NCBI GenBank assembly: GCA_020852815.1
Contig: JADZAN010000010.1
Location: 124,001-188,000, forward strand
Reading direction: 5' to 3'
Origin: Gemmatimonadaceae bacterium
Lineage (GTDB): Bacteria; Gemmatimonadota; Gemmatimonadetes; Gemmatimonadales; Gemmatimonadaceae
Length of the DNA: 64,000 nt
Below are positions 1 to 64,000 of this stretch, in pieces. Position 1 is the stretch's first letter. Each line of letters begins with the position of its first letter. The notes beneath the pieces are model-generated. The model ran no database searches. It was not told where the DNA came from and saw nothing but the letters and a program-made list of their open reading frames with translations. The position numbers and the translations under genes were made by a program.

Positions 1-978
1 CAACTGGCGCTCGACCGGCTCGCGCGTCCCATCGGGGAGTTCCGCTCGACGGTCGCGGGCGCGCTCGCCCAGGCGGAGTCGTTCCTCGCCGCCGAGGAGC
101 CTGACGAGTCGGCGCACGTCGCGCGCGTTGGCGTGGAGCTGGGGGAGTTCGCGCGCGGGCGGCTCGACGTGGCGCGCTTTGCCGCGGTTGCGGCCGTGCG
201 CCCGGCGCTGTCGGTGGCGCACCGCGACCGGCTGCAACGCGCCATTGACGTGTTGCGCGACGTGCTTGCCCGCGGTGTGGCGCTGCACTTCGTTGATGTC
301 CCCGCTGCCAGCTCGCTAGTCGCGGCGGTTGACGCCGCGCTGGCGCGTGCGGGGCGGGCGTTCGGGGCGGTTCTCGCCATCGAGCTGCTGCGCGGCGGGC
401 GCTACGATCCCGCGCAACATGACGGGCTCCTCGACACCTTCGCGTTTCGCACGTGGACCAAGGCCGAACGTCGCTTCGCGCCGCCGCTGGTCGTCTCCGT
501 GGACGGCGCCGACCTGCACATCGGCGGCCTGGCCGACTTCCTCGATGGTCGCGAGAAGCTCGTCCTCGTGGTGCGCGGCGCCTCGCCGCCGGCGCCACTC
601 GTCCGGTTGATCACGCCGGGGACGCTGGTACTGCAGACCGCTGACGAGACGGGGCTGGACCTCGTGGCGACGACCAGCGGCACGGCGATCGCCGCCCTGG
701 TTCCGCGCGAGGCCGCGCACTTCCAGCACGATCCGTCGCGCGGGCGCGAGCCCTGGCAACGGCTCTCGGTGTGGCACATGCCGGCGGCGCCACGCTCGGC
801 GTTAGGCGGGATGAGTGCGTGGCAGATGCAGGAGGACCTGCGGCAGCTGGAGGCACTGGCGGCTGGCTCGTCGGCGGGGGCCGGCGTAGTTCGTGGCGGG
901 GGGGAGCAGGGAGCCGAGGCGGTCGACGTCCTGGCGCGCTGGCTCCTGGGGCAGGCGGACCTCCAGGGCATGGCGTGA
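1..978 (+). CDS. Unknown protein, 5' end outside the window
   Basis: The frame is open from the first base and stops at TGA 976-978, so only the last 325 residues are visible. I do not recognise the family. The visible part is Ala/Arg/Leu-rich, with helical stretches at the start, a central alpha/beta-looking section, and a Gly/Ala-rich linker before a short helical tail. There is no signal peptide, membrane segment or metal-binding cysteine cluster in the visible part. It ends 19 bases before rnfB on the same strand, so it is probably the first or an early gene of the Rnf operon and may have an accessory role there. That role is inferred only from position. It contains one GTTAGGC motif at 800-806. 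Confidence 0.7.
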   Translation, partial: QLALDRLARPIGEFRSTVAGALAQAESFLAAEEPDESAHVARVGVELGEFARGRLDVARFAAVAAVRPALSVAHRDRLQRAIDVLRDVLARGVALHFVDVPAASSLVAAVDAALARAGRAFGAVLAIELLRGGRYDPAQHDGLLDTFAFRTWTKAERRFAPPLVVSVDGADLHIGGLADFLDGREKLVLVVRGASPPAPLVRLITPGTLVLQTADETGLDLVATTSGTAIAALVPREAAHFQHDPSRGREPWQRLSVWHMPAAPRSALGGMSAWQMQEDLRQLEALAAGSSAGAGVVRGGGEQGAEAVDVLARWLLGQADLQGMA

Positions 979-997
979 CGGCGCGCGGAGTGTCGCA

Positions 998-1840
998 ATG
1001 ATCCTCTCCTCTATCCTGATCCTCGGCGGCGTGGGGCTCACCTTCGCCGTCCTCATCGCGCTGGCGTACAACCGGCTCAAGGTGTGGGAGGATCCGCGAA
1101 TCGACATCGTGACGTCGATGCTTCCCAACGCCAACTGCGGCGCCTGCGGCCTTCCCGGCTGCCGAGCGTTTGCCGAGCAGGCGGTGGCGGGGAAGGTGGC
1201 CCCCGCCGGGTGCACCGTGTCCAACGAGGAGGGGGTCCTGGCGATCGCCGGCTTCCTCGGCGTCGACAAGGGCGAGGCGGTCAAGCGCGTGGCGCGCCTG
1301 CGCTGCGCTGGCGGGACCGACGTCGCGCTGCAACGCGTGGAGTATCGCGGCCCGCGGTCGTGCGCGGCGGCCACCGCCGTCGCGGGGGGTGGCAAGGGGT
1401 GCACGTGGGGATGCCTGGGGCTGGGCGACTGCGAGGTGGCGTGCGACTTCGACGCCATTGCCATGAGCGTCACCGGCATTCCGGTGGTAGACCCCGTGAA
1501 GTGCACGGCGTGCGGCGACTGCGTCGAGGCGTGCCCCAAGGACCTCTTCGTCCTCATGCCCATCGACCATCACCTGCTGGTGCAGTGCCGCAACCTGGTG
1601 GCGGGCGACGAGGTGCTGGAGCAGTGCAAGGTGGCGTGCACCGCCTGCGGGCGGTGCGTGCAGGACTCGGCGCCGGGGCTGATCAGCGTGGCGTCGGGGG
1701 TGGCGGTCATCGATTACGACCTCATCGCGCAGGAACAGGCGAGCGCCGTCGCGCGCTGCCCCACCGACGCGATCGTATGGCTTGAAGGGGCGCAGTTCGC
1801 CTCGATTCGTCGGACCACGGCTCGGAGTGCCGTCGCATGA
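998..1840 (+). CDS. rnfB: Rnf complex ferredoxin-oxidising subunit RnfB
   Basis: RnfB is the iron-sulfur subunit of the Rnf complex that accepts electrons from reduced ferredoxin. The 280-residue protein starts with one membrane segment (about residues 2-22). The characteristic CGACGLPGC cluster motif follows near residues 48-56, and then ferredoxin-like motifs CTACGDCVEACP and CTACGRC in the C-terminal half. The ATG at 998 has a GGAG seven bases upstream. The last codons overlap the next gene by four bases (ATGA), so translation of RnfB and the pyruvate:ferredoxin oxidoreductase is probably coupled. The order B-(PFOR)-C-D-G-E-A differs from the classic ABCDGE order. Confidence 0.95.
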   Translation: MILSSILILGGVGLTFAVLIALAYNRLKVWEDPRIDIVTSMLPNANCGACGLPGCRAFAEQAVAGKVAPAGCTVSNEEGVLAIAGFLGVDKGEAVKRVARLRCAGGTDVALQRVEYRGPRSCAAATAVAGGGKGCTWGCLGLGDCEVACDFDAIAMSVTGIPVVDPVKCTACGDCVEACPKDLFVLMPIDHHLLVQCRNLVAGDEVLEQCKVACTACGRCVQDSAPGLISVASGVAVIDYDLIAQEQASAVARCPTDAIVWLEGAQFASIRRTTARSAVA

Positions 1841-4800
1841 ACATCTGGCCTGGCAAGAGTGCCGCGCAGCCGGCACCGGCCCCCGCTGCTCCCCCGCCGT
1901 TCCCGGGCGTCGTGGAAGCGATGGACGGGAGCAGCGCAGTGGTGGAAATGGAGACCGCGGCCTCGGAGGCCGCTGGCGCCTATCCAATCACCCCGTCCAC
2001 GCAGATGGGTGAGGGATGGGCGGCAGCGGTCGCCGACGGCAAGCCTAACGTGAATGGGCGCCGCCTCCTTTTCTTCGAGCCCGAAGGTGAGCATGCCGCC
2101 GCCGCCGTCACGGCGGGGATGAGCATGATGGGGCTCCGCGCCACCAACTTCTCCAGCGGCCAGGGGATCGTGTACATGCACGAGTCCCTGTACGCGGCGG
2201 TGGGCAAGCGCCTCACGTACGTGCTGAACGTGGCAGCGCGCGCCATCACCAAGCAGGGGCTCAACGTGCACGCGGGGCACGACGACTACCACGCCATCGA
2301 CGACACCGGCTTCTTCCAGTTGTTTGCCAAGGACGTGCAGGAGTCGGCTGACCTCAACCTCATCGCCCATCGCATCGCGGAGCTGTCGCTCAATCCCGGC
2401 GTGTGTGCGCAGGACGGCTTCCTGACCAGTCACGTCATCGAGTCGATGCGACTCCCCGAGCGTGCGCTGGTGAAGCAGTACCTGGGCGATCCGTCCGACT
2501 TCATCGAGTCGCCCACGCCCTCGCAGCGCCTCGTGTTCGGCGCCAAGCGCCGGCGCATCCCCGAGATGTTCGACCTCGACTACCCGGCGATGCTGGGGGT
2601 GGTGCAAAACCAGGACAGCTACGCGCAAGGCGTGGCGGCGCAGCGCCCGTTCTACTTCGACCATGTCGCCGAGCTGACCGACCGCGCCATGGAGGAGTAT
2701 GCGGCGCTCACCGGTCGTCGTTATGCACGGACGTCCGGGTACCGTGTCGACGATGCGGACTACGTGATCGTCGGGCAGGGGTCGGTCGTCTCGAACTCCG
2801 AGGCGGTGGCCGACTACCTGCGCGCGCAGCGCAACCTCAAGGTCGGCGTCGTCAACGTCACGATGTTCCGCCCGTTCCCGGCCGACTGCATCACGCGACT
2901 GCTCAAGGGGAAGAAGGGGGTCGTGGTGCTGGAGCGCACGGACCAGCCGCTCGCCGTCGACCTTCCGCTGCTGCGCGAGATTCGCGCGGCGATGGGGCAG
3001 GGGAGCGAGAACGCGCGCGTCGCGCGCGGCGAGCCGGTGCCGTATCCCAGGCTCGCATCGATTTCGCCAGACGACGTCCCGGTCTTCTACTCGGGGTGCT
3101 ACGGTCTCGGGAGCCGCGACCTCCAGCCGGGCGACATCATCGCCGCGGTGGACAACATGCTCCCGAATGGGGCGCGCCGGCGCCAGTTCTATCTCGGCGT
3201 CGACTTCATCCGCAAGGGGACTAACCTTCCCAAGCTGCAGATCTGGCAGGAGCAGCTCGAGGACGAGTATCCGCAGCTGGCGAGTCTCTCGCTCCCTTCG
3301 GCGGGTGACGTCAACCTCATGCCCGCCGGGGCGCTGTCGATCCGCATCCACTCCGTGGGTGGATGGGGGGCGATCACGATGGGGAAGAACCTGGCGATGA
3401 CCGCCTTCGAGCTGTTTGGCGTCAACGTCAAGGCCAACCCGAAGTACGGCTCGGAGAAGAAGGGGCAGCCGACGACGTTCTACGCCACGCTGGCGCACGA
3501 GCCCATCCGCCTCAACTCCGAGCTCAAGCACGTCGACGTCGTCCTGTCGCCTGACCCCAACGTCTTCCGCCACTCCAACCCGTTTGCCGGGTTGTCGGAT
3601 GGCGGCGTCTTCGTGCTGCAGAGCGAGCTGTCGCCTGACGAGCAGTGGAAGGCGCTCCCGGTGTGGGCCCGCCAGGCCATCACCGAGAAGCACATCAGCT
3701 TCCACGTCCTCGACGCGTTCAAGATCGCGGCGAGCGAGGCGTCGGATGTGGAGCTGCGCTACCGCATGCAGGGAACGGCCTTCATGGGGGCGTTCTTCGC
3801 GGTCTCGCCGCTGGCCAAGCGCGAGGGGATCGACGAGGCGGCGCTGTTCAAGGGGTTGCGCGACCAGCTGGTGAAGAAGTTCGGCAAGAAGGGCGAGCGC
3901 GTGGTCGAGGACAACGTGCGCGTGATCCGGCGCGGCTTCGACGAGGTGCAGGAGGTGAAGCCGTTCCACGTCCCGCTCGACGACAGCTTCGTGGGCGAGG
4001 TGCCCGGCATTCCGGACGTGATGGACACGCCTAACGCCGAACCCGGCGTGGGGAATCCCGGGCGCTTCTGGGAGCAGGTGTGCGGCCTGTGCAAGATCTC
4101 GCAGGATGGCATTGCCGATCCCTTCGCCGCCATCAGTGCGATTCCCGCCGCCACCGGCGCCGTGCGCGACATGTCGGGCGTGCGGCTCGAGGTGCCGGAC
4201 TTCATCGCCAGCAAGTGCACCGGGTGCGGCCAGTGCTGGACGCAGTGCCCGGATTCGGCAATCCCCGGTTTGGTCAACAGCGTCGAGGACGTGATTGGCG
4301 CCGGCATCGACCAGGCCACCAACGGTGTCCCGCTCGATCGCGTACGGCAGATCTCCAAGCCGTTGGCCAGGGAGGCGCGCCGACAGATGGATGCGCTCCC
4401 CACGCTCCTCTTCCACGATGCGCTGGCCGCCGCCTACCCGATCGTCGCCGGCAAGATGGGCTTCGAGGGAGAGAAGCGGGCCGCGCTCGACAGCGAGTTT
4501 GCCAAGGTGCACGCGGCCATCGCGGACTTCCCGCTGGCGCGCACCAAGCCGTTCTACGACCTCCCGGAAGGAAAGGCGAAGGGGAGCGGAGGGCTGCTGT
4601 CCATCACCGTGAATCCCGAGGCGTGCAAGGGGTGCAACCTCTGCGTCGAGGTCTGCCCGGATCACGCACTCGTGACGGTCAAGCAGGATGCCCCGATCCT
4701 GTCGCGGCTGCGCAAGAACTGGCAGCTGTGGAAGCAGCTTCCCGACACCGACGACCGCTTCATCAACGTCTCCAACCTCGAGGAGGGGATCGGCGTCCTG

Positions 4801-6999
4801 TCGTCGCTCCTCCTCAAGAAGGAGACGTATCGCTCGATGGTTGGGGGCGACGGGGCGTGCATGGGATGCGGCGAGAAGACCGCGGTGCACCTGATCGTCT
4901 CGTCGATCGAGGCGATGATGACGCCGCGCGTGACGAAGTACGTGGCGCACCTCGACACGCTCATTGCCGGGCTCGAGGACGCGTCGCGCGCACTCCTGCT
5001 CGAGGGCGCCGACATGGAGGCGATGACCGCCTCCGTCAGCAGCAACAGCGTCGCCGTCCCGGTGGACCCGTCCAAGGGCGAGCGCCTCGCGCTGCTGGCG
5101 CGCGAGATCCACGCACTCAAGGACCTGCGCTGGCGCTACACCGAGGGGCCCAGCGGGAAAGGGCGTGCTTCGCTCGGCATGGCCAACTCCACCGGCTGCT
5201 CGTCGGTGTGGGCCAGCACCTATCCGTACAATCCGTATCCCTTCCCCTGGGTCAACCACCTCTTCCAGGATTCCCCCTCGGTCGCGATCGGCGTCTTCGA
5301 GGGGCACATGCGGAAGATGGCCGACGGCTTCGTGCATGTGCGCCGTGTCCAGGCAATCCTCGACGGGTCGTATGACGCGTCGGTGCTCGAGCCCGAACTG
5401 GCAATCTTCGATTGGCGCCAGTTCGACGACGAGGAGTTCTCGATGTGCCCGCCGATCATCTCGATGGGCGGCGACGGGGCGATGCTCGACATCGGGTTCC
5501 AGAACCTGTCACGCCTGATGGCTTCGGGGAAGCCGATTCGCGTAGTCGTGCTCGACACGCAGGTGTACTCCAACACCGGCGGGCAGTCGTGCACGTCGGG
5601 ATTCACCGGCCAGGTGGCCGACATGGCGGCGTTTGGGCCGGCGCAGCATGGCAAGACGGAGATGCGCAAGGAACTCGCGCTCATCGCGATCGCGCATCGC
5701 GGCACCTTCGTGCACCAGTCGTCGCCAGCGTCGGCGTCGCACCTGATTGCCGGTGTGCTCAAGGGGCTGCAGAAGCGGCGCCCCGCCGTCTTCAACATCT
5801 ACACGCCGTGCCCGGTGGAGCACGGGCTGGCCGACGATGCGTCGCAGCACTCGGCGCGCCTCGCGCTGGAGGCGCGCGCCTTCCCCTTCCTGACCTTCGA
5901 TCCGGATGCGGGGAACTCGGTCGCCGACTGTCTCGACCTCAGCGGCAATCCGTCGCTGGAGAGCGCGTGGCCCGAGTACGAACTGCGCTACGACGATGCC
6001 GAGGGGAGGGAGCAGGTGATGACGCTGCCGCTCACCACCGCCGACTGGGCGGCGACGGAAGGGCGGTTCAAGAAGCACTTCAAGGAGCTCAAGGAGGTCT
6101 CCGACGACCTCCTCCCGTTCCACGAGTTCCTGGCGCTCGACGCCGAGGGGCGCGAGGGAAAGACACCGTTCATCTACACGCGTGGCGCCGACGGCAAGTT
6201 GCACCGCCTCAAGGTGTCGGCGGAGATGGTGCAGCTGGCGGAGGAACGGCAGCACTTCTGGGCTGAGCTGAAGGAGATGGCCGGCGTGGAGCAGCCCGCT
6301 TCGGTGCGCGAGGCGATGGCGGCGTCGCTGGAGGCGGAGTTCGAGGCCAAGGCGGCGGCGCTGACGCAGGAGTACGAGCAGCGCATCGCCAACCTCAAGG
6401 CGACGTATCCGACGCTGGTGGCGCGCAAGCTCGCCGAAGGGCTCCTGCGCAGCGCCGGCGGCCAGCACCTGGCCAAGGAACTGATGACCAGCCTGCCGTC
6501 GCTCACCCTCCCGCTGCTCGTGGAACCAGCGTCTGGCAACGGCGCGGGGAGTGCCTCGCCGAACGGGGCGACGAGTGCCTTGCCTAACGTGGCGACGAGT
6601 GCCTCGCCTAACGGCGCCGTGGCCGTGGCGACAGCGCCAGTCGCGGCCGCGGCGACTGCCCCGGCCGCAACAGTGGCAGCCGCACCGGCGCCAGCTTCCG
6701 TCGTCGCGGCAGCCGCAACGGCGCCCGCGCCCGCCACGGACGACGACATGGCCATCGAGCCCTATGTCGAGTCGGCGCGGTGCACCTCGTGCAACGAGTG
6801 CACGAACCTGAGCAAGAAGCTCTTCGCCTACAACGCCAACAAGCAGGCCTATGTGAAGGACCCGAATGGCGGGACCTTTGCCCAACTCGTGCAAGCGGCG
6901 GAGAAGTGTCCCGTCGGTGCGATCCATCCGGGGACGCCGCTCAATCCCAAGGAGAAGGATCTCGCGAAGTGGGTCGAACGCGCCAAGCCGTTCAACTGA
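1837..6999 (+). CDS. nifJ: Giant pyruvate:ferredoxin (2-oxoacid) oxidoreductase with C-terminal ferredoxin domain
   Basis: It oxidises pyruvate (or another 2-oxoacid) with CoA to the acyl-CoA plus CO2 and reduces ferredoxin. Domains in order are an N-terminal pyrimidine/substrate domain (about 20-450), the gamma domain (about 480-740), a two-cluster ferredoxin domain (cysteines 794/797/800/804 and 930/933/936/940), and the TPP domain. The TPP domain has its cluster motif near C1008 and C1011, GDG at 1212-1214 and the SNTGGQ sequence. After a helical stretch (about 1480-1565) comes an Ala/Pro linker holding three copies of an eight-residue repeat. A last ferredoxin-like domain has C1649, C1652, C1655 and C1691. 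At 1720 residues it is about 500 longer than classical single-chain enzymes. Its place between rnfB and rnfC suggests direct electron delivery to Rnf. The 2-oxoacid is not certain from sequence alone. Confidence 0.92.
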   Translation: MNIWPGKSAAQPAPAPAAPPPFPGVVEAMDGSSAVVEMETAASEAAGAYPITPSTQMGEGWAAAVADGKPNVNGRRLLFFEPEGEHAAAAVTAGMSMMGLRATNFSSGQGIVYMHESLYAAVGKRLTYVLNVAARAITKQGLNVHAGHDDYHAIDDTGFFQLFAKDVQESADLNLIAHRIAELSLNPGVCAQDGFLTSHVIESMRLPERALVKQYLGDPSDFIESPTPSQRLVFGAKRRRIPEMFDLDYPAMLGVVQNQDSYAQGVAAQRPFYFDHVAELTDRAMEEYAALTGRRYARTSGYRVDDADYVIVGQGSVVSNSEAVADYLRAQRNLKVGVVNVTMFRPFPADCITRLLKGKKGVVVLERTDQPLAVDLPLLREIRAAMGQGSENARVARGEPVPYPRLASISPDDVPVFYSGCYGLGSRDLQPGDIIAAVDNMLPNGARRRQFYLGVDFIRKGTNLPKLQIWQEQLEDEYPQLASLSLPSAGDVNLMPAGALSIRIHSVGGWGAITMGKNLAMTAFELFGVNVKANPKYGSEKKGQPTTFYATLAHEPIRLNSELKHVDVVLSPDPNVFRHSNPFAGLSDGGVFVLQSELSPDEQWKALPVWARQAITEKHISFHVLDAFKIAASEASDVELRYRMQGTAFMGAFFAVSPLAKREGIDEAALFKGLRDQLVKKFGKKGERVVEDNVRVIRRGFDEVQEVKPFHVPLDDSFVGEVPGIPDVMDTPNAEPGVGNPGRFWEQVCGLCKISQDGIADPFAAISAIPAATGAVRDMSGVRLEVPDFIASKCTGCGQCWTQCPDSAIPGLVNSVEDVIGAGIDQATNGVPLDRVRQISKPLAREARRQMDALPTLLFHDALAAAYPIVAGKMGFEGEKRAALDSEFAKVHAAIADFPLARTKPFYDLPEGKAKGSGGLLSITVNPEACKGCNLCVEVCPDHALVTVKQDAPILSRLRKNWQLWKQLPDTDDRFINVSNLEEGIGVLSSLLLKKETYRSMVGGDGACMGCGEKTAVHLIVSSIEAMMTPRVTKYVAHLDTLIAGLEDASRALLLEGADMEAMTASVSSNSVAVPVDPSKGERLALLAREIHALKDLRWRYTEGPSGKGRASLGMANSTGCSSVWASTYPYNPYPFPWVNHLFQDSPSVAIGVFEGHMRKMADGFVHVRRVQAILDGSYDASVLEPELAIFDWRQFDDEEFSMCPPIISMGGDGAMLDIGFQNLSRLMASGKPIRVVVLDTQVYSNTGGQSCTSGFTGQVADMAAFGPAQHGKTEMRKELALIAIAHRGTFVHQSSPASASHLIAGVLKGLQKRRPAVFNIYTPCPVEHGLADDASQHSARLALEARAFPFLTFDPDAGNSVADCLDLSGNPSLESAWPEYELRYDDAEGREQVMTLPLTTADWAATEGRFKKHFKELKEVSDDLLPFHEFLALDAEGREGKTPFIYTRGADGKLHRLKVSAEMVQLAEERQHFWAELKEMAGVEQPASVREAMAASLEAEFEAKAAALTQEYEQRIANLKATYPTLVARKLAEGLLRSAGGQHLAKELMTSLPSLTLPLLVEPASGNGAGSASPNGATSALPNVATSASPNGAVAVATAPVAAAATAPAATVAAAPAPASVVAAAATAPAPATDDDMAIEPYVESARCTSCNECTNLSKKLFAYNANKQAYVKDPNGGTFAQLVQAAEKCPVGAIHPGTPLNPKEKDLAKWVERAKPFN

Positions 7000-7015
7000 G
7001 CGAACAGGTGAGGCG

Positions 7016-8344
7016 ATGCTGACAGCGAGTGGCTTCAGGCACGGCGTCCATCCGGAGGAGCGCAAGGAGTTGACGCAGGCGCTCCCCATCCGGCGGATGC
7101 CATTCCCGGACGAGGTGGTGCTTCCCGTGCGACAGCACGCCGGAAAGCCCGCCCGGGTGCGGGTCAAGGTGGGCGATCACGTCGAGCGCGGTGACAAAGT
7201 CGCCGATGCCGACGGGTTCGTCTCGGTCCCGATCCATGCGTCGGCGGCAGGGACGGTCGTCGACATCGACTGGTGGCCGCACATCGACGGCACGATGGCG
7301 ATCGCCATCCGGCTCAAGGTCGACCGGCATGCCATGCAGCTGCCGCGCCCGCGCCTGGTGCCGCACTGGGAGGGGCTCACACCCGACCAGGTGATCCAGG
7401 CGGTGCAGGACGCAGGCGTCGTGGGACTCGGCGGGGCAGCCTTCCCGACGCACGTCAAGCTGGCCCCGCCCAGGGACGTATCGATCCACACGATCATCGT
7501 CAATGGAGCCGAGTGCGAGCCGTACCTCACCACCGATCACCGGACGATGGTGGAGTACCCGGCGCGCGTCCTGTTCGGCGTGCGGGTGATGATGCACACG
7601 TTAGGCGTGCGAAAGGCGGTCATCGGCGTCGAGAAGAACAAGCCGGACGCCATCGCCGCGCTCAACGCCGCGCTCCCGAAGGACCTCGACATCACCGTCT
7701 TGCCGCTGACGGTGAAGTATCCGCAAGGAGCGGAGAAGATGCTCATCCACGCGGTCACGGGGCTCGAGGTCGAATCGGGGAAGCTCCCGGCCTCGGCGGG
7801 CGTGATCGTGCAGAATGTTGCCTCCGCGGCGGCGATCGCCGAGGTCTTCGAGACCGGGCTCCCGCTCATCGAGCGCATCGTCACGGTAAGCGGCGATGGG
7901 GTGCAGAAGCCCGGCAACTTCATTGTCCCGGTGGGCACCAAGCTCGTCGACCTGCTCGACTACTGCGGTGGGCTCACGCCAGACGCCGCCGAGGTGATCA
8001 TCGGCGGTCCCATGATGGGGGCCGCGCAGGGGAACCTCGAGGCCCCGGTCACGAAGGGAACGACTGGGGTGGTGGTCCTGACGGCGCAGCAGGTGCGTGG
8101 CGAGAAGGTCTGGCCGTGCATCCACTGCGGGCGCTGCCTGGAGGCGTGTCCGGTCTTTCTCAACCCGTCGCTCCTCGGCGACCTGGCGCGCAACCGGCGC
8201 TACGAGGAGATGGAGGCGCTGCACCTGACGGACTGCATGCTGTGCGGCTCCTGCTCGTACGTGTGCCCGTCGAACATCCCCCTCTCGCAGCAGTTCGCGT
8301 TCAGCAAGGCGGCGCTCAAGAAGCGCAAGGCAGCGGCATCATGA
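7016..8344 (+). CDS. rnfC: Rnf complex NADH-side subunit RnfC
   Basis: RnfC is the peripheral subunit that exchanges electrons with NAD and carries FMN and two 4Fe-4S clusters. The 442-residue protein has the N-terminal barrel-sandwich region, the NuoF-like Rossmann/FMN core with a Gly-rich VGLGGAAFP stretch and the NGAECEPYL motif, and two C-terminal clusters. The clusters are CIHCGRCLEACP and CMLCGSCSYVCP. The ATG at 7016 is preceded by AGGTGAGG. It lies 16 bases after the oxidoreductase gene and its stop overlaps rnfD by four bases. It contains a GTTAGGC motif at 7600-7606. Confidence 0.95.
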   Translation: MLTASGFRHGVHPEERKELTQALPIRRMPFPDEVVLPVRQHAGKPARVRVKVGDHVERGDKVADADGFVSVPIHASAAGTVVDIDWWPHIDGTMAIAIRLKVDRHAMQLPRPRLVPHWEGLTPDQVIQAVQDAGVVGLGGAAFPTHVKLAPPRDVSIHTIIVNGAECEPYLTTDHRTMVEYPARVLFGVRVMMHTLGVRKAVIGVEKNKPDAIAALNAALPKDLDITVLPLTVKYPQGAEKMLIHAVTGLEVESGKLPASAGVIVQNVASAAAIAEVFETGLPLIERIVTVSGDGVQKPGNFIVPVGTKLVDLLDYCGGLTPDAAEVIIGGPMMGAAQGNLEAPVTKGTTGVVVLTAQQVRGEKVWPCIHCGRCLEACPVFLNPSLLGDLARNRRYEEMEALHLTDCMLCGSCSYVCPSNIPLSQQFAFSKAALKKRKAAAS

Positions 8345-9351
8345 GTGCGTCGCAGCAATCCAGTCGCCTCGTCGTCACGGCGTCGCCGCACCTGCGGTCG
8401 ACGGACAGCACGCCGCGAATCATGTGGACGGTGGTCGCGTCGCTCGTGCCGATCATTCTCTCGTCCATGTGGTTCTTCGGCATCGGGTCGTTGCTCATCA
8501 TCGTGGCGGCAACCGCGGGTGCGCTGGTCACGGAGCGCGTCTTCGGCAAGTCCGGTTCCCTCCTGGACGGCTCGGCAATGATCAGCGGGCTCCTCCTCGG
8601 GCTCTCGCTGCCGGCCGGCCTCCCGCTGTGGATGGCGGCGCTGGGCGGCGCGATGGGGATCGGCTTCGGCAAGATCGTGTTTGGGGGACTTGGGCAGAAC
8701 ATCTTCAACCCGGCGCTGTTCGGGCGCGCCTTCCTCCAGGCCGCCTTCCCGGTGGCCATCACCACCTGGCCCGTCTCGCGCGCGCCATTCTGGACGCTGC
8801 ACGGCGACCTGTTTGCCTTCCCGTTCACGCACCCGCGTGCCGTTGATGCCGTCACCGCCGCCACGCCGCTGGGGCTCTGGAAGTTCGAGGGGACGGGGAC
8901 CTCGCTCCTCGACCTGTTCGTCGGCACGACGGGCGGGTCGTTAGGCGAGACCGCGACACCGGTGATCCTGCTGTGCGGCGCCTTCCTCGCCTGGAAGTCG
9001 TACCTCAACTGGCGCATTCCCGTGGGCGTCCTGGCGTCGGTGGCGCTCGTGTCCGGCGTCTTGCACCTCGCGGTCCCGCGCTTTCCGGATCCGCTCTTCA
9101 TGCTCTGCTCCGGCGGGCTGATGCTCGGCGCCGTGTACATGGCCACCGACATGGTCACCTCGCCGGTCACCAACATGGGGCGCTGGGTCTTTGCCGCCGG
9201 TGTCGGCGTCCTTACCGTCGTCATCCGCATCTGGGGTGGGCTCCCCGAGGGGGTCATGTACGCCATCCTCCTGATGAACGCGTTCACGCCATTCATCAAC
9301 AAGGCCACGCAGCCGCGCGTCTTCGGCACCACCAAACGGGTGATTGCATGA
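8341..9351 (+). CDS. rnfD: Rnf complex membrane subunit RnfD (covalent FMN)
   Basis: RnfD is an integral membrane subunit of the ion pump, homologous to NqrB. The 336-residue protein is a series of hydrophobic segments. The DAVTAATPLG stretch (around residue 170) matches the site where FMN is attached through phosphate to a threonine in this family. ApbE, encoded downstream, is the expected flavin transferase. The start overlaps rnfC by four bases and the stop overlaps rnfG by four. A GTTAGGC motif lies at 8940-8946. Confidence 0.95.
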   Translation: MSASQQSSRLVVTASPHLRSTDSTPRIMWTVVASLVPIILSSMWFFGIGSLLIIVAATAGALVTERVFGKSGSLLDGSAMISGLLLGLSLPAGLPLWMAALGGAMGIGFGKIVFGGLGQNIFNPALFGRAFLQAAFPVAITTWPVSRAPFWTLHGDLFAFPFTHPRAVDAVTAATPLGLWKFEGTGTSLLDLFVGTTGGSLGETATPVILLCGAFLAWKSYLNWRIPVGVLASVALVSGVLHLAVPRFPDPLFMLCSGGLMLGAVYMATDMVTSPVTNMGRWVFAAGVGVLTVVIRIWGGLPEGVMYAILLMNAFTPFINKATQPRVFGTTKRVIA

Positions 9352-10037
9352 GTCACGCGCACATGCACGGTGGCGGCCAGGCAGGCGCGCAGGCCGGCGC
9401 AGCGGACCTTCCGGCGCCAGTCGACACCCCGGCGTGGAAGCTCATCGCCACGCTCAGCCTCGCCGGGGCACTCGCCGGGCTCCTCGTGGTGATCGTGTAC
9501 CAGTGGACGCTCCCCAGCGTCCTGGCGCACAAGGCACTCGTCATGCGCAGCACCGTGAACGAGGTCCTGCACCACCCGGCGCGGTGGGACACGCTCTATC
9601 TCGAAGGCGGCGCCCTCACCTCGACACCGCGCGGCGAGCGTTCGGAACTCGCGACGGCGTTCGTCGGCTACGACTCGACCGGGAAGGAGGTCGGCGTCGC
9701 CGTCTCTGCCGGCGAGCCCGGCTTCCTCGAAGTCATCAACCTGATGGTCGGCTTCGACCCGGCGACTGGGAAGCTGCTCGGGATGAAGATCATGGACCAG
9801 AAGGAGACACCGGGACTCGGCGACAAGATCGAGAAGGACACGGTCTTCGCCACGCAGTGGCCCGGGCTGGTGGCGCCGCTCAAGGCAGTCAAGACGCGCA
9901 GCGGGAGCAACCCCAACGAGGTGCAGGCCATCAGCGGGGCCACCATCTCGTCGCGCGCCGTCACGCGCATCATCAACAATGCGGTCGCCAAGTGGCAACC
10001 GCTGCTCGTCGCGTACAAGAAGCAAGGAGCTCCATGA
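9348..10037 (+). CDS. rnfG: Rnf complex subunit RnfG (covalent FMN)
   Basis: RnfG is an electron-transfer subunit anchored by one N-terminal helix, homologous to NqrC. The 229-residue protein has a His/Gly/Ala-rich cytoplasmic start, a membrane segment at about residues 30-50 and an extracytoplasmic FMN-binding domain. The ISGATISSRAV stretch near residue 192 is the S-G-A-T flavinylation motif. The ATG overlaps the rnfD stop, and the TGA overlaps the rnfE start. The His-rich N-terminus before the membrane segment is longer than in many RnfG proteins. Confidence 0.94.
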   Translation: MSHAHMHGGGQAGAQAGAADLPAPVDTPAWKLIATLSLAGALAGLLVVIVYQWTLPSVLAHKALVMRSTVNEVLHHPARWDTLYLEGGALTSTPRGERSELATAFVGYDSTGKEVGVAVSAGEPGFLEVINLMVGFDPATGKLLGMKIMDQKETPGLGDKIEKDTVFATQWPGLVAPLKAVKTRSGSNPNEVQAISGATISSRAVTRIINNAVAKWQPLLVAYKKQGAP

Positions 10038-10714
10038 CCGCCACCGCGCACGCTCCTGGCGAGTCGACGACGGCGCCGGCCGTCACGGCACTCGAACGCC
10101 CGCTCATGACCGACTTCATGCGCGGGGTCCTCAAGGAGAATCCCGTCGTCGTGCAGATGCTCGGCATGTGCCCGACCATGGCCGTGACCAACAACGTGGC
10201 GAACGCCTTTGCCATGGGAATGGCGACGCTCTTCGTCCTCGTGGGCTCGGAGTTCTTCGTCTCGCTGCTCAAGAAGTGGTTCCCCAACGAAGTGCGCATC
10301 GCGTCGTACATCCTGATCATCGCGACCTTCGTCACCCTGGCGGAACTTCTCCTGCAGGCACTCGTCCCCGACATTCACAAGGCGCTCGGCCCCTTCATCG
10401 CGCTCATCGTGGCTAACTGCCTGCTGCTGGGACGACAGGAGGCGTTCGCGGCCAAGGAGCCCGTCGGCCGCTCGGTCCTCGATGCCCTCGGGATGGGACT
10501 CGGCTTCACCATCTCCCTCACGACGCTGGGGTCGATTCGCGAGATTCTCGGCAACGGGTCGTGGCTGAGCTTCCGCGTGCTGCCGGCGAGCTATGAGCCG
10601 TGGACCTTCATGGTCCTCCCGCCGGGGGGCTTCTTCACCCTCGGGTTGCTGCTGCTGGGAATCACCGTCGTGAAGGACTGGCGCGACAAGCGCGCCGTCG
10701 CCGTGAGGGCATGA
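10034..10714 (+). CDS. rnfE: Rnf complex membrane subunit RnfE
   Basis: RnfE is an integral membrane subunit that, with RnfA, forms the core of the ion channel and holds an intramembrane 2Fe-2S centre. The 226-residue protein has the family motif around ENPVVVQMLGMCPTMAVTN (residues about 35-53), including the conserved cysteine, and about six hydrophobic segments. A 25-residue Ala/Thr-rich extension precedes the conserved start at MTDFMRGVLKENP. It overlaps rnfG and rnfA by four bases each. Confidence 0.94.
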   Translation: MTATAHAPGESTTAPAVTALERPLMTDFMRGVLKENPVVVQMLGMCPTMAVTNNVANAFAMGMATLFVLVGSEFFVSLLKKWFPNEVRIASYILIIATFVTLAELLLQALVPDIHKALGPFIALIVANCLLLGRQEAFAAKEPVGRSVLDALGMGLGFTISLTTLGSIREILGNGSWLSFRVLPASYEPWTFMVLPPGGFFTLGLLLLGITVVKDWRDKRAVAVRA

Positions 10715-11289
10715 TGGGCAACGTTGCCTGGATCATCGTCTCGTCGCTGCTGGTGAACAACTTCACCCTGGTCATGTTCCTGGGGCTGTGTTCGTTCTTT
10801 GGCGTGACCAAGCAGATCGAGACCGCGTTCAAGCTCGGGCTGGCCAACACCTTCGTCCTGCTGATGACTGCGCTCTCGGCGTGGTTCCTCAACAAGTATG
10901 TGCTGGGGCCGGCGCCGTACCTTCGCACCATCGCCTTCATCGTCGTCATCGCGTCGGCGGTGCAGATCGTCGAGATGGCGGTCAAGAAGCACTATCCGCT
11001 CCTCTTCCGGCAGTTGGGGATCTACCTCCCGCTCATCACCACCAACTGCGCAATCCTTGGGCTGGCCATCTTCCAGACCAATCGCGGCTACAACCTCATC
11101 GAGGGGCTGGCCTTCGCGATCGGGGCCGGACTGGGGTTGACGCTGGCGCTGACGCTTCTCGCCTCCATCCGCATGCGCACCGAGCTGACCGAGGTGCCGC
11201 AGGTGGCGCGCCCCATGGCCATCGTCCTGTTCATCGCCAGTTGCCTGTCCATGGCCTTCATGGGCTTTGCCGGACTGGGGACCATATGA
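10711..11289 (+). CDS. rnfA: Rnf complex membrane subunit RnfA
   Basis: RnfA is an integral membrane subunit paired with RnfE and homologous to NqrE. The 192-residue protein shows six hydrophobic segments. It has the conserved NNFTLVMFLGLCSFFGV stretch near the N-terminus and the LITTNCAILGLA stretch in the middle, each with the cysteine expected to ligate the shared 2Fe-2S centre. Two ATGs are adjacent (10711 and 10714). The first overlaps the rnfE stop and is used here. The stop overlaps the following small gene. Confidence 0.95.
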   Translation: MMGNVAWIIVSSLLVNNFTLVMFLGLCSFFGVTKQIETAFKLGLANTFVLLMTALSAWFLNKYVLGPAPYLRTIAFIVVIASAVQIVEMAVKKHYPLLFRQLGIYLPLITTNCAILGLAIFQTNRGYNLIEGLAFAIGAGLGLTLALTLLASIRMRTELTEVPQVARPMAIVLFIASCLSMAFMGFAGLGTI

Positions 11290-11438
11290 TGTCTGCCGTT
11301 TACGGGATCGTTGCCTGCGCGATCCTCTTCGTCGTGTTTGGGCTCGTGCGCCCGCGGACCGAGTGCACCCAGGGCGGCTGCGGGGCGTGTGCAGGCGCGT
11401 GTCACCGTTCGGACCCTGCAGGAGATCACTTGTCATGA
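11286..11438 (+). CDS. NqrM-like small cysteine-rich membrane protein
   Basis: This 50-residue gene lies between rnfA and apbE and overlaps both by four bases. The protein is one membrane helix (about residues 6-21) followed by a short tail with the cysteine cluster CTQGGCGACAGAC and then a hydrophilic end. NqrM, needed to mature the intramembrane iron centre of the Na+-NQR, has the same layout of one helix plus a Cys-rich tail and lies next to apbE in nqr operons. By analogy this protein may supply iron to the RnfA/RnfE centre. The function is inferred from layout and position. A second in-frame ATG at 11289 is an alternative start. Confidence 0.75.
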   Translation: MMSAVYGIVACAILFVVFGLVRPRTECTQGGCGACAGACHRSDPAGDHLS

Positions 11439-12427
11439 CCGAGTCAACCCGAAGCGGCAGGCCGTCCCGTCGCGACTTCCTCGTCCTTGGCGTCGGTGCC
11501 TTCGTCGTCGCGTCGATCCCGCTGGCCCACCGGCATCGCCGGCAACTGGTGCGGCGCCAGCTCCCCATGATGGGGACCATCGCCGACATCACGCTCCTGC
11601 ACGACGACGTGGCGCAGGGCGAGCAGGCGCTGGACGCGGCGTTCGCCGAGCTGGCGAGCGTGGAGCGCACCATGTCGCGCTTCCGCGACGACTCCGACGT
11701 GGGGCGGGCCAACCGGTTCGCCGCCCAACGTGCGGTGACGATCTCGCCGGCGACGTTTGCGGTCATCGAATCGGCGATCCGGTGGGCGCAGGCAAGCGAT
11801 GGTGCCTTCGATCCGGCCATCGGGCGCGTCTCGGAGCTGTGGGACGTGCAGCACCGCCACGAGCCACCGCCCGACGCATCGGTGCGGCAGCTGGCGGCAC
11901 GCCATTTCTACCGTCACGTGCAACTCGGTCACGAGGCGGGACACCCCGTGGTGCGCTTCAGCGATCCCGATCTCCACCTCGACCTCGGGGCGATTGCCAA
12001 GGGATACGCCGTGGACCGGGCTGGTGACGCGCTGCGCCGCGCCGGCATTCGCCAGGCGCTGGTGAACGTGGGTGGCGAGGTGGTGGCGATCGGGAATGGA
12101 CCGGATGGCGGGAAGTGGCGCGTCGGCATCCAAAGCCCCGATGATGCACGCCAACTGATCGGGACGCTCGAGGTGTCCGACGAAGCCGTGGCGACGTCGG
12201 GGGACTACGAGCAGTTCTTCCGGTATCGCGGCGTTCGGTACCATCACCTCATGGATCCCGACACCGCGGCCCCGCGCCGCACGTCGGAGCACAGCGTGAC
12301 GGTAGTGGCCGCGACGTGCATGGACGCCGACGCGGCGACGACGGCGGTGTTCGGAATGTCCCGCGAACGTGCGCAGGCGGTGCTCCAGGCCCGCACGCGT
12401 GGCGCTCGCGTGGTGTCGTGGGTGTAG
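11435..12427 (+). CDS. apbE: FAD:protein FMN transferase ApbE
   Basis: ApbE moves FMN from FAD onto threonines of partner proteins, here most likely RnfD and RnfG. The 330-residue protein begins with a twin-arginine type signal (SRRDFLVLG, residues about 11-19) and a hydrophobic stretch, so the enzyme should act outside the cytoplasmic membrane. Family features seen are the MGTIADI region after the signal, SRFRDDSDV, the DLGAIAKGYAVDRA stretch (around residue 190), the Gly-rich VNVGGEVVAIG region, and the C-terminal SVTVVAATCMDADAATTAVF block. The start overlaps the small Cys-rich gene by four bases. It ends the tightly overlapping part of the operon. Confidence 0.95.
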   Translation: MTESTRSGRPSRRDFLVLGVGAFVVASIPLAHRHRRQLVRRQLPMMGTIADITLLHDDVAQGEQALDAAFAELASVERTMSRFRDDSDVGRANRFAAQRAVTISPATFAVIESAIRWAQASDGAFDPAIGRVSELWDVQHRHEPPPDASVRQLAARHFYRHVQLGHEAGHPVVRFSDPDLHLDLGAIAKGYAVDRAGDALRRAGIRQALVNVGGEVVAIGNGPDGGKWRVGIQSPDDARQLIGTLEVSDEAVATSGDYEQFFRYRGVRYHHLMDPDTAAPRRTSEHSVTVVAATCMDADAATTAVFGMSRERAQAVLQARTRGARVVSWV

Positions 12428-12503
12428 TCGTGCCGTAGGCGACGCCCCGCGCGCACACGGTCGCGCGAGGCGGAATCCCAGCGAGTTAGTCGCGGAGGCG
12501 CCA

Positions 12504-12842
12504 ATGAAGCAGTCGCAGATGTTCTGTCAGGGGTGCGACCGGCATGTGCACGTGCTGGTCACCGACGAATCGCACGAGGACGCGCAGGCCAACGTGCACG
12601 ATCCGGAACTGGTCTGCCTCGAGATTGGCGACTGGTGCAGCGGGACGATGTGCCCCCTGGGGGCGGCGGCGCCGAGCGCGATGGTCACCCGCCTGATCAA
12701 CAGCGGATTGCCGCTCGACAACCTCCGCACCGTCCTGGGGCATTGCGACGCCTGCGGGCTGGACGTCGACCTGGCCCTCTATGGGAAGGGGATGTGCGCC
12801 TGCACCGTTTGCGGCACCGCGCAGGCCAGGCCCGGCGCCTGA
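12504..12842 (+). CDS. Small cysteine-rich (zinc-ribbon-like) protein of unknown function
   Basis: The 112-residue protein starts at the ATG at 12504, seven bases after GGAGG-like sequence (CGGAGGCG). It has about ten cysteines, arranged as CQGC near the N-terminus, a CLEIGDWCSGTMC stretch in the middle, and CDAC plus CACTVC at the end. This suggests one or two structural zinc or iron-sulfur sites. There is no signal peptide. It lies 76 bases after apbE on the same strand and could be read with the Rnf operon. I do not recognise the family. Confidence 0.7.
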   Translation: MKQSQMFCQGCDRHVHVLVTDESHEDAQANVHDPELVCLEIGDWCSGTMCPLGAAAPSAMVTRLINSGLPLDNLRTVLGHCDACGLDVDLALYGKGMCACTVCGTAQARPGA

Positions 12843-12850
12843 CGTCTCGT

Positions 12851-12871
12851 GCCAGGCGCCTGCCGCCTGGC
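12851..12871. terminator. Hairpin between convergent genes
   Basis: GCCAGGCG (12851-12858) and CGCCTGGC (12864-12871) form a perfect 8-bp stem with a five-base loop. It sits in the 31-base gap between two genes that face each other, so it may terminate both. No T-tract follows on either strand. Confidence 0.5.
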
Positions 12872-12873
12872 GC

Positions 12874-13458
12874 CTAACGCGGCAGGTACTGGGCGGGAAT
12901 CTCGTTCCCTGGGCGCTCGGCGTCCCAGAAGATCGAGACCACCCACCAGCGATTGCCGTCCTTGAGGAGCTGGATGGAGTTGATCCCGCGGGCAAACGGC
13001 TTCTCGCCCGGGTCGGCCGTGCGGCGCGACTCGTAGGTCGAGAAGGCGTGCATGATGTTGCCGTACGTCTCGGTCTTCCGCGCGATCTCACGCTCGAAGA
13101 AGCCGTTCTTCTCCAGCCCCGCCCCGGCAATCGCCGCGTAGTCATCGGCGCTCCACACCGACACCGAGGCCCCGCCCGACGGGTGCTGGCGCGTCGGGAT
13201 GAGGCGCGCGTTGAGCACGAAGAGCGAACGAAAGCGGTCCCAGTCGCGCTTCGCGCCCGCGGGCCCGGAAATCACGTCATAGAGCGCCTTGAGAATTGCA
13301 TCCGGCGACGACACGTCGGCGGGGTTGGCCGCGGGGCGGGGGAGCGAGTCGATCGAGAGCCGGCGTGGCGCGGCGCCCTGCCCGCTGGCGACCGATGGCG
13401 CGGCGAGACACATCGACAGGGCGATGGCGGAGGCGACGAGAAGGCGTGAAGGCGTCAT
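12874..13458 (-). CDS. Secreted NTF2-like (SnoaL/DUF4440-type) protein
   Basis: The 194-residue protein has a clear signal peptide (hydrophobic stretch at residues 5-25 ending near ASGQG). A small domain follows in which helices precede a WVVSIFWDAERPG strand near the end. That pattern resembles NTF2-like proteins used as scaffolds or small enzymes. The family call is by overall pattern only and the function is unknown. The gene starts at ATG 13458 and ends at a TAG inside a GCCTAAC motif. It is monocistronic, facing the Rnf operon. Confidence 0.7.
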   Translation of the reverse strand: MTPSRLLVASAIALSMCLAAPSVASGQGAAPRRLSIDSLPRPAANPADVSSPDAILKALYDVISGPAGAKRDWDRFRSLFVLNARLIPTRQHPSGGASVSVWSADDYAAIAGAGLEKNGFFEREIARKTETYGNIMHAFSTYESRRTADPGEKPFARGINSIQLLKDGNRWWVVSIFWDAERPGNEIPAQYLPR

Positions 13459-13844
13459 GGCTCGTGACTGGGTGGACGGTCTGGTTGCGCGCGGCGCTGG
13501 GAGAGTACCCGATCGCCTCGCGCGGCACCATGCGTGGGGGACGACACGACCACCCGGCGTGACGCGTACACCGCGCCCCTGTGGCGATCCTGCCGCACTC
13601 GTGCGTCGCGCCGCAACGCCGAATCCGCGCGCGCCTCCTCCGCGCCCCCTCGCGGCGCTGGCGCCACATCAGCATGAGCCCGGTAACCCATTGCTTCGGG
13701 CACGCTTACCGAATTCCGGTCATTCTGCCCGCCCCCCCCGTCGCGCCCCGGCGACGACTGCGGGGCATCGGCACCATTCCCGCACTCCAGCCCGGCAACG
13801 GCTCTCTGTGAGCCAGGTCACATTTCACCGGGTGCAGCGCTGTC
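13459..13844. other. Divergent intergenic region of 386 bases
   Basis: This gap separates two divergent genes. I see no credible coding sequence. The only clear element is the CRP-like palindrome at 13807-13822. The rest is G+C-rich with no convincing -35/-10 pair. Confidence 0.5.
13807..13822. promoter_or_regulatory. CRP/FNR-family operator-like palindrome
   Basis: TGTGA-GCCAGG-TCACA is a perfect match to the TGTGA-N6-TCACA half-site arrangement bound by CRP-type regulators, and TTT follows it. It lies 22 bases upstream of the ATG at 13845. At that distance a bound protein would more likely block than activate transcription, unless the true start is further downstream. The regulator is not in this window. 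Confidence 0.5.
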
Positions 13845-14240
13845 ATGCAGGGTCGCCGTCTTCGCCACATTGCCTCGCTCGTCGCCGTGGTCGTATGCGC
13901 TGCCGGCTGTCGTTACGAGCCCGAAGGGGCGGCACCGCTCGAGGTCCCGTCAGTCTATCGGCAGTGGTGGGCCGAAGTGGAGGAGTGCGCGCAGCGGAAG
14001 GCCACGATGGACCGCGTGCGCTTCTGGGTGCTCAAGGGCGACAAGTTCCCCTGTCCCAACGGCCCGTGTATCGGGCGCTGGAACTCGCCGCACGACGTGT
14101 ACATCGCCGAGACGTGGGTGAACGACGCCGCGCTCGTGAAGCACGAGATGCTGCACGACCTCCTCGGCACCGGCGACCACCCGCCGGCGATCTTCGGCGA
14201 GAAGGCGTGCAATGTCGCCTGGATGACGCGCGAGTCGTGA
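13845..14240 (+). CDS. Small lipoprotein with an HExxH metal-site motif
   Basis: The 131-residue protein has a short basic start, a hydrophobic stretch and a lipobox ending at the cysteine of VCAAGC, so it should be a lipoprotein. Its C-terminal half contains HEMLH followed by a GTGDH sequence, an HExxH-xxxGxxDH layout like that of small zinc metalloproteases. Four further cysteines (in EECAQ, FPCPNGPC and KACNV) may form disulfides. The fold may be only a metal-binding remnant, and peptidase activity is not shown. It is a single gene, facing the long minus-strand gene. Confidence 0.7.
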   Translation: MQGRRLRHIASLVAVVVCAAGCRYEPEGAAPLEVPSVYRQWWAEVEECAQRKATMDRVRFWVLKGDKFPCPNGPCIGRWNSPHDVYIAETWVNDAALVKHEMLHDLLGTGDHPPAIFGEKACNVAWMTRES

Positions 14241-14244
14241 TCGT

Positions 14245-14264
14245 GCCCGCCTGCCGCGGGCGGG
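14245..14264. terminator. Hairpin between convergent genes
   Basis: GCCCGC (14245-14250) can pair with GCGGGC (14256-14261) over a five-base loop, and an alternative pairing of CCCGCC with GGCGGG (14259-14264) is also possible. It lies in the 55-base gap between two facing genes. There is no T-run. Confidence 0.4.
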
Positions 14265-14295
14265 TTGCGCCTCGCGTGCGCGCCGCGCATGCAGC

Positions 14296-17247
14296 TCACG
14301 GCCGATAGGTGACGCTCACGTACGGGCGGATCTTCTCCTTGTAGGGTTCATCCATCGAGTAGCCGATGCCGGCGCGGAGCCTCGTCCCCGGCAAACGCGC
14401 GAAGCCGATGCCGGGCACGTCCACCGAGCGCTCGGCGCCGAGGACGCGCTGGTAGCGCGTGAGCTTGTCGCCAGCCGCAATCCAGAGCGCATACGGTTCC
14501 AGGCCGAGCAGGCGTGTGGAGAGGCGTCCGATGCCCACCTTGCGTCCGGACGAGTAGCCCACGGGGACCGAGGGGACCGAGATGCGCTGCGAGAGGAACG
14601 CCTGGTCGAAGAAGGGGAGGTAGCTCCCACCGACGGCAAACTGCTCGAAGGCGCGCCCGAACTCACCGGGACCGGCGGTCGTCGTCGTCCCCACCGACCC
14701 CTCGGCGCGGATGCCGACCGACGAGGTCCCGATGGCCAGCGCGCCTGACGAGTAGCCGCGCGTCCACGAGTCGCCGCCGGTTCCGCCTTGCGCCATCTGT
14801 GCAAAGACCTGCGGGGAGACGGTGAGTCCGCGGAAGGTCCAGGTGAGGCGCGCGCGCAAGTCGGCGAAGCCCATCACCCGCCCCGCGCCGTCGAGTTGGT
14901 TGCCGTTGACCTGTGCCACGCTCCCCCCCGCGCGCAGCGCGAAGCCCCACGCCCCGCCATCGCGCGCCACGCGCGCCGCGAGGCCTAACCCGGTAAAGCG
15001 GGAGTCGATGTTGAGCGAGGCAAAGCTCCCCGCCGCCTGCTCGGAGGGGGCGTGCTCCGTGTACCATCCGCTGGTCTCGAGCTGGACCGGCGACAGGCGC
15101 AACGCCGTGGCGATCGATCCGCCGCGCCATGCGCCGCGCTGTCCGTAGCCGCCTTGCGCCACCACGCTGAGGCGCCCCACGGGATCGATGTTGGCGATCA
15201 TCAGCGACGCCATGTCGCCATCGGGCCCAAAGGAGCCGCCGGGGAGGATGCGCCAGTGCCGCGGCCCCGTGCCGTAATCGGCGGGGCCGCGTACCTGCTG
15301 CGGCGCGAAGGTCGCGCCGCGTCCCGTGGGGGCGGGGGGGGCGGCGGGAAAGAGGCGCGGCTCCAGCGCCACCACGCCTCCCTCGAGCGTGCCTAACGCC
15401 TTGGCGATCGACAGGCGCCGCACGTCGTACCCCTTGGCGTGGAGCGCGAGGAACCAGACGCTGCCGTCGGGGGCGGCGTCGGGGGCGGCCACCGCACCCG
15501 TGACGCGCGTCAGCGGGCGCGGCACCGCCGTCTCCGGGTCGAGCAGTTCGAGGTTCGCGACGCCACCTCGCTCGCTCACGACAACAAGCTTTCCCTCTTT
15601 TGTCCACGACGGGGCGTAGCGATTGGCGCCGTCACCCGGGTCGACGGGCGCCGCGCTCCCGGTCGCCGCGTTGACGACGAAGGTCCACCAGCGCCCGTCG
15701 CGCTGCACGCTCGCGGCCAGTCGCGTTCCATCGGGCGACCAACGCGGGCGATGCCACACGACGAACGGCGAACCGGCCACCAGCGTGGTGATGCGGCCAT
15801 TGGCCAGATTGACGCGCACCAGGTCGCACACGCCGGCCGAGCAGCGCACCGCGGCCGCGCTCCGGCCGTCGGGGGCGGGGTCGGCGGAGCGGATGCCGGC
15901 GCCGTGCGTCACGCGCCGCACGCCGCCGCGCCGTACGTTCCAGATGAACAGGTCGGGGCGGAAGGCGCCGTCGCCTAACGGTTCATCGCGGCTCACGAGC
16001 AGGCGATCGCCGTCGGCGAACCAGCGCGGGTTGTCGTGCCCGCGCCCGGCCACGGCGAAGAGCGTCTTCTGCGCCCGCTTGGGCGCCGGAAACGAGTCGA
16101 ACGGCGCCACGTCCTGCGGGTCACGCGCCAGCATGCGCCGGCGCGCGCGCACCACGTTCGAGTCCAGCCCCTCGTCGCGCGACGACCAGACCACCACGCG
16201 CGACGGCTTGTTTGGCGTGCGCAGCACCACCGCCACGCGCGACCCATCCCGCGACAGCGCCGGCTCACCCGTCCCCCACGTGAGTTTCTGCACCAGGTCT
16301 CCCTGCACCAGCCCCTCGCCTTGCAACTGACGGCGCGACTCGAGCGCCTTCTCCATCACCTCCGTGTAGAAGGCCCCGTACAGGTCGTCCGGATCCGCGC
16401 CATACACGCCGCGGAATGCCTCGGCGAAGCTGCGACGCTCGCGCGCGCTCATGCGGCGCCACAGGTGGTTGAGGCTCTCGTCCCCCTTGCGCGCGACCAA
16501 CCACTCCAGAAAGGCGCTCCCCACCAGGTATCGCATGGCCCCGCCCAGGTAGGGTTCGGCATCGTTCAGCTGTCCGTAGGTAGGGAGCCGCCCCTCGAGC
16601 GCCCACTCCCGCAGGACCGCCGCGCGCCCCACCGAGTTGGGGCGTCCGCTCGCGGTCAGTTTCCCCTCGATGTACGTCGCGTACCCCTCGATGACCCACG
16701 CCGGACTCTTGCGCGCCACCGGACCCAGACGCGTCGGGGCAAAGCGCCACAGCCATCGCTCGCCTCCGCTGCGCGTCGGGATCGTGAGGTGCGCAATGTG
16801 CCCGTACTCGTGCACCGCGAGGATTTCCCCCCAGCCGCGGTGCGGCCCGAACGTCAGCGACGGCGCCGGGGGCGTGGGCCAGAGGAAGATCACCGGCCCC
16901 TCCAGCAGCGGGACGGCGAACCCGTTCGAGACATTCGAGGGATCCTCGACCATTACCGTGACACGCGCCGTGGGAGCGTTCCCCACGAGGGCGTTCACCG
17001 ACGACGCGACCGACTCCATTCGCTCGGCGACCGGACGAACCCACACCCGCATCTCTGCGGGATAGTGCAGTCGAAAGTGCGCCGTCTCGATCGTCTCCCA
17101 CTTCCGCTCGGGACGCGTGAGGTACTGCGCCTGTGCGAGCGAGACCGGGCGAAAGGCGAGCAGCGCCGCGAGCAGCGTCGGCACGACGAGGGAGAGCGCG
17201 CGGCGGTCGCGCCGCACGCGTGAGGACATCGTGAAGCTGGCAGGCAT
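14296..17247 (-). CDS. Secreted gluzincin / beta-propeller / barrel-like protein
   Basis: The protein is about 983 residues. A signal peptide (basic start, hydrophobic core ending near LAQAQ) is followed by a peptidase-MA-like gluzincin domain with HEYGHIAHL and, downstream, EGYATYIEG, which supplies the third zinc ligand. A region of repeated PD40/TolB-like propeller blades follows (for example RWSPDGTRL and RWFADGDRL), and the last 300 residues alternate like an outer-membrane barrel, ending in VTYRP. It probably sits in the outer membrane or periplasm. The substrate is unknown. Starts at GTG 17271, ATG 17247 and ATG 17229 are possible. None has a good ribosome-binding site, and 17229 gives the most standard signal peptide. 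Three GCCTAAC motifs lie inside. Confidence 0.8.
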   Translation of the reverse strand: MPASFTMSSRVRRDRRALSLVVPTLLAALLAFRPVSLAQAQYLTRPERKWETIETAHFRLHYPAEMRVWVRPVAERMESVASSVNALVGNAPTARVTVMVEDPSNVSNGFAVPLLEGPVIFLWPTPPAPSLTFGPHRGWGEILAVHEYGHIAHLTIPTRSGGERWLWRFAPTRLGPVARKSPAWVIEGYATYIEGKLTASGRPNSVGRAAVLREWALEGRLPTYGQLNDAEPYLGGAMRYLVGSAFLEWLVARKGDESLNHLWRRMSARERRSFAEAFRGVYGADPDDLYGAFYTEVMEKALESRRQLQGEGLVQGDLVQKLTWGTGEPALSRDGSRVAVVLRTPNKPSRVVVWSSRDEGLDSNVVRARRRMLARDPQDVAPFDSFPAPKRAQKTLFAVAGRGHDNPRWFADGDRLLVSRDEPLGDGAFRPDLFIWNVRRGGVRRVTHGAGIRSADPAPDGRSAAAVRCSAGVCDLVRVNLANGRITTLVAGSPFVVWHRPRWSPDGTRLAASVQRDGRWWTFVVNAATGSAAPVDPGDGANRYAPSWTKEGKLVVVSERGGVANLELLDPETAVPRPLTRVTGAVAAPDAAPDGSVWFLALHAKGYDVRRLSIAKALGTLEGGVVALEPRLFPAAPPAPTGRGATFAPQQVRGPADYGTGPRHWRILPGGSFGPDGDMASLMIANIDPVGRLSVVAQGGYGQRGAWRGGSIATALRLSPVQLETSGWYTEHAPSEQAAGSFASLNIDSRFTGLGLAARVARDGGAWGFALRAGGSVAQVNGNQLDGAGRVMGFADLRARLTWTFRGLTVSPQVFAQMAQGGTGGDSWTRGYSSGALAIGTSSVGIRAEGSVGTTTTAGPGEFGRAFEQFAVGGSYLPFFDQAFLSQRISVPSVPVGYSSGRKVGIGRLSTRLLGLEPYALWIAAGDKLTRYQRVLGAERSVDVPGIGFARLPGTRLRAGIGYSMDEPYKEKIRPYVSVTYRP

Positions 17248-17365
17248 GGGAGATGGACGTACGTGGAGCACGCAGGGGAGAGGAGCGGGACGAACTTACA
17301 CGGTCTGGCAGCGGCCTCGGCTCGGCGTGGCACACACGGATTGTGTGAGCAGGGTCGCGGAGCGA

Positions 17366-18391
17366 CTAGGCTCGAGGCGCCGACCTCCCCGTCAGCTGCT
17401 CCTCGCCCGAGCCGGCATATCCCATGGCGCGCAGCCGTTGGATGCGTGCGGCCATGGGGGGATGCGTCGCGAAGAGCGTCGCCACGCGGCGCGACGCGCC
17501 GAGGGGATCGGCGATGCAGAGGTGCGCGCTCCCCTTCTTGATGGCGCGCGTTGGCGACGCGGCCCCCTCGATTCGCTCCAGCGCACTGGCCAGCGCCAGC
17601 GGATTGCGCGTGAACTGCGCGCTCATGGCATCGGCGAGATACTCGCGCTCGCGACTCACGCTCATGGCCAGGAGCCGCGTGATGAGCGGGGCGAGGAACC
17701 AGCTCATCAACCAGAGCAGGAGCAGGACGATGAGCAGGATGTTCGCGTCCCCCTTCTTGCCGCTGCGCCGCCCGCTCCCCGAGGAGAGGCGCACCCCGCC
17801 GCGCCCCATCATGCGCCACATCCCGTCGCCCAGCAGCGCCACCGCCCCCACCAGCGCCGCAAGGATCGTCATCAGGCGCACGTCGAGGTTCCGGATATGC
17901 CCCATCTCGTGAGCTACGACGCCTTGCAGCTCGTCGCGCGAGAGCGTGCGCAGCAGACCCTCCGTGACCGCCACGTGCGCGAGGCGCTCGTCTCGCCCCG
18001 TGGCAAAGGCGTTGGGGTCGTCGTCGGGGACGATCCAGATGCGAGGGCGGGGGAGCCCGCTCGCGATCGCCATCTCATCCACCACGTTGACCAGTTCGCG
18101 CTCGACGGGGGTGACGGGATCGATCACCTCGCGCGCCCCGGTCGACCAGAGCACCTTTTGCGCGCCGGTGCTCCACGCATACGCGGCGATGGCAGCCGCC
18201 ACCACCGTCAGGAGCACGCCGAGCGCGGGGAAGACGTGGTGATACGTTCCCGGTTCCGCATCCCGCGTTGCGAGATAGGCAATGACGTCGCCGCCCAACC
18301 CCAACCAGGCAAAGAAGGCGATGAAGCCGGCGACGACCCAGCGCGAGCGCGAGCGGTTACGCGCCTGTTGCGTGAAGAGGTCGGTGCCCAG
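17366..18391 (-). CDS. htpX: M48 membrane metalloprotease HtpX, probable CTG start
   Basis: HtpX is a membrane zinc protease for quality control of membrane proteins. The protein has two N-terminal hydrophobic segments, the catalytic HEMGH, two further membrane segments, and SREREYLADA with the third zinc ligand. Starting at the only conventional codon (TTG 18304) would remove the family's N-terminal DLFxQQ-type start. In this sequence DLFTQQARNRSRSRW is encoded upstream and in frame. The likely start is CTG 18391, nine bases after a GGTGGAG sequence and four bases past the lemA stop. This gives 341 residues. It forms an operon with lemA. Confidence 0.88.
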   Translation of the reverse strand: MGTDLFTQQARNRSRSRWVVAGFIAFFAWLGLGGDVIAYLATRDAEPGTYHHVFPALGVLLTVVAAAIAAYAWSTGAQKVLWSTGAREVIDPVTPVERELVNVVDEMAIASGLPRPRIWIVPDDDPNAFATGRDERLAHVAVTEGLLRTLSRDELQGVVAHEMGHIRNLDVRLMTILAALVGAVALLGDGMWRMMGRGGVRLSSGSGRRSGKKGDANILLIVLLLLWLMSWFLAPLITRLLAMSVSREREYLADAMSAQFTRNPLALASALERIEGAASPTRAIKKGSAHLCIADPLGASRRVATLFATHPPMAARIQRLRAMGYAGSGEEQLTGRSAPRA

Positions 18392-18394
18392 GTG

Positions 18395-18955
18395 CTAGAA
18401 CTCCACCTTGGGAAGCGCGCGCTCGGCGCTGTCCTCGATTTCCCAGAGTTCCACCGGGGACGCGCCCGCCATGCCGGCCACGAAGACCGTCGGGACCTGC
18501 CGCTGCCGAGTGTTGTACTGCGTGGCGGTGTCGTTGTAGAGCTGTCGCGCGAAGGCGATCTTGTTCTCGGTCGAGACCAGCTCCTCTTGCAGCTGCGACA
18601 TGTTGGCGGTCGCCTTGAGGTCAGGGTACGCCTCGACCACCGCCATGAACCGCCCCAGCGAGGCGGTGAGCTGTGCCTCGGCCTGCGCCGTCGCCGCCAC
18701 CCCGCCGCCGCCCTGCTCCACCTGGATCGCCTTGTTGCGCGCCGCCACGACCGCCTCGAGCGTCTCGCGCTCGAAGTGCATCGCCCCCTTGACGCTGTTC
18801 ACGAGGTTGGGGATCAGGTCGTGCCGACGCTTGAGCTGCACGTCGACCTGCTTCCAGGCGTTCGCCACCTGGTTCTTGAGCGCGATGAGGCCGTTGTACG
18901 CGCCAACCAACCAGAACGCCACCACCACGATGACCAGCAGGAGGATCACGAGCAT
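18395..18955 (-). CDS. lemA: LemA family membrane protein
   Basis: The 186-residue protein has one N-terminal membrane helix (LVILLLVIVVVAFWLVGAY) followed by the helical LemA domain, with the conserved KNQVANAWKQVDVQLKRRHD and LIPNLVNSVKG stretches. LemA proteins are often encoded beside HtpX, as here. The exact function is not settled. The ATG at 18955 is preceded by GGGAG at six bases. A longer reading from 19069 would add a low-quality Arg-rich extension. The stop is followed directly by the htpX start region. Confidence 0.93.
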   Translation of the reverse strand: MLVILLLVIVVVAFWLVGAYNGLIALKNQVANAWKQVDVQLKRRHDLIPNLVNSVKGAMHFERETLEAVVAARNKAIQVEQGGGGVAATAQAEAQLTASLGRFMAVVEAYPDLKATANMSQLQEELVSTENKIAFARQLYNDTATQYNTRQRQVPTVFVAGMAGASPVELWEIEDSAERALPKVEF

Positions 18956-19040
18956 GGAAGGCTCCCGTGCACGGCAGTGAGGCGGGCGTCGCGCGCCCCG
19001 TGTGGTGCGCGCCGCAACCGCGATGTCCCTAACGAATGAT

Positions 19041-19067
19041 GGGACGAAGGCCCGGTGCCTTCGTCCC
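19041..19067. terminator. Strong hairpin downstream of the 54-residue gene
   Basis: GGGACGAAGGC (19041-19051) and GCCTTCGTCCC (19057-19067) form a perfect 11-bp stem with the loop CCGGT. It lies 59 bases past the stop of the small minus-strand gene and upstream of lemA. It is therefore best read as a terminator separating them. Confidence 0.6.
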
Positions 19068-19126
19068 ACGCTGCGATGTCACTGCTGCAATTCAGACGCG
19101 CCCTGGCACGGCCGCGTCACGCGACG

Positions 19127-19291
19127 CTACGCGCGCTTGCCCTTCATGGCGTCCTGCAGCCAGGTGAGGGGGATGAGAAAGAGCGGCGTCAGGAAGTGGC
19201 CAAGGAGGAGGTTGACCCAGGTGAGCGCGAGGTAGAAAGCGCCCAGTCCGAGTCCGGCCCACAGCGTGCCCAGCGGCGTTGAATGCTCCAC
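19127..19291 (-). CDS. 54-residue membrane protein
   Basis: It reads from GTG 19291 to TAG 19127. The protein is hydrophobic and Leu-rich, with two likely membrane segments (about residues 8-28 and 33-46) and a basic end, DAMKGKRA. GAGG lies seven bases before the GTG, and a perfect 11-bp hairpin follows the gene. Other frames covering the same stretch give Arg/Pro-rich nonsense, which supports this frame. I do not recognise the family. It is divergent from tilS. Confidence 0.65.
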   Translation of the reverse strand: MEHSTPLGTLWAGLGLGAFYLALTWVNLLLGHFLTPLFLIPLTWLQDAMKGKRA

Positions 19292-19306
19292 GATCCGTCC
19301 TCAGGT

Positions 19307-19336
19307 CGAAAAAGGTCGTCAGTGACGACGAAAAAG
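19307..19336. promoter_or_regulatory. Symmetrical operator-like element
   Basis: The sequence is CGAAAAAG, then GTCGTC-AGT-GACGAC, then GAAAAAG. The inner 6+3+6 palindrome (19315-19329) overlaps by one base two direct CGAAAAAG repeats (19307-19314 and 19329-19336) spaced 22 bases apart, about two helical turns. It lies in the divergent gap between the small membrane gene and tilS, so it could be a shared operator. No binding protein is known. Confidence 0.35.
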
Positions 19337-19338
19337 TA

Positions 19339-20910
19339 GTGGGCGCGCCGACACCGCGAAAGTGCGCCACGCCTCCCGACAACGGGCGATCATCCGCTCA
19401 GCTTTTCACGATAGATTCCGAGAGCATTCGCGCTGGCGCGGCATGCGAACTTCAATCGTGCGCCTCGCGAGCGCCGTCAAGCCGAGGCCCCACGTCCATC
19501 GCCTTCTCTCCAAACGCCGCCGCGCGCATTCGCACGCTCGTCGCCTCGCTACTCGCTGGTGACGACCGATTGGTGCTGGCCGTCTCGGGAGGCGTGGATT
19601 CGATGGTGCTCATGCACGCGATGGCGCAGGCGTGCGCATCGGCGAGGGCTGGCGGACGCGTCGTCGTCGCCACCTTCGACCACGGTACGGGCACCCACGC
19701 CCGGGCCGCCGTGCAGCACGTGCAACGTTTCGCGGCGGAGTGGGGACTTCCCGTGGTGACGGGAGCGCCCGAGCAACCGCTTGCCGGCGCCAGCGAGGCG
19801 CAGTGGCGCGCTGCCCGCTGGGCCTTTTTGAGAGGGGTAACACGCCAGCACGACGGACACGTCGTCACGGCCCATACGCGCGACGACCAGCTCGAGACCG
19901 TGGTGATGCGCGCCATGCGCGGCGCCGGCGCGCGAGGGTTGAGCGCGCTCCGCGCCCCCTCGGCCATTCGGCGCCCCCTGCTCGACGTCTCGCGCGAGGA
20001 CGTGCTGGCTTATGCTGCCGCGCACGCCGTCGCGCACGTCGACGACCCGGGAAACGCTCGGCGCGAGCACCTGCGCAATCGAATTCGCCTCGACCTGCTC
20101 CCGGCCATGTGCGCGGCGGACCCGCGCATCGCCGGCGACCTGCTCGCCCTGGCCGATCGCGCCGCCGCGCTGCGAACGGAGTGCACCGCTGCCGTCGCCC
20201 CGCACCTGCTGGAAACGGGGGAGGGGCGGGCGCTGGCTCGGCAGGTCACCGACCGGAGCTGGACGCCGCTCGCCTGCGCGCTCTACTGGCAGACGGTGGC
20301 CGAAGGGGCGGGGCTCGCACTGGACTGGCGCGGGACCGAGCGCCTCGTGCACTTCGCCGTCAACGGCCGTGGCGGGCTCCGCATCCCTCTCTCCGGCGGG
20401 TACGAGGCCGTGCATCGTCGCGACGTGGTCGAGATCAGGCGGCGCGAGCCACCCACGGCGCCGGATGCGCGCCTCAACACCGACGCCGAGACGCGTTTCG
20501 GTCGCTTTCGCTTCCGCCCTGTGTGGGAGCTTCACCCAATGACCGGCGACGCGCACGAGGAGATTATTCCGACGGCCGGAATCGCTGGGCGAGGGGAAGG
20601 GCACCGTGACGCGGAGATGGAACCGGGTAGTGAGCAGGATCCCTGGTCGAGCTGGCTCCCGGCCGAGGCGACGCTGGAGGTGCGGGCGTGGCGCTCAGGC
20701 GATCGCATGGACTCGTCAGGCGGCCGGCCGCGCCGCGTGAAGCGCTTCTTTGCCGACCGGCGGGTCGCCGCGCCAGATCGCGAGGGGTGGCCGGTTGTCG
20801 TGGCGGATGGCGAGATTGTCTGGATTCCCGGAGTGCGCCGCGGAAGCGCGGCAACCGTTCGGCCCGGTCGGCCGCGAGTCTGCTTCGTCTGTGAACGCCT
20901 CCGTTCATGA
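19339..20910 (+). CDS. tilS: tRNA(Ile)-lysidine synthetase TilS
   Basis: TilS modifies C34 of the CAU-anticodon isoleucine tRNA to lysidine, using ATP and lysine. The PP-loop motif LAVSGGVDSM lies where the conserved domain begins (about base 19575). TFDHGTGTHA, TAHTRDDQLETVVMRAMRGA and HLRNRIRLDLLP follow, and then the C-terminal substrate-binding domains. The start is uncertain. Conventional in-frame codons are only TTG 19279 (which overlaps the divergent gene) and GTG 19339, and both leave about 55-75 residues of unconserved sequence before the domain. The 3' end overlaps hpt by 20 bases. Confidence 0.9.
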   Translation: MGAPTPRKCATPPDNGRSSAQLFTIDSESIRAGAACELQSCASRAPSSRGPTSIAFSPNAAARIRTLVASLLAGDDRLVLAVSGGVDSMVLMHAMAQACASARAGGRVVVATFDHGTGTHARAAVQHVQRFAAEWGLPVVTGAPEQPLAGASEAQWRAARWAFLRGVTRQHDGHVVTAHTRDDQLETVVMRAMRGAGARGLSALRAPSAIRRPLLDVSREDVLAYAAAHAVAHVDDPGNARREHLRNRIRLDLLPAMCAADPRIAGDLLALADRAAALRTECTAAVAPHLLETGEGRALARQVTDRSWTPLACALYWQTVAEGAGLALDWRGTERLVHFAVNGRGGLRIPLSGGYEAVHRRDVVEIRRREPPTAPDARLNTDAETRFGRFRFRPVWELHPMTGDAHEEIIPTAGIAGRGEGHRDAEMEPGSEQDPWSSWLPAEATLEVRAWRSGDRMDSSGGRPRRVKRFFADRRVAAPDREGWPVVVADGEIVWIPGVRRGSAATVRPGRPRVCFVCERLRS

Positions 20911-21442
20911 TCCGCGTCTCGAGGGACGCACCGTCAAGCGCATCGCCTTTCCCGCCGAGACCATCGCCGCGCGCGTGGTGGAACTGGGAAAGGAGATCAC
21001 GGCCGCGTATCCCGATGGCGACCTTCTCGTCCTCGGGTTACTGAAAGGGAGCTTCATCTTCCTGAGCGATCTGGTGCGCTGCATCGAACGGCCGCTCAAG
21101 GTCGACTTCCTCGTCGCCGCCTCCTACGGGAACGAGACGATTTCGAGCGGATTTGTACGTTTGGTGTATGATCCGGAAACCGAGCTCGAAGGAAAGCACA
21201 TCCTGTTGGTGGAGGACATTGTCGATTCCGGCCGAACCTTGAGTAAGGTCATGGCGCTGCTGCAGGAGCGCCGTCCGCGCTCGCTCGAGGTCTGCGCCCT
21301 GCTCGACAAGCACATCGCCACGCACCTGACGTATCCGCCCAGGTTCTCCGGCTTCGACGCCCCGCACGAGTTTCTCGTGGGCTATGGCCTCGATCACGCC
21401 GAGAGCTTCCGGCACTTGCCGTATATTGCAAGCTTGCAGTAA
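20891..21442 (+). CDS. hpt: Hypoxanthine phosphoribosyltransferase
   Basis: It salvages hypoxanthine or guanine to IMP or GMP using PRPP. The 183-residue protein starts at GTG 20891, inside the end of tilS. It has the LLKGSFIFLSDL block, a flexible SYGNETISSG loop, and the PRPP-binding motif LLVEDIVDSGRTL, followed by the conserved LDKH and VGYGLD regions. The tilS-hpt-ftsH order is common in bacteria, which supports the call. It contains a TTA codon outside the usual GTTAGGC context (21037-21039). Confidence 0.95.
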   Translation: MNASVHDPRLEGRTVKRIAFPAETIAARVVELGKEITAAYPDGDLLVLGLLKGSFIFLSDLVRCIERPLKVDFLVAASYGNETISSGFVRLVYDPETELEGKHILLVEDIVDSGRTLSKVMALLQERRPRSLEVCALLDKHIATHLTYPPRFSGFDAPHEFLVGYGLDHAESFRHLPYIASLQ

Positions 21443-21457
21443 CCAGAGACCGCAGAC

Positions 21458-23437
<1,980 letters not shown>

Positions 23438-23438
23438 C

Positions 23439-23457
23439 GCGAGCGTTGGACGCTCGC
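23439..23457 (+). promoter_or_regulatory. Small hairpin with the TTG start codon in its loop
   Basis: GCGAGCG (23439-23445) pairs with CGCTCGC (23451-23457), leaving the loop TTGGA that holds the probable TTG start of the DUF2723 gene. It could modulate initiation there. Confidence 0.35.
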
Positions 23458-25518
23458 CTGTCGCCCAGGGGCGCCGCCGCGATCAGCGGCGGCGCCCTTC
23501 TCGTTGCCTACGTGGCAACGCTTGCCCCCACCGTCACGCTGTGGGACAGCGGCGAGTTCCTGGCGGCGATCCACTCGCTTGGCGTTCCGCACCCGCCCGG
23601 CACTCCGCTGTTTGTCTTTGCGGCGCGCGCGTGGTCGATGGTCCTGGGGTGGCTCCCGTTCGCCGTGGCGGTCAACCTGGCGTCGGCCGCTTGCACGGCG
23701 GGGGCGGCGGCGATCATGGCGGGGCTCATGACGCGCTGGACGGGGCGCGCCGCTGCCGGTGTCGCCGGGGCACTGGCGGGTGGCGGGATGGCGGCGGTGT
23801 GGCAGAGCGCCACGGAGACGGAGGTCTACGCCTACGCGACACTGCTCATCGCCGTGGCCCTGCTGCTCGCGGACCGTGCCGGGACACGTTGGAGCGTGCG
23901 TCATCGCGTGGCCATTGCCTTCTGCTTCGGGCTTGCCGTTCCGCTGCACATCAGCGCGCTGGTGGCGGGCCCGGCGATCATCCTGCTCGCGGCCACCGAT
24001 CGCTCCGCCGCCGTCTCGATACGCGCGGCGCTGGCCCCGCTCGCCGCATGGTGCGTGGCGGTGGGGCTGGGAACGGTGCGGCCGCTCCCGGTCATGGTCG
24101 GCGTGCTGCTGGCGCTGGCGGCCTGGCTTGCGCCTGACGGAAACGATTCCGGCGAGGCGCGGTGGGGGGCGTTCGGTTCGCTGGCGATGGTCGTGCTTGG
24201 GGCAAGCTTCGTCCTCGTCATGCTGGTGCGCGCCCGTCACGACCCGACGATCAACGAGGGGAGCGCCACCTCGTGGCAGGCACTGGTCGACATCGTCGCC
24301 CGGCGACAGTACGACGTTCCCCCGCCCTGGCCCAGGCGCGCTCCCTTCTGGTTGCAGCTGGGGAACGTGATCCAGTACACGGACTGGCAGGTGGCCGCGG
24401 GGCTGAGTGATGCGCCGGGGATTTCGCCGGTGCGCACGCCCATCACGGTCGCCTTCGTCCTGCTGGGAATCGTTGGGAGCGCCTGGCACCGGCGCCGCGA
24501 CGAGCGAAGCTGGAAGGCGATGACGCTCCTCTTCCTGTGTGCGACCGTCGGGGTGGTGATCGTCCTCAACCTGCGCGCCGGCCCCTCGTTCGGCATCGGC
24601 ATCCTCCCGCCAGATGCAATGCACGAGGCGCGTGAGCGTGACTACTTCTTCTCCCTCGCCTTCCTCGTCGCTGGGCTCTGGTGCGGCTGCGGACTCGTGG
24701 CGCTCTCGGATCGGCTCGCGCGCTCGGTGACGCGTCCGCCCGCGTCAGCTACGCGCCCGGATGCGCGTCTGGGTGCTCGCCCGCAGGCGCGCCCGCTCGC
24801 ACGAGCGGTGATGCTGCTGGCGCTGCTTCCGCTGGCACTCAACTGGCGCGCGGTCGATCGCCGACGCGCGCCCGACGCCGTGCTGGCACGCGAGCTGGCG
24901 GTGGAACTGCTGGCTCATCTCCCCGAGAGAGCGGTGCTCGTGGTGGCGGGCGACAACGATTCGTTCCCACTCTGGTACGTGCAGGAGGTCGAGGGGCTGC
25001 GCCGCGATGTGACGACGGTGACCATTCCGCTCCTTGGCGCAACGTGGTACCGCACGGAGCTGGCGCGCCGCCACGACCTGCTCTCCGAGCGCGTTGCGGC
25101 CGAGTGGCGCGGCCTGGAGCCCACACTCGCGGCGATTGGCGATGGCGCACGAGCACGGCGGCGTCCATTGCACGTTGCCGTCTCCGTGAGCAGCGACGAT
25201 CGGCGCGCCGTCGCCCCCGGGAAGGGGTGGCGCCTGGTCGGGATGTCATACGCGGCCAGCATCGCCCTCATCGCCGACAGCGGACGCGGCGATGCAGCAC
25301 CCGTCATCGACTCCACCGCCATCGCGCTCTCGCGCATCGAATCGGCGGGGCGGCGACGCGCAGTGGGCGGTAAGACGGCGAGCGCGCCAGCCGCACGCGA
25401 CGGCACAGGACGCTACGTTCAGCGCCTGCTGGACTGTCCGGCCGCCGCACTGGCGCGTGCACGCGGGGTGAATTCGTCGCCGCCCGGTTTACTTGAATCG
25501 ACTTGTAACTTCCGATAG
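23446..25518 (+). CDS. DUF2723 (TMEM260-like) multi-pass membrane protein
   Basis: The 690-residue protein has about a dozen hydrophobic segments and the family signature near the start (LWDSGEFLAA, then VPHPPGTPL), followed by an ERDYFF stretch. DUF2723 proteins belong to the GT-C glycosyltransferase-like group that use lipid-linked sugars. The C-terminal part (about 480-690) is soluble and Arg-rich and contains VVAGDNDSFPLWYVQ, also typical. The start is taken as TTG 23446, nine bases after the ftsH stop, because it keeps the first membrane helix. GTG 23512 is the alternative. A strong hairpin lies within the first codons. Confidence 0.8.
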   Translation: MDARLSPRGAAAISGGALLVAYVATLAPTVTLWDSGEFLAAIHSLGVPHPPGTPLFVFAARAWSMVLGWLPFAVAVNLASAACTAGAAAIMAGLMTRWTGRAAAGVAGALAGGGMAAVWQSATETEVYAYATLLIAVALLLADRAGTRWSVRHRVAIAFCFGLAVPLHISALVAGPAIILLAATDRSAAVSIRAALAPLAAWCVAVGLGTVRPLPVMVGVLLALAAWLAPDGNDSGEARWGAFGSLAMVVLGASFVLVMLVRARHDPTINEGSATSWQALVDIVARRQYDVPPPWPRRAPFWLQLGNVIQYTDWQVAAGLSDAPGISPVRTPITVAFVLLGIVGSAWHRRRDERSWKAMTLLFLCATVGVVIVLNLRAGPSFGIGILPPDAMHEARERDYFFSLAFLVAGLWCGCGLVALSDRLARSVTRPPASATRPDARLGARPQARPLARAVMLLALLPLALNWRAVDRRRAPDAVLARELAVELLAHLPERAVLVVAGDNDSFPLWYVQEVEGLRRDVTTVTIPLLGATWYRTELARRHDLLSERVAAEWRGLEPTLAAIGDGARARRRPLHVAVSVSSDDRRAVAPGKGWRLVGMSYAASIALIADSGRGDAAPVIDSTAIALSRIESAGRRRAVGGKTASAPAARDGTGRYVQRLLDCPAAALARARGVNSSPPGLLESTCNFR
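23469..23497 (+). terminator. Strong terminator-like hairpin just after ftsH, inside the next gene's first codons
   Basis: GGGCGCCGCCGC (23469-23480) and GCGGCGGCGCCC (23486-23497) form a perfect 12-bp stem over the loop GATCA and are followed by TTCTCGTT. It looks like the ftsH terminator, but it also encodes the Arg-Gly-Ala-rich start of the DUF2723 protein. Confidence 0.5.
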
Positions 25519-25521
25519 TTT
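25493..25521 (+). promoter_or_regulatory. Promoter candidate giving a near-leaderless yggS transcript
   Basis: TTGAAT (25493-25498) and TAGTTT (25516-25521) are 17 bases apart in a short A+T-rich island. Transcription would begin at about 25528-25530, essentially on the ATG of yggS, which has no Shine-Dalgarno sequence. TATCAT at 25521-25526 is an alternative -10. Confidence 0.4.
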
Positions 25522-25529
25522 ATCATGTT

Positions 25530-26213
25530 ATGCCTTTTCCGGGGTTGGCGGATCGACTCCAGTCGGTGCAGGCGCGCATCGCGTCGGCGGTCGCGCGTGG
25601 CGCTCACGGCCAGCGCGTCGAGCTGATCGCCGTCACCAAGACGCATGGCCCCGACGCGGTCGAGGCTGCGTGGGCGTGCGGCATTCGCTCGGTGGGGGAA
25701 AACAAGGTGCAGGAGGCGCTCGACAAGATGGCGCACGTCGCCGCACCGGTGGCGTGGCATCTCATCGGGCACCTGCAGCGGAACAAGGCGAAGCACGCGA
25801 CCCGCTTTGCCCTGGTGCATTCGATGGACAGCGCGCGTTTGGCCGATGCGCTGCACGACGTGGCGCAGAAGGCCGGGACGCGTCTGCGCGTCCTGGTGCA
25901 GGTGAACGCCAGCGGTGAGGAGAGCAAGGGAGGGTACGACCCATCGGAGCTGGCGGCCGAGGCGGCACGCCTGCGCAGGCTCGAGGCGCTGGACGTGGCG
26001 GGCGTGATGACGATGGCGCCGTTCGATGCCGACGAGGCGCTGCTGCGCTCCACGTTCGCACGGGCGCGTGCCGCGCGTGATGTGTTGCGCGAAGCGGGAC
26101 ACGCCGCGCACGAGCTGTCGATGGGAATGTCGAACGATTTCGAAGTTGCGGTCGAGGAGGGGGCGACGATGGTCCGCCTGGGGACGATCCTGTTTGGAGA
26201 GCGCACGCCATGA
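25530..26213 (+). CDS. yggS: YggS-family pyridoxal phosphate homeostasis protein
   Basis: This PLP-binding TIM-barrel protein helps balance PLP and amino-acid pools. No catalytic reaction is established for the family. The 227-residue protein has AVTKTH with the PLP lysine (about residue 35), VGENKVQEA, HLIGHLQRNK, and the C-terminal LSMGMSNDFEVAVEEGATMV stretch with the phosphate-binding region. It starts 11 bases after the DUF2723 gene with no ribosome-binding site and overlaps divIVA by four bases. The yggS-divIVA pairing near division genes is common. Confidence 0.95.
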   Translation: MPFPGLADRLQSVQARIASAVARGAHGQRVELIAVTKTHGPDAVEAAWACGIRSVGENKVQEALDKMAHVAAPVAWHLIGHLQRNKAKHATRFALVHSMDSARLADALHDVAQKAGTRLRVLVQVNASGEESKGGYDPSELAAEAARLRRLEALDVAGVMTMAPFDADEALLRSTFARARAARDVLREAGHAAHELSMGMSNDFEVAVEEGATMVRLGTILFGERTP

Positions 26214-26797
26214 CCGACGAATCATTTCACCTGACACCGCTCGACATCCGGCGCTACGACTTCGGGAGCGCACTGCGCGGTTACGATCGCGCGCGCGTCG
26301 ACCAATTCCGGGAGCAGGCGGCTGGCGAGGTTGAGCGATTGGTGAAGCAGTGCCAGGTGCTCGAGGGGAAGGCGCAGGGCTTTCACGAGCAGCTGCGCGC
26401 CTTTCGCGAGCGCGACAAGGCCATCAACGAGGCGCTGATTTCGGCGCAGCAGCTGCGGGCCGAGGTGCGCGAGCAGGCGGAACGCGAGGCGCAGCTCATC
26501 CTGCGCGAGGCGCGCGCCGAGGCGGAGCGCATCGTGGCCGGCGCAACCAACGAGATCCGGAAGGTCCAGGGCGACCTGGAGCTCCTCACTCGGCAGCGGC
26601 GGAGTTACCTCGCGCAGCTACGCACGATGGTGGAGCGTCAGCTCTCGGAAATCGAGGCCGCCGAAGGGAGTGCGGCGGCGACGCCCGCGCTGCGGCGCGA
26701 TGACCCTGGTACGGTTTCGGGCGCCGCGGCCGAGGCGCGCGAAAGCGATGCGGCGGCTGCCCCGGAGTGGATCGACTCGCTGTTCAAGGAACAGTAA
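26210..26797 (+). CDS. divIVA: DivIVA domain protein
   Basis: DivIVA proteins bind curved membrane at poles and septa and organise division or growth. The 195-residue protein begins with the DivIVA N-terminal motif (LTPLDIRRYDFGSALRGYDR, then VDQFRE). A long coiled coil follows (about residues 40-150), and then an Ala-rich tail ending WIDSLFKEQ. It overlaps yggS by four bases. Its TAA stop runs into the octamer array at 26796. Confidence 0.9.
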   Translation: MTDESFHLTPLDIRRYDFGSALRGYDRARVDQFREQAAGEVERLVKQCQVLEGKAQGFHEQLRAFRERDKAINEALISAQQLRAEVREQAEREAQLILREARAEAERIVAGATNEIRKVQGDLELLTRQRRSYLAQLRTMVERQLSEIEAAEGSAAATPALRRDDPGTVSGAAAEARESDAAAAPEWIDSLFKEQ

Positions 26798-26819
26798 GAC
26801 GAGAAGACGAGAAGACGAG
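26796..26819 (+). repeat. AAGACGAG octamer array, three copies
   Basis: There are three exact tandem copies of AAGACGAG. The array begins inside the divIVA stop codon, and its last G is the first base of the GTG used to start the purine nucleoside phosphorylase gene. The same octamer is tandemly repeated at 28301-28332 and, on the other strand, at 59213-59244. Confidence 0.85.
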
Positions 26820-27652
26820 TGACTAACGAGAGCGGGCATTCCTTCGAGGGGATCGAGCGCGCGGCCGCGGCCGTGCGGGGGCGGTTTGTACGGGTCCCCG
26901 ATGTGGCGATCGTGCTGGGGACTGGGCTGGGCGGCTTGGCGAAGGCGATCGAAGTCGAGCAGGTGATCGAGTACGGCGACATCCCGGGCTTCCCGTTGTC
27001 GACCGTGGAGTCGCACGCCGGGCGGTTGCTGTGCGGGACGCTCGCGGGGAAGGCGGTGATCGCGATGCAGGGGCGCTTCCATCGGTACGAAGGCTACTCG
27101 CTGCAGCAGGTCACCTTCCCGGTGCGCGTGCTTCGCGCGTTAGGCGCGCGGACGCTGGTGGTCTCCAATGCCTGCGGCGGGATGCACCCGTTGTGGGAGG
27201 CGGGCGACCTGATGCTCATCGCCGACCACATCAACCTGCTGGGCGACAACCCGCTCCTTGGGCGCAACGACGATCGCCTGGGGCCGCGCTTTCCCGACAT
27301 GTCGGAGCCGTACGATGTCGCGCTGCGCGACGCGGCGCGCGCCGAGGCCAGGCGACAGGGGATCACGTTGCGCGAGGGCGTCTATGTCGCGGTGACCGGC
27401 CCTAACCTGGAAACGCGTGCCGAGTATCGGATGCTGCGCACGCTTGGCGCCGACGTCGTCGGGATGTCGACGGTGCCGGAGGTGATCGTCGCGGTGCATG
27501 GAGGGATGCGCGTCCTCGGCGTCTCGATCATCACCGACATGTGCCTCCCCGACGCGCTGGAGCCGGCATCGCTGGAGAAGATCATCGCCGTGGCGGCCAA
27601 GGCGGAGCCGCAGCTCACGTCGCTCATCACCGGCGTGCTGGAGCGGGTGTGA
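26819..27652 (+). CDS. punA: Purine nucleoside phosphorylase (trimeric type)
   Basis: It splits purine nucleosides with phosphate to the base plus ribose 1-phosphate. The 277-residue protein shows the VLGTGLGGLA phosphate loop, MQGRFHRYEGYS, SNACGGM, DHINLLGDNPL, the FPDMSEPYD block and GMSTVPEVIVA, all as in the low-molecular-mass trimeric family. The GTG at 26819 gives the usual N-terminal length, but it arises at the edge of the octamer array and has no clear ribosome-binding site other than the purine-rich repeat itself. The stop overlaps ileS by four bases. A GTTAGGC motif is at 27139-27145. Confidence 0.93.
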   Translation: MTNESGHSFEGIERAAAAVRGRFVRVPDVAIVLGTGLGGLAKAIEVEQVIEYGDIPGFPLSTVESHAGRLLCGTLAGKAVIAMQGRFHRYEGYSLQQVTFPVRVLRALGARTLVVSNACGGMHPLWEAGDLMLIADHINLLGDNPLLGRNDDRLGPRFPDMSEPYDVALRDAARAEARRQGITLREGVYVAVTGPNLETRAEYRMLRTLGADVVGMSTVPEVIVAVHGGMRVLGVSIITDMCLPDALEPASLEKIIAVAAKAEPQLTSLITGVLERV

Positions 27653-29520
27653 GCGTGTCGCGCTTCCAACTCCTCCCCGGCGACCGCCCGGCCGACGACC
27701 TGGAGCAGGAGGTCCTGGCGCGCTGGCGCGCCGAGCGGCTGTTCGAGCAGACGCTGGCGGCGCGCGCCGGCAGTCCGCCGTTTGTCTTCTACGACGGCCC
27801 GCCCACGGCGAATGGACGACCGGGAATCCATCACGTCTTTGCGCGGACGGTGAAGGACCTCTTCTGCCGTCATCGCACCATGACCGGCCACCTCGTGGAC
27901 CGGAAGGCGGGGTGGGATACGCACGGGCTCCCGGTGGAGATCGAGGTGGAGAAGGCGTTGGGGCTGACGGGGAAGCCCGACATCGAGGCGTACGGCGTGG
28001 AGGCGTTCAACGCGAAGTGCCGCGAGAGCGTGTGGACGTACCGCAAGGAGTGGGAACGCCTGGTGGAGCGCGTGGCGAACTGGATGGACTACGACGATCC
28101 CTACGTCACCTACACCAACGACTACATCGAGAGCGAGTGGTGGGCGCTCAAGACGCTGTACGAGAAGGGGCTGCTGTATCGCGGGCACAAGATCCTCCCG
28201 TACTGCGCGCGCTGCGGGACGGCGCTGTCGTCACACGAGGTGGCGCAGGGGTATGAGGATGTGGAAGATCCGTCGTTGTTCATTGCAGTAGATCTTCGAG
28301 AAGACGAGAAGACGAGAGGACGAGAAGACGAGGGGCGGCGCCGGCTGCTTGTGTGGACGACGACGCCGTGGACGTTGGTGTCCAACGTCGCGCTCGCGGT
28401 GCATCCCGATCTCGAGTATGTCGAGCTGCGGAAAAAGACGGGGGCCGACTGGACCATCATCCTCGCGGCGGCGCGGGCGATGGCGGTGCTGGGCGACGAC
28501 TACACCGATCGGTGGGACGTGGTGCAGCGCCTCACGGGGCGCGACCTCGAGGGGAAGCGCTACCGGCGCCCGCTGGATTGGGTGCCGTTTGGCGAGGGAA
28601 CCGGGGAGCACGAAGTCATCGTCACCGCGGATTTTGTCTCGGCGGAGGATGGGTCGGGGATCGTGCACATGGCACCGGCGTTCGGCGCCGACGATTACGC
28701 CATGGGGCAGAAGCATGCCCTCGTGATGCTGCAGCCGGTGAATGCGCGCGGGCGCTTCTCGGAAGAGATCCCGGTGGTTGGCGGGATGTGGGTGAAGGAC
28801 GCCGACGCGAAGATCGTCGATGTGCTCAGGGAGCAGGACACGCTGTGGAAGGTGGGGAAGCTCTTTCACGCGTATCCGCACTGCTGGCGATGCAAGACGC
28901 CGCTGCTGTACTACGCCCGCGTGTCGTGGTTCGTGCGCACGACGGCGTTCAAGGACGACATGATGGCCCGCAACGCGGCGATGAACTGGCATCCGCGCGA
29001 GGTGGGCGAAGGACGCTTTGGCGAGTGGCTCAAGAACAACATCGACTGGGCTGTCTCGCGCGACCGCTACTGGGGGACGCCGCTCCCCGTGTGGGTGAAC
29101 GACCAGGACCCTAACGAGATCGAGGCGATCGGTTCGTTCGCCGAGCTCGCCGAGCGGTGCGGGACCACGCTCCCCGCGGACTTCGATCCGCACAAGCCGT
29201 TCATCGACGCCTACACGTGGCCAGCGTCTTCCGGCACGGGGACGATGCGGCGTGTACCCGAGGTCATCGACGCCTGGTTCGACTCGGGATCGATGCCGTT
29301 TGCGCAGTGGCACTTCCCGTTCGAGAACCAGGAGCGCACGGCGCAGCAGTTCCCGGCCGACTTCATTGCCGAGGGGCTCGACCAGACGCGCGGGTGGTTC
29401 TACTCGCTGCTGGCAATCGCCACGGGGTTGGGGGATGCGCTGCCTAACAACAGGGCGGACGGGGGACGGGGGACGGGAATGGCGCGGCGGTGGCCGCGCC
29501 GTATCGCGCGGTGGTGGTGA
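27649..29520 (+). CDS. ileS: Isoleucyl-tRNA synthetase, N-terminal part (frame broken at 29457-29477)
   Basis: IleS charges tRNA(Ile). This 623-residue part holds the Rossmann catalytic half, with GPPTANGRPGIHHVFARTVK (the HIGH-equivalent region, of the type seen in eukaryote-like class 2 IleS), DRKAGWDTHGLPVE, the CP1 editing domain (LLVWTTTPWTLVSN) and GLDQTRGWFYS. The frame then runs through three GGACGGG repeats into nonsense and stops at 29520. The downstream frame resumes with conserved sequence, so the gene is frameshifted by -1 (modulo 3). Residues 217-228 are encoded by the AAGACGAG array, a hydrophilic insert in the editing domain. The start is GTG 27649 (GTGA overlap), with 27655 as alternative. 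Confidence 0.85.
   Translation: MSVSRFQLLPGDRPADDLEQEVLARWRAERLFEQTLAARAGSPPFVFYDGPPTANGRPGIHHVFARTVKDLFCRHRTMTGHLVDRKAGWDTHGLPVEIEVEKALGLTGKPDIEAYGVEAFNAKCRESVWTYRKEWERLVERVANWMDYDDPYVTYTNDYIESEWWALKTLYEKGLLYRGHKILPYCARCGTALSSHEVAQGYEDVEDPSLFIAVDLREDEKTRGREDEGRRRLLVWTTTPWTLVSNVALAVHPDLEYVELRKKTGADWTIILAAARAMAVLGDDYTDRWDVVQRLTGRDLEGKRYRRPLDWVPFGEGTGEHEVIVTADFVSAEDGSGIVHMAPAFGADDYAMGQKHALVMLQPVNARGRFSEEIPVVGGMWVKDADAKIVDVLREQDTLWKVGKLFHAYPHCWRCKTPLLYYARVSWFVRTTAFKDDMMARNAAMNWHPREVGEGRFGEWLKNNIDWAVSRDRYWGTPLPVWVNDQDPNEIEAIGSFAELAERCGTTLPADFDPHKPFIDAYTWPASSGTGTMRRVPEVIDAWFDSGSMPFAQWHFPFENQERTAQQFPADFIAEGLDQTRGWFYSLLAIATGLGDALPNNRADGGRGTGMARRWPRRIARWW
28301..28332 (+). repeat. AAGACGAG octamer array inside ileS, four copies
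   Basis: There are four tandem octamers, three exact and one AGGACGAG. They encode the Arg/Glu/Asp/Lys-rich stretch REDEKTRGREDE, just before the conserved LLVWTTTPWTL of the editing domain, where related enzymes have only a short turn. The site is tolerated as a surface loop. Confidence 0.8.
29457..29477 (+). repeat. GGACGGG heptamer array at the ileS frameshift
   Basis: There are three exact tandem copies of GGACGGG. A seven-base unit changes the reading frame with each copy gained or lost. With four copies (or one) the two halves of ileS are in one frame without a stop. With the three copies seen here they are not. Confidence 0.85.
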
Positions 29521-30905
29521 ATGACCTTGTTCTCGACAAGAACGGGGTCAAGATGTCGAAGACGCGCGGCAACGTCGTGAATCCGTGGGAGGTGATTGCC
29601 TCGCACGGCGCCGACGCGATCCGACTCTTCCTCATTGCGTCGAGCCAGTTGGGAACGCCCAAGCAATTCGACGTCGACGCCATTCGCGACACGGCGGCGC
29701 GCTTCCTCGTCACGCTCAAGAACGTGTACAGCGGGATCTTTGCGCTGTACGCGAACTTCGGCTGGGAGCCGTCGGCCAGCGATCCGGCGGTCGCGAGTCG
29801 GCCGGTGCTGGATCGCTGGATCCTTTCGCGCCTGGCCGACGTCGAGGCGAGCGTCCAGGGGGCGATGCAGGCGTTCGATGCTACGACGGCCGCGCGCGCC
29901 ATCATGTCGTTCGTGGTCGACGATCTCTCCAACTGGTACGTGCGCCTGTCGCGAGGGCGTTTCTATGACGTGGATGGAGCGGACAATCGCGCCGCCTTTG
30001 CCACGTTGCACGAATGCCTCGTGGTGACGACGCGATTGCTGGCACCCATCGCGCCTTTGGTCACCGACTGGATGCATCGCGAGCTGACGGGAACTTCCGT
30101 GCACCTTGCCCGTTACGTGCGGGAGCCAGGCCTGTCCGCGGAACGCGACTTGTCGCTCGAGCGCGGAATGGCGGAAGTGCGCGAGCTGGCCACGCTGGGG
30201 CGCGCCGCGCGTGAGGAGGCCGGGATCAACGTGCGCAAACCGCTGTCGCGCGTGGTGTGCGTGGTGCCGCGCGACGCGGCGGACCACGTCACGCCGCTGC
30301 TCGGGTTGCTGCGCGCGGAGCTGAACGTGAAGGAGGTCGCACTGGCCACGTCGGCCGACGACCTCGTGACGCTGGAGGCCAAGCCGAACTTCCGCTCCCT
30401 GGGGAAGAAGTTCGGGAAGGCAACGCCACTGGCCGCCAAGGCGGTGCAATCGCTGGCCAGCGAGCACCTGCGGGCGTTCGAGCACGGGGAGGCACTGGCG
30501 CTCACCGTGGAAGGGGAGACGCATACGCTGGACGCGGAGGACCTCACGATCGTGCGGCGGGCGTCGGGGGCGCTGGTGGTGAAGGAGGCGCAAGGGCGGT
30601 TTGCCGCCATCGATCCGGCGATGTCGCCGGCGCTGGTGCAGGAGGGATTGTCGCGCGAGGTGGTGAGCCGCGTGCAACGCTTGCGGAAGGAATCGGGATT
30701 GGCGGTCTCCGACCGCATTGGCCTCCGGATCTGGGGGGCGGGCGAGATCGAGTTGGCGGTGACGGAGTACAAGGAGTGGATCGCGGGCGAGGTGCTCGCT
30801 CGCCGCGTCACGGTCGGCCGTGACGATGTGCTGGATGAACACGAGGCACACGAGGTGGAGATCGATGGACTCCACGCGCGTGTGGCCCTGACCAGGGACG
30901 AATAG
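29490..30905 (+). CDS. ileS: Isoleucyl-tRNA synthetase, C-terminal part (separate frame)
   Basis: It continues the upstream half. VVVNDLVLDKNGVKMSKTRGN contains the KMSKS-type ATP-binding loop (KMSKT), followed by the anticodon-binding domain (for example FVVDDLSNWYVRLSRGRFY) and a long C-terminal region. The GTG at 29490 is only the first possible codon in this frame, and there is no ribosome-binding site to suggest independent translation. With one more heptamer the joined protein would be about 1087 residues, a normal length for class 2 IleS. It could be a truly broken gene, a phase-variable one, or a sequencing or assembly error in the repeat. An essential gene makes the last most likely unless a second ileS exists. 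Confidence 0.85.
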   Translation: MAAPYRAVVVNDLVLDKNGVKMSKTRGNVVNPWEVIASHGADAIRLFLIASSQLGTPKQFDVDAIRDTAARFLVTLKNVYSGIFALYANFGWEPSASDPAVASRPVLDRWILSRLADVEASVQGAMQAFDATTAARAIMSFVVDDLSNWYVRLSRGRFYDVDGADNRAAFATLHECLVVTTRLLAPIAPLVTDWMHRELTGTSVHLARYVREPGLSAERDLSLERGMAEVRELATLGRAAREEAGINVRKPLSRVVCVVPRDAADHVTPLLGLLRAELNVKEVALATSADDLVTLEAKPNFRSLGKKFGKATPLAAKAVQSLASEHLRAFEHGEALALTVEGETHTLDAEDLTIVRRASGALVVKEAQGRFAAIDPAMSPALVQEGLSREVVSRVQRLRKESGLAVSDRIGLRIWGAGEIELAVTEYKEWIAGEVLARRVTVGRDDVLDEHEAHEVEIDGLHARVALTRDE

Positions 30906-30907
30906 CG

Positions 30908-31345
30908 ATGGCATCGACCAGTGGCGGAAGTGGCGCGGCGGCCCCCAAGAAGCCGAAGCCGATGAACAAGAAGAACCTCCAGCACTTCGAGAAGCGCTTG
31001 ATGGAAGAGCGCAAGCGCGTGCTGAAGGAGCTGGGGAAGTACGACGAGGTGTTCAACGCCACCGACCAGTCGTCCGATGGCGACCTGTCGTCGTACTCGT
31101 TCCACATGGCCGACCAGGGGACCGACGCCATGGAGCGCGAGAAGGCGTTCCTGTTCGCGAGCCAGGAAGGGCGATTCCTCTGGCATATCGACCAGGCACT
31201 GCGTCGCCTCTACAAGTCGCCGGAGACGTTCGGCAAGTGTCACCAGTGCGGCGACGACATCGCCTTCGAGCGGCTCGACGCCCTTCCGCATGCTCGCTAT
31301 TGCATCAAGTGCAAGCAGCGGGAAGAAGATGCCAAGAAGGGTTAG
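30908..31345 (+). CDS. TraR/DksA-type zinc-finger protein
   Basis: The 145-residue protein has an Ala/Lys-rich start, a long helical coiled coil (about 20-100) and a C-terminal four-cysteine zinc finger, CHQCGDDI with CIKC. DksA-like proteins bind in the RNA polymerase secondary channel. The acidic-tip residues are not the classical DxxDxA, so whether it works like DksA is open. It begins two bases after ileS and overlaps lspA by 17 bases. This ileS-(traR/dksA)-lspA-rluD order is frequent. Confidence 0.88.
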   Translation: MASTSGGSGAAAPKKPKPMNKKNLQHFEKRLMEERKRVLKELGKYDEVFNATDQSSDGDLSSYSFHMADQGTDAMEREKAFLFASQEGRFLWHIDQALRRLYKSPETFGKCHQCGDDIAFERLDALPHARYCIKCKQREEDAKKG

Positions 31346-31883
31346 TCACGCCGCGCTCTTCTGGCCGATCGTGGTGGTGCTGGTGCTCGCCGACCGCATC
31401 ACCAAGTCGGTGGCCGAGGAGCTGCTCTGGCCACGCGGCGTTCCGCGCGCGGTCTTCGGCGACGCCGAGTGGTTCCGGTGGACGTTGGTCTACAACCCCG
31501 GTGCCGCCTTCGGCTTTCACCTGGGGCCGTACTCGCGCTGGATCTTCCTTGCGCTCACCGTCGGCGCGCTGGCGATCCTGTGGCACCTGTACCGGACCAC
31601 CGAGGCGGGGCACAAGGTGCGCGTGCTGGCCATTGCGCTGGTCACGTCGGGGGCGCTGGGAAACCTGATCGATCGCATCGTCTCGCCTAACGGCGTCGTC
31701 GACTTCATCGACATCGGGGTGGGGGACATGCGCTGGCCCACCTTCAACGTCGCGGACATGGCGGTGTCGTGCGGTGCGGTCCTGCTCGCGATGGTGCTGT
31801 GGCGCGAGGACGAACTCGCCGATCGTCGCAAGGGCGAGGTGGGGGTGGCAACGGTTGCCGAGTCGCCGCGCGCCGGCTCGTGA
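31329..31883 (+). CDS. lspA: Lipoprotein signal peptidase LspA
   Basis: LspA cuts the signal peptide of prolipoproteins in the inner membrane. The 184-residue protein starts at ATG 31329 (GGGAAG upstream) inside the end of the zinc-finger gene. It has four membrane segments and the motifs DRITK, YNPGAAFGF, GNLIDRI with the first catalytic Asp, VVDFIDI, and FNVADMAVSCG with the second. The C-terminal tail is hydrophilic. A GCCTAAC motif is at 31685-31691. The lipoprotein at 13845 is a likely client. Confidence 0.95.
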   Translation: MPRRVSHAALFWPIVVVLVLADRITKSVAEELLWPRGVPRAVFGDAEWFRWTLVYNPGAAFGFHLGPYSRWIFLALTVGALAILWHLYRTTEAGHKVRVLAIALVTSGALGNLIDRIVSPNGVVDFIDIGVGDMRWPTFNVADMAVSCGAVLLAMVLWREDELADRRKGEVGVATVAESPRAGS

Positions 31884-31896
31884 CGGGCACGGCCGC

Positions 31897-31941
31897 GTGA
31901 GCGAGCGCGCCGTGAGCGAGCGCGCCGTGAGCGAGCGCGCC
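31897..31941 (+). repeat. 15-bp tandem repeat at the rluD start, three copies
   Basis: Three exact copies of GTGAGCGAGCGCGCC occur in frame, each beginning with a GTG and encoding V-S-E-R-A. A fourth, degraded copy (GAGAGCGATCGCC) follows. Each copy offers an alternative start codon, so translation could begin at 31897, 31912 or 31927. Confidence 0.85.
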
Positions 31942-32949
31942 GAGAGCGATCGCCTCGAGGGGACGCGGCGTTCCTTCGTGTGCGAGGCGAACAGCGATGT
32001 TCGCCTCGATGCGTTGGTGGCCCGCGAGATGGGAGTCTCGCGCACGCAGGCGGCAACGCTCATCGCCAACGGGCACGTGACGGTGGCCGGGCGGCGCGAG
32101 AAGGCGGCCTACAAGGCCGCAGCGGGGGAACCGGTCGACGTCTTCCTCCCGCCCCCCGCCCCCCGCGAGATCCGCGGCGAGGCGATCGCGCTCTCGATCG
32201 TCTTCGAGGACGACGACCTCGTGGTCATCGACAAGCCGGCCGGGATGGTGGTGCATCCGGCGCCCGGCAATTGGACGGGGACGCTGGTCAACGCGCTCGT
32301 GGGGCGCGGCGGCGCGCTGTCCGATGTGGGGGGCGACGAGCGACCAGGGCTGGTCCATCGCCTCGACAAGGACACATCCGGGCTCCTCATCGTCGCCAAG
32401 AACGATCGGGTACACCGCCTCCTCTCCTCGGCAATTGCCGAGCGGCGCGTCGTCAGGCGCTACGCGACGCTGATCTGGGGCCATCTCGACGCCGACGAGC
32501 GCACCGTTGACAAGCCCATCGGGCGCGACCCGCGCGACCGCCAGCGCATGGCAATCGTGGAGACGGGGAGGGCCGCCCGGACGACGTTTCGCCGGCTGGC
32601 GCGCTTCGACGCGGGGGACTTGTTGCGCGCCCACTTGCACACCGGGCGCACGCATCAGATTCGGGTGCACCTGGCGTCGATCGGGCACCCGGTGGTGGGG
32701 GACGATACGTATGGCGGCGGTGGGGGACGCGCCCTGGTGGGGTTGCCGCCCCGCCGTCACTTCCTGCACGCGGCGTGGCTTCGCTTCCAGCACCCCGTGA
32801 CGCGCGTCGCCATGGACCTGCGCGCCCCCCTTCCCGACGACCTGCGGCAGTCGCTGGCCAAGGTCGCCGACGACGCGACGTTGCTCTCCGAGGGTGACCC
32901 GCTGGAGCATTTCGGCTTCTACGTCGAGCCGGTGGCGGAGGGGCGATGA
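31897..32949 (+). CDS. rluD: 23S rRNA pseudouridine synthase, RluD family
   Basis: It isomerises uridines in 23S rRNA to pseudouridine. The protein of up to 350 residues has an S4 RNA-binding domain (about 30-95, RLDALVAREMGVSRTQAATL), the catalytic motif GLVHRLDKDTSGLLIVAK with the active Asp, and GRTHQIRVHLASIGHPVVGD. The GTG at 31897 is the first of three in the 15-bp repeat. The first 15 residues are therefore repeat-encoded and probably not needed. It overlaps the cheW gene by four bases, joining the housekeeping operon to the chemosensory cluster. Confidence 0.94.
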   Translation: MSERAVSERAVSERAESDRLEGTRRSFVCEANSDVRLDALVAREMGVSRTQAATLIANGHVTVAGRREKAAYKAAAGEPVDVFLPPPAPREIRGEAIALSIVFEDDDLVVIDKPAGMVVHPAPGNWTGTLVNALVGRGGALSDVGGDERPGLVHRLDKDTSGLLIVAKNDRVHRLLSSAIAERRVVRRYATLIWGHLDADERTVDKPIGRDPRDRQRMAIVETGRAARTTFRRLARFDAGDLLRAHLHTGRTHQIRVHLASIGHPVVGDDTYGGGGGRALVGLPPRRHFLHAAWLRFQHPVTRVAMDLRAPLPDDLRQSLAKVADDATLLSEGDPLEHFGFYVEPVAEGR

Positions 32950-33374
32950 GCCAGGGCGCCAGCCAACCGCATGTAATCGTCGAGGGGGCCGGGACGCTCT
33001 TCGCGATCGAGCAGGGGGCGGTGCGCGAAGTGGTGCCGGCGCGAGCGCTCACGCGACTCCCCGGCGCGAGCGCCGCCGTGCGCGGCCTGCTCAACGTGCG
33101 CGGGACGCTGGTGACGGTGGTGGACCTCGCGACGCGCTTTGCGCGCGGAACGTCGGCGGGAGAGGAGTTGTCGGTTGTGATCGTCGTCACGCAGTCGCGC
33201 ACCTTGGGACTGCTCGTGAACGACGTCATCGACGTGCAGGCGTACTCGGCCGATGACTTCGTCCCGACCGGGCTCGAGCCTCCCGATCCGGCGCTGCGGG
33301 GGATGGGACATTTTGACGGCAGAATCGTCCTCTCCGTGGACCTGCAGGAGTTGGCGCGGCAGACGTTCGCCTAG
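32946..33374 (+). CDS. cheW: CheW-like adaptor
   Basis: CheW proteins couple CheA to receptors. The 142-residue protein is a single CheW domain, with FAIEQGAVREVVP, the RGLLNVRGTLVTVVDL core and LGLLVNDVIDVQ. It is the first of three CheW proteins in the cluster. Its start overlaps rluD by four bases, so the cluster may be read from upstream. There is no receptor gene nearby for it to bind. Confidence 0.9.
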   Translation: MSQGASQPHVIVEGAGTLFAIEQGAVREVVPARALTRLPGASAAVRGLLNVRGTLVTVVDLATRFARGTSAGEELSVVIVVTQSRTLGLLVNDVIDVQAYSADDFVPTGLEPPDPALRGMGHFDGRIVLSVDLQELARQTFA

Positions 33375-33425
33375 GGGAGCCTTGGCGCCGTGGTGTCGCG
33401 CAACGCTGCCCGGGGAGAGACGAGC

Positions 33426-33788
33426 GTGAGCCACACGGTACTGATCTGCGACGACGCCATCTTCATGCGCACCATGCTGAGCGACATCCTGCAGCAGGCG
33501 GGATTCGACGTGGTGGGCGAGGCCGAAACGGGAGCCCAGGCGGTGGACAAGTACCGCGAGCTGCGCCCTGACCTGGTCACGATGGACATCGTGATGCCCG
33601 ACATGGGGGGGATCGACGCGGTGCGCGAGATCACGCGCCAGGATCCGGCCGCCAAGGTGCTGATGTGCAGCGCGATGGGGCAGCAGGCGCTCGTCGTGGA
33701 GGCGATCCAGGCGGGCGCGAAGGACTTCGTCGTGAAGCCGTTCCAGCCCTCGCGCGTGTTGGAGGCGGTGCAGCGCGTCCTGGGCTGA
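33426..33788 (+). CDS. cheY: CheY-like single-domain response regulator
   Basis: The 120-residue receiver domain has no output domain. The acidic pair is CDD near the N-terminus. The phospho-acceptor Asp is in LVTMDIVMPDMGG, and the conserved Lys is in FVVKPFQPSR. The GTG at 33426 follows GGGGAGAG by six bases. A longer reading from 33390 would add an unconserved start. Its likely kinase is the CheA encoded next. With no flagellar genes in view, its target may be the MglA or PATAN proteins of the same cluster. Confidence 0.93.
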   Translation: MSHTVLICDDAIFMRTMLSDILQQAGFDVVGEAETGAQAVDKYRELRPDLVTMDIVMPDMGGIDAVREITRQDPAAKVLMCSAMGQQALVVEAIQAGAKDFVVKPFQPSRVLEAVQRVLG

Positions 33789-33816
33789 TCGCGCGCACCC
33801 ACCTCGGAGCGCGCGC

Positions 33817-35856
33817 ATGGATTCGGCCCGGTACCGCGACCTCTTCCTGACCGAGGCACGCGACCACCTCGTCGCGATCAACCAGGCGCTGATCGCGCTG
33901 GAGCACATCCCGCGCGCGTCGCAACCGGCGGCAGGGGCGGGCGATGGCGCGAGCGATGGGGCGACGCGCGCATCGGTCGACGCGCTTTTCCGCGCCGTGC
34001 ACACGGTGAAGGGGATGAGCGGGGTGATGGGTTACGTGGCGGTGGGTTCGTTGTCGCATGCGATGGAGACGCTCCTCGCGCGCGTGCGCGCGGGGGAGGA
34101 GGCGCTCGACGGCGAGCAGCTCGCCCTCCTCTTCGACGCGTCCGATGCGCTGGAGGCGGCGATCGAGGGGGCGGCGGGTGCGCAGGAGTCGGCGCTCGAC
34201 GTGACGTCGCTCGTGGAGCGTCTGCAGGGGCGTGCCTCGGTCGTGAGGGCGATGGCGGCCGACTTGGCGGCTGTTGCACCCGGCGGTCCCGCGCTCCCGG
34301 CGGGAGACGGCGTGGCGGTGCACGTCGTGCTCGAGCCTGGGACGATCCTTCCCGGGGCGCGGGCGCAACTCGTCGTGGCGCGCGCGCGCACGTTGGGCGC
34401 GGTGACCGCCGTCGTCCCCGACGAAGGGGCGATGCTGGGCGACGAATTCGACGGGACGTTCGCGCTGCGCCTCGTGTGCGACGCCGACGATGCGGCGATC
34501 GAGGGCGCGTTGCGCGCCGCGGGATTCGTGCAGGGCGTGCGCGTGGTGCATGGCGCCGCCGGCGCGCCGCGCCCCGCGGCGGGGCGCGTTGCGCCTGACG
34601 GCGACGCCGATGCGCCGGATGCCGCCGTGCCGCGCACCGCTGCGCCGCGCCCCGACGCCGAGGCGCGGTTCGCTGCCGCGTGGGGGAGCGAGGCGCTCAA
34701 GGCACCGCTCCAGCGCTACGTCCGCATCGACCTGCGACGCCTCGACCAGCTCATGGCGCTGGTAGGCGAGCTGATGATCGTGCGCGGGCGGCTGGCGCAG
34801 CGCGCCACGCTGCACGCGGATCCCGCGCTCGACGAGGCGGTCTCGGAGGCGTCGCGCTTCATCGGGGAGCTGCAGGACGCGGTGCTGGGCGGACGCATGG
34901 TCCCGGTGTGGCAGGTCTTCGACCGCTTTCCGCGTGTGGTGCGCGATGCGGCCCGGACGCTGGGCAAGGACGTGGAGTTCGTCATCGAGGGGCGCGAGAT
35001 CGAGCTCGATCGCTCGCTCCTGGAGCAGGTGGCCGATCCGCTGGTGCACCTCCTGCGCAACGCCATCGATCACGGGATCGAGGATCCCGACGCGCGCCTC
35101 GCCGCCGGGAAGCCCGCCGCCGGCCGCCTGACGCTGAGTGCGTCGCGCGAGCGGAACGCGGTGGTGATCCGCTTGCGCGACGACGGACGCGGGGTGAGCC
35201 GGGCTCGCGTCCTTGCCAAGGCCAAGGCGCTGGGGCTCGTGGACGAGGAGCGCGAGTCGCTCGAGGACGAGGAGATCCTGCGCGTGATTGCCCGCGCCGG
35301 CTTTTCCACGGCCGAGCGGGTGACGGAGCTGTCGGGGCGCGGGGTGGGAATTGACGCGGTGGTCTCGCGCGTGCGCGCGCTGGGTGGGGTGGTCGACCTG
35401 CGGAGCGCGGAAGGGGAGGGGACGACTTTCTCGCTTCGGCTTCCGGTGACGCTGGCGGTGATCCCGGCGCTTCTGGCCCGGGTGGGGGGGGAATCGTATG
35501 CCCTCCCGCTGACGCACGTGACCGAGACGCTCCAGCTGTCGCGGGGGGTGGTGAGGACGGTACGCGGGCGCGAGGTAATCGTCATTCGTGAGGAGGTTCT
35601 CCCGCTCCTCCACCTGCGGGACGTGGTGGGACTTCCCGGACGCGACGCGGGGCACGACGCCTCGGCGTCGCATGTGGTGCTGGTGGAAATGGCGGAGCGG
35701 CGCGCCGGGCTGGTGGTGGACCAGTTGGTGGGCCAGGAAGAGATCGTCGTGAAGCCGTTCGACGCCGTGCGCGGCGCCGCTTCGTGCTTCAACGGCGCCA
35801 CGATCATGGGCGACGGTTCGGCGGCGCTCATCCTCGAAGTGGGCAGCCTGCTGTAG
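33817..35856 (+). CDS. cheA: Chemotaxis histidine kinase CheA
   Basis: CheA autophosphorylates and passes phosphate to CheY and CheB. The 679-residue protein has an HPt (P1) domain with H62 in AVHTVKGMSG, a P2-like region (about 165-250) and an Ala/Pro-rich linker. The dimerisation helices follow, then the HATPase domain (LLRNAIDHGIEDP, DDGRGV, GRGVGIDAV) and a C-terminal CheW-like P5 domain ending in ALILEVGSLL. The P1-P2 architecture is complete, so kinase activity is expected. It lies between cheY and cheC. Confidence 0.95.
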   Translation: MDSARYRDLFLTEARDHLVAINQALIALEHIPRASQPAAGAGDGASDGATRASVDALFRAVHTVKGMSGVMGYVAVGSLSHAMETLLARVRAGEEALDGEQLALLFDASDALEAAIEGAAGAQESALDVTSLVERLQGRASVVRAMAADLAAVAPGGPALPAGDGVAVHVVLEPGTILPGARAQLVVARARTLGAVTAVVPDEGAMLGDEFDGTFALRLVCDADDAAIEGALRAAGFVQGVRVVHGAAGAPRPAAGRVAPDGDADAPDAAVPRTAAPRPDAEARFAAAWGSEALKAPLQRYVRIDLRRLDQLMALVGELMIVRGRLAQRATLHADPALDEAVSEASRFIGELQDAVLGGRMVPVWQVFDRFPRVVRDAARTLGKDVEFVIEGREIELDRSLLEQVADPLVHLLRNAIDHGIEDPDARLAAGKPAAGRLTLSASRERNAVVIRLRDDGRGVSRARVLAKAKALGLVDEERESLEDEEILRVIARAGFSTAERVTELSGRGVGIDAVVSRVRALGGVVDLRSAEGEGTTFSLRLPVTLAVIPALLARVGGESYALPLTHVTETLQLSRGVVRTVRGREVIVIREEVLPLLHLRDVVGLPGRDAGHDASASHVVLVEMAERRAGLVVDQLVGQEEIVVKPFDAVRGAASCFNGATIMGDGSAALILEVGSLL

Positions 35857-35884
35857 GCGTTTAGGGATCCCAAAGGAGCGAGTG

Positions 35885-36505
35885 ATGCACGACCTGCTGA
35901 GCCTCAAGCCGGTGCAACTGGATGCCCTGCGCGAAGTCGCCAACATCGGCGCCGGGCATGCCGCCACGGCGTTGTCGCAGATGACGGGGCAGACGATCAT
36001 GATCGCCGTCCCGACCATCAACATCACGCCGCTGGAGGAGGTCCCGCCGTCGATCGCGGCGCCTGACGAGCCGGTGGCGGCGGTGCTGATGAACATGCTG
36101 GGCGACCTCACCGGGCGCACGCTCCTGGTCTTCCCCAAGCCGACGGCGATTCGACTGGGGGAGTTGCTGCTGCGCCGGCCGCACGTGGGCAGCGGCGAGC
36201 TCACGGAACTCGAGCAGTCGGCCATCAAGGAGGCGGGCAACATCCTGAGCGGCGCGTACATGAACGCGCTCAGCGAGTTCATGGGGCTGCTCCTCCTCCC
36301 GTCGCCGCCGTCGCTGGCCATCGACATGTCGCGCGCGGTGCTCACCACGGCGTACCTGCAGTTCGGCTCGGATCGCGACCTCGTGTTCTGCGTGGAGACC
36401 GAGTTCTTCATGCAGGAAGCCGGCGAGCACCTGCGCGGCTACTTCCTCCTGCTCCCGGACATGCCGTCGCTGCGCGCCATCCTGCGGGCGGTGAACCTGG
36501 GCTAG
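35885..36505 (+). CDS. cheC: CheC-type CheY phosphatase
   Basis: CheC dephosphorylates CheY-P, often together with CheD. The 206-residue protein has the two conserved E-x2-N blocks, REVANIGAGHAATALS and EAGNILSGAYMNALSEF, so both active sites look intact. The ATG at 35885 sits six bases after AAGGAG. The GTG three bases earlier would be too close. cheD lies in the same cluster about 9 kb downstream. Confidence 0.94.
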   Translation: MHDLLSLKPVQLDALREVANIGAGHAATALSQMTGQTIMIAVPTINITPLEEVPPSIAAPDEPVAAVLMNMLGDLTGRTLLVFPKPTAIRLGELLLRRPHVGSGELTELEQSAIKEAGNILSGAYMNALSEFMGLLLLPSPPSLAIDMSRAVLTTAYLQFGSDRDLVFCVETEFFMQEAGEHLRGYFLLLPDMPSLRAILRAVNLG

Positions 36506-36508
36506 CGC

Positions 36509-39223
36509 ATGACGGTCGTGTTGTCCTCCGAACGCGATCGCGAGGTCTTGCGGTCGTTCGCGCACCGGATCGATGCCGGTGACGCGGGCGCGCACAACAA
36601 CCTCGGCGTCCTCTACTTCAACAAGGGGATGACGGCGGAGGCGGTGGCGGCGTTCACGCGCGCGCTCGAGCTCGACCCCCGCATGACCATCGCCCAGCGC
36701 AACCTCGAGATTGCGTACTTCAACTCGGGCTACTACGACGCGCGCCTGCGCGCGCTGCGCGAGCGGCTGGCGACGCATCCGCGCGACCGCGCCGCGCGCT
36801 GGGAGCTGGGGCGCACGTACGCGCTGCTGGGCGACACGCGCCAGGCAGCCGACGCCTTCGGGGCGCTGCTGCGCGAGGATCCCGACGACGTGGACGCGAT
36901 GTTGCAGCTGGCGCTGGCGGAAGGCGCCGGCGGCGATGCGGAACACGCCGAGCGGTGGCTGCAACACGCAGTGCAGCTCGCCCCCGCGCGCGCCGACCTG
37001 CACGTGCACCTGGGGCAGACGGCGTATCATCGCGGGCTCAATGACGAGGCGCTGCGTCACCTGCAGCGCGCCGTGCAGCTGGCGCCGGACGACGCCGACG
37101 CGATGTACCTGATGGCGTTCGTGCTGGGCGACCTGGGGCGGCACGAGGAGGCGCGCGAGGCCTCGCGCGAGGCCATGAAGCGCAATCCGGCGTTGGGGAA
37201 GGCACAGGCCAACCTGTCGCTCGAGCGCTTCGATGCCCGCTCGTACGAGCGCGTGCGCGAGGCGCGCGAGGCGCGCGGCCTCCCCGACCAGATGCACGTG
37301 GCGGAAGATGGGCAGCTCGCGCACTTCAACCTCGGCCTCGCCTTCCGGCAGAAGGGATACCTGGCCGAGGCGCTGCGCGAGTACCGGCTGGCGCTCGATC
37401 GCGGCGAGGATCGCACACTGGTGCTGCAGGCAATGGCCGAGGTCCACCTGCTGCGCAAGGAGTCGGCGGCGGCGGTGCAGCTGTATGACCGCCTGCTGCA
37501 GGAGCTGCCGCACTCGCCCAAGCTGTGGAACGAGCGCGGGATCGCGCTGCACCAGGATGGGCGGCACGCCGACGCGGCCGCCAGCTACGAGCGGGCCATT
37601 GCGGCTGACGAGCACTACGTCCTGGCGCTGAACAACCTCGGCGTGGCGCACGACCACGCGGGGCGGCCGGATCGTGCCTTCGATGCCTTCCGCCGCGCGC
37701 TGCAGGAGGAACCGGGCTTCCTGAAGGGACGTCTCAACCTCGCGCTCCTCCTCTTCCGGCAGGACGACCACCAGAACTGCCTGGAGGCGTACCGCCAGGT
37801 GCTACGCCTGGCGCCGGAGCATCCGGTGGCGTGGAACGGGGTGGGGCTGGTGCTGTCGCACCTGCGCAAGTTCGAGGATGCGCGCAACGCCTTTGCACGT
37901 GCGGTGGAGGCGCGGCCGGGCTACGCCGAGGCGCACTACAACCTGAGCTTCGCGCTCTCGAACCTCGGCGACTTTGCCGGGTCGCTGCGCGAGACCAAAC
38001 GTGCGCTCGAACTCGATCCGTACTACACACCGCAGAAGTTCGAACTCGCCGTCGACCTCGAGTTCGAGGACCCGCTGCTCGAAGTTGCCCCCGACCTGGG
38101 TGGCGAGCGACGCGACCAGGGCGTGGACGAATTCGCCTTCGAACCACAGGCACTGGAACGGTTGTTCGAGGAGATCGCGCCCGAGCACCAGCCGCTGAAG
38201 GCGGGGCGGGGGAGCACGCCCTTCGCGGCGGGGCTGGCGCTGGCGGCGGAGGGAAGCCTCGAGCGCGCCGCGGCCGAGCTGCGCCGCGCCATCGCCGAGG
38301 GGGCGCCGCGCGACCTGGGGCTCGTGGCGTTAGGCGATGTCTTCCTCGCACACGGTGCGGCGGGTGAGGCGCTGGAGCGCTTCCGCGAGGCGCGCACGCT
38401 CACCCCGACGCTGCGCGCCGCCGCCGTCGGTGAGCTGCGTTCGCTCGCGATGCTGCGGCGTCACCGCGACGCCATCGACGTGGCGCGGTGGGTCGAGGAG
38501 AACGCGGCCGACGATGTCGACGCGCTCCTCCTCGTGGCCGACGTGCTCGCCGAGACCGACGCGACCGACGACGCCCACGCGATCCTGGCGCGCGCGCGGC
38601 GGCTGGCGCCGATGCGCCCGGACGTCCTGCAGGCGATTGGTCGCGTGGCGCACGTGGTGGGCGACGACCTGCTGGCGATCGAGTCGTACCGGCACGCGAT
38701 CGCGCTGGACGAGGACTTTGCCGCCTGCCGCGTGCAGCTGGCGGAGCTGCTGCGCGCCGCCGGACTGCTCGACGATGCGGAGCGCGAACTCGAGGCGGCG
38801 CTGGTGAGCGTCCCGACCTACGGGGATGCGGTGCTGGCGCTGGCCGCGCTGCGGCGGGAGACGGCTCGCGCCCTGGAGACGATCGACCTCCTCGCCACCT
38901 TTCTCGAGAGCGACCCGTATCACCTCGATGCGCTCGCGTCGCTGGGAGAATCGCTCTTCCTGGCCGGGCGCCGCGACGACGCACGCTTCGCCTTCACGCG
39001 CGTCCTGCGCTTCGACGGCGACCACGTCGGGGCGCTCTACTTCACCGCGGTGCTGCTCGCCGAGGCGCACCGCTACGACGAGGCCATGGCGCACTGGGAG
39101 CGCGTCACCGACCTGGAGCCGGCCTCGCCGTTCGCGCGCCGCGCCCGGCGCGACACGCGCACCGCGCAGGACCTGCAGCGCATCTTTGTCGGTCGTCCGC
39201 ACCGCGACGACGCGAGCGCCTGA
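36509..39223 (+). CDS. Large TPR-repeat protein of the chemosensory cluster
   Basis: The 904-residue protein consists almost wholly of tetratricopeptide repeats (for example NNLGVLYFNKGMTAEAVAAF and LNNLGVAHDHAGRPDRAFDA), with a non-repeat spacer at about residues 515-560. There is no signal peptide, so it is probably cytoplasmic. TPR arrays bind partner proteins, and here it may be a scaffold for the Che/MglA proteins. That role is inferred from position. It lies three bases after cheC and three bases before the next gene. A GTTAGGC motif is at 38320-38326. Confidence 0.85.
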   Translation: MTVVLSSERDREVLRSFAHRIDAGDAGAHNNLGVLYFNKGMTAEAVAAFTRALELDPRMTIAQRNLEIAYFNSGYYDARLRALRERLATHPRDRAARWELGRTYALLGDTRQAADAFGALLREDPDDVDAMLQLALAEGAGGDAEHAERWLQHAVQLAPARADLHVHLGQTAYHRGLNDEALRHLQRAVQLAPDDADAMYLMAFVLGDLGRHEEAREASREAMKRNPALGKAQANLSLERFDARSYERVREAREARGLPDQMHVAEDGQLAHFNLGLAFRQKGYLAEALREYRLALDRGEDRTLVLQAMAEVHLLRKESAAAVQLYDRLLQELPHSPKLWNERGIALHQDGRHADAAASYERAIAADEHYVLALNNLGVAHDHAGRPDRAFDAFRRALQEEPGFLKGRLNLALLLFRQDDHQNCLEAYRQVLRLAPEHPVAWNGVGLVLSHLRKFEDARNAFARAVEARPGYAEAHYNLSFALSNLGDFAGSLRETKRALELDPYYTPQKFELAVDLEFEDPLLEVAPDLGGERRDQGVDEFAFEPQALERLFEEIAPEHQPLKAGRGSTPFAAGLALAAEGSLERAAAELRRAIAEGAPRDLGLVALGDVFLAHGAAGEALERFREARTLTPTLRAAAVGELRSLAMLRRHRDAIDVARWVEENAADDVDALLLVADVLAETDATDDAHAILARARRLAPMRPDVLQAIGRVAHVVGDDLLAIESYRHAIALDEDFAACRVQLAELLRAAGLLDDAERELEAALVSVPTYGDAVLALAALRRETARALETIDLLATFLESDPYHLDALASLGESLFLAGRRDDARFAFTRVLRFDGDHVGALYFTAVLLAEAHRYDEAMAHWERVTDLEPASPFARRARRDTRTAQDLQRIFVGRPHRDDASA

Positions 39224-39226
39224 GCC

Positions 39227-40369
39227 ATGGCGATCGAGGGCCCGCTCCGCGAACTCGGCATCCATGACGTCTTCCAGCTCCTCGACCTGAGCCGGAAGAC
39301 GGGACGGCTGCGCGTGACGTCGGCGCTGCGCGACAACGAGGGGACGGTGTACTTCAAGGACGGGCGCGTCATTTCGGCAAACGTCCGCTCCAACCCGCAC
39401 CCGTTAGGTGCGGTCCTCCTCCGCGCCGGCAAGGTGGTGGGCGACGACCTCGAGGCGGCGCGCGCCCTGCAGCAGGCACCTGGCGAGTCGCGCCGCCTGG
39501 GGGAGATCCTCGTCGCGATGGGCGTCATCACGCAGCGCGAGCTGGAACGCCAGGTGCGCCGCCAGGTGGAGGCGGTGGTCTTCGAGCTCATGTCGTGGCA
39601 GGAAGGGTTCTTCTCCTTCGCCGAGATCGAGCTGGACGGCATCACGGTCGACGCGACCACCACCGTCGCTACCGAGGCGCTGCTGATGGAAGGCGCGCGC
39701 CGCGTGGACGAATGGACGCAGATGCAACAGCGCATCCCGCACATCGGCGTCGTGGCGTCGCTGGCACCGGTCGATGCCGAGCACCCGACCTCACTCGACC
39801 TCCTCCCGAATGAGTGGGAAGTGCTGGCGGCGATCGATGGGGAGCGCGACCTGCGCGGGGTAGCGGCGTCGCTCGGGCGCAGCGAGTTCGAGGTGGCCAA
39901 GATCGCCTTCGGGCTTGTGGCGACCGGCGTGATCGTGGTCCGCGAACCGGCGCCGCTCACGGCAACACGGCACGAACCCGGCGAGCTGGCCACGCTGCTC
40001 AACGATGCACGCGACGCGCTACGCGACCAGCGCGCCGAGGATGCGCTGTCGTTCGCCGCCACCGCGATTGCCCTCTCCCCGCGCGACCCCGAGGCACGGC
40101 TGCTCATGGCGCGCGCCCTTTTCCACCTCGAGCGCGACGTGGAGGCCGAGGAGGAGTTGCAGCTGTCGCTGGAGATCGATCCGCGCAATGCGAGTGCGCT
40201 GATGGACGCGGCGCGCCTGGCGGCGCGTCGCGGCGAGCTGGCGTCGGCCATCGCCTACTGGCAGCGCGTGGTGGCGGTGCATCCCGGCTCCCTGCTCGCC
40301 GAGCAGGCGCGCGACGCGATTGCGCATGCCACTCGGCTGAGCGCGATGCTGGAGGCAGTCGATGCCTGA
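39227..40369 (+). CDS. DUF4388 (PATAN) protein with TPR-like C-terminus
   Basis: The 380-residue protein begins with a DUF4388/PATAN domain (residues about 1-160), with GPLRELGIHDVFQLLDLSRK, TGRLRV and GTVYFKDGRVISA. A winged-helix-like segment follows (about 190-245), and then TPR-like helices. PATAN domains often sit next to receiver domains and GTPase-control genes and are thought to mediate protein contacts in two-component networks. It is paralogous to the protein at 44238. The stop overlaps the next gene by eight bases. Confidence 0.85.
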   Translation: MAIEGPLRELGIHDVFQLLDLSRKTGRLRVTSALRDNEGTVYFKDGRVISANVRSNPHPLGAVLLRAGKVVGDDLEAARALQQAPGESRRLGEILVAMGVITQRELERQVRRQVEAVVFELMSWQEGFFSFAEIELDGITVDATTTVATEALLMEGARRVDEWTQMQQRIPHIGVVASLAPVDAEHPTSLDLLPNEWEVLAAIDGERDLRGVAASLGRSEFEVAKIAFGLVATGVIVVREPAPLTATRHEPGELATLLNDARDALRDQRAEDALSFAATAIALSPRDPEARLLMARALFHLERDVEAEEELQLSLEIDPRNASALMDAARLAARRGELASAIAYWQRVVAVHPGSLLAEQARDAIAHATRLSAMLEAVDA

Positions 40370-41429
40370 CGAGATCGCGCGCCTCAGCGAGGCGCTCGCG
40401 CACGACCCGGCGGGGATGGGGTGGATCCCCCTCGCCGACGCGCTGCGCCGTGCCCGCCGCCTTCCCGCCGCCGAGCGCACCGCGCTGCGCGGGCTGGAGC
40501 GGCATCCGTACCAGGGCGATGGACACGACGTCCTGGCGCGCATTGCAGCCGACGGCGGTGACCTTGGGCGCGCGCGCGACGAGTGGGAGATGGCGTTGCG
40601 GCTGGAGCCGCGACACGTCGGGGCCCGGCTGGGACTGGGGTGGCTGGCGTGGCGGAACGGCGACCAGGCGGGTGCGCAGCGCTGGTGGCAGGGGGCGCAC
40701 GACGTGGCGCCCAACGACCCGCGTGTGCGGGCCGCTGGTCGCCAGTTGCAACGCGCCGCGGGGACGGGGGAGGCATCGCCATCGCCCCAGATGACCGCCG
40801 CCGCCACCACCGCCGCCACCCTCACCGCCACCGCCCCTTCGCCCGCACCGTCGCCGGGTGTGGCCCCCGCCGGCGCGCGCTCCATCCTGCGCCCCCTCAC
40901 CCCGTCGGACGAGGCAAACGAAGTACAGCCGGCGCCGGCCCCTCCGCCCGCGCGCGCCGCCGAGCCGCGGCGCGGCGGAGTGAAGCCGGCGGTGACGTCG
41001 TCGCTCCCGGCCAACGCGCCGGTGCCGCTGCCAGCCAACGCGCCGGCGCCGGCCGAACACCCGGGCGACGCGCGATCGGTCTTTGCCTCCATCGTGCGCG
41101 GTGGGGCGAGGTTCGCCCTCCTCGTCGATGCCGATGGGCTGGTACTGGCCGGGGCGACCGCCGTTGCGTCTGGCGAGGACCGAAGCGACCTGCTGGCCGC
41201 CGAACTGTCCGGGCTGTCGGCCGAGGCGCAGGTGGCGCTGCAGCAGTTGCAGCTGGGGGCCTGGGAGCACGTGCTCGTCGAGGGCGACGCGGCCACACTG
41301 GCGCTTGCGCCCGGCGGCGCGGCGACCATCACGCTCGTGGCCACCGCGGCGGGCACCCCCGCCGGCTTGCCGCGCCTCCTCCTCGACCGCGCGCGTCAGC
41401 GCGCCGAGCAGTGGATGGCGTCGCTGTGA
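40362..41429 (+). CDS. TPR - linker - Roadblock/LC7 protein
   Basis: The 355-residue protein has N-terminal TPR-like helices (about 1-130), a long Ala/Pro/Thr-rich linker (about 135-235, with a repeated LPANAP) and a C-terminal Roadblock/LC7 domain (about 240-350, GARFALLVDADGLVLAG). Roadblock proteins such as MglB regulate small GTPases. The mglA gene lies two genes downstream. It overlaps its neighbours on both sides. Confidence 0.8.
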   Translation: MPDEIARLSEALAHDPAGMGWIPLADALRRARRLPAAERTALRGLERHPYQGDGHDVLARIAADGGDLGRARDEWEMALRLEPRHVGARLGLGWLAWRNGDQAGAQRWWQGAHDVAPNDPRVRAAGRQLQRAAGTGEASPSPQMTAAATTAATLTATAPSPAPSPGVAPAGARSILRPLTPSDEANEVQPAPAPPPARAAEPRRGGVKPAVTSSLPANAPVPLPANAPAPAEHPGDARSVFASIVRGGARFALLVDADGLVLAGATAVASGEDRSDLLAAELSGLSAEAQVALQQLQLGAWEHVLVEGDAATLALAPGGAATITLVATAAGTPAGLPRLLLDRARQRAEQWMASL

Positions 41430-41776
41430 ACGCGCGCACCATTGCCCCGGGGCTCGATGCGCTGGCGCGCCTGCGCGGCGTGCGCGGTGTCGTGCTGACG
41501 TCGGAGCGCGACGCGCTCCCCATCGAGGCGCGCGCGCATGTCGACGTCGATGTCGATGCGCTCGCCGCCTTTGGCACCGGACTGTATCGCCGCGCGTGCG
41601 CCGTGGCCGACGTCTCGGACGCCGGCGGCGTGCGCATCGTCTCGATCGACGCCGCCCACGGACGCGTGGCGGCAACAGCACGCGGCGAGTTGCTCATCGT
41701 CGTCCTCGCCGATCGCGAGGCGCATCCGGGACTGCTGCGCGTGTCGCTGCAGCGGGCGCTGGAGGGGCTGGCCTGA
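41426..41776 (+). CDS. Stand-alone Roadblock/LC7 protein, MglB-like candidate
   Basis: The 116-residue protein starts at GTG 41426 (GTGA overlap with the preceding stop) and consists of one Roadblock/LC7 domain, with GLDALARLRGVRGVVLTSERDALPI at its start. It lies 27 bases upstream of mglA, the usual position of the MglA GTPase-activating partner MglB. Similarity to MglB beyond the fold is not established here, so no symbol is given. Confidence 0.75.
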   Translation: MNARTIAPGLDALARLRGVRGVVLTSERDALPIEARAHVDVDVDALAAFGTGLYRRACAVADVSDAGGVRIVSIDAAHGRVAATARGELLIVVLADREAHPGLLRVSLQRALEGLA

Positions 41777-41803
41777 CGGGATTCCCGCGCTAGCACATCG
41801 CCC

Positions 41804-42415
41804 ATGCCCATCGTCAACTACGCCTCACGCGAGATCACCTGCAAGATCGTGTACTACGGTCCCGGTCGATCCGGCAAGACGACGAACCTGCACTACATCT
41901 ACGACCGCGTCCCCGACGCACGGCGCGGCTCGATGGTCTCGCTCGCCACGCAGAACGAACGCACCCTGTTCTTCGATTTCCTCCCGCTCGACCTCGGGAC
42001 GATCTCGGGCTTCAAGACGCGCTTCCAGCTGTACACCGTTCCCGGCCAGATCTACTACCGCGCCACGCGCAAGCTCGTCCTCACGGGCGCCGATGGCGTG
42101 GTCTTCGTGGCCGACTCGCAACGCCGGCAGCTCGACGAGAACATCGAGAGCCTGCGCGACATGCACGAGGTGCTGGCGGAGCAGGGGGTCGACGCGCGCG
42201 CGCTCCCGCTGGTGCTGCAGTACAACAAGCAGGACCTGCCGCACGAGCTGATCTGCACGCCAAGCGCGCTCGACGATGCGCTGAACTTCCGCGAGGTGCC
42301 GAGCTTCGCCGCCGATGCGCTGGCGGGGAATGGCGTCTTCGAGACATTGCGCAAGGCGTCGGAACTGGTGCTGCGCCGGCTGGGCAGCGCCGCCACCGTC
42401 GGGGCGGGGAGGTAG
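41804..42415 (+). CDS. mglA: MglA-type polarity GTPase
   Basis: MglA is a Ras-like GTPase that sets cell polarity and controls gliding or type IV pili in Myxococcus and Thermus. The 203-residue protein has the P-loop [10 protein letters not shown] (K25), the characteristic [13 protein letters not shown] in place of the canonical DxxG, and NKQDLP for guanine specificity. It follows two Roadblock proteins, a standard MglB-MglA layout, and is followed two bases later by the tandem AAA+ gene. Confidence 0.95.
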
Positions 42416-42417
42416 CG

Positions 42418-44238
42418 ATGCTCGACGGACGCTTCCGCTTCGACAACTTTGTCGTGGGGCCGGCCAATCGCCTGGCGGCGTCGGCGGCGCGCGCCGTGGC
42501 CGAGGCGCCGGGGGCGGCGTACAACCCGCTCTTCATCTACAGCTCGTCCGGCCTCGGCAAGACGCACCTGCTGGGGGCCGTTGGGCATCTCGCCCGCCAG
42601 CTGCATCCCGGGCTCGCCATCGAGTACCTCACGCTCGACGACTTCGTGGCGCAGCTGCACCAGGCCATTGCCACGGGGCAGGCCGACGCCTTCAAGCGAC
42701 GCTATGCCGGCGTCGGCCTCCTGCTGCTCGACGACGTTCAGTTCCTCACGGGGCGCGTGGAGACGCAGAGCGAGCTGCTGCGCGTCTTCAACGCGCTGCA
42801 GGGAAGCGGGCGACAGATCGTGATGACGTGCGACCGCGCGCCGTCGGACATCGCCGACGTGGATGAGCGACTCGTCTCGCGCCTGGCGGGCGGGCTCCTC
42901 GTCGACGTCGGTGTCCCCGACTACGAAACGCGGGTGGCCATTCTCCGCGCCAAGTGCGCCGAGCGCGACGTGCGCTTTGCCGCTGGCGTCCTGGAGGAGC
43001 TGGCCCGCTCGCCCGTGCACAATGTCCGCGAGCTGCAAGGTGCACTCAACCGGCTCATCGCGCACCAGGCGCTGCTCGACGCGCCGCTCGGGCTCACCGA
43101 GGTGTGGCACGTGTTGGGGAACGCGCGCACCACCGAGTCGGCACCGCCTGACGAGTTCGAGAACTTCCTCACCGACCTCGCCGCCACGGTCGCCGAGTCG
43201 GTCGAGACGTGGCGCGTGACGCTCGGCGAACGCATTGCGCGATGGTCGGGCCAGGGGATCCTCACCGGACGCCTGGAGCGCGAACTCGCGCGACAGGATC
43301 CCCCGGACCTCGACGCGCTCGAGGCAACGTTCGCCGCCGACGTCGAGCGGTTGCGCGCGCTGGAAGGCGAGGCCATCCGTCTCGATCCAACCGCGGCCGG
43401 CCTCCCGGTCTTTCGTGACCCGGAGCGCCTGGCCGAGGCGGAGGACGTCGTGGCGCGCCTCATCGTGCAACGCGAACCGCTCCCGGCGCCGCGCGCGGGC
43501 TATCGCCTGCACGACCTCGTGCGCACGGCGCGCAACCGCATGGCCATCCAGGCGGCGGCGGCGGTGATCGAGTCGCCGGGGTCGCGCTACAACCCGCTCG
43601 TCATCCACGGACGATCGGGCTCCGGGAAGACGCACCTCGCGCACGCCATCGGCAATGCGCTCCGCTCCCGCGACGAGCAGGGGTGCTCGGTGGCCTGCGT
43701 CGAGGCAAACGACTACATCGAGGAACTCATCGACGCGTTGCAGCTGGGCACGGTCGAGCGCTGGCGTGCCCGCTATCGCACCGCCGACGTGCTCATCGTC
43801 GACGGCGTCGAGGCCCTGGCCGGAAAGGAGCGCACGCAGGAGGAGTTCTTCCACCTCTTCAACGTCTTGCAGCAGGCGGGGCGCCAGCTCATCCTCACGC
43901 TCGATCGCCCGCCCGCAGAGATCCCGGGGTTGCAGTCGCGCCTGCGCTCGCGCTTCGAGGGAGGGCTGGTCGTGGAGATGGCGGCCGTCGACGGCGACGA
44001 TCGATGGGGACGCACCACGCCAGTGCACGCCGGCGACGAAGCGGCCGCCCCGACGATCGACGCCGTGGTCGAGGCCGCGCTGTCGCCCGCGGGCGACGAG
44101 GAACGCGACGACCACCTTCCCGACTTCGACGCACTTGCGCGCGCCTCGCAGCCGCTGGATTCCTTCTTCCTCGACGCCGAGAAGGTCGTGGCCGAATGGC
44201 CGCTGGTTGACGGGCGCGTGCTCGAGGAGTGGCGCTGA
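42418..44238 (+). CDS. Tandem DnaA-like AAA+ protein without a DNA-binding domain
   Basis: The 606-residue protein contains two DnaA-domain-III-type AAA+ modules. Module 1 (about 1-235) has YNPLFIYSSSGLGKTHLL with Walker A K48, Walker B LLLLDDVQFL (D105-D106) and the sensor-2-like VRELQGALNRL. Module 2 (about 360-530) has YNPLVIHGRSGSGKTHLA with K404, Walker B VLIVDGVEAL (D462-G463, so the usual second acid is missing), ERTQEEFFHLFN and DRPPAEIPGLQSRLRSRFEGG. It lacks the sensor-2/lid part. The DnaA domain IV helix-turn-helix is absent. It is not the replication initiator. It lies between mglA and a PATAN protein, which suggests an ATP-driven switch in this cluster. The function is unknown. 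Confidence 0.88.
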   Translation: MLDGRFRFDNFVVGPANRLAASAARAVAEAPGAAYNPLFIYSSSGLGKTHLLGAVGHLARQLHPGLAIEYLTLDDFVAQLHQAIATGQADAFKRRYAGVGLLLLDDVQFLTGRVETQSELLRVFNALQGSGRQIVMTCDRAPSDIADVDERLVSRLAGGLLVDVGVPDYETRVAILRAKCAERDVRFAAGVLEELARSPVHNVRELQGALNRLIAHQALLDAPLGLTEVWHVLGNARTTESAPPDEFENFLTDLAATVAESVETWRVTLGERIARWSGQGILTGRLERELARQDPPDLDALEATFAADVERLRALEGEAIRLDPTAAGLPVFRDPERLAEAEDVVARLIVQREPLPAPRAGYRLHDLVRTARNRMAIQAAAAVIESPGSRYNPLVIHGRSGSGKTHLAHAIGNALRSRDEQGCSVACVEANDYIEELIDALQLGTVERWRARYRTADVLIVDGVEALAGKERTQEEFFHLFNVLQQAGRQLILTLDRPPAEIPGLQSRLRSRFEGGLVVEMAAVDGDDRWGRTTPVHAGDEAAAPTIDAVVEAALSPAGDEERDDHLPDFDALARASQPLDSFFLDAEKVVAEWPLVDGRVLEEWR

Positions 44239-45854
44239 TGGCCATCCGGGGCTCACTCCGCGAAGCGTCGCTCCCCGACGTCCTGCAACTCCTCGCGATG
44301 GGGAAGAAGAGCGGCTGCCTCAGCGTCACGCATCGCAACGCCTTCGGCAACATCTATTTCGACCGCGGGCGCATCTCCTATGCGTCCATCGTCAACCGGC
44401 GCGACCGCCTGGGCGACATCCTCGTCAAGGACGGCCTCATCTCCCACGCCGACCTCGAGGCCGCCATCGCCGTGCAGGCGCTGTCGCCCGAGCGCAAGCT
44501 GGGCGAGATCCTCGTCGCGCAGCGCGTCCTCGCGCGCGAGGAGTTGCACCAGTACATCAAGCACCAGATCGAGGAGGCGGTCTACTTCCTCTTCACCTGG
44601 AACCAGGGGACCTTCTCGTTCGAGGCCGACATCCGCCCCGACGCGCAGGACATCCTCGTTTCCATCAACCCGGAGTCGCTCCTCCTCGAGGGGGCGCGCC
44701 GGGTCGACGAGTGGTCGCTGATCGAGAAGAAGATCCCGTCGTTCGACATCATCTTCTCCATCGATCGGCAGCACCTGCTCGACAGCAAGGTGGAGTTGAC
44801 GCCGGAACAGGAGTCGCTCGTCCCCAGCATCGACGGGCAGCGCGACGTGGCCGCGCTCATCGACGAATCGGGGTTGGGGGAGTTCGAGGTGGGGAAGGCG
44901 CTCTACGGGCTCATCACCGCCGGCTTCATGCATCGCGTGGGGCGCACGCGCGCCCCGGAGCCGGTGAGCCAGGAGGCGCGCATCACGGAGCACCGCAACC
45001 TCGGCGTCGCCTTCTACAAGACGGGGATGCTCGACGAGGCGATGCGCGAGTTCCGGCGCGTCGCCGAGTTGCGCCCCGGCGACGAGCACGGCGAGTTCTA
45101 CCTCGGCCTCCTCGCGCTGCGCCAGGGGCGCCTGGAGGAGGCGGTGCGCACGCTGCGCACCGCGGCTGCTCGCCCCGCCGCCAAGGGGGCCACGCACCTC
45201 AACCTTGCCTATGCGCTGGAGCGCTCCGGGCGACTGGACGAGGCCCGCCTCACCCTGGCGCGCGCCGAGCAGCTCCTCGGGAACGACCCCACGTTGCGCC
45301 TGGCGGGGGCCGTCCTGGCGCTGCGCCGCCACGACGTCGCCGCCGCCGACGAGGCGTTGCGTGATGCTGCCGCGCTTTGGGGAACGCGCAAGCGCCCCGC
45401 GGCATGGTTCCACTACGCCGGCCTGGTCGCCGCCATCCTCGGCGACCTCGATCGTGCGCTCACCGTCCTCGAGGAGGGCGTCACCGTCCACCCGCATTCC
45501 GCCGTTCTCCTCAACAACCTCGCCACCGTGCTGGAGCGCCGCGGGCGCCATGCCGAGGCGACCAGCGTCGCCGATCGCGGGCAGATCGAGGATGCGTCGC
45601 TGCCGCAACTGCACAAGAACGCCGGCGACCTGCACTACCGCGCCGGTCGCTACGACGACGCGCTCGATTGCTACATGCGCGCCGTGCGCGCCGCCCCCGA
45701 CCTCGGCGGCGACGTCTGGCTCAAGCTCGGCAACATCCGGTTCCGCCGGCGCGAGCGCGAGGAGGCCATCCGCTGCTGGGAACGCTCGCTCGCGCTGGCC
45801 CCCGACAATCCCATGGCGCGCACCAACCTCGAGACCGCGCAGCGGCTCGCCTGA
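44238..45854 (+). CDS. DUF4388 (PATAN) protein with TPR array
   Basis: The 538-residue protein has an N-terminal DUF4388/PATAN domain (residues about 1-165; GSLREASLPDVLQLLAMGKK, FGNIYFDRGRISYA), a middle wing-like segment (about 190-240) and TPR repeats to the end. It has the same order as the protein at 39227, but the TPR array is longer. The ATG overlaps the previous stop as TGATG. The two PATAN proteins bracket the Roadblock/MglA/AAA+ genes. Confidence 0.85.
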   Translation: MAIRGSLREASLPDVLQLLAMGKKSGCLSVTHRNAFGNIYFDRGRISYASIVNRRDRLGDILVKDGLISHADLEAAIAVQALSPERKLGEILVAQRVLAREELHQYIKHQIEEAVYFLFTWNQGTFSFEADIRPDAQDILVSINPESLLLEGARRVDEWSLIEKKIPSFDIIFSIDRQHLLDSKVELTPEQESLVPSIDGQRDVAALIDESGLGEFEVGKALYGLITAGFMHRVGRTRAPEPVSQEARITEHRNLGVAFYKTGMLDEAMREFRRVAELRPGDEHGEFYLGLLALRQGRLEEAVRTLRTAAARPAAKGATHLNLAYALERSGRLDEARLTLARAEQLLGNDPTLRLAGAVLALRRHDVAAADEALRDAAALWGTRKRPAAWFHYAGLVAAILGDLDRALTVLEEGVTVHPHSAVLLNNLATVLERRGRHAEATSVADRGQIEDASLPQLHKNAGDLHYRAGRYDDALDCYMRAVRAAPDLGGDVWLKLGNIRFRRREREEAIRCWERSLALAPDNPMARTNLETAQRLA

Positions 45855-45857
45855 CGC

Positions 45858-46385
45858 GTGACGATCGTGACCACTCCCGTCGCCGCTCCTGACATTCACG
45901 TGAATGTCGGCGAAGCCGCCGTGCTCCGCGAGCGCGGCGTGATGGCCAGCGTGGGACTGGGCTCATGCGTCGCCATCGTGCTGCACGATCGCGTGGCACG
46001 CGTGGGCGGGATGGCGCACGTGCTCCTTCCGCACGAGGCGCTGTCGCGAACGCCCGGGAAGCCGTCGCGCTTTGCCACCACCGCGGTGGGGCACCTGCTC
46101 ACGCTGATGCGTGACCTCGCGCGCGCCGCCGAACCCGGCGCAACGGTCGATGCCGCCGAGGCGCGCATCGTGGGCGGCGCGTCGATGTTCGCCGCGCTGC
46201 TCAACGGTGGCGGCATCAACATGGGAGAGCGCAACGTGCACGCGACGCGCCGTGCGCTGGCCGCGGCCGGCATTCCCCTTGTTGCCGAAGATACCGGCGG
46301 CGATTTCGGGCGCAGCGTCTACTTCGATGTGGCCACCGGCGAGCTCCGCGTCACCTCGATTCGACATGGCGAACGCCTTCTCTAG
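45858..46385 (+). CDS. cheD: Chemoreceptor glutamine deamidase CheD
   Basis: CheD deamidates receptor glutamines and can stimulate CheC. The 175-residue protein shows the catalytic cysteine in VGLGSCVAIVLHD, the histidine in GGMAHVLLPH, and the ARIVGGASMF and NVHATRRAL blocks. It starts at GTG 45858, three bases after the preceding stop, and overlaps cheB by 20 bases. No receptor substrate is encoded in this window. Confidence 0.94.
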   Translation: MTIVTTPVAAPDIHVNVGEAAVLRERGVMASVGLGSCVAIVLHDRVARVGGMAHVLLPHEALSRTPGKPSRFATTAVGHLLTLMRDLARAAEPGATVDAAEARIVGGASMFAALLNGGGINMGERNVHATRRALAAAGIPLVAEDTGGDFGRSVYFDVATGELRVTSIRHGERLL

Positions 46386-47580
46386 CCGGCGCACGGTGCT
46401 CGTCGTCGACGACTCGCCGTTCATCCGGCAGGTCGTGCGCGACCTCATCGACAGCTCACCGGAGTTTGTCGTCATCGGGGAGGCAGGGGATGGCCACGCC
46501 GCTCTGGCCATGGTGCACGAGCGCCAGCCCGACCTGGTCACGCTCGACGTGCAGATGCCGGGGCTCGATGGCCTGGCGACGCTCGGCTATCTCATGAGCG
46601 AGGCGCCACGCCCGATCGTGATGCTCAGCGCCCTGGGCGACGGCGGCGAGACGACGATGCGCGCGCTCGAACTGGGAGCGGTGGACTTCGTGCGCAAGCC
46701 GGGGAGCGGCGATGTCCTCGACCTCGTCACCCTGCGCGAGCGACTGCTCGGTGCGCTCCGCACCGCGGTCTCGGCGCACTATCGCTCGGTCCCCGTGCTG
46801 GCGCGCGCGCGCTCGGCGGCGGGTGGGCGCGTGCGCACACCGCCGGCGCTGAGCGCGCTCCCCGTACGAGCGGCTACGCACGTCGTCATCATCGCCTCGT
46901 CCACCGGTGGGCCGCGCGCCCTGGCGGAGATCGTGCCCTCGCTCGCCATCGGTGACGCGGCCGTCGTCATCTGCCAGCACATGCCGCCCGGTTTCACGGA
47001 GAGCCTGGCCCGCCGCCTCGATGCCCTGGCGAGCGTTCCCGTCACCGAGGCGGTGGATGGGGAGCTGTTGGCCGCCGGGCGTGTCTACGTTGCACCTGGC
47101 GGCGTGCAGACGACGCTGCACCCCGGCCAGGGCACGTTGCGGCTGGCGGTGCGCCCCGGCCCCCCCGTCCACGGCGTCGTCCCCGCTGCCGATCCGCTCC
47201 TCCGCACGGCGGCGGAGCACCTTGGCCCCCGCGCCATCGCCGTGATCCTCACCGGCATGGGACACGATGGCGCGCGAGGCACGCGCCTCCTCCGCGAGGC
47301 CGGCGGCTTCGCCATCGTGCAGGACGAACAGACCTCCATCGTGTATGGCATGCCGCACGCGGCGCTCGCGCTGGCCGGCGCCGATAACATCGCACCGCTC
47401 GGCGAGGTCGCTGCCGCCATCGCGACCGGGCTGCAGCGCCGCGGGTGTGACGTGGAACGCATTCCGGCGAGCGCGCCGGGCCATGGTGACGTCGCACCGC
47501 GCTTGCGCGGCGATGCCGACACGAGGAAGGCGCGTGACGCGCGGCGCCCGGCAACGGTCAATTCCCAGGATGATGCCTGA
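46366..47580 (+). CDS. cheB: Chemotaxis protein-glutamate methylesterase CheB
   Basis: The 404-residue protein has a receiver domain (VLVVDDSPFIRQVV, phospho-Asp in LVTLDVQMPGLDG, KPGSGDV) followed by the methylesterase domain. Its catalytic residues are the Ser in ASSTGGPRA, the His in CQHMPPGFT and the Asp in GMGHDGARG. A 45-residue Arg-rich tail follows. The partner methyltransferase CheR is not in the window. The ATG lies inside the end of cheD. Confidence 0.95.
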   Translation: MANAFSSRRTVLVVDDSPFIRQVVRDLIDSSPEFVVIGEAGDGHAALAMVHERQPDLVTLDVQMPGLDGLATLGYLMSEAPRPIVMLSALGDGGETTMRALELGAVDFVRKPGSGDVLDLVTLRERLLGALRTAVSAHYRSVPVLARARSAAGGRVRTPPALSALPVRAATHVVIIASSTGGPRALAEIVPSLAIGDAAVVICQHMPPGFTESLARRLDALASVPVTEAVDGELLAAGRVYVAPGGVQTTLHPGQGTLRLAVRPGPPVHGVVPAADPLLRTAAEHLGPRAIAVILTGMGHDGARGTRLLREAGGFAIVQDEQTSIVYGMPHAALALAGADNIAPLGEVAAAIATGLQRRGCDVERIPASAPGHGDVAPRLRGDADTRKARDARRPATVNSQDDA

Positions 47581-48106
47581 CGCCGCACTTTCGCCCAGTT
47601 CGCTCAGCGCCTTCGTGCGATTCCGCGACCGTGTGCGGGCGCGTACCGGGTCGGCGGAGCTGTTGGCGTTTCGCCTGGGGGATGAACGGTTCGCCTTCGA
47701 CGTTCGCGCGCTCGACGAGGCCGTCGACCAGCCGCATGTCGAAATGACGCCGGTCAACGGCGCGGCGATCCTCGTTGGGCTCATGCGCCATGCCGACCGC
47801 TCGATTCCCGTCTTCGACACGGCACGAGTGCTCGGCGTGCGGCGCGACACCCTCGCGGCCGTCGACGCGCCATCGCAGGTGCTGGTGATGCGAAGCGGTG
47901 CGCGCCGTATCGCCCTGCTCGTCGATGCGATCGACGATGTGGTCACCCTCGAACTCACGACCATCCAGCCTCCCCCGTTCGATGCCGGCGATGAACTCCT
48001 CATCGGGGTGACATGGAATGGAGAGGACGGCGACCTGACCGCCATCCTCGATGCACGCGCGCTCATCGTGCATTGCCAGCAGCGCGCACCGGAGGTGGCG
48101 GGATGA
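47570..48106 (+). CDS. cheW: CheW-like adaptor (second)
   Basis: The 178-residue CheW domain protein has a 30-residue N-terminal extension, then LLAFRLGDERFAFDVRALDE, the LVGLMRHADRSIPVFDTARVLG core, and LLVDAIDDVV. Two adjacent ATGs (47570, 47573) could start it. It overlaps cheB by 11 bases and the third cheW by four. Having several CheW proteins with one CheA suggests several receptor arrays or division of labour. Confidence 0.88.
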   Translation: MMPDAALSPSSLSAFVRFRDRVRARTGSAELLAFRLGDERFAFDVRALDEAVDQPHVEMTPVNGAAILVGLMRHADRSIPVFDTARVLGVRRDTLAAVDAPSQVLVMRSGARRIALLVDAIDDVVTLELTTIQPPPFDAGDELLIGVTWNGEDGDLTAILDARALIVHCQQRAPEVAG

Positions 48107-48693
48107 CCGCGCGCACGCGTTCCGCGTCGACGGCCGCAGGGGCGACGATACGCCTTGTCACCTTTGGTGTGAGTGACGCGTGGTATGCGGCCGACATCGC
48201 CTTCGTCGAGCGCGTCCTGCGCAGGGAAGGGGTGCATCCCGTTCCCAACATGCCCACGTGGATGGACGGCGTGCTGGAGCACCACGGGCGCTTCGTCCCC
48301 GTCATCGACCTCTGCCAGCGTTTCGCGCTCCCCGGTGCCGCGCCTTCCACTCCTGTCACGGCGCATGCCGCCACCGCGCACGCCGGCGACGCCCATCGGC
48401 ACCCGGCCGCGGGCGGAACGCAGGGGCGACTCCTCCTCCTGTCGTCAGGCCAGGAGGTCGTGGCCGCCGCCGTGGACCGCGTCGTCGATGTGCGGGCGGT
48501 ACAGCTGACGGACATTGCCCCGCCGCCGGCCCTCGTGCGCGGCGTCACCGGTGAGTTCATCACCGGCATGGTGCGGCGCGACCAACAGGTGGTCTACATC
48601 CTCGACATCGCGAAGCTCCTTTCGCCCGACGAGCATCGCGCGCTCGACGGATACCGGGTCGAACCCTCCGATCGAGCCCTCTCGCCGTCGTGA
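48103..48693 (+). CDS. cheW: CheW-like adaptor (third)
   Basis: The 196-residue CheW domain protein has RLVTFGVSDAWYAADIAFVE, then GVLEHHGRFVPVIDLCQRF, an inserted Ala/His-rich loop (about 85-105), and VVAAAVDRVVDVR. The ATG is preceded by GGAGGTGGCGGG. It overlaps the second cheW by four bases and the following TPR gene by one. Confidence 0.9.
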   Translation: MTARTRSASTAAGATIRLVTFGVSDAWYAADIAFVERVLRREGVHPVPNMPTWMDGVLEHHGRFVPVIDLCQRFALPGAAPSTPVTAHAATAHAGDAHRHPAAGGTQGRLLLLSSGQEVVAAAVDRVVDVRAVQLTDIAPPPALVRGVTGEFITGMVRRDQQVVYILDIAKLLSPDEHRALDGYRVEPSDRALSPS

Positions 48694-49595
48694 TGCCTGA
48701 CGAGTCCCTGGCCACCCTGCGCGCACACCATGAGTCGCTGCGCGTCGCACTCCTCGCCCCCGACGCCCCGGGGCGCCGCGACGCGCTCAAGGCTGAGATC
48801 ATCGCGCTCTACAAATCCATCGAGCGCGAGATGGCGGACCTTGCCGCGCTCAAGGAAGACGTGAAGGGACTCGTGCAGCAGTGGAAGTCGCTCGACGAGG
48901 TACACGGACAGGCGGTGGCGGCCGTCGGCGCCGCGCCGGCTCCGCCGACCGAGACGATTCAACCGCCGGCGGCCGATGCTCCCACGCGCGCCGACCACCT
49001 CAACGCCTCCACCTACCTCGAGAAGGGGTGGAGCCTGATGTCGTTAGGCGATCATGCCGGCGCCGAGGCGGCCCTCACCCGCGCGCTGGAACTCGCCCCC
49101 AACGATCCGCACGGCGAGTCGCTGCTCGGGTGGGCGCAGATGCTCCAGGACAAGCACGACGACGCACTCCTCAACTTCCAGAAGGTCCTCATGCGCCAGC
49201 CGCAGAACTCGCTCGCGCGCATCAACGTGGGCTACATCTGCCTCAAGAAGAAGATCTTCGGCGAGGCGATCGAGCACCTGTCCAAGGCCATCCGGCTCGA
49301 CAACGATCGCAAGGCCACGCTCTACGCCCACTACTACCTCGGCCTCCTCTACCTCGAGCGCGAGATGTACGAGGATGCGCAGAACTTCCTGCGAAAGGCG
49401 ATCGCCCTCGGCCCAAACCTCATCGAGGCCTATTACGAACTGGGGCGCGCCATCTTCTTTGCCGGCGATCGCGACGGGGCGCTCGGCGCGTGGCGCGACG
49501 GCGCGCGCCAGAACAAGTTCAATCCATGGGGGAAGCGCTGCGCCGAGCTGTTGCAGCACGTGGAGGGTGGCGGCGTCCCGCCGCGCTCCGCGTAG
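48693..49595 (+). CDS. TPR-repeat protein ending the chemosensory cluster
   Basis: The 300-residue protein has an N-terminal coiled coil (about 1-70), a Pro/Ala linker and then TPR repeats (for example ADHLNASTYLEKGWSLMSLG and ARINVGYICLKKKIFGEAIE). No signal peptide is seen. The ATG overlaps the previous stop (TGATG). It is probably another protein-binding partner of the cluster. The gap of 62 bases after it, the largest since 33425, suggests the cluster ends here. A GTTAGGC motif is at 49043-49049. Confidence 0.82.
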   Translation: MPDESLATLRAHHESLRVALLAPDAPGRRDALKAEIIALYKSIEREMADLAALKEDVKGLVQQWKSLDEVHGQAVAAVGAAPAPPTETIQPPAADAPTRADHLNASTYLEKGWSLMSLGDHAGAEAALTRALELAPNDPHGESLLGWAQMLQDKHDDALLNFQKVLMRQPQNSLARINVGYICLKKKIFGEAIEHLSKAIRLDNDRKATLYAHYYLGLLYLEREMYEDAQNFLRKAIALGPNLIEAYYELGRAIFFAGDRDGALGAWRDGARQNKFNPWGKRCAELLQHVEGGGVPPRSA

Positions 49596-49657
49596 TCCGT
49601 CGATTCGCCGGTCGCCCGGGGAGCCTTGGCCGGGGCGGCGGTAGCGGTTGGAGCGTC

Positions 49658-50623
49658 ATGGCCGTCCTGATCGCCGTCGCGCTCGCCGTTTGTGCCCGGA
49701 GCGCGGCGACCCAATCGCCCCCCGATCGCCTCGAGCGCGGGCGTGTGACCGTCGAGTCCTACCCGCAGGACGCCGCCCTCGCCCGGTCGCTCCTGAACGA
49801 AGCCATCCGGTTCGACACCTTTCCCGGTCTCCCGCGCCCCCAGTCGCCCCTCCTCATCCAGGTGGCGCCGGACCGGGAGACGTTCCGGTCATGGATAGGC
49901 CCGGGGGCGCCGGAATGGGGGGCGGCGTTTGCCATCCCCGGCGAGCGGCGCATCATCCTGCAGGGGCGTTCCGCCCCGTCGGATGCCGGCGATCCGCTGC
50001 GGGCGCTGCGGCACGAGTTGGCGCACCTCGCCCTGCATGAATACCTGGGCGATCTGGCGCCGCGGTGGTTCGACGAGGGGTATGCGTCTTATGCGGCGGG
50101 CGAGTGGGACCGGGAGCAGGTGATCGCGACCAACGTGGCGCTCGCTTGGCGTGGCGTGCCGTCGCTCGAGGCGCTCGATTCGGGCTTCTTTGCCGGCCCG
50201 TCCCGCGCCGATGCGGCCTACGCGCTGGCGCACCGCGCCGTCGCGGAGTTGGCGGCGCTGGACCCGCAGCGCGGACTCACGCTCCTCCTTGAGTATTGGA
50301 AGGAGGAAGGGGCGTTCGAGCCGGCGCTGCGCCGCGCCTACGGGATGACGCAGGGGCAGTTCGAGCAGCGGTTCCGGGCGCAGACGCGACGGCGCTACGG
50401 CGTGCTGGCACTGGCCGCCGACGTCATGATCGCCTCGACCCTGGTGGTGTTCTTCGTCGGGCCGTTCTGGCTGATTCGCCGGCGCAGGGACAAGGCGCGG
50501 CTGGCGGCGATGCGCGTCGCCGACCAGGAGGCCGAGCGTCGCGAGCGGGAAAGCGCGCTGGAACTGCTCCTGCGCGACGCGGCGCCGACCTCGTCGGAGG
50601 GACCAACATTGAAGGACGATTAA
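49658..50623 (+). CDS. Membrane-anchored gluzincin-like protein
   Basis: The 321-residue protein has a signal peptide (AVLIAVALAVCARSAAT), a peptidase-MA-like domain with HELAHLALHE and then RWFDEGYASYAAGEWD (HExxH plus a downstream Glu), and a C-terminal membrane helix (about 258-278) followed by a charged cytoplasmic tail. It is probably an extracytoplasmic zinc protease or a chaperone-like relative. The substrate is unknown. The ATG follows GGAG by five bases. Confidence 0.82.
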   Translation: MAVLIAVALAVCARSAATQSPPDRLERGRVTVESYPQDAALARSLLNEAIRFDTFPGLPRPQSPLLIQVAPDRETFRSWIGPGAPEWGAAFAIPGERRIILQGRSAPSDAGDPLRALRHELAHLALHEYLGDLAPRWFDEGYASYAAGEWDREQVIATNVALAWRGVPSLEALDSGFFAGPSRADAAYALAHRAVAELAALDPQRGLTLLLEYWKEEGAFEPALRRAYGMTQGQFEQRFRAQTRRRYGVLALAADVMIASTLVVFFVGPFWLIRRRRDKARLAAMRVADQEAERRERESALELLLRDAAPTSSEGPTLKDD

Positions 50624-50648
50624 GCGTAAGCGCCGCGTAGATATTCGC

Positions 50649-50678
50649 TTGACACTGGGACTTGGGCGTCCGTATCCT
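50649..50678 (+). promoter_or_regulatory. Sigma-70-type promoter with near-leaderless start
   Basis: TTGACA (50649-50654), an 18-base spacer and TATCCT (50673-50678). The predicted start of transcription (about 50685) is zero to three bases before the ATG at 50688, and no ribosome-binding site is present. Confidence 0.6.
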
Positions 50679-50687
50679 TCCGGCCTT

Positions 50688-50858
50688 ATGGCACAACCCA
50701 GCCCGGCGCCGCGTTCGCGGCCACTTTTGTTTTGGGGCATTGCACTCGCGGCCATCGTTGCAGGATTTGTGGACCTGTGGCGCGGTGGCGAGACGATCGC
50801 TCCGATTCTCCTGGTGATCGGCTACTGCGTCCTGGTGCCGATCGCAATCCTCAAGTAA
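50688..50858 (+). CDS. 56-residue membrane protein
   Basis: The protein has a Pro/Arg-rich start, two membrane helices (about 14-28 and 37-54) joined by a short DLWRGGET loop, and the end AILK. The ATG at 50688 is chosen because the -10 element of the only good promoter lies just upstream. A longer reading from 50649 would start inside the -35 box. It lies 17 bases before the tRNA gene, and the two may be cotranscribed. The family is not recognised. Confidence 0.7.
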   Translation: MAQPSPAPRSRPLLFWGIALAAIVAGFVDLWRGGETIAPILLVIGYCVLVPIAILK

Positions 50859-50875
50859 CGCGCACACCCGTCGGC

Positions 50876-50949
50876 GGGCGAATAGCTCAGTTGGTTAGAG
50901 CGCCTGCCTTACACGCAGGATGTCGGGGGTTCGAGTCCCTCTTCGCCCA
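50876..50949 (+). tRNA. tRNA-Val (anticodon TAC)
   Basis: The acceptor GGGCGAA pairs with TTCGCCC (50942-50948), with discriminator A. The D arm is GCTC-AGTTGGTTA-GAGC, the anticodon arm is CCTGC-CTTACAC-GCAGG with anticodon TAC, and the T arm is GGGGG-TTCGAGT-CCCTC. All stems pair, with one G-T in the T stem. CCA is not encoded. Confidence 0.97.
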
Positions 50950-51022
50950 TTTCTGCAGGTATCCACGGACCCTGGTTTTCGGGGTGGTGTAGGCAATGAA
51001 TAACCCCTTGGAGGACATGAGA

Positions 51023-52735
51023 GTGTCGGCTCGGCAGCGCCACGGTCGCTTCGTTGCGGCTATCCTGGTTGGATTGGCGATTCAGGGCTCCGTTTCGGAG
51101 CTCGGCGCCCAGCAGCAGACGTTGCAGCGCGGCCAGACCCCTGGCCCGCGCTTCATGGTCCCCGTACTTCGGAGCAATGAACGCGCGCTGGGGGCGCAGA
51201 TCGCCGACCAGCTCCGCGAGCGCATGGGGGGCGACTTCATGATGCGCACCCTGTGGATCATCCCGAAGTCGGACATCGAAAACGCGCTCGAGCAGTCCGG
51301 CTATTCCAAGACGGAACCGCTCAACGCCAACGACGCGAAGCAGCTCGCGAACCTCATTCGCGCCGAAGAGTACGTCGAAGGAACGGTCAACAAGACGGGC
51401 GCCGGCTACGAGTTCGAGGGCTACCTCCTCCTCGTGCGCGGTGACGGCATGGTCCAGCCGCTCCCCAAGGTCGCGGGCGCCAAGCTTGGCGACATCGCCA
51501 AGGGCGTCTCGGGCGCCATCGACGATGCCCGCAAGCCGCTCGACGAGATCAAGAAGTGCACGCTCGACGCGCGGCAGTCCAAGTGGAACGACGCCATCAC
51601 ATCGGCCCAGAAGGGGATGAAGGACTACCCCAACTCGGTCATGGCCCGCGTCTGCCTCCTCGAGATCGCCAACTCGCAGAAGTGGGGCGCCGACTCGATC
51701 ATCAAGTTCTCCGAGGACATCATCCGCCTGCATCCGCAGAACAAGCGCGCCCTCGCGCTCGTCTCGGATGCGTACGGTGAGAAGAAGATGGATGAGCAGC
51801 AGATCAAGACGCTCACCACGCTCCTCGCGCTCGACCCGACCAACGCCCGCCTCACCGAGACGGTCGTCAACATCATCGCCGCCAGCGGCAAGCCCGAAGT
51901 TGCCCGTCCCATCATCGACGAGGCGGTGAAGCAGAACCCGGGCGACCCCTCGCTCATCCGGCTCCAGTGGCGCATCTACCTCGCGCTCAAGGAGTACAAG
52001 CAGGCCGTCGCGATCGGTGAGGAGATGGTCAAGGCCGACACCGCCGTTGCCGACACGAACTTCTTCACGCGTCTCGCGTCGGCGTACCTCCTGTCGGGCG
52101 ATACCGCCAAGGCGGCCGAAGCGGCCGGGCGCGGGACCGCGAAGTTCGCCAACAACGCCGGGCTCTGGATGCTGCAGGGACAGCTGGCGCGTCAGGCGGG
52201 GCAGGGGTCGCAGTCGCTCATTGCCCTTCGCAAGGCGGTCGCAATCGATCCCAAGATCGCCGGTGCGAACCTGATGATTGCCCAGGCCTTCGCCGACATG
52301 AACCTGCCGGACTCGATGGTCATGGCGCTCAAGGCCGCTGAGGCCGCGGGCGATTCCAAGGAGACCATCGGCGGCATGGCGCTTTCGCAGGGCAACAAGA
52401 TGTACAAGGTATGGAACGCGCAGAATCCGAAGGTCCCGGAGGCTGCGGCGCCTATCCTCGACATTCTCGCCTACTCCGACAAGGTGGCGCCGTCGCCCAC
52501 GTCCAAGTTCCTCCAGGGCGTCATCAACCTGCTGCTGGGGCAGACGTATCTGACCAACAACGCGCAGGCCAAGAGCTGCGAAGTCGCCAACAAGGCGGCC
52601 GACGCGCTGACCAACGCCAACATGCTCATCCCGGCGGGGGCGAAGGCCTTCCCCGATCAGGCGGGACAACTCATGCAGGCGCTGCAGCAGTTCACGCCGT
52701 ACGCCGACAACCAGAAGAAGACGCTCTGCAAGTAG
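51023..52735 (+). CDS. Secreted TPR-repeat protein
   Basis: The protein of about 570 residues has a signal peptide (basic start, then VAAILVGLAIQGSVSELGAQQ), a domain with MMRTLWIIPKSDIENALEQ and an alpha/beta look (about 40-160), and then TPR-like repeats to the C-terminus. It is probably periplasmic or bound to the outer membrane. The function is unknown. Starts at ATG 50996, ATG 51017 and GTG 51023 are in frame. TTGGAGG at 51008-51014 is correctly spaced only for GTG 51023. It ends at a strong double hairpin. Confidence 0.8.
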   Translation: MSARQRHGRFVAAILVGLAIQGSVSELGAQQQTLQRGQTPGPRFMVPVLRSNERALGAQIADQLRERMGGDFMMRTLWIIPKSDIENALEQSGYSKTEPLNANDAKQLANLIRAEEYVEGTVNKTGAGYEFEGYLLLVRGDGMVQPLPKVAGAKLGDIAKGVSGAIDDARKPLDEIKKCTLDARQSKWNDAITSAQKGMKDYPNSVMARVCLLEIANSQKWGADSIIKFSEDIIRLHPQNKRALALVSDAYGEKKMDEQQIKTLTTLLALDPTNARLTETVVNIIAASGKPEVARPIIDEAVKQNPGDPSLIRLQWRIYLALKEYKQAVAIGEEMVKADTAVADTNFFTRLASAYLLSGDTAKAAEAAGRGTAKFANNAGLWMLQGQLARQAGQGSQSLIALRKAVAIDPKIAGANLMIAQAFADMNLPDSMVMALKAAEAAGDSKETIGGMALSQGNKMYKVWNAQNPKVPEAAAPILDILAYSDKVAPSPTSKFLQGVINLLLGQTYLTNNAQAKSCEVANKAADALTNANMLIPAGAKAFPDQAGQLMQALQQFTPYADNQKKTLCK

Positions 52736-52748
52736 AGCTGCGTTGAGC

Positions 52749-52810
52749 GTCGGCACAGGGTGCCGGCACCGATGTCCGAGACGCCCGCTACCGATCCGGT
52801 GGCGGGCGTC
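52749..52810 (+). terminator. Two consecutive hairpins after the TPR gene
   Basis: The first stem is GTCGGCAC (52749-52756) with GTGCCGGC (52760-52767), containing one G-T. The second is GACGCCCGC (52780-52788) with GCGGGCGTC (52802-52810), extended inward by ACCG/CGGT to a three-base loop. GCTCGTTTGC follows. This is the clearest transcription stop in the second half of the window and separates the TPR gene from the dcw cluster. Confidence 0.65.
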
Positions 52811-52922
52811 GCTCGTTTGCGTCGGGACGGCGAGCAAGGGGGCGAGCAATCAACTGGAGCGCCTTCGCGACGTGTCGCGAAGCAATGCACGCGATGTGCA
52901 TAACTCCGTTAGACACAAGCAC

Positions 52923-52952
52923 TTGACGCACCGTTCAAGGCTCGGCTAGTAT
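52923..52952 (+). promoter_or_regulatory. Promoter candidate for the dcw cluster
   Basis: TTGACG (52923-52928) and TAGTAT (52947-52952) are 18 bases apart. The -10 box overlaps the first ATG of the rsmH frame (52951), so that ATG would lie upstream of the transcript start. Confidence 0.5.
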
Positions 52953-52974
52953 GACGCGTCCTTCAATCGGCCGC

Positions 52975-53925
52975 ATGACCTGGGAGAGCGCCTACCATGC
53001 GCCGGTCCTCGCGCGCGAGGTGGCTGAGTTGTTAGGCAACGCACGGCATGTCCTCGACGGTACGCTCGGAGGCGGCGGCCATGCGTTGGCCCTGCTCGAG
53101 CGCGGCGCGCACGTGACCGGCATCGACCGCGACCCGGAAGCCGTCCGGGAGGCTCGGTCTCGCCTGTCGCGCTTTGTGGGCGCCGGGACGTTCGAGGCGT
53201 ATCAGGCCAACTACGCCGATCTCGAGTCGATCACCGCGCTCAGCGCTTCCCGCTTCGATGGGATCCTGCTCGACCTGGGCGTGTCGTCGCACCAGTTGGA
53301 CGATGAGCGGCGCGGCTTCACCTTTCGCCCGGGAGCGACGTTGGACATGCGCATGGGCGAAGACGCGACGCACACCGCCGCCGACTTTCTCAACACCGCG
53401 CCCGAGAGCGAACTGGCGTGGGTCTTTCGCGAATATGGCGACGAGCGCCGTGCGCCGCGCCTGGCGCGCGAGGTCGCGCGTCGGCGCGCCAACCGTCCCT
53501 TTGAGACGTCGGACGACTTCGTGGGTGCCATTCGCGGCGCCCTCGGCGCAACCTCGGGGCCGGCCGACTTCGCGCGCCTCTTCCAGGCCGTGCGCATCGC
53601 CATCAACGATGAACTCGCCGGGCTGGAGCGCGCGCTCCCGCTGTTGCGCGAACATCTTGCCCCTGGCGGCGTACTCGCCGTCATCGCCTACCACTCGGGC
53701 GAGGACCGCCTGGTGAAGCACGCCTTCCGCGAGTGGAGCACCGCCTGCACCTGCCCGCCGCGGCAGCCGGTGTGCACCTGCCGGGGTGTGGCGATGGGCA
53801 CCCTGCTCACGCGTCGCGCTATCACGGCGTCGGACGATGAGATCGCGTCCAACGCGCGCGCGCGCAGCGCACGCCTTCGCGCCTTCCAGCGCAGCACGGA
53901 GTCGGCATGGCCAAGCGCCGCGTAG
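52975..53925 (+). CDS. rsmH: 16S rRNA (cytosine-N4) methyltransferase RsmH
   Basis: RsmH methylates C1402 of 16S rRNA and classically opens the dcw cluster. The 316-residue protein starts HAPVLAREVAELL, then has the SAM-binding LDGTLGGGGHA, GIDRDP, LLDLGVSSHQLDD, RGFTFRPGATLDMRM, the C-terminal VIAYHSGEDRLVKHAF and a CTCPPRQPVCTC cysteine stretch. The ATG at 52975 is chosen over 52951 because the -10 box overlaps the latter and family members begin here. It overlaps ftsL by 19 bases. No mraZ gene precedes it. Confidence 0.95.
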   Translation: MTWESAYHAPVLAREVAELLGNARHVLDGTLGGGGHALALLERGAHVTGIDRDPEAVREARSRLSRFVGAGTFEAYQANYADLESITALSASRFDGILLDLGVSSHQLDDERRGFTFRPGATLDMRMGEDATHTAADFLNTAPESELAWVFREYGDERRAPRLAREVARRRANRPFETSDDFVGAIRGALGATSGPADFARLFQAVRIAINDELAGLERALPLLREHLAPGGVLAVIAYHSGEDRLVKHAFREWSTACTCPPRQPVCTCRGVAMGTLLTRRAITASDDEIASNARARSARLRAFQRSTESAWPSAA

Positions 53926-54215
53926 CCCGCCGGGGTCGCGTGCAAGTCGCCATCGCGCTCTCCGCCTTCGTTCTCGTGATGGTGGGGGTGGTCTGGCGAC
54001 GCACACTGGGCTACGGGAAGGCGCTCGAGATGCGGCAGATGGAGGGGCGCGTGAAGGAACTCGAGGCCGATCGCGCCAAGCTGGTGAACGACATTCGCAG
54101 CGGCAGTTCGATCGCGCGGCTGGCGCCCATCGCCGAGGCGCGTCTCGGGCTGCGCATCGCCAGCGACTCCCAGACCATCCACCTTCCCATGCCCGCGCCG
54201 CGGGAGCGGAACTGA
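53907..54215 (+). CDS. ftsL: FtsL-like division protein
   Basis: The 102-residue protein has a basic start, one membrane helix (about 13-30) and a coiled coil (about 40-70) with a short extracytoplasmic tail. The sequence is too short and variable for a motif-based call. The identification rests on this topology and on the position between rsmH and the division transpeptidase gene. FtsL would act with FtsB and FtsQ to activate FtsW and FtsI at the septum. Confidence 0.8.
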   Translation: MAKRRVARRGRVQVAIALSAFVLVMVGVVWRRTLGYGKALEMRQMEGRVKELEADRAKLVNDIRSGSSIARLAPIAEARLGLRIASDSQTIHLPMPAPRERN

Positions 54216-54218
54216 CGC

Positions 54219-56276
54219 ATGCAGGTCCCGACCCGCCTTCGCATCGTGCACGGCGTCCTCGCCGTCTTCGCCGTGGCGCTGGTGGCGCGTGCGGCGCAGG
54301 TGCAACTCTTCGAGCACGACAAGTGGGCGCAGCGCGCGGAGAGCCAGCACACCGCCGAGGCGTCGCTTCCCGCCCCGCGCGGCGAGATCGAGGATGCCAC
54401 CGGGACCACGCTCGCCCGCAGCCGCGAGTTGGTCTCGCTCAGCTTTGCGCTCGACGTGATGAAGGATCGCAAGGGGCTGTATCGCTCCCTTGTGAAGCTT
54501 GGCGTCTCGCCGGCCAAGGCGCGCCCCGTGCTGGACAAGCAGCGCAAGTGGTACGACCTGCGCGAGCGTTTCCTGCCGTCGACGGTCAGCGCGCTGGTGA
54601 AGGTGCCCGGCGTCCGTTCGGCCGCCGCGGGAGAGCGCGTCTACGTCGTGTCCGACGGGTCGCGCCAGCTGCTGGGGCGCTACGACGCGGCTACCAACAA
54701 GGGGGAAGGGCTGGAGCAACTCCTCGACTCGCTCCTGCGCGGCCAGCCGGGAACCGCGCGCACGCTGCGCGCCGCCAACGGACGTCGTTTCAACACTCCC
54801 GACCTGCTGAGCGAACCGCCGCGCCCCGGGCACACGGTGCGCCTGACGATCAACCAGGTCCTGCAGGACATCTGCGACCAGGCCATCGCCGACGCCACGC
54901 GCCGCCTCGATGCCGACGGTGGCGACATCGTCATCCTCGACCCGCATTCCGGTGAGCTGCGCTGCCTGACGAGCTTTCGTCGCGGTCAGCGCGTCTTCTC
55001 CCCGCTCACGATCGTCGAGCCGTTCGAGCCCGGCTCCACGCTCAAGCCGTTTCTGGTAGGGAAGCTGGTGCAGACGGGAAAGGCATCACCGGGCGAAATG
55101 ATCAACACGCGCAATGGCGTGTGGGAAGTGGACGGACGCCGGATCACCGACGTCCACAAGGCGAAGGCGATGAGTGTCGCCGACGTCATCCGGCACTCGT
55201 CCAACGTCGGGATTGCGACGCTGAGCGAGCGGCTCACGGACGGGGAGTTGTACACGCTGTATCGCGACCTGGGCTTCGGGACGCCGACCGGGATCTCGTT
55301 CCCGCGCGAGGCTGGCGGGACGCTGACGGAGCCGCGGCGGTGGACGAATCCCACGCACCACTCGCTGGCCATTGGCTACGAAGTGAGCGTGACGGCGTTG
55401 CAGCTGGCGCTGGCCTACGGCGCCATTGCCAATGGCGGCGAGCTCATGGCGCCGGCGCTCGTCAAGGAGATCCGTGACGCCGACGGCAAGGTCGTCTACA
55501 CGCACCAGCCGCGGCACCTGCGGCGCGTCTACTCCGAGAAGACCACGCGCACCGTGATGGCGATGCTGGAGAGCGTCGTCGACAGCGGGACGGCGCAGGA
55601 CGCGTCGCTGGCGACGTTCGACCTGGCGGGAAAGTCGGGCACGGCGCGCCGCACCGTTGGCGGGCGATACGGGCGCGGGGGCGTCCAGACCTACACGTCG
55701 TCGTTTGTCGGGCTCTTTCCGGCCCGCAAGCCGCAATACGTCGTGCTCGTCAAGCTGGACAACCCCCGCGGGACGTACTACGGCGGCAAGACGGCCGCCC
55801 CGGTCACCAAGGCGGTGATCACCGCCGCCCTCGCCGCGCGCAATGCGTCGCTGGACTGGGGGAACTTCACCCAGCGTCGCCCCTCGTACGTGGCGCCGCA
55901 GCAGCTGGCGGAGGACGCGCCCGCCGCCGCTGACGCGTCCCCCGCGCGCCAGGTGGCGGCCGGCGCGGTCGCCGCCGACTCGTCAGCCGCAACAGCCGCC
56001 CCGCTCCCGGTCGTCCCGCTCGTGGACACCACCCCCGAACCCGAACTCCGGGCGCCGACGCGCTTCGACATCTCGCGACCGCTCAAGGAGCAGGTCCGGC
56101 CCACGCGCGTCGTCTCGATCCCCGACGTGCGGGGGCTCCCGTTGCGCGTGGCGGTGCGCGAACTGCACCGCGCCGGCTTTCGCGTGCAGCTGACGGGTGG
56201 GAGCGGGAGCGTGACCGCCCCCCCACCCGGGGCCCCGGCGCGCACCGGATCCCTCGTCCGGCTCGCCCGCCCGTGA
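54219..56276 (+). CDS. ftsI: Division transpeptidase FtsI/PBP with one PASTA domain
   Basis: It cross-links septal peptidoglycan. The 685-residue protein has an N-terminal membrane helix (about 8-26), a PBP dimerisation domain, and the transpeptidase domain with S273-T-L-K276, S327-x-N329 and K472-S-G. An Ala/Pro linker (about 560-610) and a C-terminal PASTA domain (SIPDVRGLPLRVAVRELHRA) follow. The third motif is KSG, not KTG. The PASTA domain is more usual in Gram-positive and spore-forming lineages. It starts three bases after ftsL and overlaps murE by four. Confidence 0.93.
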   Translation: MQVPTRLRIVHGVLAVFAVALVARAAQVQLFEHDKWAQRAESQHTAEASLPAPRGEIEDATGTTLARSRELVSLSFALDVMKDRKGLYRSLVKLGVSPAKARPVLDKQRKWYDLRERFLPSTVSALVKVPGVRSAAAGERVYVVSDGSRQLLGRYDAATNKGEGLEQLLDSLLRGQPGTARTLRAANGRRFNTPDLLSEPPRPGHTVRLTINQVLQDICDQAIADATRRLDADGGDIVILDPHSGELRCLTSFRRGQRVFSPLTIVEPFEPGSTLKPFLVGKLVQTGKASPGEMINTRNGVWEVDGRRITDVHKAKAMSVADVIRHSSNVGIATLSERLTDGELYTLYRDLGFGTPTGISFPREAGGTLTEPRRWTNPTHHSLAIGYEVSVTALQLALAYGAIANGGELMAPALVKEIRDADGKVVYTHQPRHLRRVYSEKTTRTVMAMLESVVDSGTAQDASLATFDLAGKSGTARRTVGGRYGRGGVQTYTSSFVGLFPARKPQYVVLVKLDNPRGTYYGGKTAAPVTKAVITAALAARNASLDWGNFTQRRPSYVAPQQLAEDAPAAADASPARQVAAGAVAADSSAATAAPLPVVPLVDTTPEPELRAPTRFDISRPLKEQVRPTRVVSIPDVRGLPLRVAVRELHRAGFRVQLTGGSGSVTAPPPGAPARTGSLVRLARP

Positions 56277-57823
56277 ACGACATGGCACGGTCGACCGCCG
56301 CGACGCCAACGGTCGCACCGCCAACGGTCGCGCCGGACTCGGGCGTTGCCGTGGACGCGATCGTGCGCGCGCTGCGCGAGGGGGGCGAGTTGGTCGACGT
56401 GGTCGGGGAGCTGCCACCCTCCATCTCAGGCATCACCGACGATTCGCGCGCCGTCACGGCCGGCGCACTCTTCGTCGCCGTACGGGGGAGCGCGCGCGAC
56501 GGGCACGACTTCCTCGACGGCGCCAGCGCCGCCGGTGCCGCCGTTGCCATCGTGGAGGATGCATCGCGCACCGCGCTGCCGCGACTCGTGGTGCGCGACG
56601 CTCGTCGCGGCGCCGCCATCGCCGCCGCCGCCTTCCACCACGACCCCTGCCGATCGCTGTCGATCGTTGGAGTGACGGGCACGAGCGGCAAGACGACCAC
56701 GGTCTCGATGCTGCGCCACCTCCTCGACGCGCCCGAGGCGCCGGCGGCCTCCATCGGGACGCTCGGCGTCCTGGTCGGGAGCGAGGGAACTGCCTTCCCC
56801 GGCGGGAGCGGGCTCACGACGCCGGGACCCGTCGAGTTCCAGCGCGTCCTTCGCGCATTGGTCGACGCCGGCGTGCGTCGCGTGGCGATGGAGGTCTCGT
56901 CGCACGCCCTGGACCAGCGCCGCGTGGAAGGCGTCCCGTTCGATGCAGCCGTCTTCACCAACCTCAGTCGCGACCACCTCGACTATCACGGGACGCCCGA
57001 GGCGTACTTCGAGGCCAAGGCGCGCCTCGTCACGCAGCTGGCGCCGGGTGGCGCGGCCGTCGTCAATGACGACGTGGAGACCTGGCGCGCCCTCCCGGTG
57101 GCGCCGCGACTCGTTCGCTACGGGCTGCATTCCGTCTTTGCCGAGGTGCGGGCCAACGACGTCGCTGTCGGCCCGGGTGGAAGTGAGTGGACGCTGGCCA
57201 CCCCCGACGGCAGCGCCGAGGTGCGGCTCCCGCTCATCGGGGACTTCAACGTGTCGAACGCGTTAGGCGCGGCGGCCGCCGCCTGGGCGCTGGGGCTCCC
57301 GGTGGAGCAGGTCGCCGAGCGGCTCTCGACGCTGCCGCAGGTGCCGGGACGCCTCGAGCGCGTGCTCGACGCGCCAGCCGTCCTGCGCGACTACGCCCAC
57401 AAGCCCGACGCGCTGGAGCGCGCGCTGGCCGCGGTTCGCCCGTTCACCGCAGGACGCCTCATCGTCGTCTTCGGTTGCGGCGGCGACCGCGATCGAGGCA
57501 AGCGCCCGATCATGGGCGAGATCGCTGAGCGACTCGCCGACGTCGTCATCCTCACGAGCGACAATCCGCGCACCGAGGATCCGGAGCGCATCCTGGACGA
57601 GATCGAGCTCGGCATGCACCGCCCGCATGAACGCATCGAGGACCGCCGCATGGCAATCGCGCGGGCGCTGACCCTCGCCACGGCAGGCGACGTGGTGATG
57701 CTCGCCGGCAAGGGACACGAGACCTATCAGCTTCGCGGGACCACATACCATCCCTTCGACGAGAAGGCGATCGTGCGCGAACTCGCGGGCCACGCGCGCG
57801 GAGCCTCGGAGGGTGACCGATGA
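56273..57823 (+). CDS. murE: UDP-MurNAc-tripeptide synthetase MurE
   Basis: MurE adds the third amino acid to the peptidoglycan precursor. The 516-residue protein has the ATP loop VTGTSGKTTTV, TNLSRDHLDYHG, and the substrate-selecting motif DNPR in TSDNPRTEDP, which is typical for meso-diaminopimelate enzymes. A 25-residue Ala/Thr/Pro extension precedes the Mur domain. The start is GTG 56273 (GTGA overlap), with ATG 56282 as alternative. A GTTAGGC motif is at 57262-57268. Confidence 0.96.
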   Translation: MNDMARSTAATPTVAPPTVAPDSGVAVDAIVRALREGGELVDVVGELPPSISGITDDSRAVTAGALFVAVRGSARDGHDFLDGASAAGAAVAIVEDASRTALPRLVVRDARRGAAIAAAAFHHDPCRSLSIVGVTGTSGKTTTVSMLRHLLDAPEAPAASIGTLGVLVGSEGTAFPGGSGLTTPGPVEFQRVLRALVDAGVRRVAMEVSSHALDQRRVEGVPFDAAVFTNLSRDHLDYHGTPEAYFEAKARLVTQLAPGGAAVVNDDVETWRALPVAPRLVRYGLHSVFAEVRANDVAVGPGGSEWTLATPDGSAEVRLPLIGDFNVSNALGAAAAAWALGLPVEQVAERLSTLPQVPGRLERVLDAPAVLRDYAHKPDALERALAAVRPFTAGRLIVVFGCGGDRDRGKRPIMGEIAERLADVVILTSDNPRTEDPERILDEIELGMHRPHERIEDRRMAIARALTLATAGDVVMLAGKGHETYQLRGTTYHPFDEKAIVRELAGHARGASEGDR

Positions 57824-59205
57824 GCTTCTGGACGCTCGACCGCCTGACGCAGGCGCTGGGCGCGCAGCTCCGCGGCGCGCGCCCGGAAGGGCACGTGGCG
57901 CTGGGGCGCGTGGTGACCGACACGCGCATCGTTGCGGCTGGCGACGTCTTCGTGGCGCTCATCGGCGAGCGCTTCGACGGGCACGACTTCCTGGCTGAGG
58001 CGGTTCAACGCGGTTCGGTGGCCGTCGTGGTCGCCGATGCGCGGCGTGCGGTGGAGCTGAACGTGCCGGTGTTCGTGGTCGACGACACCACGCGCGCCCT
58101 GGGCGCGTTAGGCAGGTATCGCCGGCGCGCCTGGGGCGGGCCGGTGGTGGCGGTGGCGGGTTCCAACGGAAAGACGAGCACCAAGGAGCTGGTCGCCGCC
58201 GCACTCTCCAGCGCCTTTGATGTCCACGCCACGCGCGGGAACCTCAACAACCAGGTCGGGGTCCCGCTCACCCTGCTCGCCATTCCGGACGATGCCGGGA
58301 TTGCCGTGGTCGAGGTCGGAACCAACCATCCGGGCGAGGTGGCCGCACTGCGCGCGATCGTGGAGCCGGATCTCGCGGTGGTGACCTCGATCGGCGAGGA
58401 GCACCTCGAGGGGCTGGGCGACATGGACGGCGTGCTGCGTGAGGAGTGCGCGATCTTCGTCGACGTCCCCATCGCCATCACGCCGGCCTCGCAGCCGGAG
58501 GTGGCGCGTGAGGCGCGCCTGCGCGCGCAGCGCGTGATAGCCGCCGGCACCGAGGGGGGCGACCTGCACCCCGATCGTTGGGGGGTGGGCGCGGATGGGC
58601 GCGGCTGGGCGGAGCTGGGGGACGTACGGTTGCAGCTGCCGATGCTCGGCGCGCACAACGTGCGCAATGCGATGCTGGCGCTCGCGGTCGCGCGCGCCTG
58701 CGGCGTCGACCTCGCGGCCGCCGCGCAGTCCATCGCCGCCATGCCCCAGCTCAGCATGCGCAGCACGTTGGAGTCGGTGGGCACGCTCACGCTGCTCAAC
58801 GACGCCTACAACGCCAATCCGGCGTCGGCGCGCGAGGCGCTCGCGATGCTCGACGCCATCGGGGGGGAGCGACCGCGCGTCGCGGTGCTCGGCTCGATGC
58901 TGGAGCTCGGGCTCCACGCGCGCGAGCTGCACCGCGAGATCGCCGCACGCGCCCTCGCGTCGAAGGCCGAGGTCATCGCCGGCGTGGGCGACTTTGCCGA
59001 CGCCTTGCAGTCGCTCGCCGCCAACGATCCCCGCGTGATCGTCGCCGCCGACGCCGAGTCGCTCTGGCCGCTGCTCGCGCCACGCCTCCCGATGGATGCC
59101 GTCGTCCTGCTCAAGGGCTCGCGCGGCACGCGCCTGGAGCGACTCGTTCCGCACCTCCGCCACTTTGCCGGCCTCCCCGCCGCCGACCCCTCACCCACTC
59201 ACTGA
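57820..59205 (+). CDS. murF: UDP-MurNAc-tripeptide:D-Ala-D-Ala ligase MurF
   Basis: MurF adds D-Ala-D-Ala. The 461-residue protein has VVTDTRIV, the ATP loop VAGSNGKTSTKEL, GNLNNQVGVPLTLL, VEVGTNHPGE, AHNVRNAMLALA, LLNDAYNANP and LGSMLELG, all standard for MurF. It overlaps murE by four bases. After its stop the octamer array fills most of the 52-base gap to mraY. Confidence 0.96.
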   Translation: MSFWTLDRLTQALGAQLRGARPEGHVALGRVVTDTRIVAAGDVFVALIGERFDGHDFLAEAVQRGSVAVVVADARRAVELNVPVFVVDDTTRALGALGRYRRRAWGGPVVAVAGSNGKTSTKELVAAALSSAFDVHATRGNLNNQVGVPLTLLAIPDDAGIAVVEVGTNHPGEVAALRAIVEPDLAVVTSIGEEHLEGLGDMDGVLREECAIFVDVPIAITPASQPEVAREARLRAQRVIAAGTEGGDLHPDRWGVGADGRGWAELGDVRLQLPMLGAHNVRNAMLALAVARACGVDLAAAAQSIAAMPQLSMRSTLESVGTLTLLNDAYNANPASAREALAMLDAIGGERPRVAVLGSMLELGLHARELHREIAARALASKAEVIAGVGDFADALQSLAANDPRVIVAADAESLWPLLAPRLPMDAVVLLKGSRGTRLERLVPHLRHFAGLPAADPSPTH

Positions 59206-59212
59206 CCCGCGC

Positions 59213-59244
59213 CTCGTCTTCTCGTCTTCCCGTCTACCCGTCTT
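59213..59244 (-). repeat. AAGACGAG octamer array between murF and mraY
   Basis: Read on the plus strand it is CTCGTCTT twice, then CCCGTCTA and CCCGTCTT, i.e. four octamers in the opposite orientation to the other two arrays, the last two partly degraded. It occupies the space where a ribosome-binding site for mraY would be expected. On the plus strand it is pyrimidine-rich and offers none. Confidence 0.8.
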
Positions 59245-59257
59245 CTCCCCCAAGCGA

Positions 59258-60400
59258 GTGCTGCACTTCCTTCTTAGTCGCTTCGTCCCGGATTTCCCGC
59301 CGCTCCGGCTCATCAACTACATCTCGGTGCGCGCCGCGGCTGCGGCCGTCACCGCGTTGCTGCTGTCGTTCCTGATCGGCCCCCTCATCGTGCGCCGCCT
59401 GCAGGCCATGAGCATACGCCAGGTGGTGCGCGAAGGGACGCCGGATTCGCACCAGCACAAGGGGACGACGCCGACGATGGGGGGCTTGATCCTCCTGGCC
59501 TGCTCGATCATTCCCACGCTGCTCTGGACGCGTCTCGACAACCGGTACGTCCTGCTGGCACTTCTCGTGACCGTCTGGATGGGCGGCATCGGCTTTCTGG
59601 ACGACTACCTCAAGCTCCGGCAAAAGCGGGAAGGGAAGAAGAACGAGGGGCTGGTGGAGCGCTACAAGCTGGCGGGGCAAGTCTCGATCGGGCTCCTCTT
59701 CGGCTTCATCCTCTGGAAGTTCCCGGTATCGACGCTCCCCGGGGCGTCGACCACGCTCCCGTTCCTCAAGTACGTGCTCATCGTCCCGGCGACGGCGGGA
59801 CTCGCCTGGCTCTACGTTCCGTTCACGACCTTCATCCTCACCGGCGTCAGCAACTCGGTGAACCTCACCGATGGCCTCGACGGGCTGGCGGCGGGGCTGA
59901 GCGCGATTGCCCTCGTCACCTTTGCGCTGTTTGCGTACGTCATGGGGCGCATCGACGCCAGCGCCTACCTGCAGCTCTTCTACCTGCGCGGTGCCGGCGA
60001 ACTCACCGTGTATTGCATGGCGCTGGTTGGGGCATGCATCGGATTCCTCTGGTACAACACGTATCCGGCGCAGGTCTTCATGGGCGACACGGGGTCGCTC
60101 GCCCTGGGCGGTGCGATCGGTGCGATCGCCATCCTCCTCAAGAGCGAGTTCCTCCTGCTCTTCATCGGTGGGGTCTTCGCGACCGAGACCGCCTCGGTGA
60201 TCGTGCAGCGCACCGTCTTCAAGTATCGCAAGCGCCGATATGGGCTCGAGTACGCCCAGCAGCACCGTGTCTTCCTGCGGGCTCCGCTGCACCATCACTT
60301 CGAGTTGAAGGGATGGAAGGAGACGCAGGTCGTCGTCCGCTTCTGGATCCTCGGGATCCTGTGTGCCTTCGTGGCCCTCACCACCCTGAAGCTGCGATGA
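59258..60400 (+). CDS. mraY: Phospho-MurNAc-pentapeptide translocase MraY
   Basis: MraY makes lipid I on the inner membrane. The 380-residue protein has about ten membrane segments and the motifs DSHQHKGTTPTMGG, FLDDYLKL, NSVNLTDGLDGLAAG, FMGDTGSLALGG and RAPLHHHFELKGW. The start is taken as GTG 59258, which gives the family's usual N-terminus. There is no ribosome-binding site, since the octamer array ends 13 bases upstream. It overlaps murD by four bases. Confidence 0.96.
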   Translation: MLHFLLSRFVPDFPPLRLINYISVRAAAAAVTALLLSFLIGPLIVRRLQAMSIRQVVREGTPDSHQHKGTTPTMGGLILLACSIIPTLLWTRLDNRYVLLALLVTVWMGGIGFLDDYLKLRQKREGKKNEGLVERYKLAGQVSIGLLFGFILWKFPVSTLPGASTTLPFLKYVLIVPATAGLAWLYVPFTTFILTGVSNSVNLTDGLDGLAAGLSAIALVTFALFAYVMGRIDASAYLQLFYLRGAGELTVYCMALVGACIGFLWYNTYPAQVFMGDTGSLALGGAIGAIAILLKSEFLLLFIGGVFATETASVIVQRTVFKYRKRRYGLEYAQQHRVFLRAPLHHHFELKGWKETQVVVRFWILGILCAFVALTTLKLR

Positions 60401-61776
60401 TCCCTGCATACGACTGGTCCCGCGGCGAGGTTGCCGTCGTGGGCCTCGGGCGAAGTGGCTCCTCGGCAACGCTCCTGTTGCGCCGCCTTGGCGCGCAGGT
60501 CTACGCATCGGATGCCGGCACGGCCCCCGCCGTGGCCGTCTCGCGCGAATCGCTGCTGGCCGTCGGGGCGTCGGTCGACGTGGGGCGGCACGACCTGCCG
60601 CGCATCGCGCGGGCGTCGCTCGTGATTGCCAGCCCGGGCGTCCCGCCGACGGCGCCTCCGCTCGTCGCGGCGCGCTCGGCCGGCGTCCCGATCATCAGCG
60701 AGGTCGAACTCGCCCTCGCGGCCATGCCGGGGCTGCGCTACGTGGCGGTGACGGGGACCAACGGCAAGAGCACCGTGACCGCCCTCGTCGCGCACCTGCT
60801 GCGCAGCGTTGGAGTGAGCGTGGAGGCGGCGGGAAACATCGGCACACCGCTGAGCGAGGTGGCGCTGCGGGCGGCGCCGCCGGCGTGGGTCGCGCTCGAG
60901 GTCTCGTCGTTCCAGCTGCACGACACACCGTCCATCAACCCGACGGTCGGCGTTCTCACGAACCTCTCGCCCGATCACCTGGACCGCTACGACTCGGTCG
61001 AGGCGTACTATGCCGACAAGGCGCTCCTCTTCCGGCATGCGCACGCGGACTCCAACTGGGTGGTGAACGCCGACGATCCCGCCGCGGTGGCCATGGCGCG
61101 CGGGATCGAGGGGAAGCACTTCCGGTTCTCGGCATTTGGTCGGTTGTGCGATGCCTTCCTGGGCGGGAAGGGGAAGCACCAACTCATCGTGGACGACGAG
61201 ATCCTGATGACGCGCGACCAGCTCCCCCTCCTCGGCAGCCACAACGTGGCCAATGCGCTGGCGGCGGTGATGGCCGTCATGGCCACCGATCCCGCGCACG
61301 AGAGCTTCGATGACCGCGCGCGCATGGTGGCGGCGCTCGAGTCGTTCCGGGCCCTTCCGCATCGCCTCGAGCCCGTCGCGGACCGGGAGGGCGTTCTCTG
61401 GATCAACGACTCCAAGGCGACCAACGTCGCCTCGGCGCTGGTCGCCATCGAGAGCATGCAGCGTCCCACGATCCTCCTGCTGGGCGGACGGCACAAGGGA
61501 GAGGCCTACACTTCGCTGCTGGACGCCATCGCGCGGCATTGCCGCATGGTGCTCGCGTTCGGTGAGGCCGCACCCATCATCGAGGGCGACCTCGCGGGAC
61601 GCGCCGCGGTGCAGCGCGTCGACGGCTCCTTTGCGAACGTCATGGCGCGCGCGCACGAACTCGCCCGCAGCGGCGATGCTGTCCTGCTCGCGCCGGCCTG
61701 CTCGTCGTTCGACATGTTCCGCAACTACGAAGAGCGTGGCCGCGCCTTCGCGGCGGCCGCGCGAGGAGAGGGGTGA
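60397..61776 (+). CDS. murD: UDP-MurNAc-L-alanine:D-glutamate ligase MurD
   Basis: MurD adds D-Glu. The 459-residue protein has VVGLGRSGSSATLLL, ASPGVPP, the ATP loop VTGTNGKSTVTALV, LEVSSFQL, TNLSPDHLDRY, GSHNVANALAA, NDSKATNVASAL and LLLGGRHKG. It overlaps mraY and ftsW. The gene order is the standard dcw order. Confidence 0.97.
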   Translation: MIPAYDWSRGEVAVVGLGRSGSSATLLLRRLGAQVYASDAGTAPAVAVSRESLLAVGASVDVGRHDLPRIARASLVIASPGVPPTAPPLVAARSAGVPIISEVELALAAMPGLRYVAVTGTNGKSTVTALVAHLLRSVGVSVEAAGNIGTPLSEVALRAAPPAWVALEVSSFQLHDTPSINPTVGVLTNLSPDHLDRYDSVEAYYADKALLFRHAHADSNWVVNADDPAAVAMARGIEGKHFRFSAFGRLCDAFLGGKGKHQLIVDDEILMTRDQLPLLGSHNVANALAAVMAVMATDPAHESFDDRARMVAALESFRALPHRLEPVADREGVLWINDSKATNVASALVAIESMQRPTILLLGGRHKGEAYTSLLDAIARHCRMVLAFGEAAPIIEGDLAGRAAVQRVDGSFANVMARAHELARSGDAVLLAPACSSFDMFRNYEERGRAFAAAARGEG

Positions 61777-62933
61777 TGCACGACCCCATGCGCGTGCGCG
61801 AGCGCTGGACGATGGGGCCCGAAGCGCGTGCCCTCGTCCTGGTCACCGCTGTCCTCACCGCCTTCGGCCTCGCCACGCTCTACAGCGCGAGTGCATTCGT
61901 GGCCATGCAGGCCGACCACGACTCGACGTACTACTTTCTCAAGCAGCTGGCGGGCGTTGCGGCCGGGATGCTGGCCTTTGCCCTCGCCGCCAAGTTCGAT
62001 GCGGAGAAGCTGGAGAAGTACGCCTGGCCGGCGATGATCGCCACGATCGTCCTGATGCTCATCACGGTGCTCCCCTTCACGAGGGCCATCGCCCCCCCCA
62101 TCAACGGGTCGCGCCGCTTCATCCTCGGCGCCTCGTTGCAGCCGTCGGAGTTCGGCAAGCTGGCGGTCGTGGTGTGGACCAGCATGCTCGTGCTCAAGAA
62201 GGGCGACCAGATGCGCCGCCTCACCAAGGGGCTCCTCCCTTTCCTGGTGGTCGTCGGCGTCCTCGACCTCCTGGCCTTCTTCCAGCCCGACCTCTCGGTG
62301 GCGATGATGTTCACCCTCATGATGGGGATCATCCTCTTCGCCGCCGAGGTGCGCATCGGGCACTTCATCCTCCTCGGGATGCTCGCCGCGCCGCTCCTCT
62401 GGCACGAGATCGAGAAGCGCCAGTACGCCATGTCGCGCCTCCTGTCGTTCATGGGATCGGGCGACGCCCCCGAGGCGATCAACTTCCAGTTGCGCCAGTC
62501 GCTCATCGCCGTCGGGTCCGGCGGGATCGTGGGGAAGGGGTTCGGGCAGGGATTGCAGCAGTACGGCTGGGTCCCGTTCGGCTACAACGACTTCATCGCC
62601 AGCAACATCGGCGAGGAGTGGGGATTCATCGGCATCACCTTCATCACGCTGGCCTTCGCGCTGTACGCCTGGCTCGGCTTCCGCATCGCGCGCCAGGCGC
62701 GGTCGCGCTTCTTGCAGCTGGTGGCCATCGGCCTCACCTGCACGACGGCCATCACCGCGTACCTGCACATCGGCGTCGTCATCGGGCTTCTCCCCACCAC
62801 CGGACTCACGCTGCCGTTTGTCTCGTTCGGGAGATCGAACCTGCTGCTCAGCTTCGTCCTCACGGGGATCCTGGTGAACATCGGGAGCGCGCGCGAGAAG
62901 GTGTACGGGGCGGCGGCCACCGCCCCCGTCTGA
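61776..62933 (+). CDS. ftsW: Septal peptidoglycan glycosyltransferase FtsW
   Basis: FtsW is a SEDS-family enzyme that polymerises glycan from lipid II with FtsI. The 385-residue protein has about ten membrane segments and the motifs LYSAS near the start, NGSRRFI, QPSEFGKLA, FQPDLS, VGKGFGQG and GLTLPFVSFGRSNLL. In the last one the usual Gly before the Ser is Arg. The ATG at 61776 overlaps the murD stop and has GGAGAGG upstream. Position between murD and murG favours FtsW over RodA. Confidence 0.93.
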   Translation: MHDPMRVRERWTMGPEARALVLVTAVLTAFGLATLYSASAFVAMQADHDSTYYFLKQLAGVAAGMLAFALAAKFDAEKLEKYAWPAMIATIVLMLITVLPFTRAIAPPINGSRRFILGASLQPSEFGKLAVVVWTSMLVLKKGDQMRRLTKGLLPFLVVVGVLDLLAFFQPDLSVAMMFTLMMGIILFAAEVRIGHFILLGMLAAPLLWHEIEKRQYAMSRLLSFMGSGDAPEAINFQLRQSLIAVGSGGIVGKGFGQGLQQYGWVPFGYNDFIASNIGEEWGFIGITFITLAFALYAWLGFRIARQARSRFLQLVAIGLTCTTAITAYLHIGVVIGLLPTTGLTLPFVSFGRSNLLLSFVLTGILVNIGSAREKVYGAAATAPV

Positions 62934-62952
62934 GCGCGGGGCATCGTCAGGC

Positions 62953-64000
62953 GTGCGCGTTCTCTTCACGGGCGGCGGAACCGGCGGGCACCTGTATCCC
63001 GCGCTGGCCATCGCGCGCGCCCTGGTGCGCGTGCGCCCCGACGTGCAGCCGCACTTTGTCGGGGCCACGCGTGGCATCGAGCGCGTGATCCTCCCCGACG
63101 CCGGTTTCCCGTACACGCTGCTCGATCTCCACCCGCTGTATCGTTCCGCCCCCTGGCACAACTGGAAGACGGCGCGCGGACTGCTGCAGGGGTGGCAACG
63201 CCTCGCGGCGCTGTCGCGCGAGGGCGCACCGCGCCTCGTGGTCGCCACGGGCGGCTATGCGGCGTCGGGTGCGCTCGCCTTTGCCGCGTGGCGTCGCATC
63301 CCGTTCGTGGTGCAGGAACAGAATTCGTTCCCGGGACGGACGGTTGCCCTCTTCTCCCGGTGGGCGCGCGAACTCTACCTCGGCTTTCCCGAGGCAGCCG
63401 ATCGCTTGCCGCCAGCTGCACGATCGCGTGCCATCGACACCGGCAACCCCATCGAGCCCCCCCCCGCGCTTCCCCCCGATCGCGCGGCGCAACGTCGCGC
63501 GTGGGGCTTCGGTGACGACGTGCGCCTCGTGGTGCTCGCCTTCGGCGGGAGCCAGGGCTCGGCCGCGCTCAATGCGCTGGTGGACGGATGGCTCGCGCTC
63601 GGCCTCCCTCCCGGCGTCGGGCTCATCTGGGGAACCGGGCGCGACCACATTCACCGCTACGAGGCACGCGCCAGTGCGCGCGTCGTCGTGCGCCCGTACC
63701 TCTCGCCGATCGCCGACGCATATGCGTGCGCCGACCTCGCCATTGCGCGCGCCGGTGCGATGACCACGGCGGAACTGTGCGCATGGGGGATCCCCATGTT
63801 CCTCGTGCCGCTCCCCACGGCTGCCGCCGATCACCAAACGGCGAATGCGCGCGCCCTCGCCGACGCGGGGGCCGCGCGCTGGGTGGCCCAGCGCGATGCC
63901 ACGAGCGATGCGCTGGCGCAGGTGGTGAACGAGGCGGCCAGCGATGATGCGTGGCGGGCACGCTGGTCGCTCGCGGCGCGCGCGCGCGGCCGCCCGGATG
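62953..64000 (+). CDS. murG: Lipid II synthase MurG, 3' end outside the window
   Basis: MurG adds GlcNAc to lipid I to make lipid II. The frame starts at GTG 62953, 19 bases after ftsW, and remains open to the end of the window (349 residues visible of about 360-380). Motifs are VLFTGGGTGGHLYPALAIA at the start, TGGYAASGALAFAA, QEQNSFPGR, FGGSQGSAALN, IARAGAMTTAELCAWGIP and ADHQTANARALADAGAA. All expected motifs are present, so the gene looks intact up to the edge. Confidence 0.95.
   Translation, partial: MRVLFTGGGTGGHLYPALAIARALVRVRPDVQPHFVGATRGIERVILPDAGFPYTLLDLHPLYRSAPWHNWKTARGLLQGWQRLAALSREGAPRLVVATGGYAASGALAFAAWRRIPFVVQEQNSFPGRTVALFSRWARELYLGFPEAADRLPPAARSRAIDTGNPIEPPPALPPDRAAQRRAWGFGDDVRLVVLAFGGSQGSAALNALVDGWLALGLPPGVGLIWGTGRDHIHRYEARASARVVVRPYLSPIADAYACADLAIARAGAMTTAELCAWGIPMFLVPLPTAAADHQTANARALADAGAARWVAQRDATSDALAQVVNEAASDDAWRARWSLAARARGRPD

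Follow-up and report, generated by a model that had tools for sequence, protein, structure and literature searches.

The window, the whole stretch of 64,000 nucleotides analysed here, holds a forward-strand run that extends from cheW, cheY, cheA and cheC through to two further cheW genes and a TPR gene, and within it lies an ORF encoding a tandem DnaA-type AAA+ protein. The genes of the run are listed below, DUF4388 being a domain that we take to be the Pfam form of the PATAN (PatA N-terminal) domain.

32946 to 33374, forward strand: CheW
33426 to 33788, forward strand: CheY-like single receiver domain
33817 to 35856, forward strand: CheA
35882 to 36505, forward strand: CheC
36509 to 39223, forward strand: 904-aa TPR protein
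39227 to 40369, forward strand: second DUF4388-TPR protein (profile match)
40362 to 41429, forward strand: TPR plus roadblock protein (Robl_LC7, 2.3e-8)
41426 to 41776, forward strand: Roadblock/LC7 protein, MglB-like (Robl_LC7, 1.6e-6)
41804 to 42415, forward strand: mglA, Ras-like GTPase (profile match)
42418 to 44238, forward strand: tandem DnaA-domain-III AAA+ protein, 606 aa (ORF, Pfam, relatives)
44238 to 45854, forward strand: DUF4388-TPR protein, the most persistent neighbour (Pfam DUF4388, 1.7e-38)
45858 to 46385, forward strand: CheD
46363 to 47580, forward strand: CheB
47573 to 48693, forward strand: two CheW genes
48690 to 49595, forward strand: TPR protein

Between 32946 and 49595, the annotated genes include three CheW genes and CheA, CheB, CheC, CheD and CheY, and neither a methyl-accepting receptor nor CheR is one of them. 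As the first-pass annotation had noted, the tandem gene lies two bases from mglA, its ATG at 42418 following the mglA stop at 42415, and its own stop overlaps the start of the downstream DUF4388-TPR gene by one base.

Pfam matched Bac_DnaA in two stretches of the 606-aa protein (E=2.3e-103), and an AlphaFold2 model (mean pLDDT 86.9, pTM 0.49) shows two AAA+ modules in one chain, so that the initial observation of a tandem DnaA-type AAA+ protein is confirmed. The protein is ordered as a first module (M1), a helical linker domain, a second module (M2) and a C-terminal tail; in the model, the two AAA+ modules are bridged by the helical domain and followed by a disordered stretch and the short tail, the placement of M1 relative to M2 being unreliable because of the low pTM. 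A search for tandem DnaA-AAA modules, which had been proposed as a check, recovered a conserved family, and since relatives of the same architecture at 39 to 76% identity are spread across the phylum, the arrangement is not a chance one. The features of the protein, with their conservation among the sequences compared, are as follows.

42421 to 43083, forward strand: M1, residues 2-222, AAA+ ATPase module with lid and intact motifs (Foldseek, motif conservation)
42550 to 42567, forward strand: M1 Walker A GLGKTH, K48 (K in 68/68)
42730 to 42735, forward strand: M1 Walker B D105-D106 (D105 68/68, D106 66/68)
42880 to 42882, forward strand: M1 arginine finger R155 (63/68)
43027 to 43029, forward strand: M1 sensor-2 R204 (64/69)
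43150 to 43473, forward strand: helical domain linking the modules, residues 245-352, which contains the EFxxFLxDI helix (F250 64/69, W265 64/69)
43495 to 43995, forward strand: M2, residues 360-526, AAA+ core without lid (Pfam, model, motif comparison)
43627 to 43629, forward strand: M2 Walker A GSGKTH, K404 (K in 49/63)
43801 to 43806, forward strand: M2 Walker B position, D462-G463
43951 to 43953, forward strand: M2 arginine finger R512 (59/63)
44164 to 44235, forward strand: C-terminal tail FFLDAEKVVAEWPLVDGRVLEEWR (W594 in all rows, E588 68/69, P595 66/69), kept in reduced forms
44224 to 44229, forward strand: GAGGAG, spanned by codons of the tail and probably serving the following gene as ribosome-binding site (E603 codon GAG in 32/33)

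M1 superposed on domain III of Bacillus subtilis DnaA (8bv3) with a TM-score of 0.95 by target length and 41% identity. The claim that M1 has intact Walker motifs and a sensor-2-like helix was borne out, K48, D105-D106 and R204 being present and near-invariant in relatives, and the constancy of these catalytic residues suggests that hydrolysis has been selected for in most lineages. Between strands 2 and 3, both modules carry the initiator-specific insertion of two helices, predicted at 73-85 and 89-97 in M1 and at 430-443 and 446-454 in M2.

M2 was described at first as keeping Walker A, carrying D-G in place of the acidic pair and lacking a lid. This holds for the 606-aa protein and not for its family: D occupies the second Walker B position in 44/63 relatives and G in 15/63, so D-G is a lineage trait, K, D-D and R occur together in the M2 of 40/63 tandems, and several relatives retain the lid and the sensor-2-like arginine. 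The accompanying proposal, that M2 binds ATP and cannot hydrolyse it, does not stand as worded, given those 40 relatives, and would fit the lineage of the window only. The M2 arginine finger is retained even where Walker A and B are lost; in family f5, both ATP motifs of M2 are gone while the RLRSRFEGGL and ERAQ(D/E)EFF boxes remain. The f5 pattern is as would be expected were M2 to serve as an arginine-finger face, although M2 also keeps positions that in DnaA contact single-stranded DNA (ssDNA).

DnaA is the protein that starts chromosome replication and is generally known as a DNA-acting initiator. The tandem protein resembles it in that both modules are Bac_DnaA and M1 superposes on the B. 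subtilis structure, and differs in its two modules per chain, its added linker and tail, its non-replication locus, its separate position in the tree and its lack of domains I and IV. The protein begins at domain III, and no Bac_DnaA_C match was found in it by Pfam; nor did Bac_DnaA_C appear in the set of 25 Pfam families that most members match, and the domain-IV signature was found in none of the family, with 36 of 43 loci positive in the control, in keeping with the initial claim that domain IV is absent. The true dnaA of the genome lies on another contig (C9), encodes 464 aa that include domain IV sequence and an extension at the N-terminus, and adjoins a 368-aa sliding-clamp-like (dnaN) gene; the tandem gene is not beside replication genes. 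A profile scan of the genome contigs returned canonical DnaA proteins and one Hda-like protein, told apart by their tails. In a tree of AAA+ cores, M1 (100/99, single-module forms included), M2 (100/98) and DnaA (99/95) formed three separate groups, which is consistent with one origin for each of the two modules; the tree is unrooted and thus does not give sister status to M1 and M2. The 606-aa protein scored 455.5 against the NCBIfam DnaA equivalog TIGR00362, above its cut-off of 343.9, and the gene would therefore probably be named dnaA by automatic annotation.

By our reading of the search results, a tandem or single-module form occurs in 106 of 200 genomes of the phylum, and neither form was found in family f10, which belongs to another class. 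The family was not found in one searched genome named Gemmatimonadaceae. Across 132, 119 and 299 genomes of three other phyla, no tandem was found at E<=1e-92, a threshold applied with no positive control and one that distant forms could escape. The sole match in that search (G353) lies in a 506-aa frame and is limited to positions 3-240, so it is not a tandem. No published description of the protein was found in the open-access literature.

The order TPR, DUF4388-TPR, TPR-roadblock, mglB, mglA, tandem gene, DUF4388-TPR, cheD, cheB is shared, apart from some gaps, by families f1, f2, f3, f4, f6 and f9. At the f5 site, the tandem gene and its DUF4388-TPR neighbour stand without mglA or chemosensory genes and are preceded by ileS and a gene for a pseudouridine synthase; judging from the ORFs, the window likewise has ileS and a pseudouridine synthase gene on the upstream side. 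The f5 genomes encode only a more distant MglA, at about 53-58% identity, and the genome of the window has a second MglA-like gene elsewhere. The coupling to mglA proposed in the first-pass annotation is not the tightest tie: because f5 and the reduced forms keep the DUF4388-TPR neighbour, and the f5 locus lacks mglA, the lasting partner is the DUF4388-TPR protein. An orthologue of the latter was present in 104 of the 106 genomes with a DnaA-like form, an association test that ignores shared ancestry; in one of the two exceptions (G133) the orthologue is interrupted by a frameshift. A fold search with the DUF4388-TPR model returned mostly TPR-repeat or other helical-repeat structures and was uninformative on the DUF4388 domain. 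The helical insertion of that domain (window 44400-44560) carries LGxILVxxGxIS repeats, presumably akin to GspE/MshE N-terminal motifs.

Reduced forms were located between mglA or cheC and the DUF4388-TPR gene in other genomes. M1, linker and tail are kept without M2 in G107, G026, G052 and families f9 and f6, the tail being degenerate in G052; G080 has a degenerate M1 with linker and tail, G057 has M1 and tail without the linker, and G158 has linker and tail only. The smallest forms consist of the EFxxFL helix and the tail (G010, G062, G016, G047, G021 and G023; 57-73 aa in four of them). In these six genomes, the DUF4388 domain of the DUF4388-TPR protein is without its helical insertion (about residues 55-107 in the protein of the window), a co-loss that counts as one event and is suggestive only, since the six form one clade; G057, which lacks the linker, still has the insertion. 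In its own genome, the linker domain gave a single match. The tail is kept as protein, because W594 is found in every row and the P595 codons vary synonymously; E603-E604 were not counted as protein evidence because their codons coincide with GAGGAG, a probable ribosome-binding site for the following gene. In genomes without the tandem, DUF4388-TPR had seemed to lack its first 110 residues, a reading rejected because the N-terminus is present and only the helical insertion is gone; also rejected was a DnaA-like/DUF4388 fusion (L077, a 987-aa frame), which enters out-of-frame sequence and represents an assembly frameshift. Matches to pieces of that frame (L130, L135, L139 and L140, from its peptidase-like C-terminal part) occur near some loci and appear to reflect the type of gene downstream in the window, at about 49595-50623, and not the tandem family.

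Relatives examined lie either in a che/mgl locus or, in f5, beside DUF4388-TPR only, and none carries a domain IV helix-turn-helix or sits with replication genes, the two observations that the first-pass annotation had named as contrary to its signalling role. With moderate confidence, we interpret the protein as a DnaA-derived AAA+ protein recruited to signalling, in which the ATPase of M1 would be gated by an arginine finger from M2 and the whole docked on DUF4388-TPR within a chemosensory/MglA pathway. Architecture, motif conservation, persistent gene pairing, the reductive series and the absence of domain IV are the sequence-based support for this reading. M1 is predicted to bind and hydrolyse ATP, and M2 may act mainly as the arginine-finger partner of an M1 ATP site, either within one chain or in the neighbouring one; we propose that hydrolysis would thereby be coupled to assembly, and an assembly switch, as originally suggested, is a putative role. 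The first helix of the linker, EFxxFLxDI, and the tail, EKVVWxWP...RLIEE, would dock the protein on the adjacent DUF4388-TPR scaffold, through which it could time or shape the output of the CheA/B/C/D/W/Y and MglA/roadblock pathway. As the f5 locus is without mglA and chemosensory genes, this pathway assignment may not hold everywhere.

Retention of the ssDNA-contact positions in M2 counts against this explanation, a role as arginine finger alone appearing to have no need of them. Equivalents of B. subtilis I190 (I/V 56/63), R202 (61/63) and K222 (38/63) are kept in M2, as would suit a nucleic-acid-binding regulator in which M2, and partly M1, bound ssDNA or RNA via the initiator-specific helices and thereby linked the signalling operon to DNA state or regulated transcription. 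We consider such a regulator improbable, given that neither domain IV nor any other DNA-binding domain is present, that M1 replaces both I190 (His being commonest) and K222 (K in 1/68), that the gene context is one of signalling and that several relatives dispense with M2 altogether. An Hda-like inactivator, whose arginine finger would drive ATP hydrolysis by DnaA and so tie motility signalling to replication, is more doubtful still. M2 is like Hda in fold and profile searches, both proteins are DnaA-type AAA+ without a DNA-binding domain, and the conserved arginine finger is among the best-kept parts of M2; however, the tandem protein has two modules, no clamp-binding motif was found in the first 30 residues of any of 70 sequences, the conserved linkage is to che, mgl and DUF4388 genes and not to replication genes, and the smallest forms are without any AAA+ module.

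That the reductive series ends at helix and tail would also suit AAA+ modules that act as a nucleotide-binding conformational adaptor, with the helix and tail doing the work and hydrolysis incidental. The near-invariance of the Walker B acid pair, arginine finger and sensor 2 of M1 speaks against an adaptor of this kind, which we regard as unlikely. For this protein of a conserved signalling locus, a function as an ATP-driven switch docked on its DUF4388-TPR neighbour, and not in replication, is the probable one.

For the switch, the output would most likely be surface motility by type IV pili, on account of the Myxococcus MglA-SgmX-PilB link, the cyanobacterial PATAN-pili link and the PilB/PilT-type motor ATPases that occur in the genome. 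Cyanobacterial PATAN proteins have been linked to type IV pilus control, and the response regulators PixG, PixE and LsiR (PMC7690835) share with our locus a PATAN domain, if DUF4388 is rightly so equated; in the window, TPRs take the place of receivers in the same chain as the domain, which pairs with an AAA+ protein. In Myxococcus, the TPR protein SgmX mediates the action of MglA on type IV pili, and PATAN-domain proteins co-occur with it (PMC11580455). The MglA/MglB/SgmX-Frz polarity systems likewise combine MglA, roadblock and TPR proteins with a chemosensory set within a single pathway, whereas no DnaA-type AAA+ component was found in the passages drawn on here (PMC11580455, PMC4316618).

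Because the tandem protein passes the TIGR00362 cut-off, many genomes may seem to have two dnaA genes. Tentatively, we envisage a replication-initiator ATPase turned into a two-module switch, catalytic in M1 and supplying the arginine finger in M2, that would sit on a DUF4388-TPR scaffold and gate a Ras-like GTPase/chemosensory pathway away from DNA. If true, the DnaA machine would be reusable, with its ATPase kept and its DNA-binding domain dropped, in a chemosensory/MglA locus, and an ATP-dependent element would be added to bacterial polarity control.
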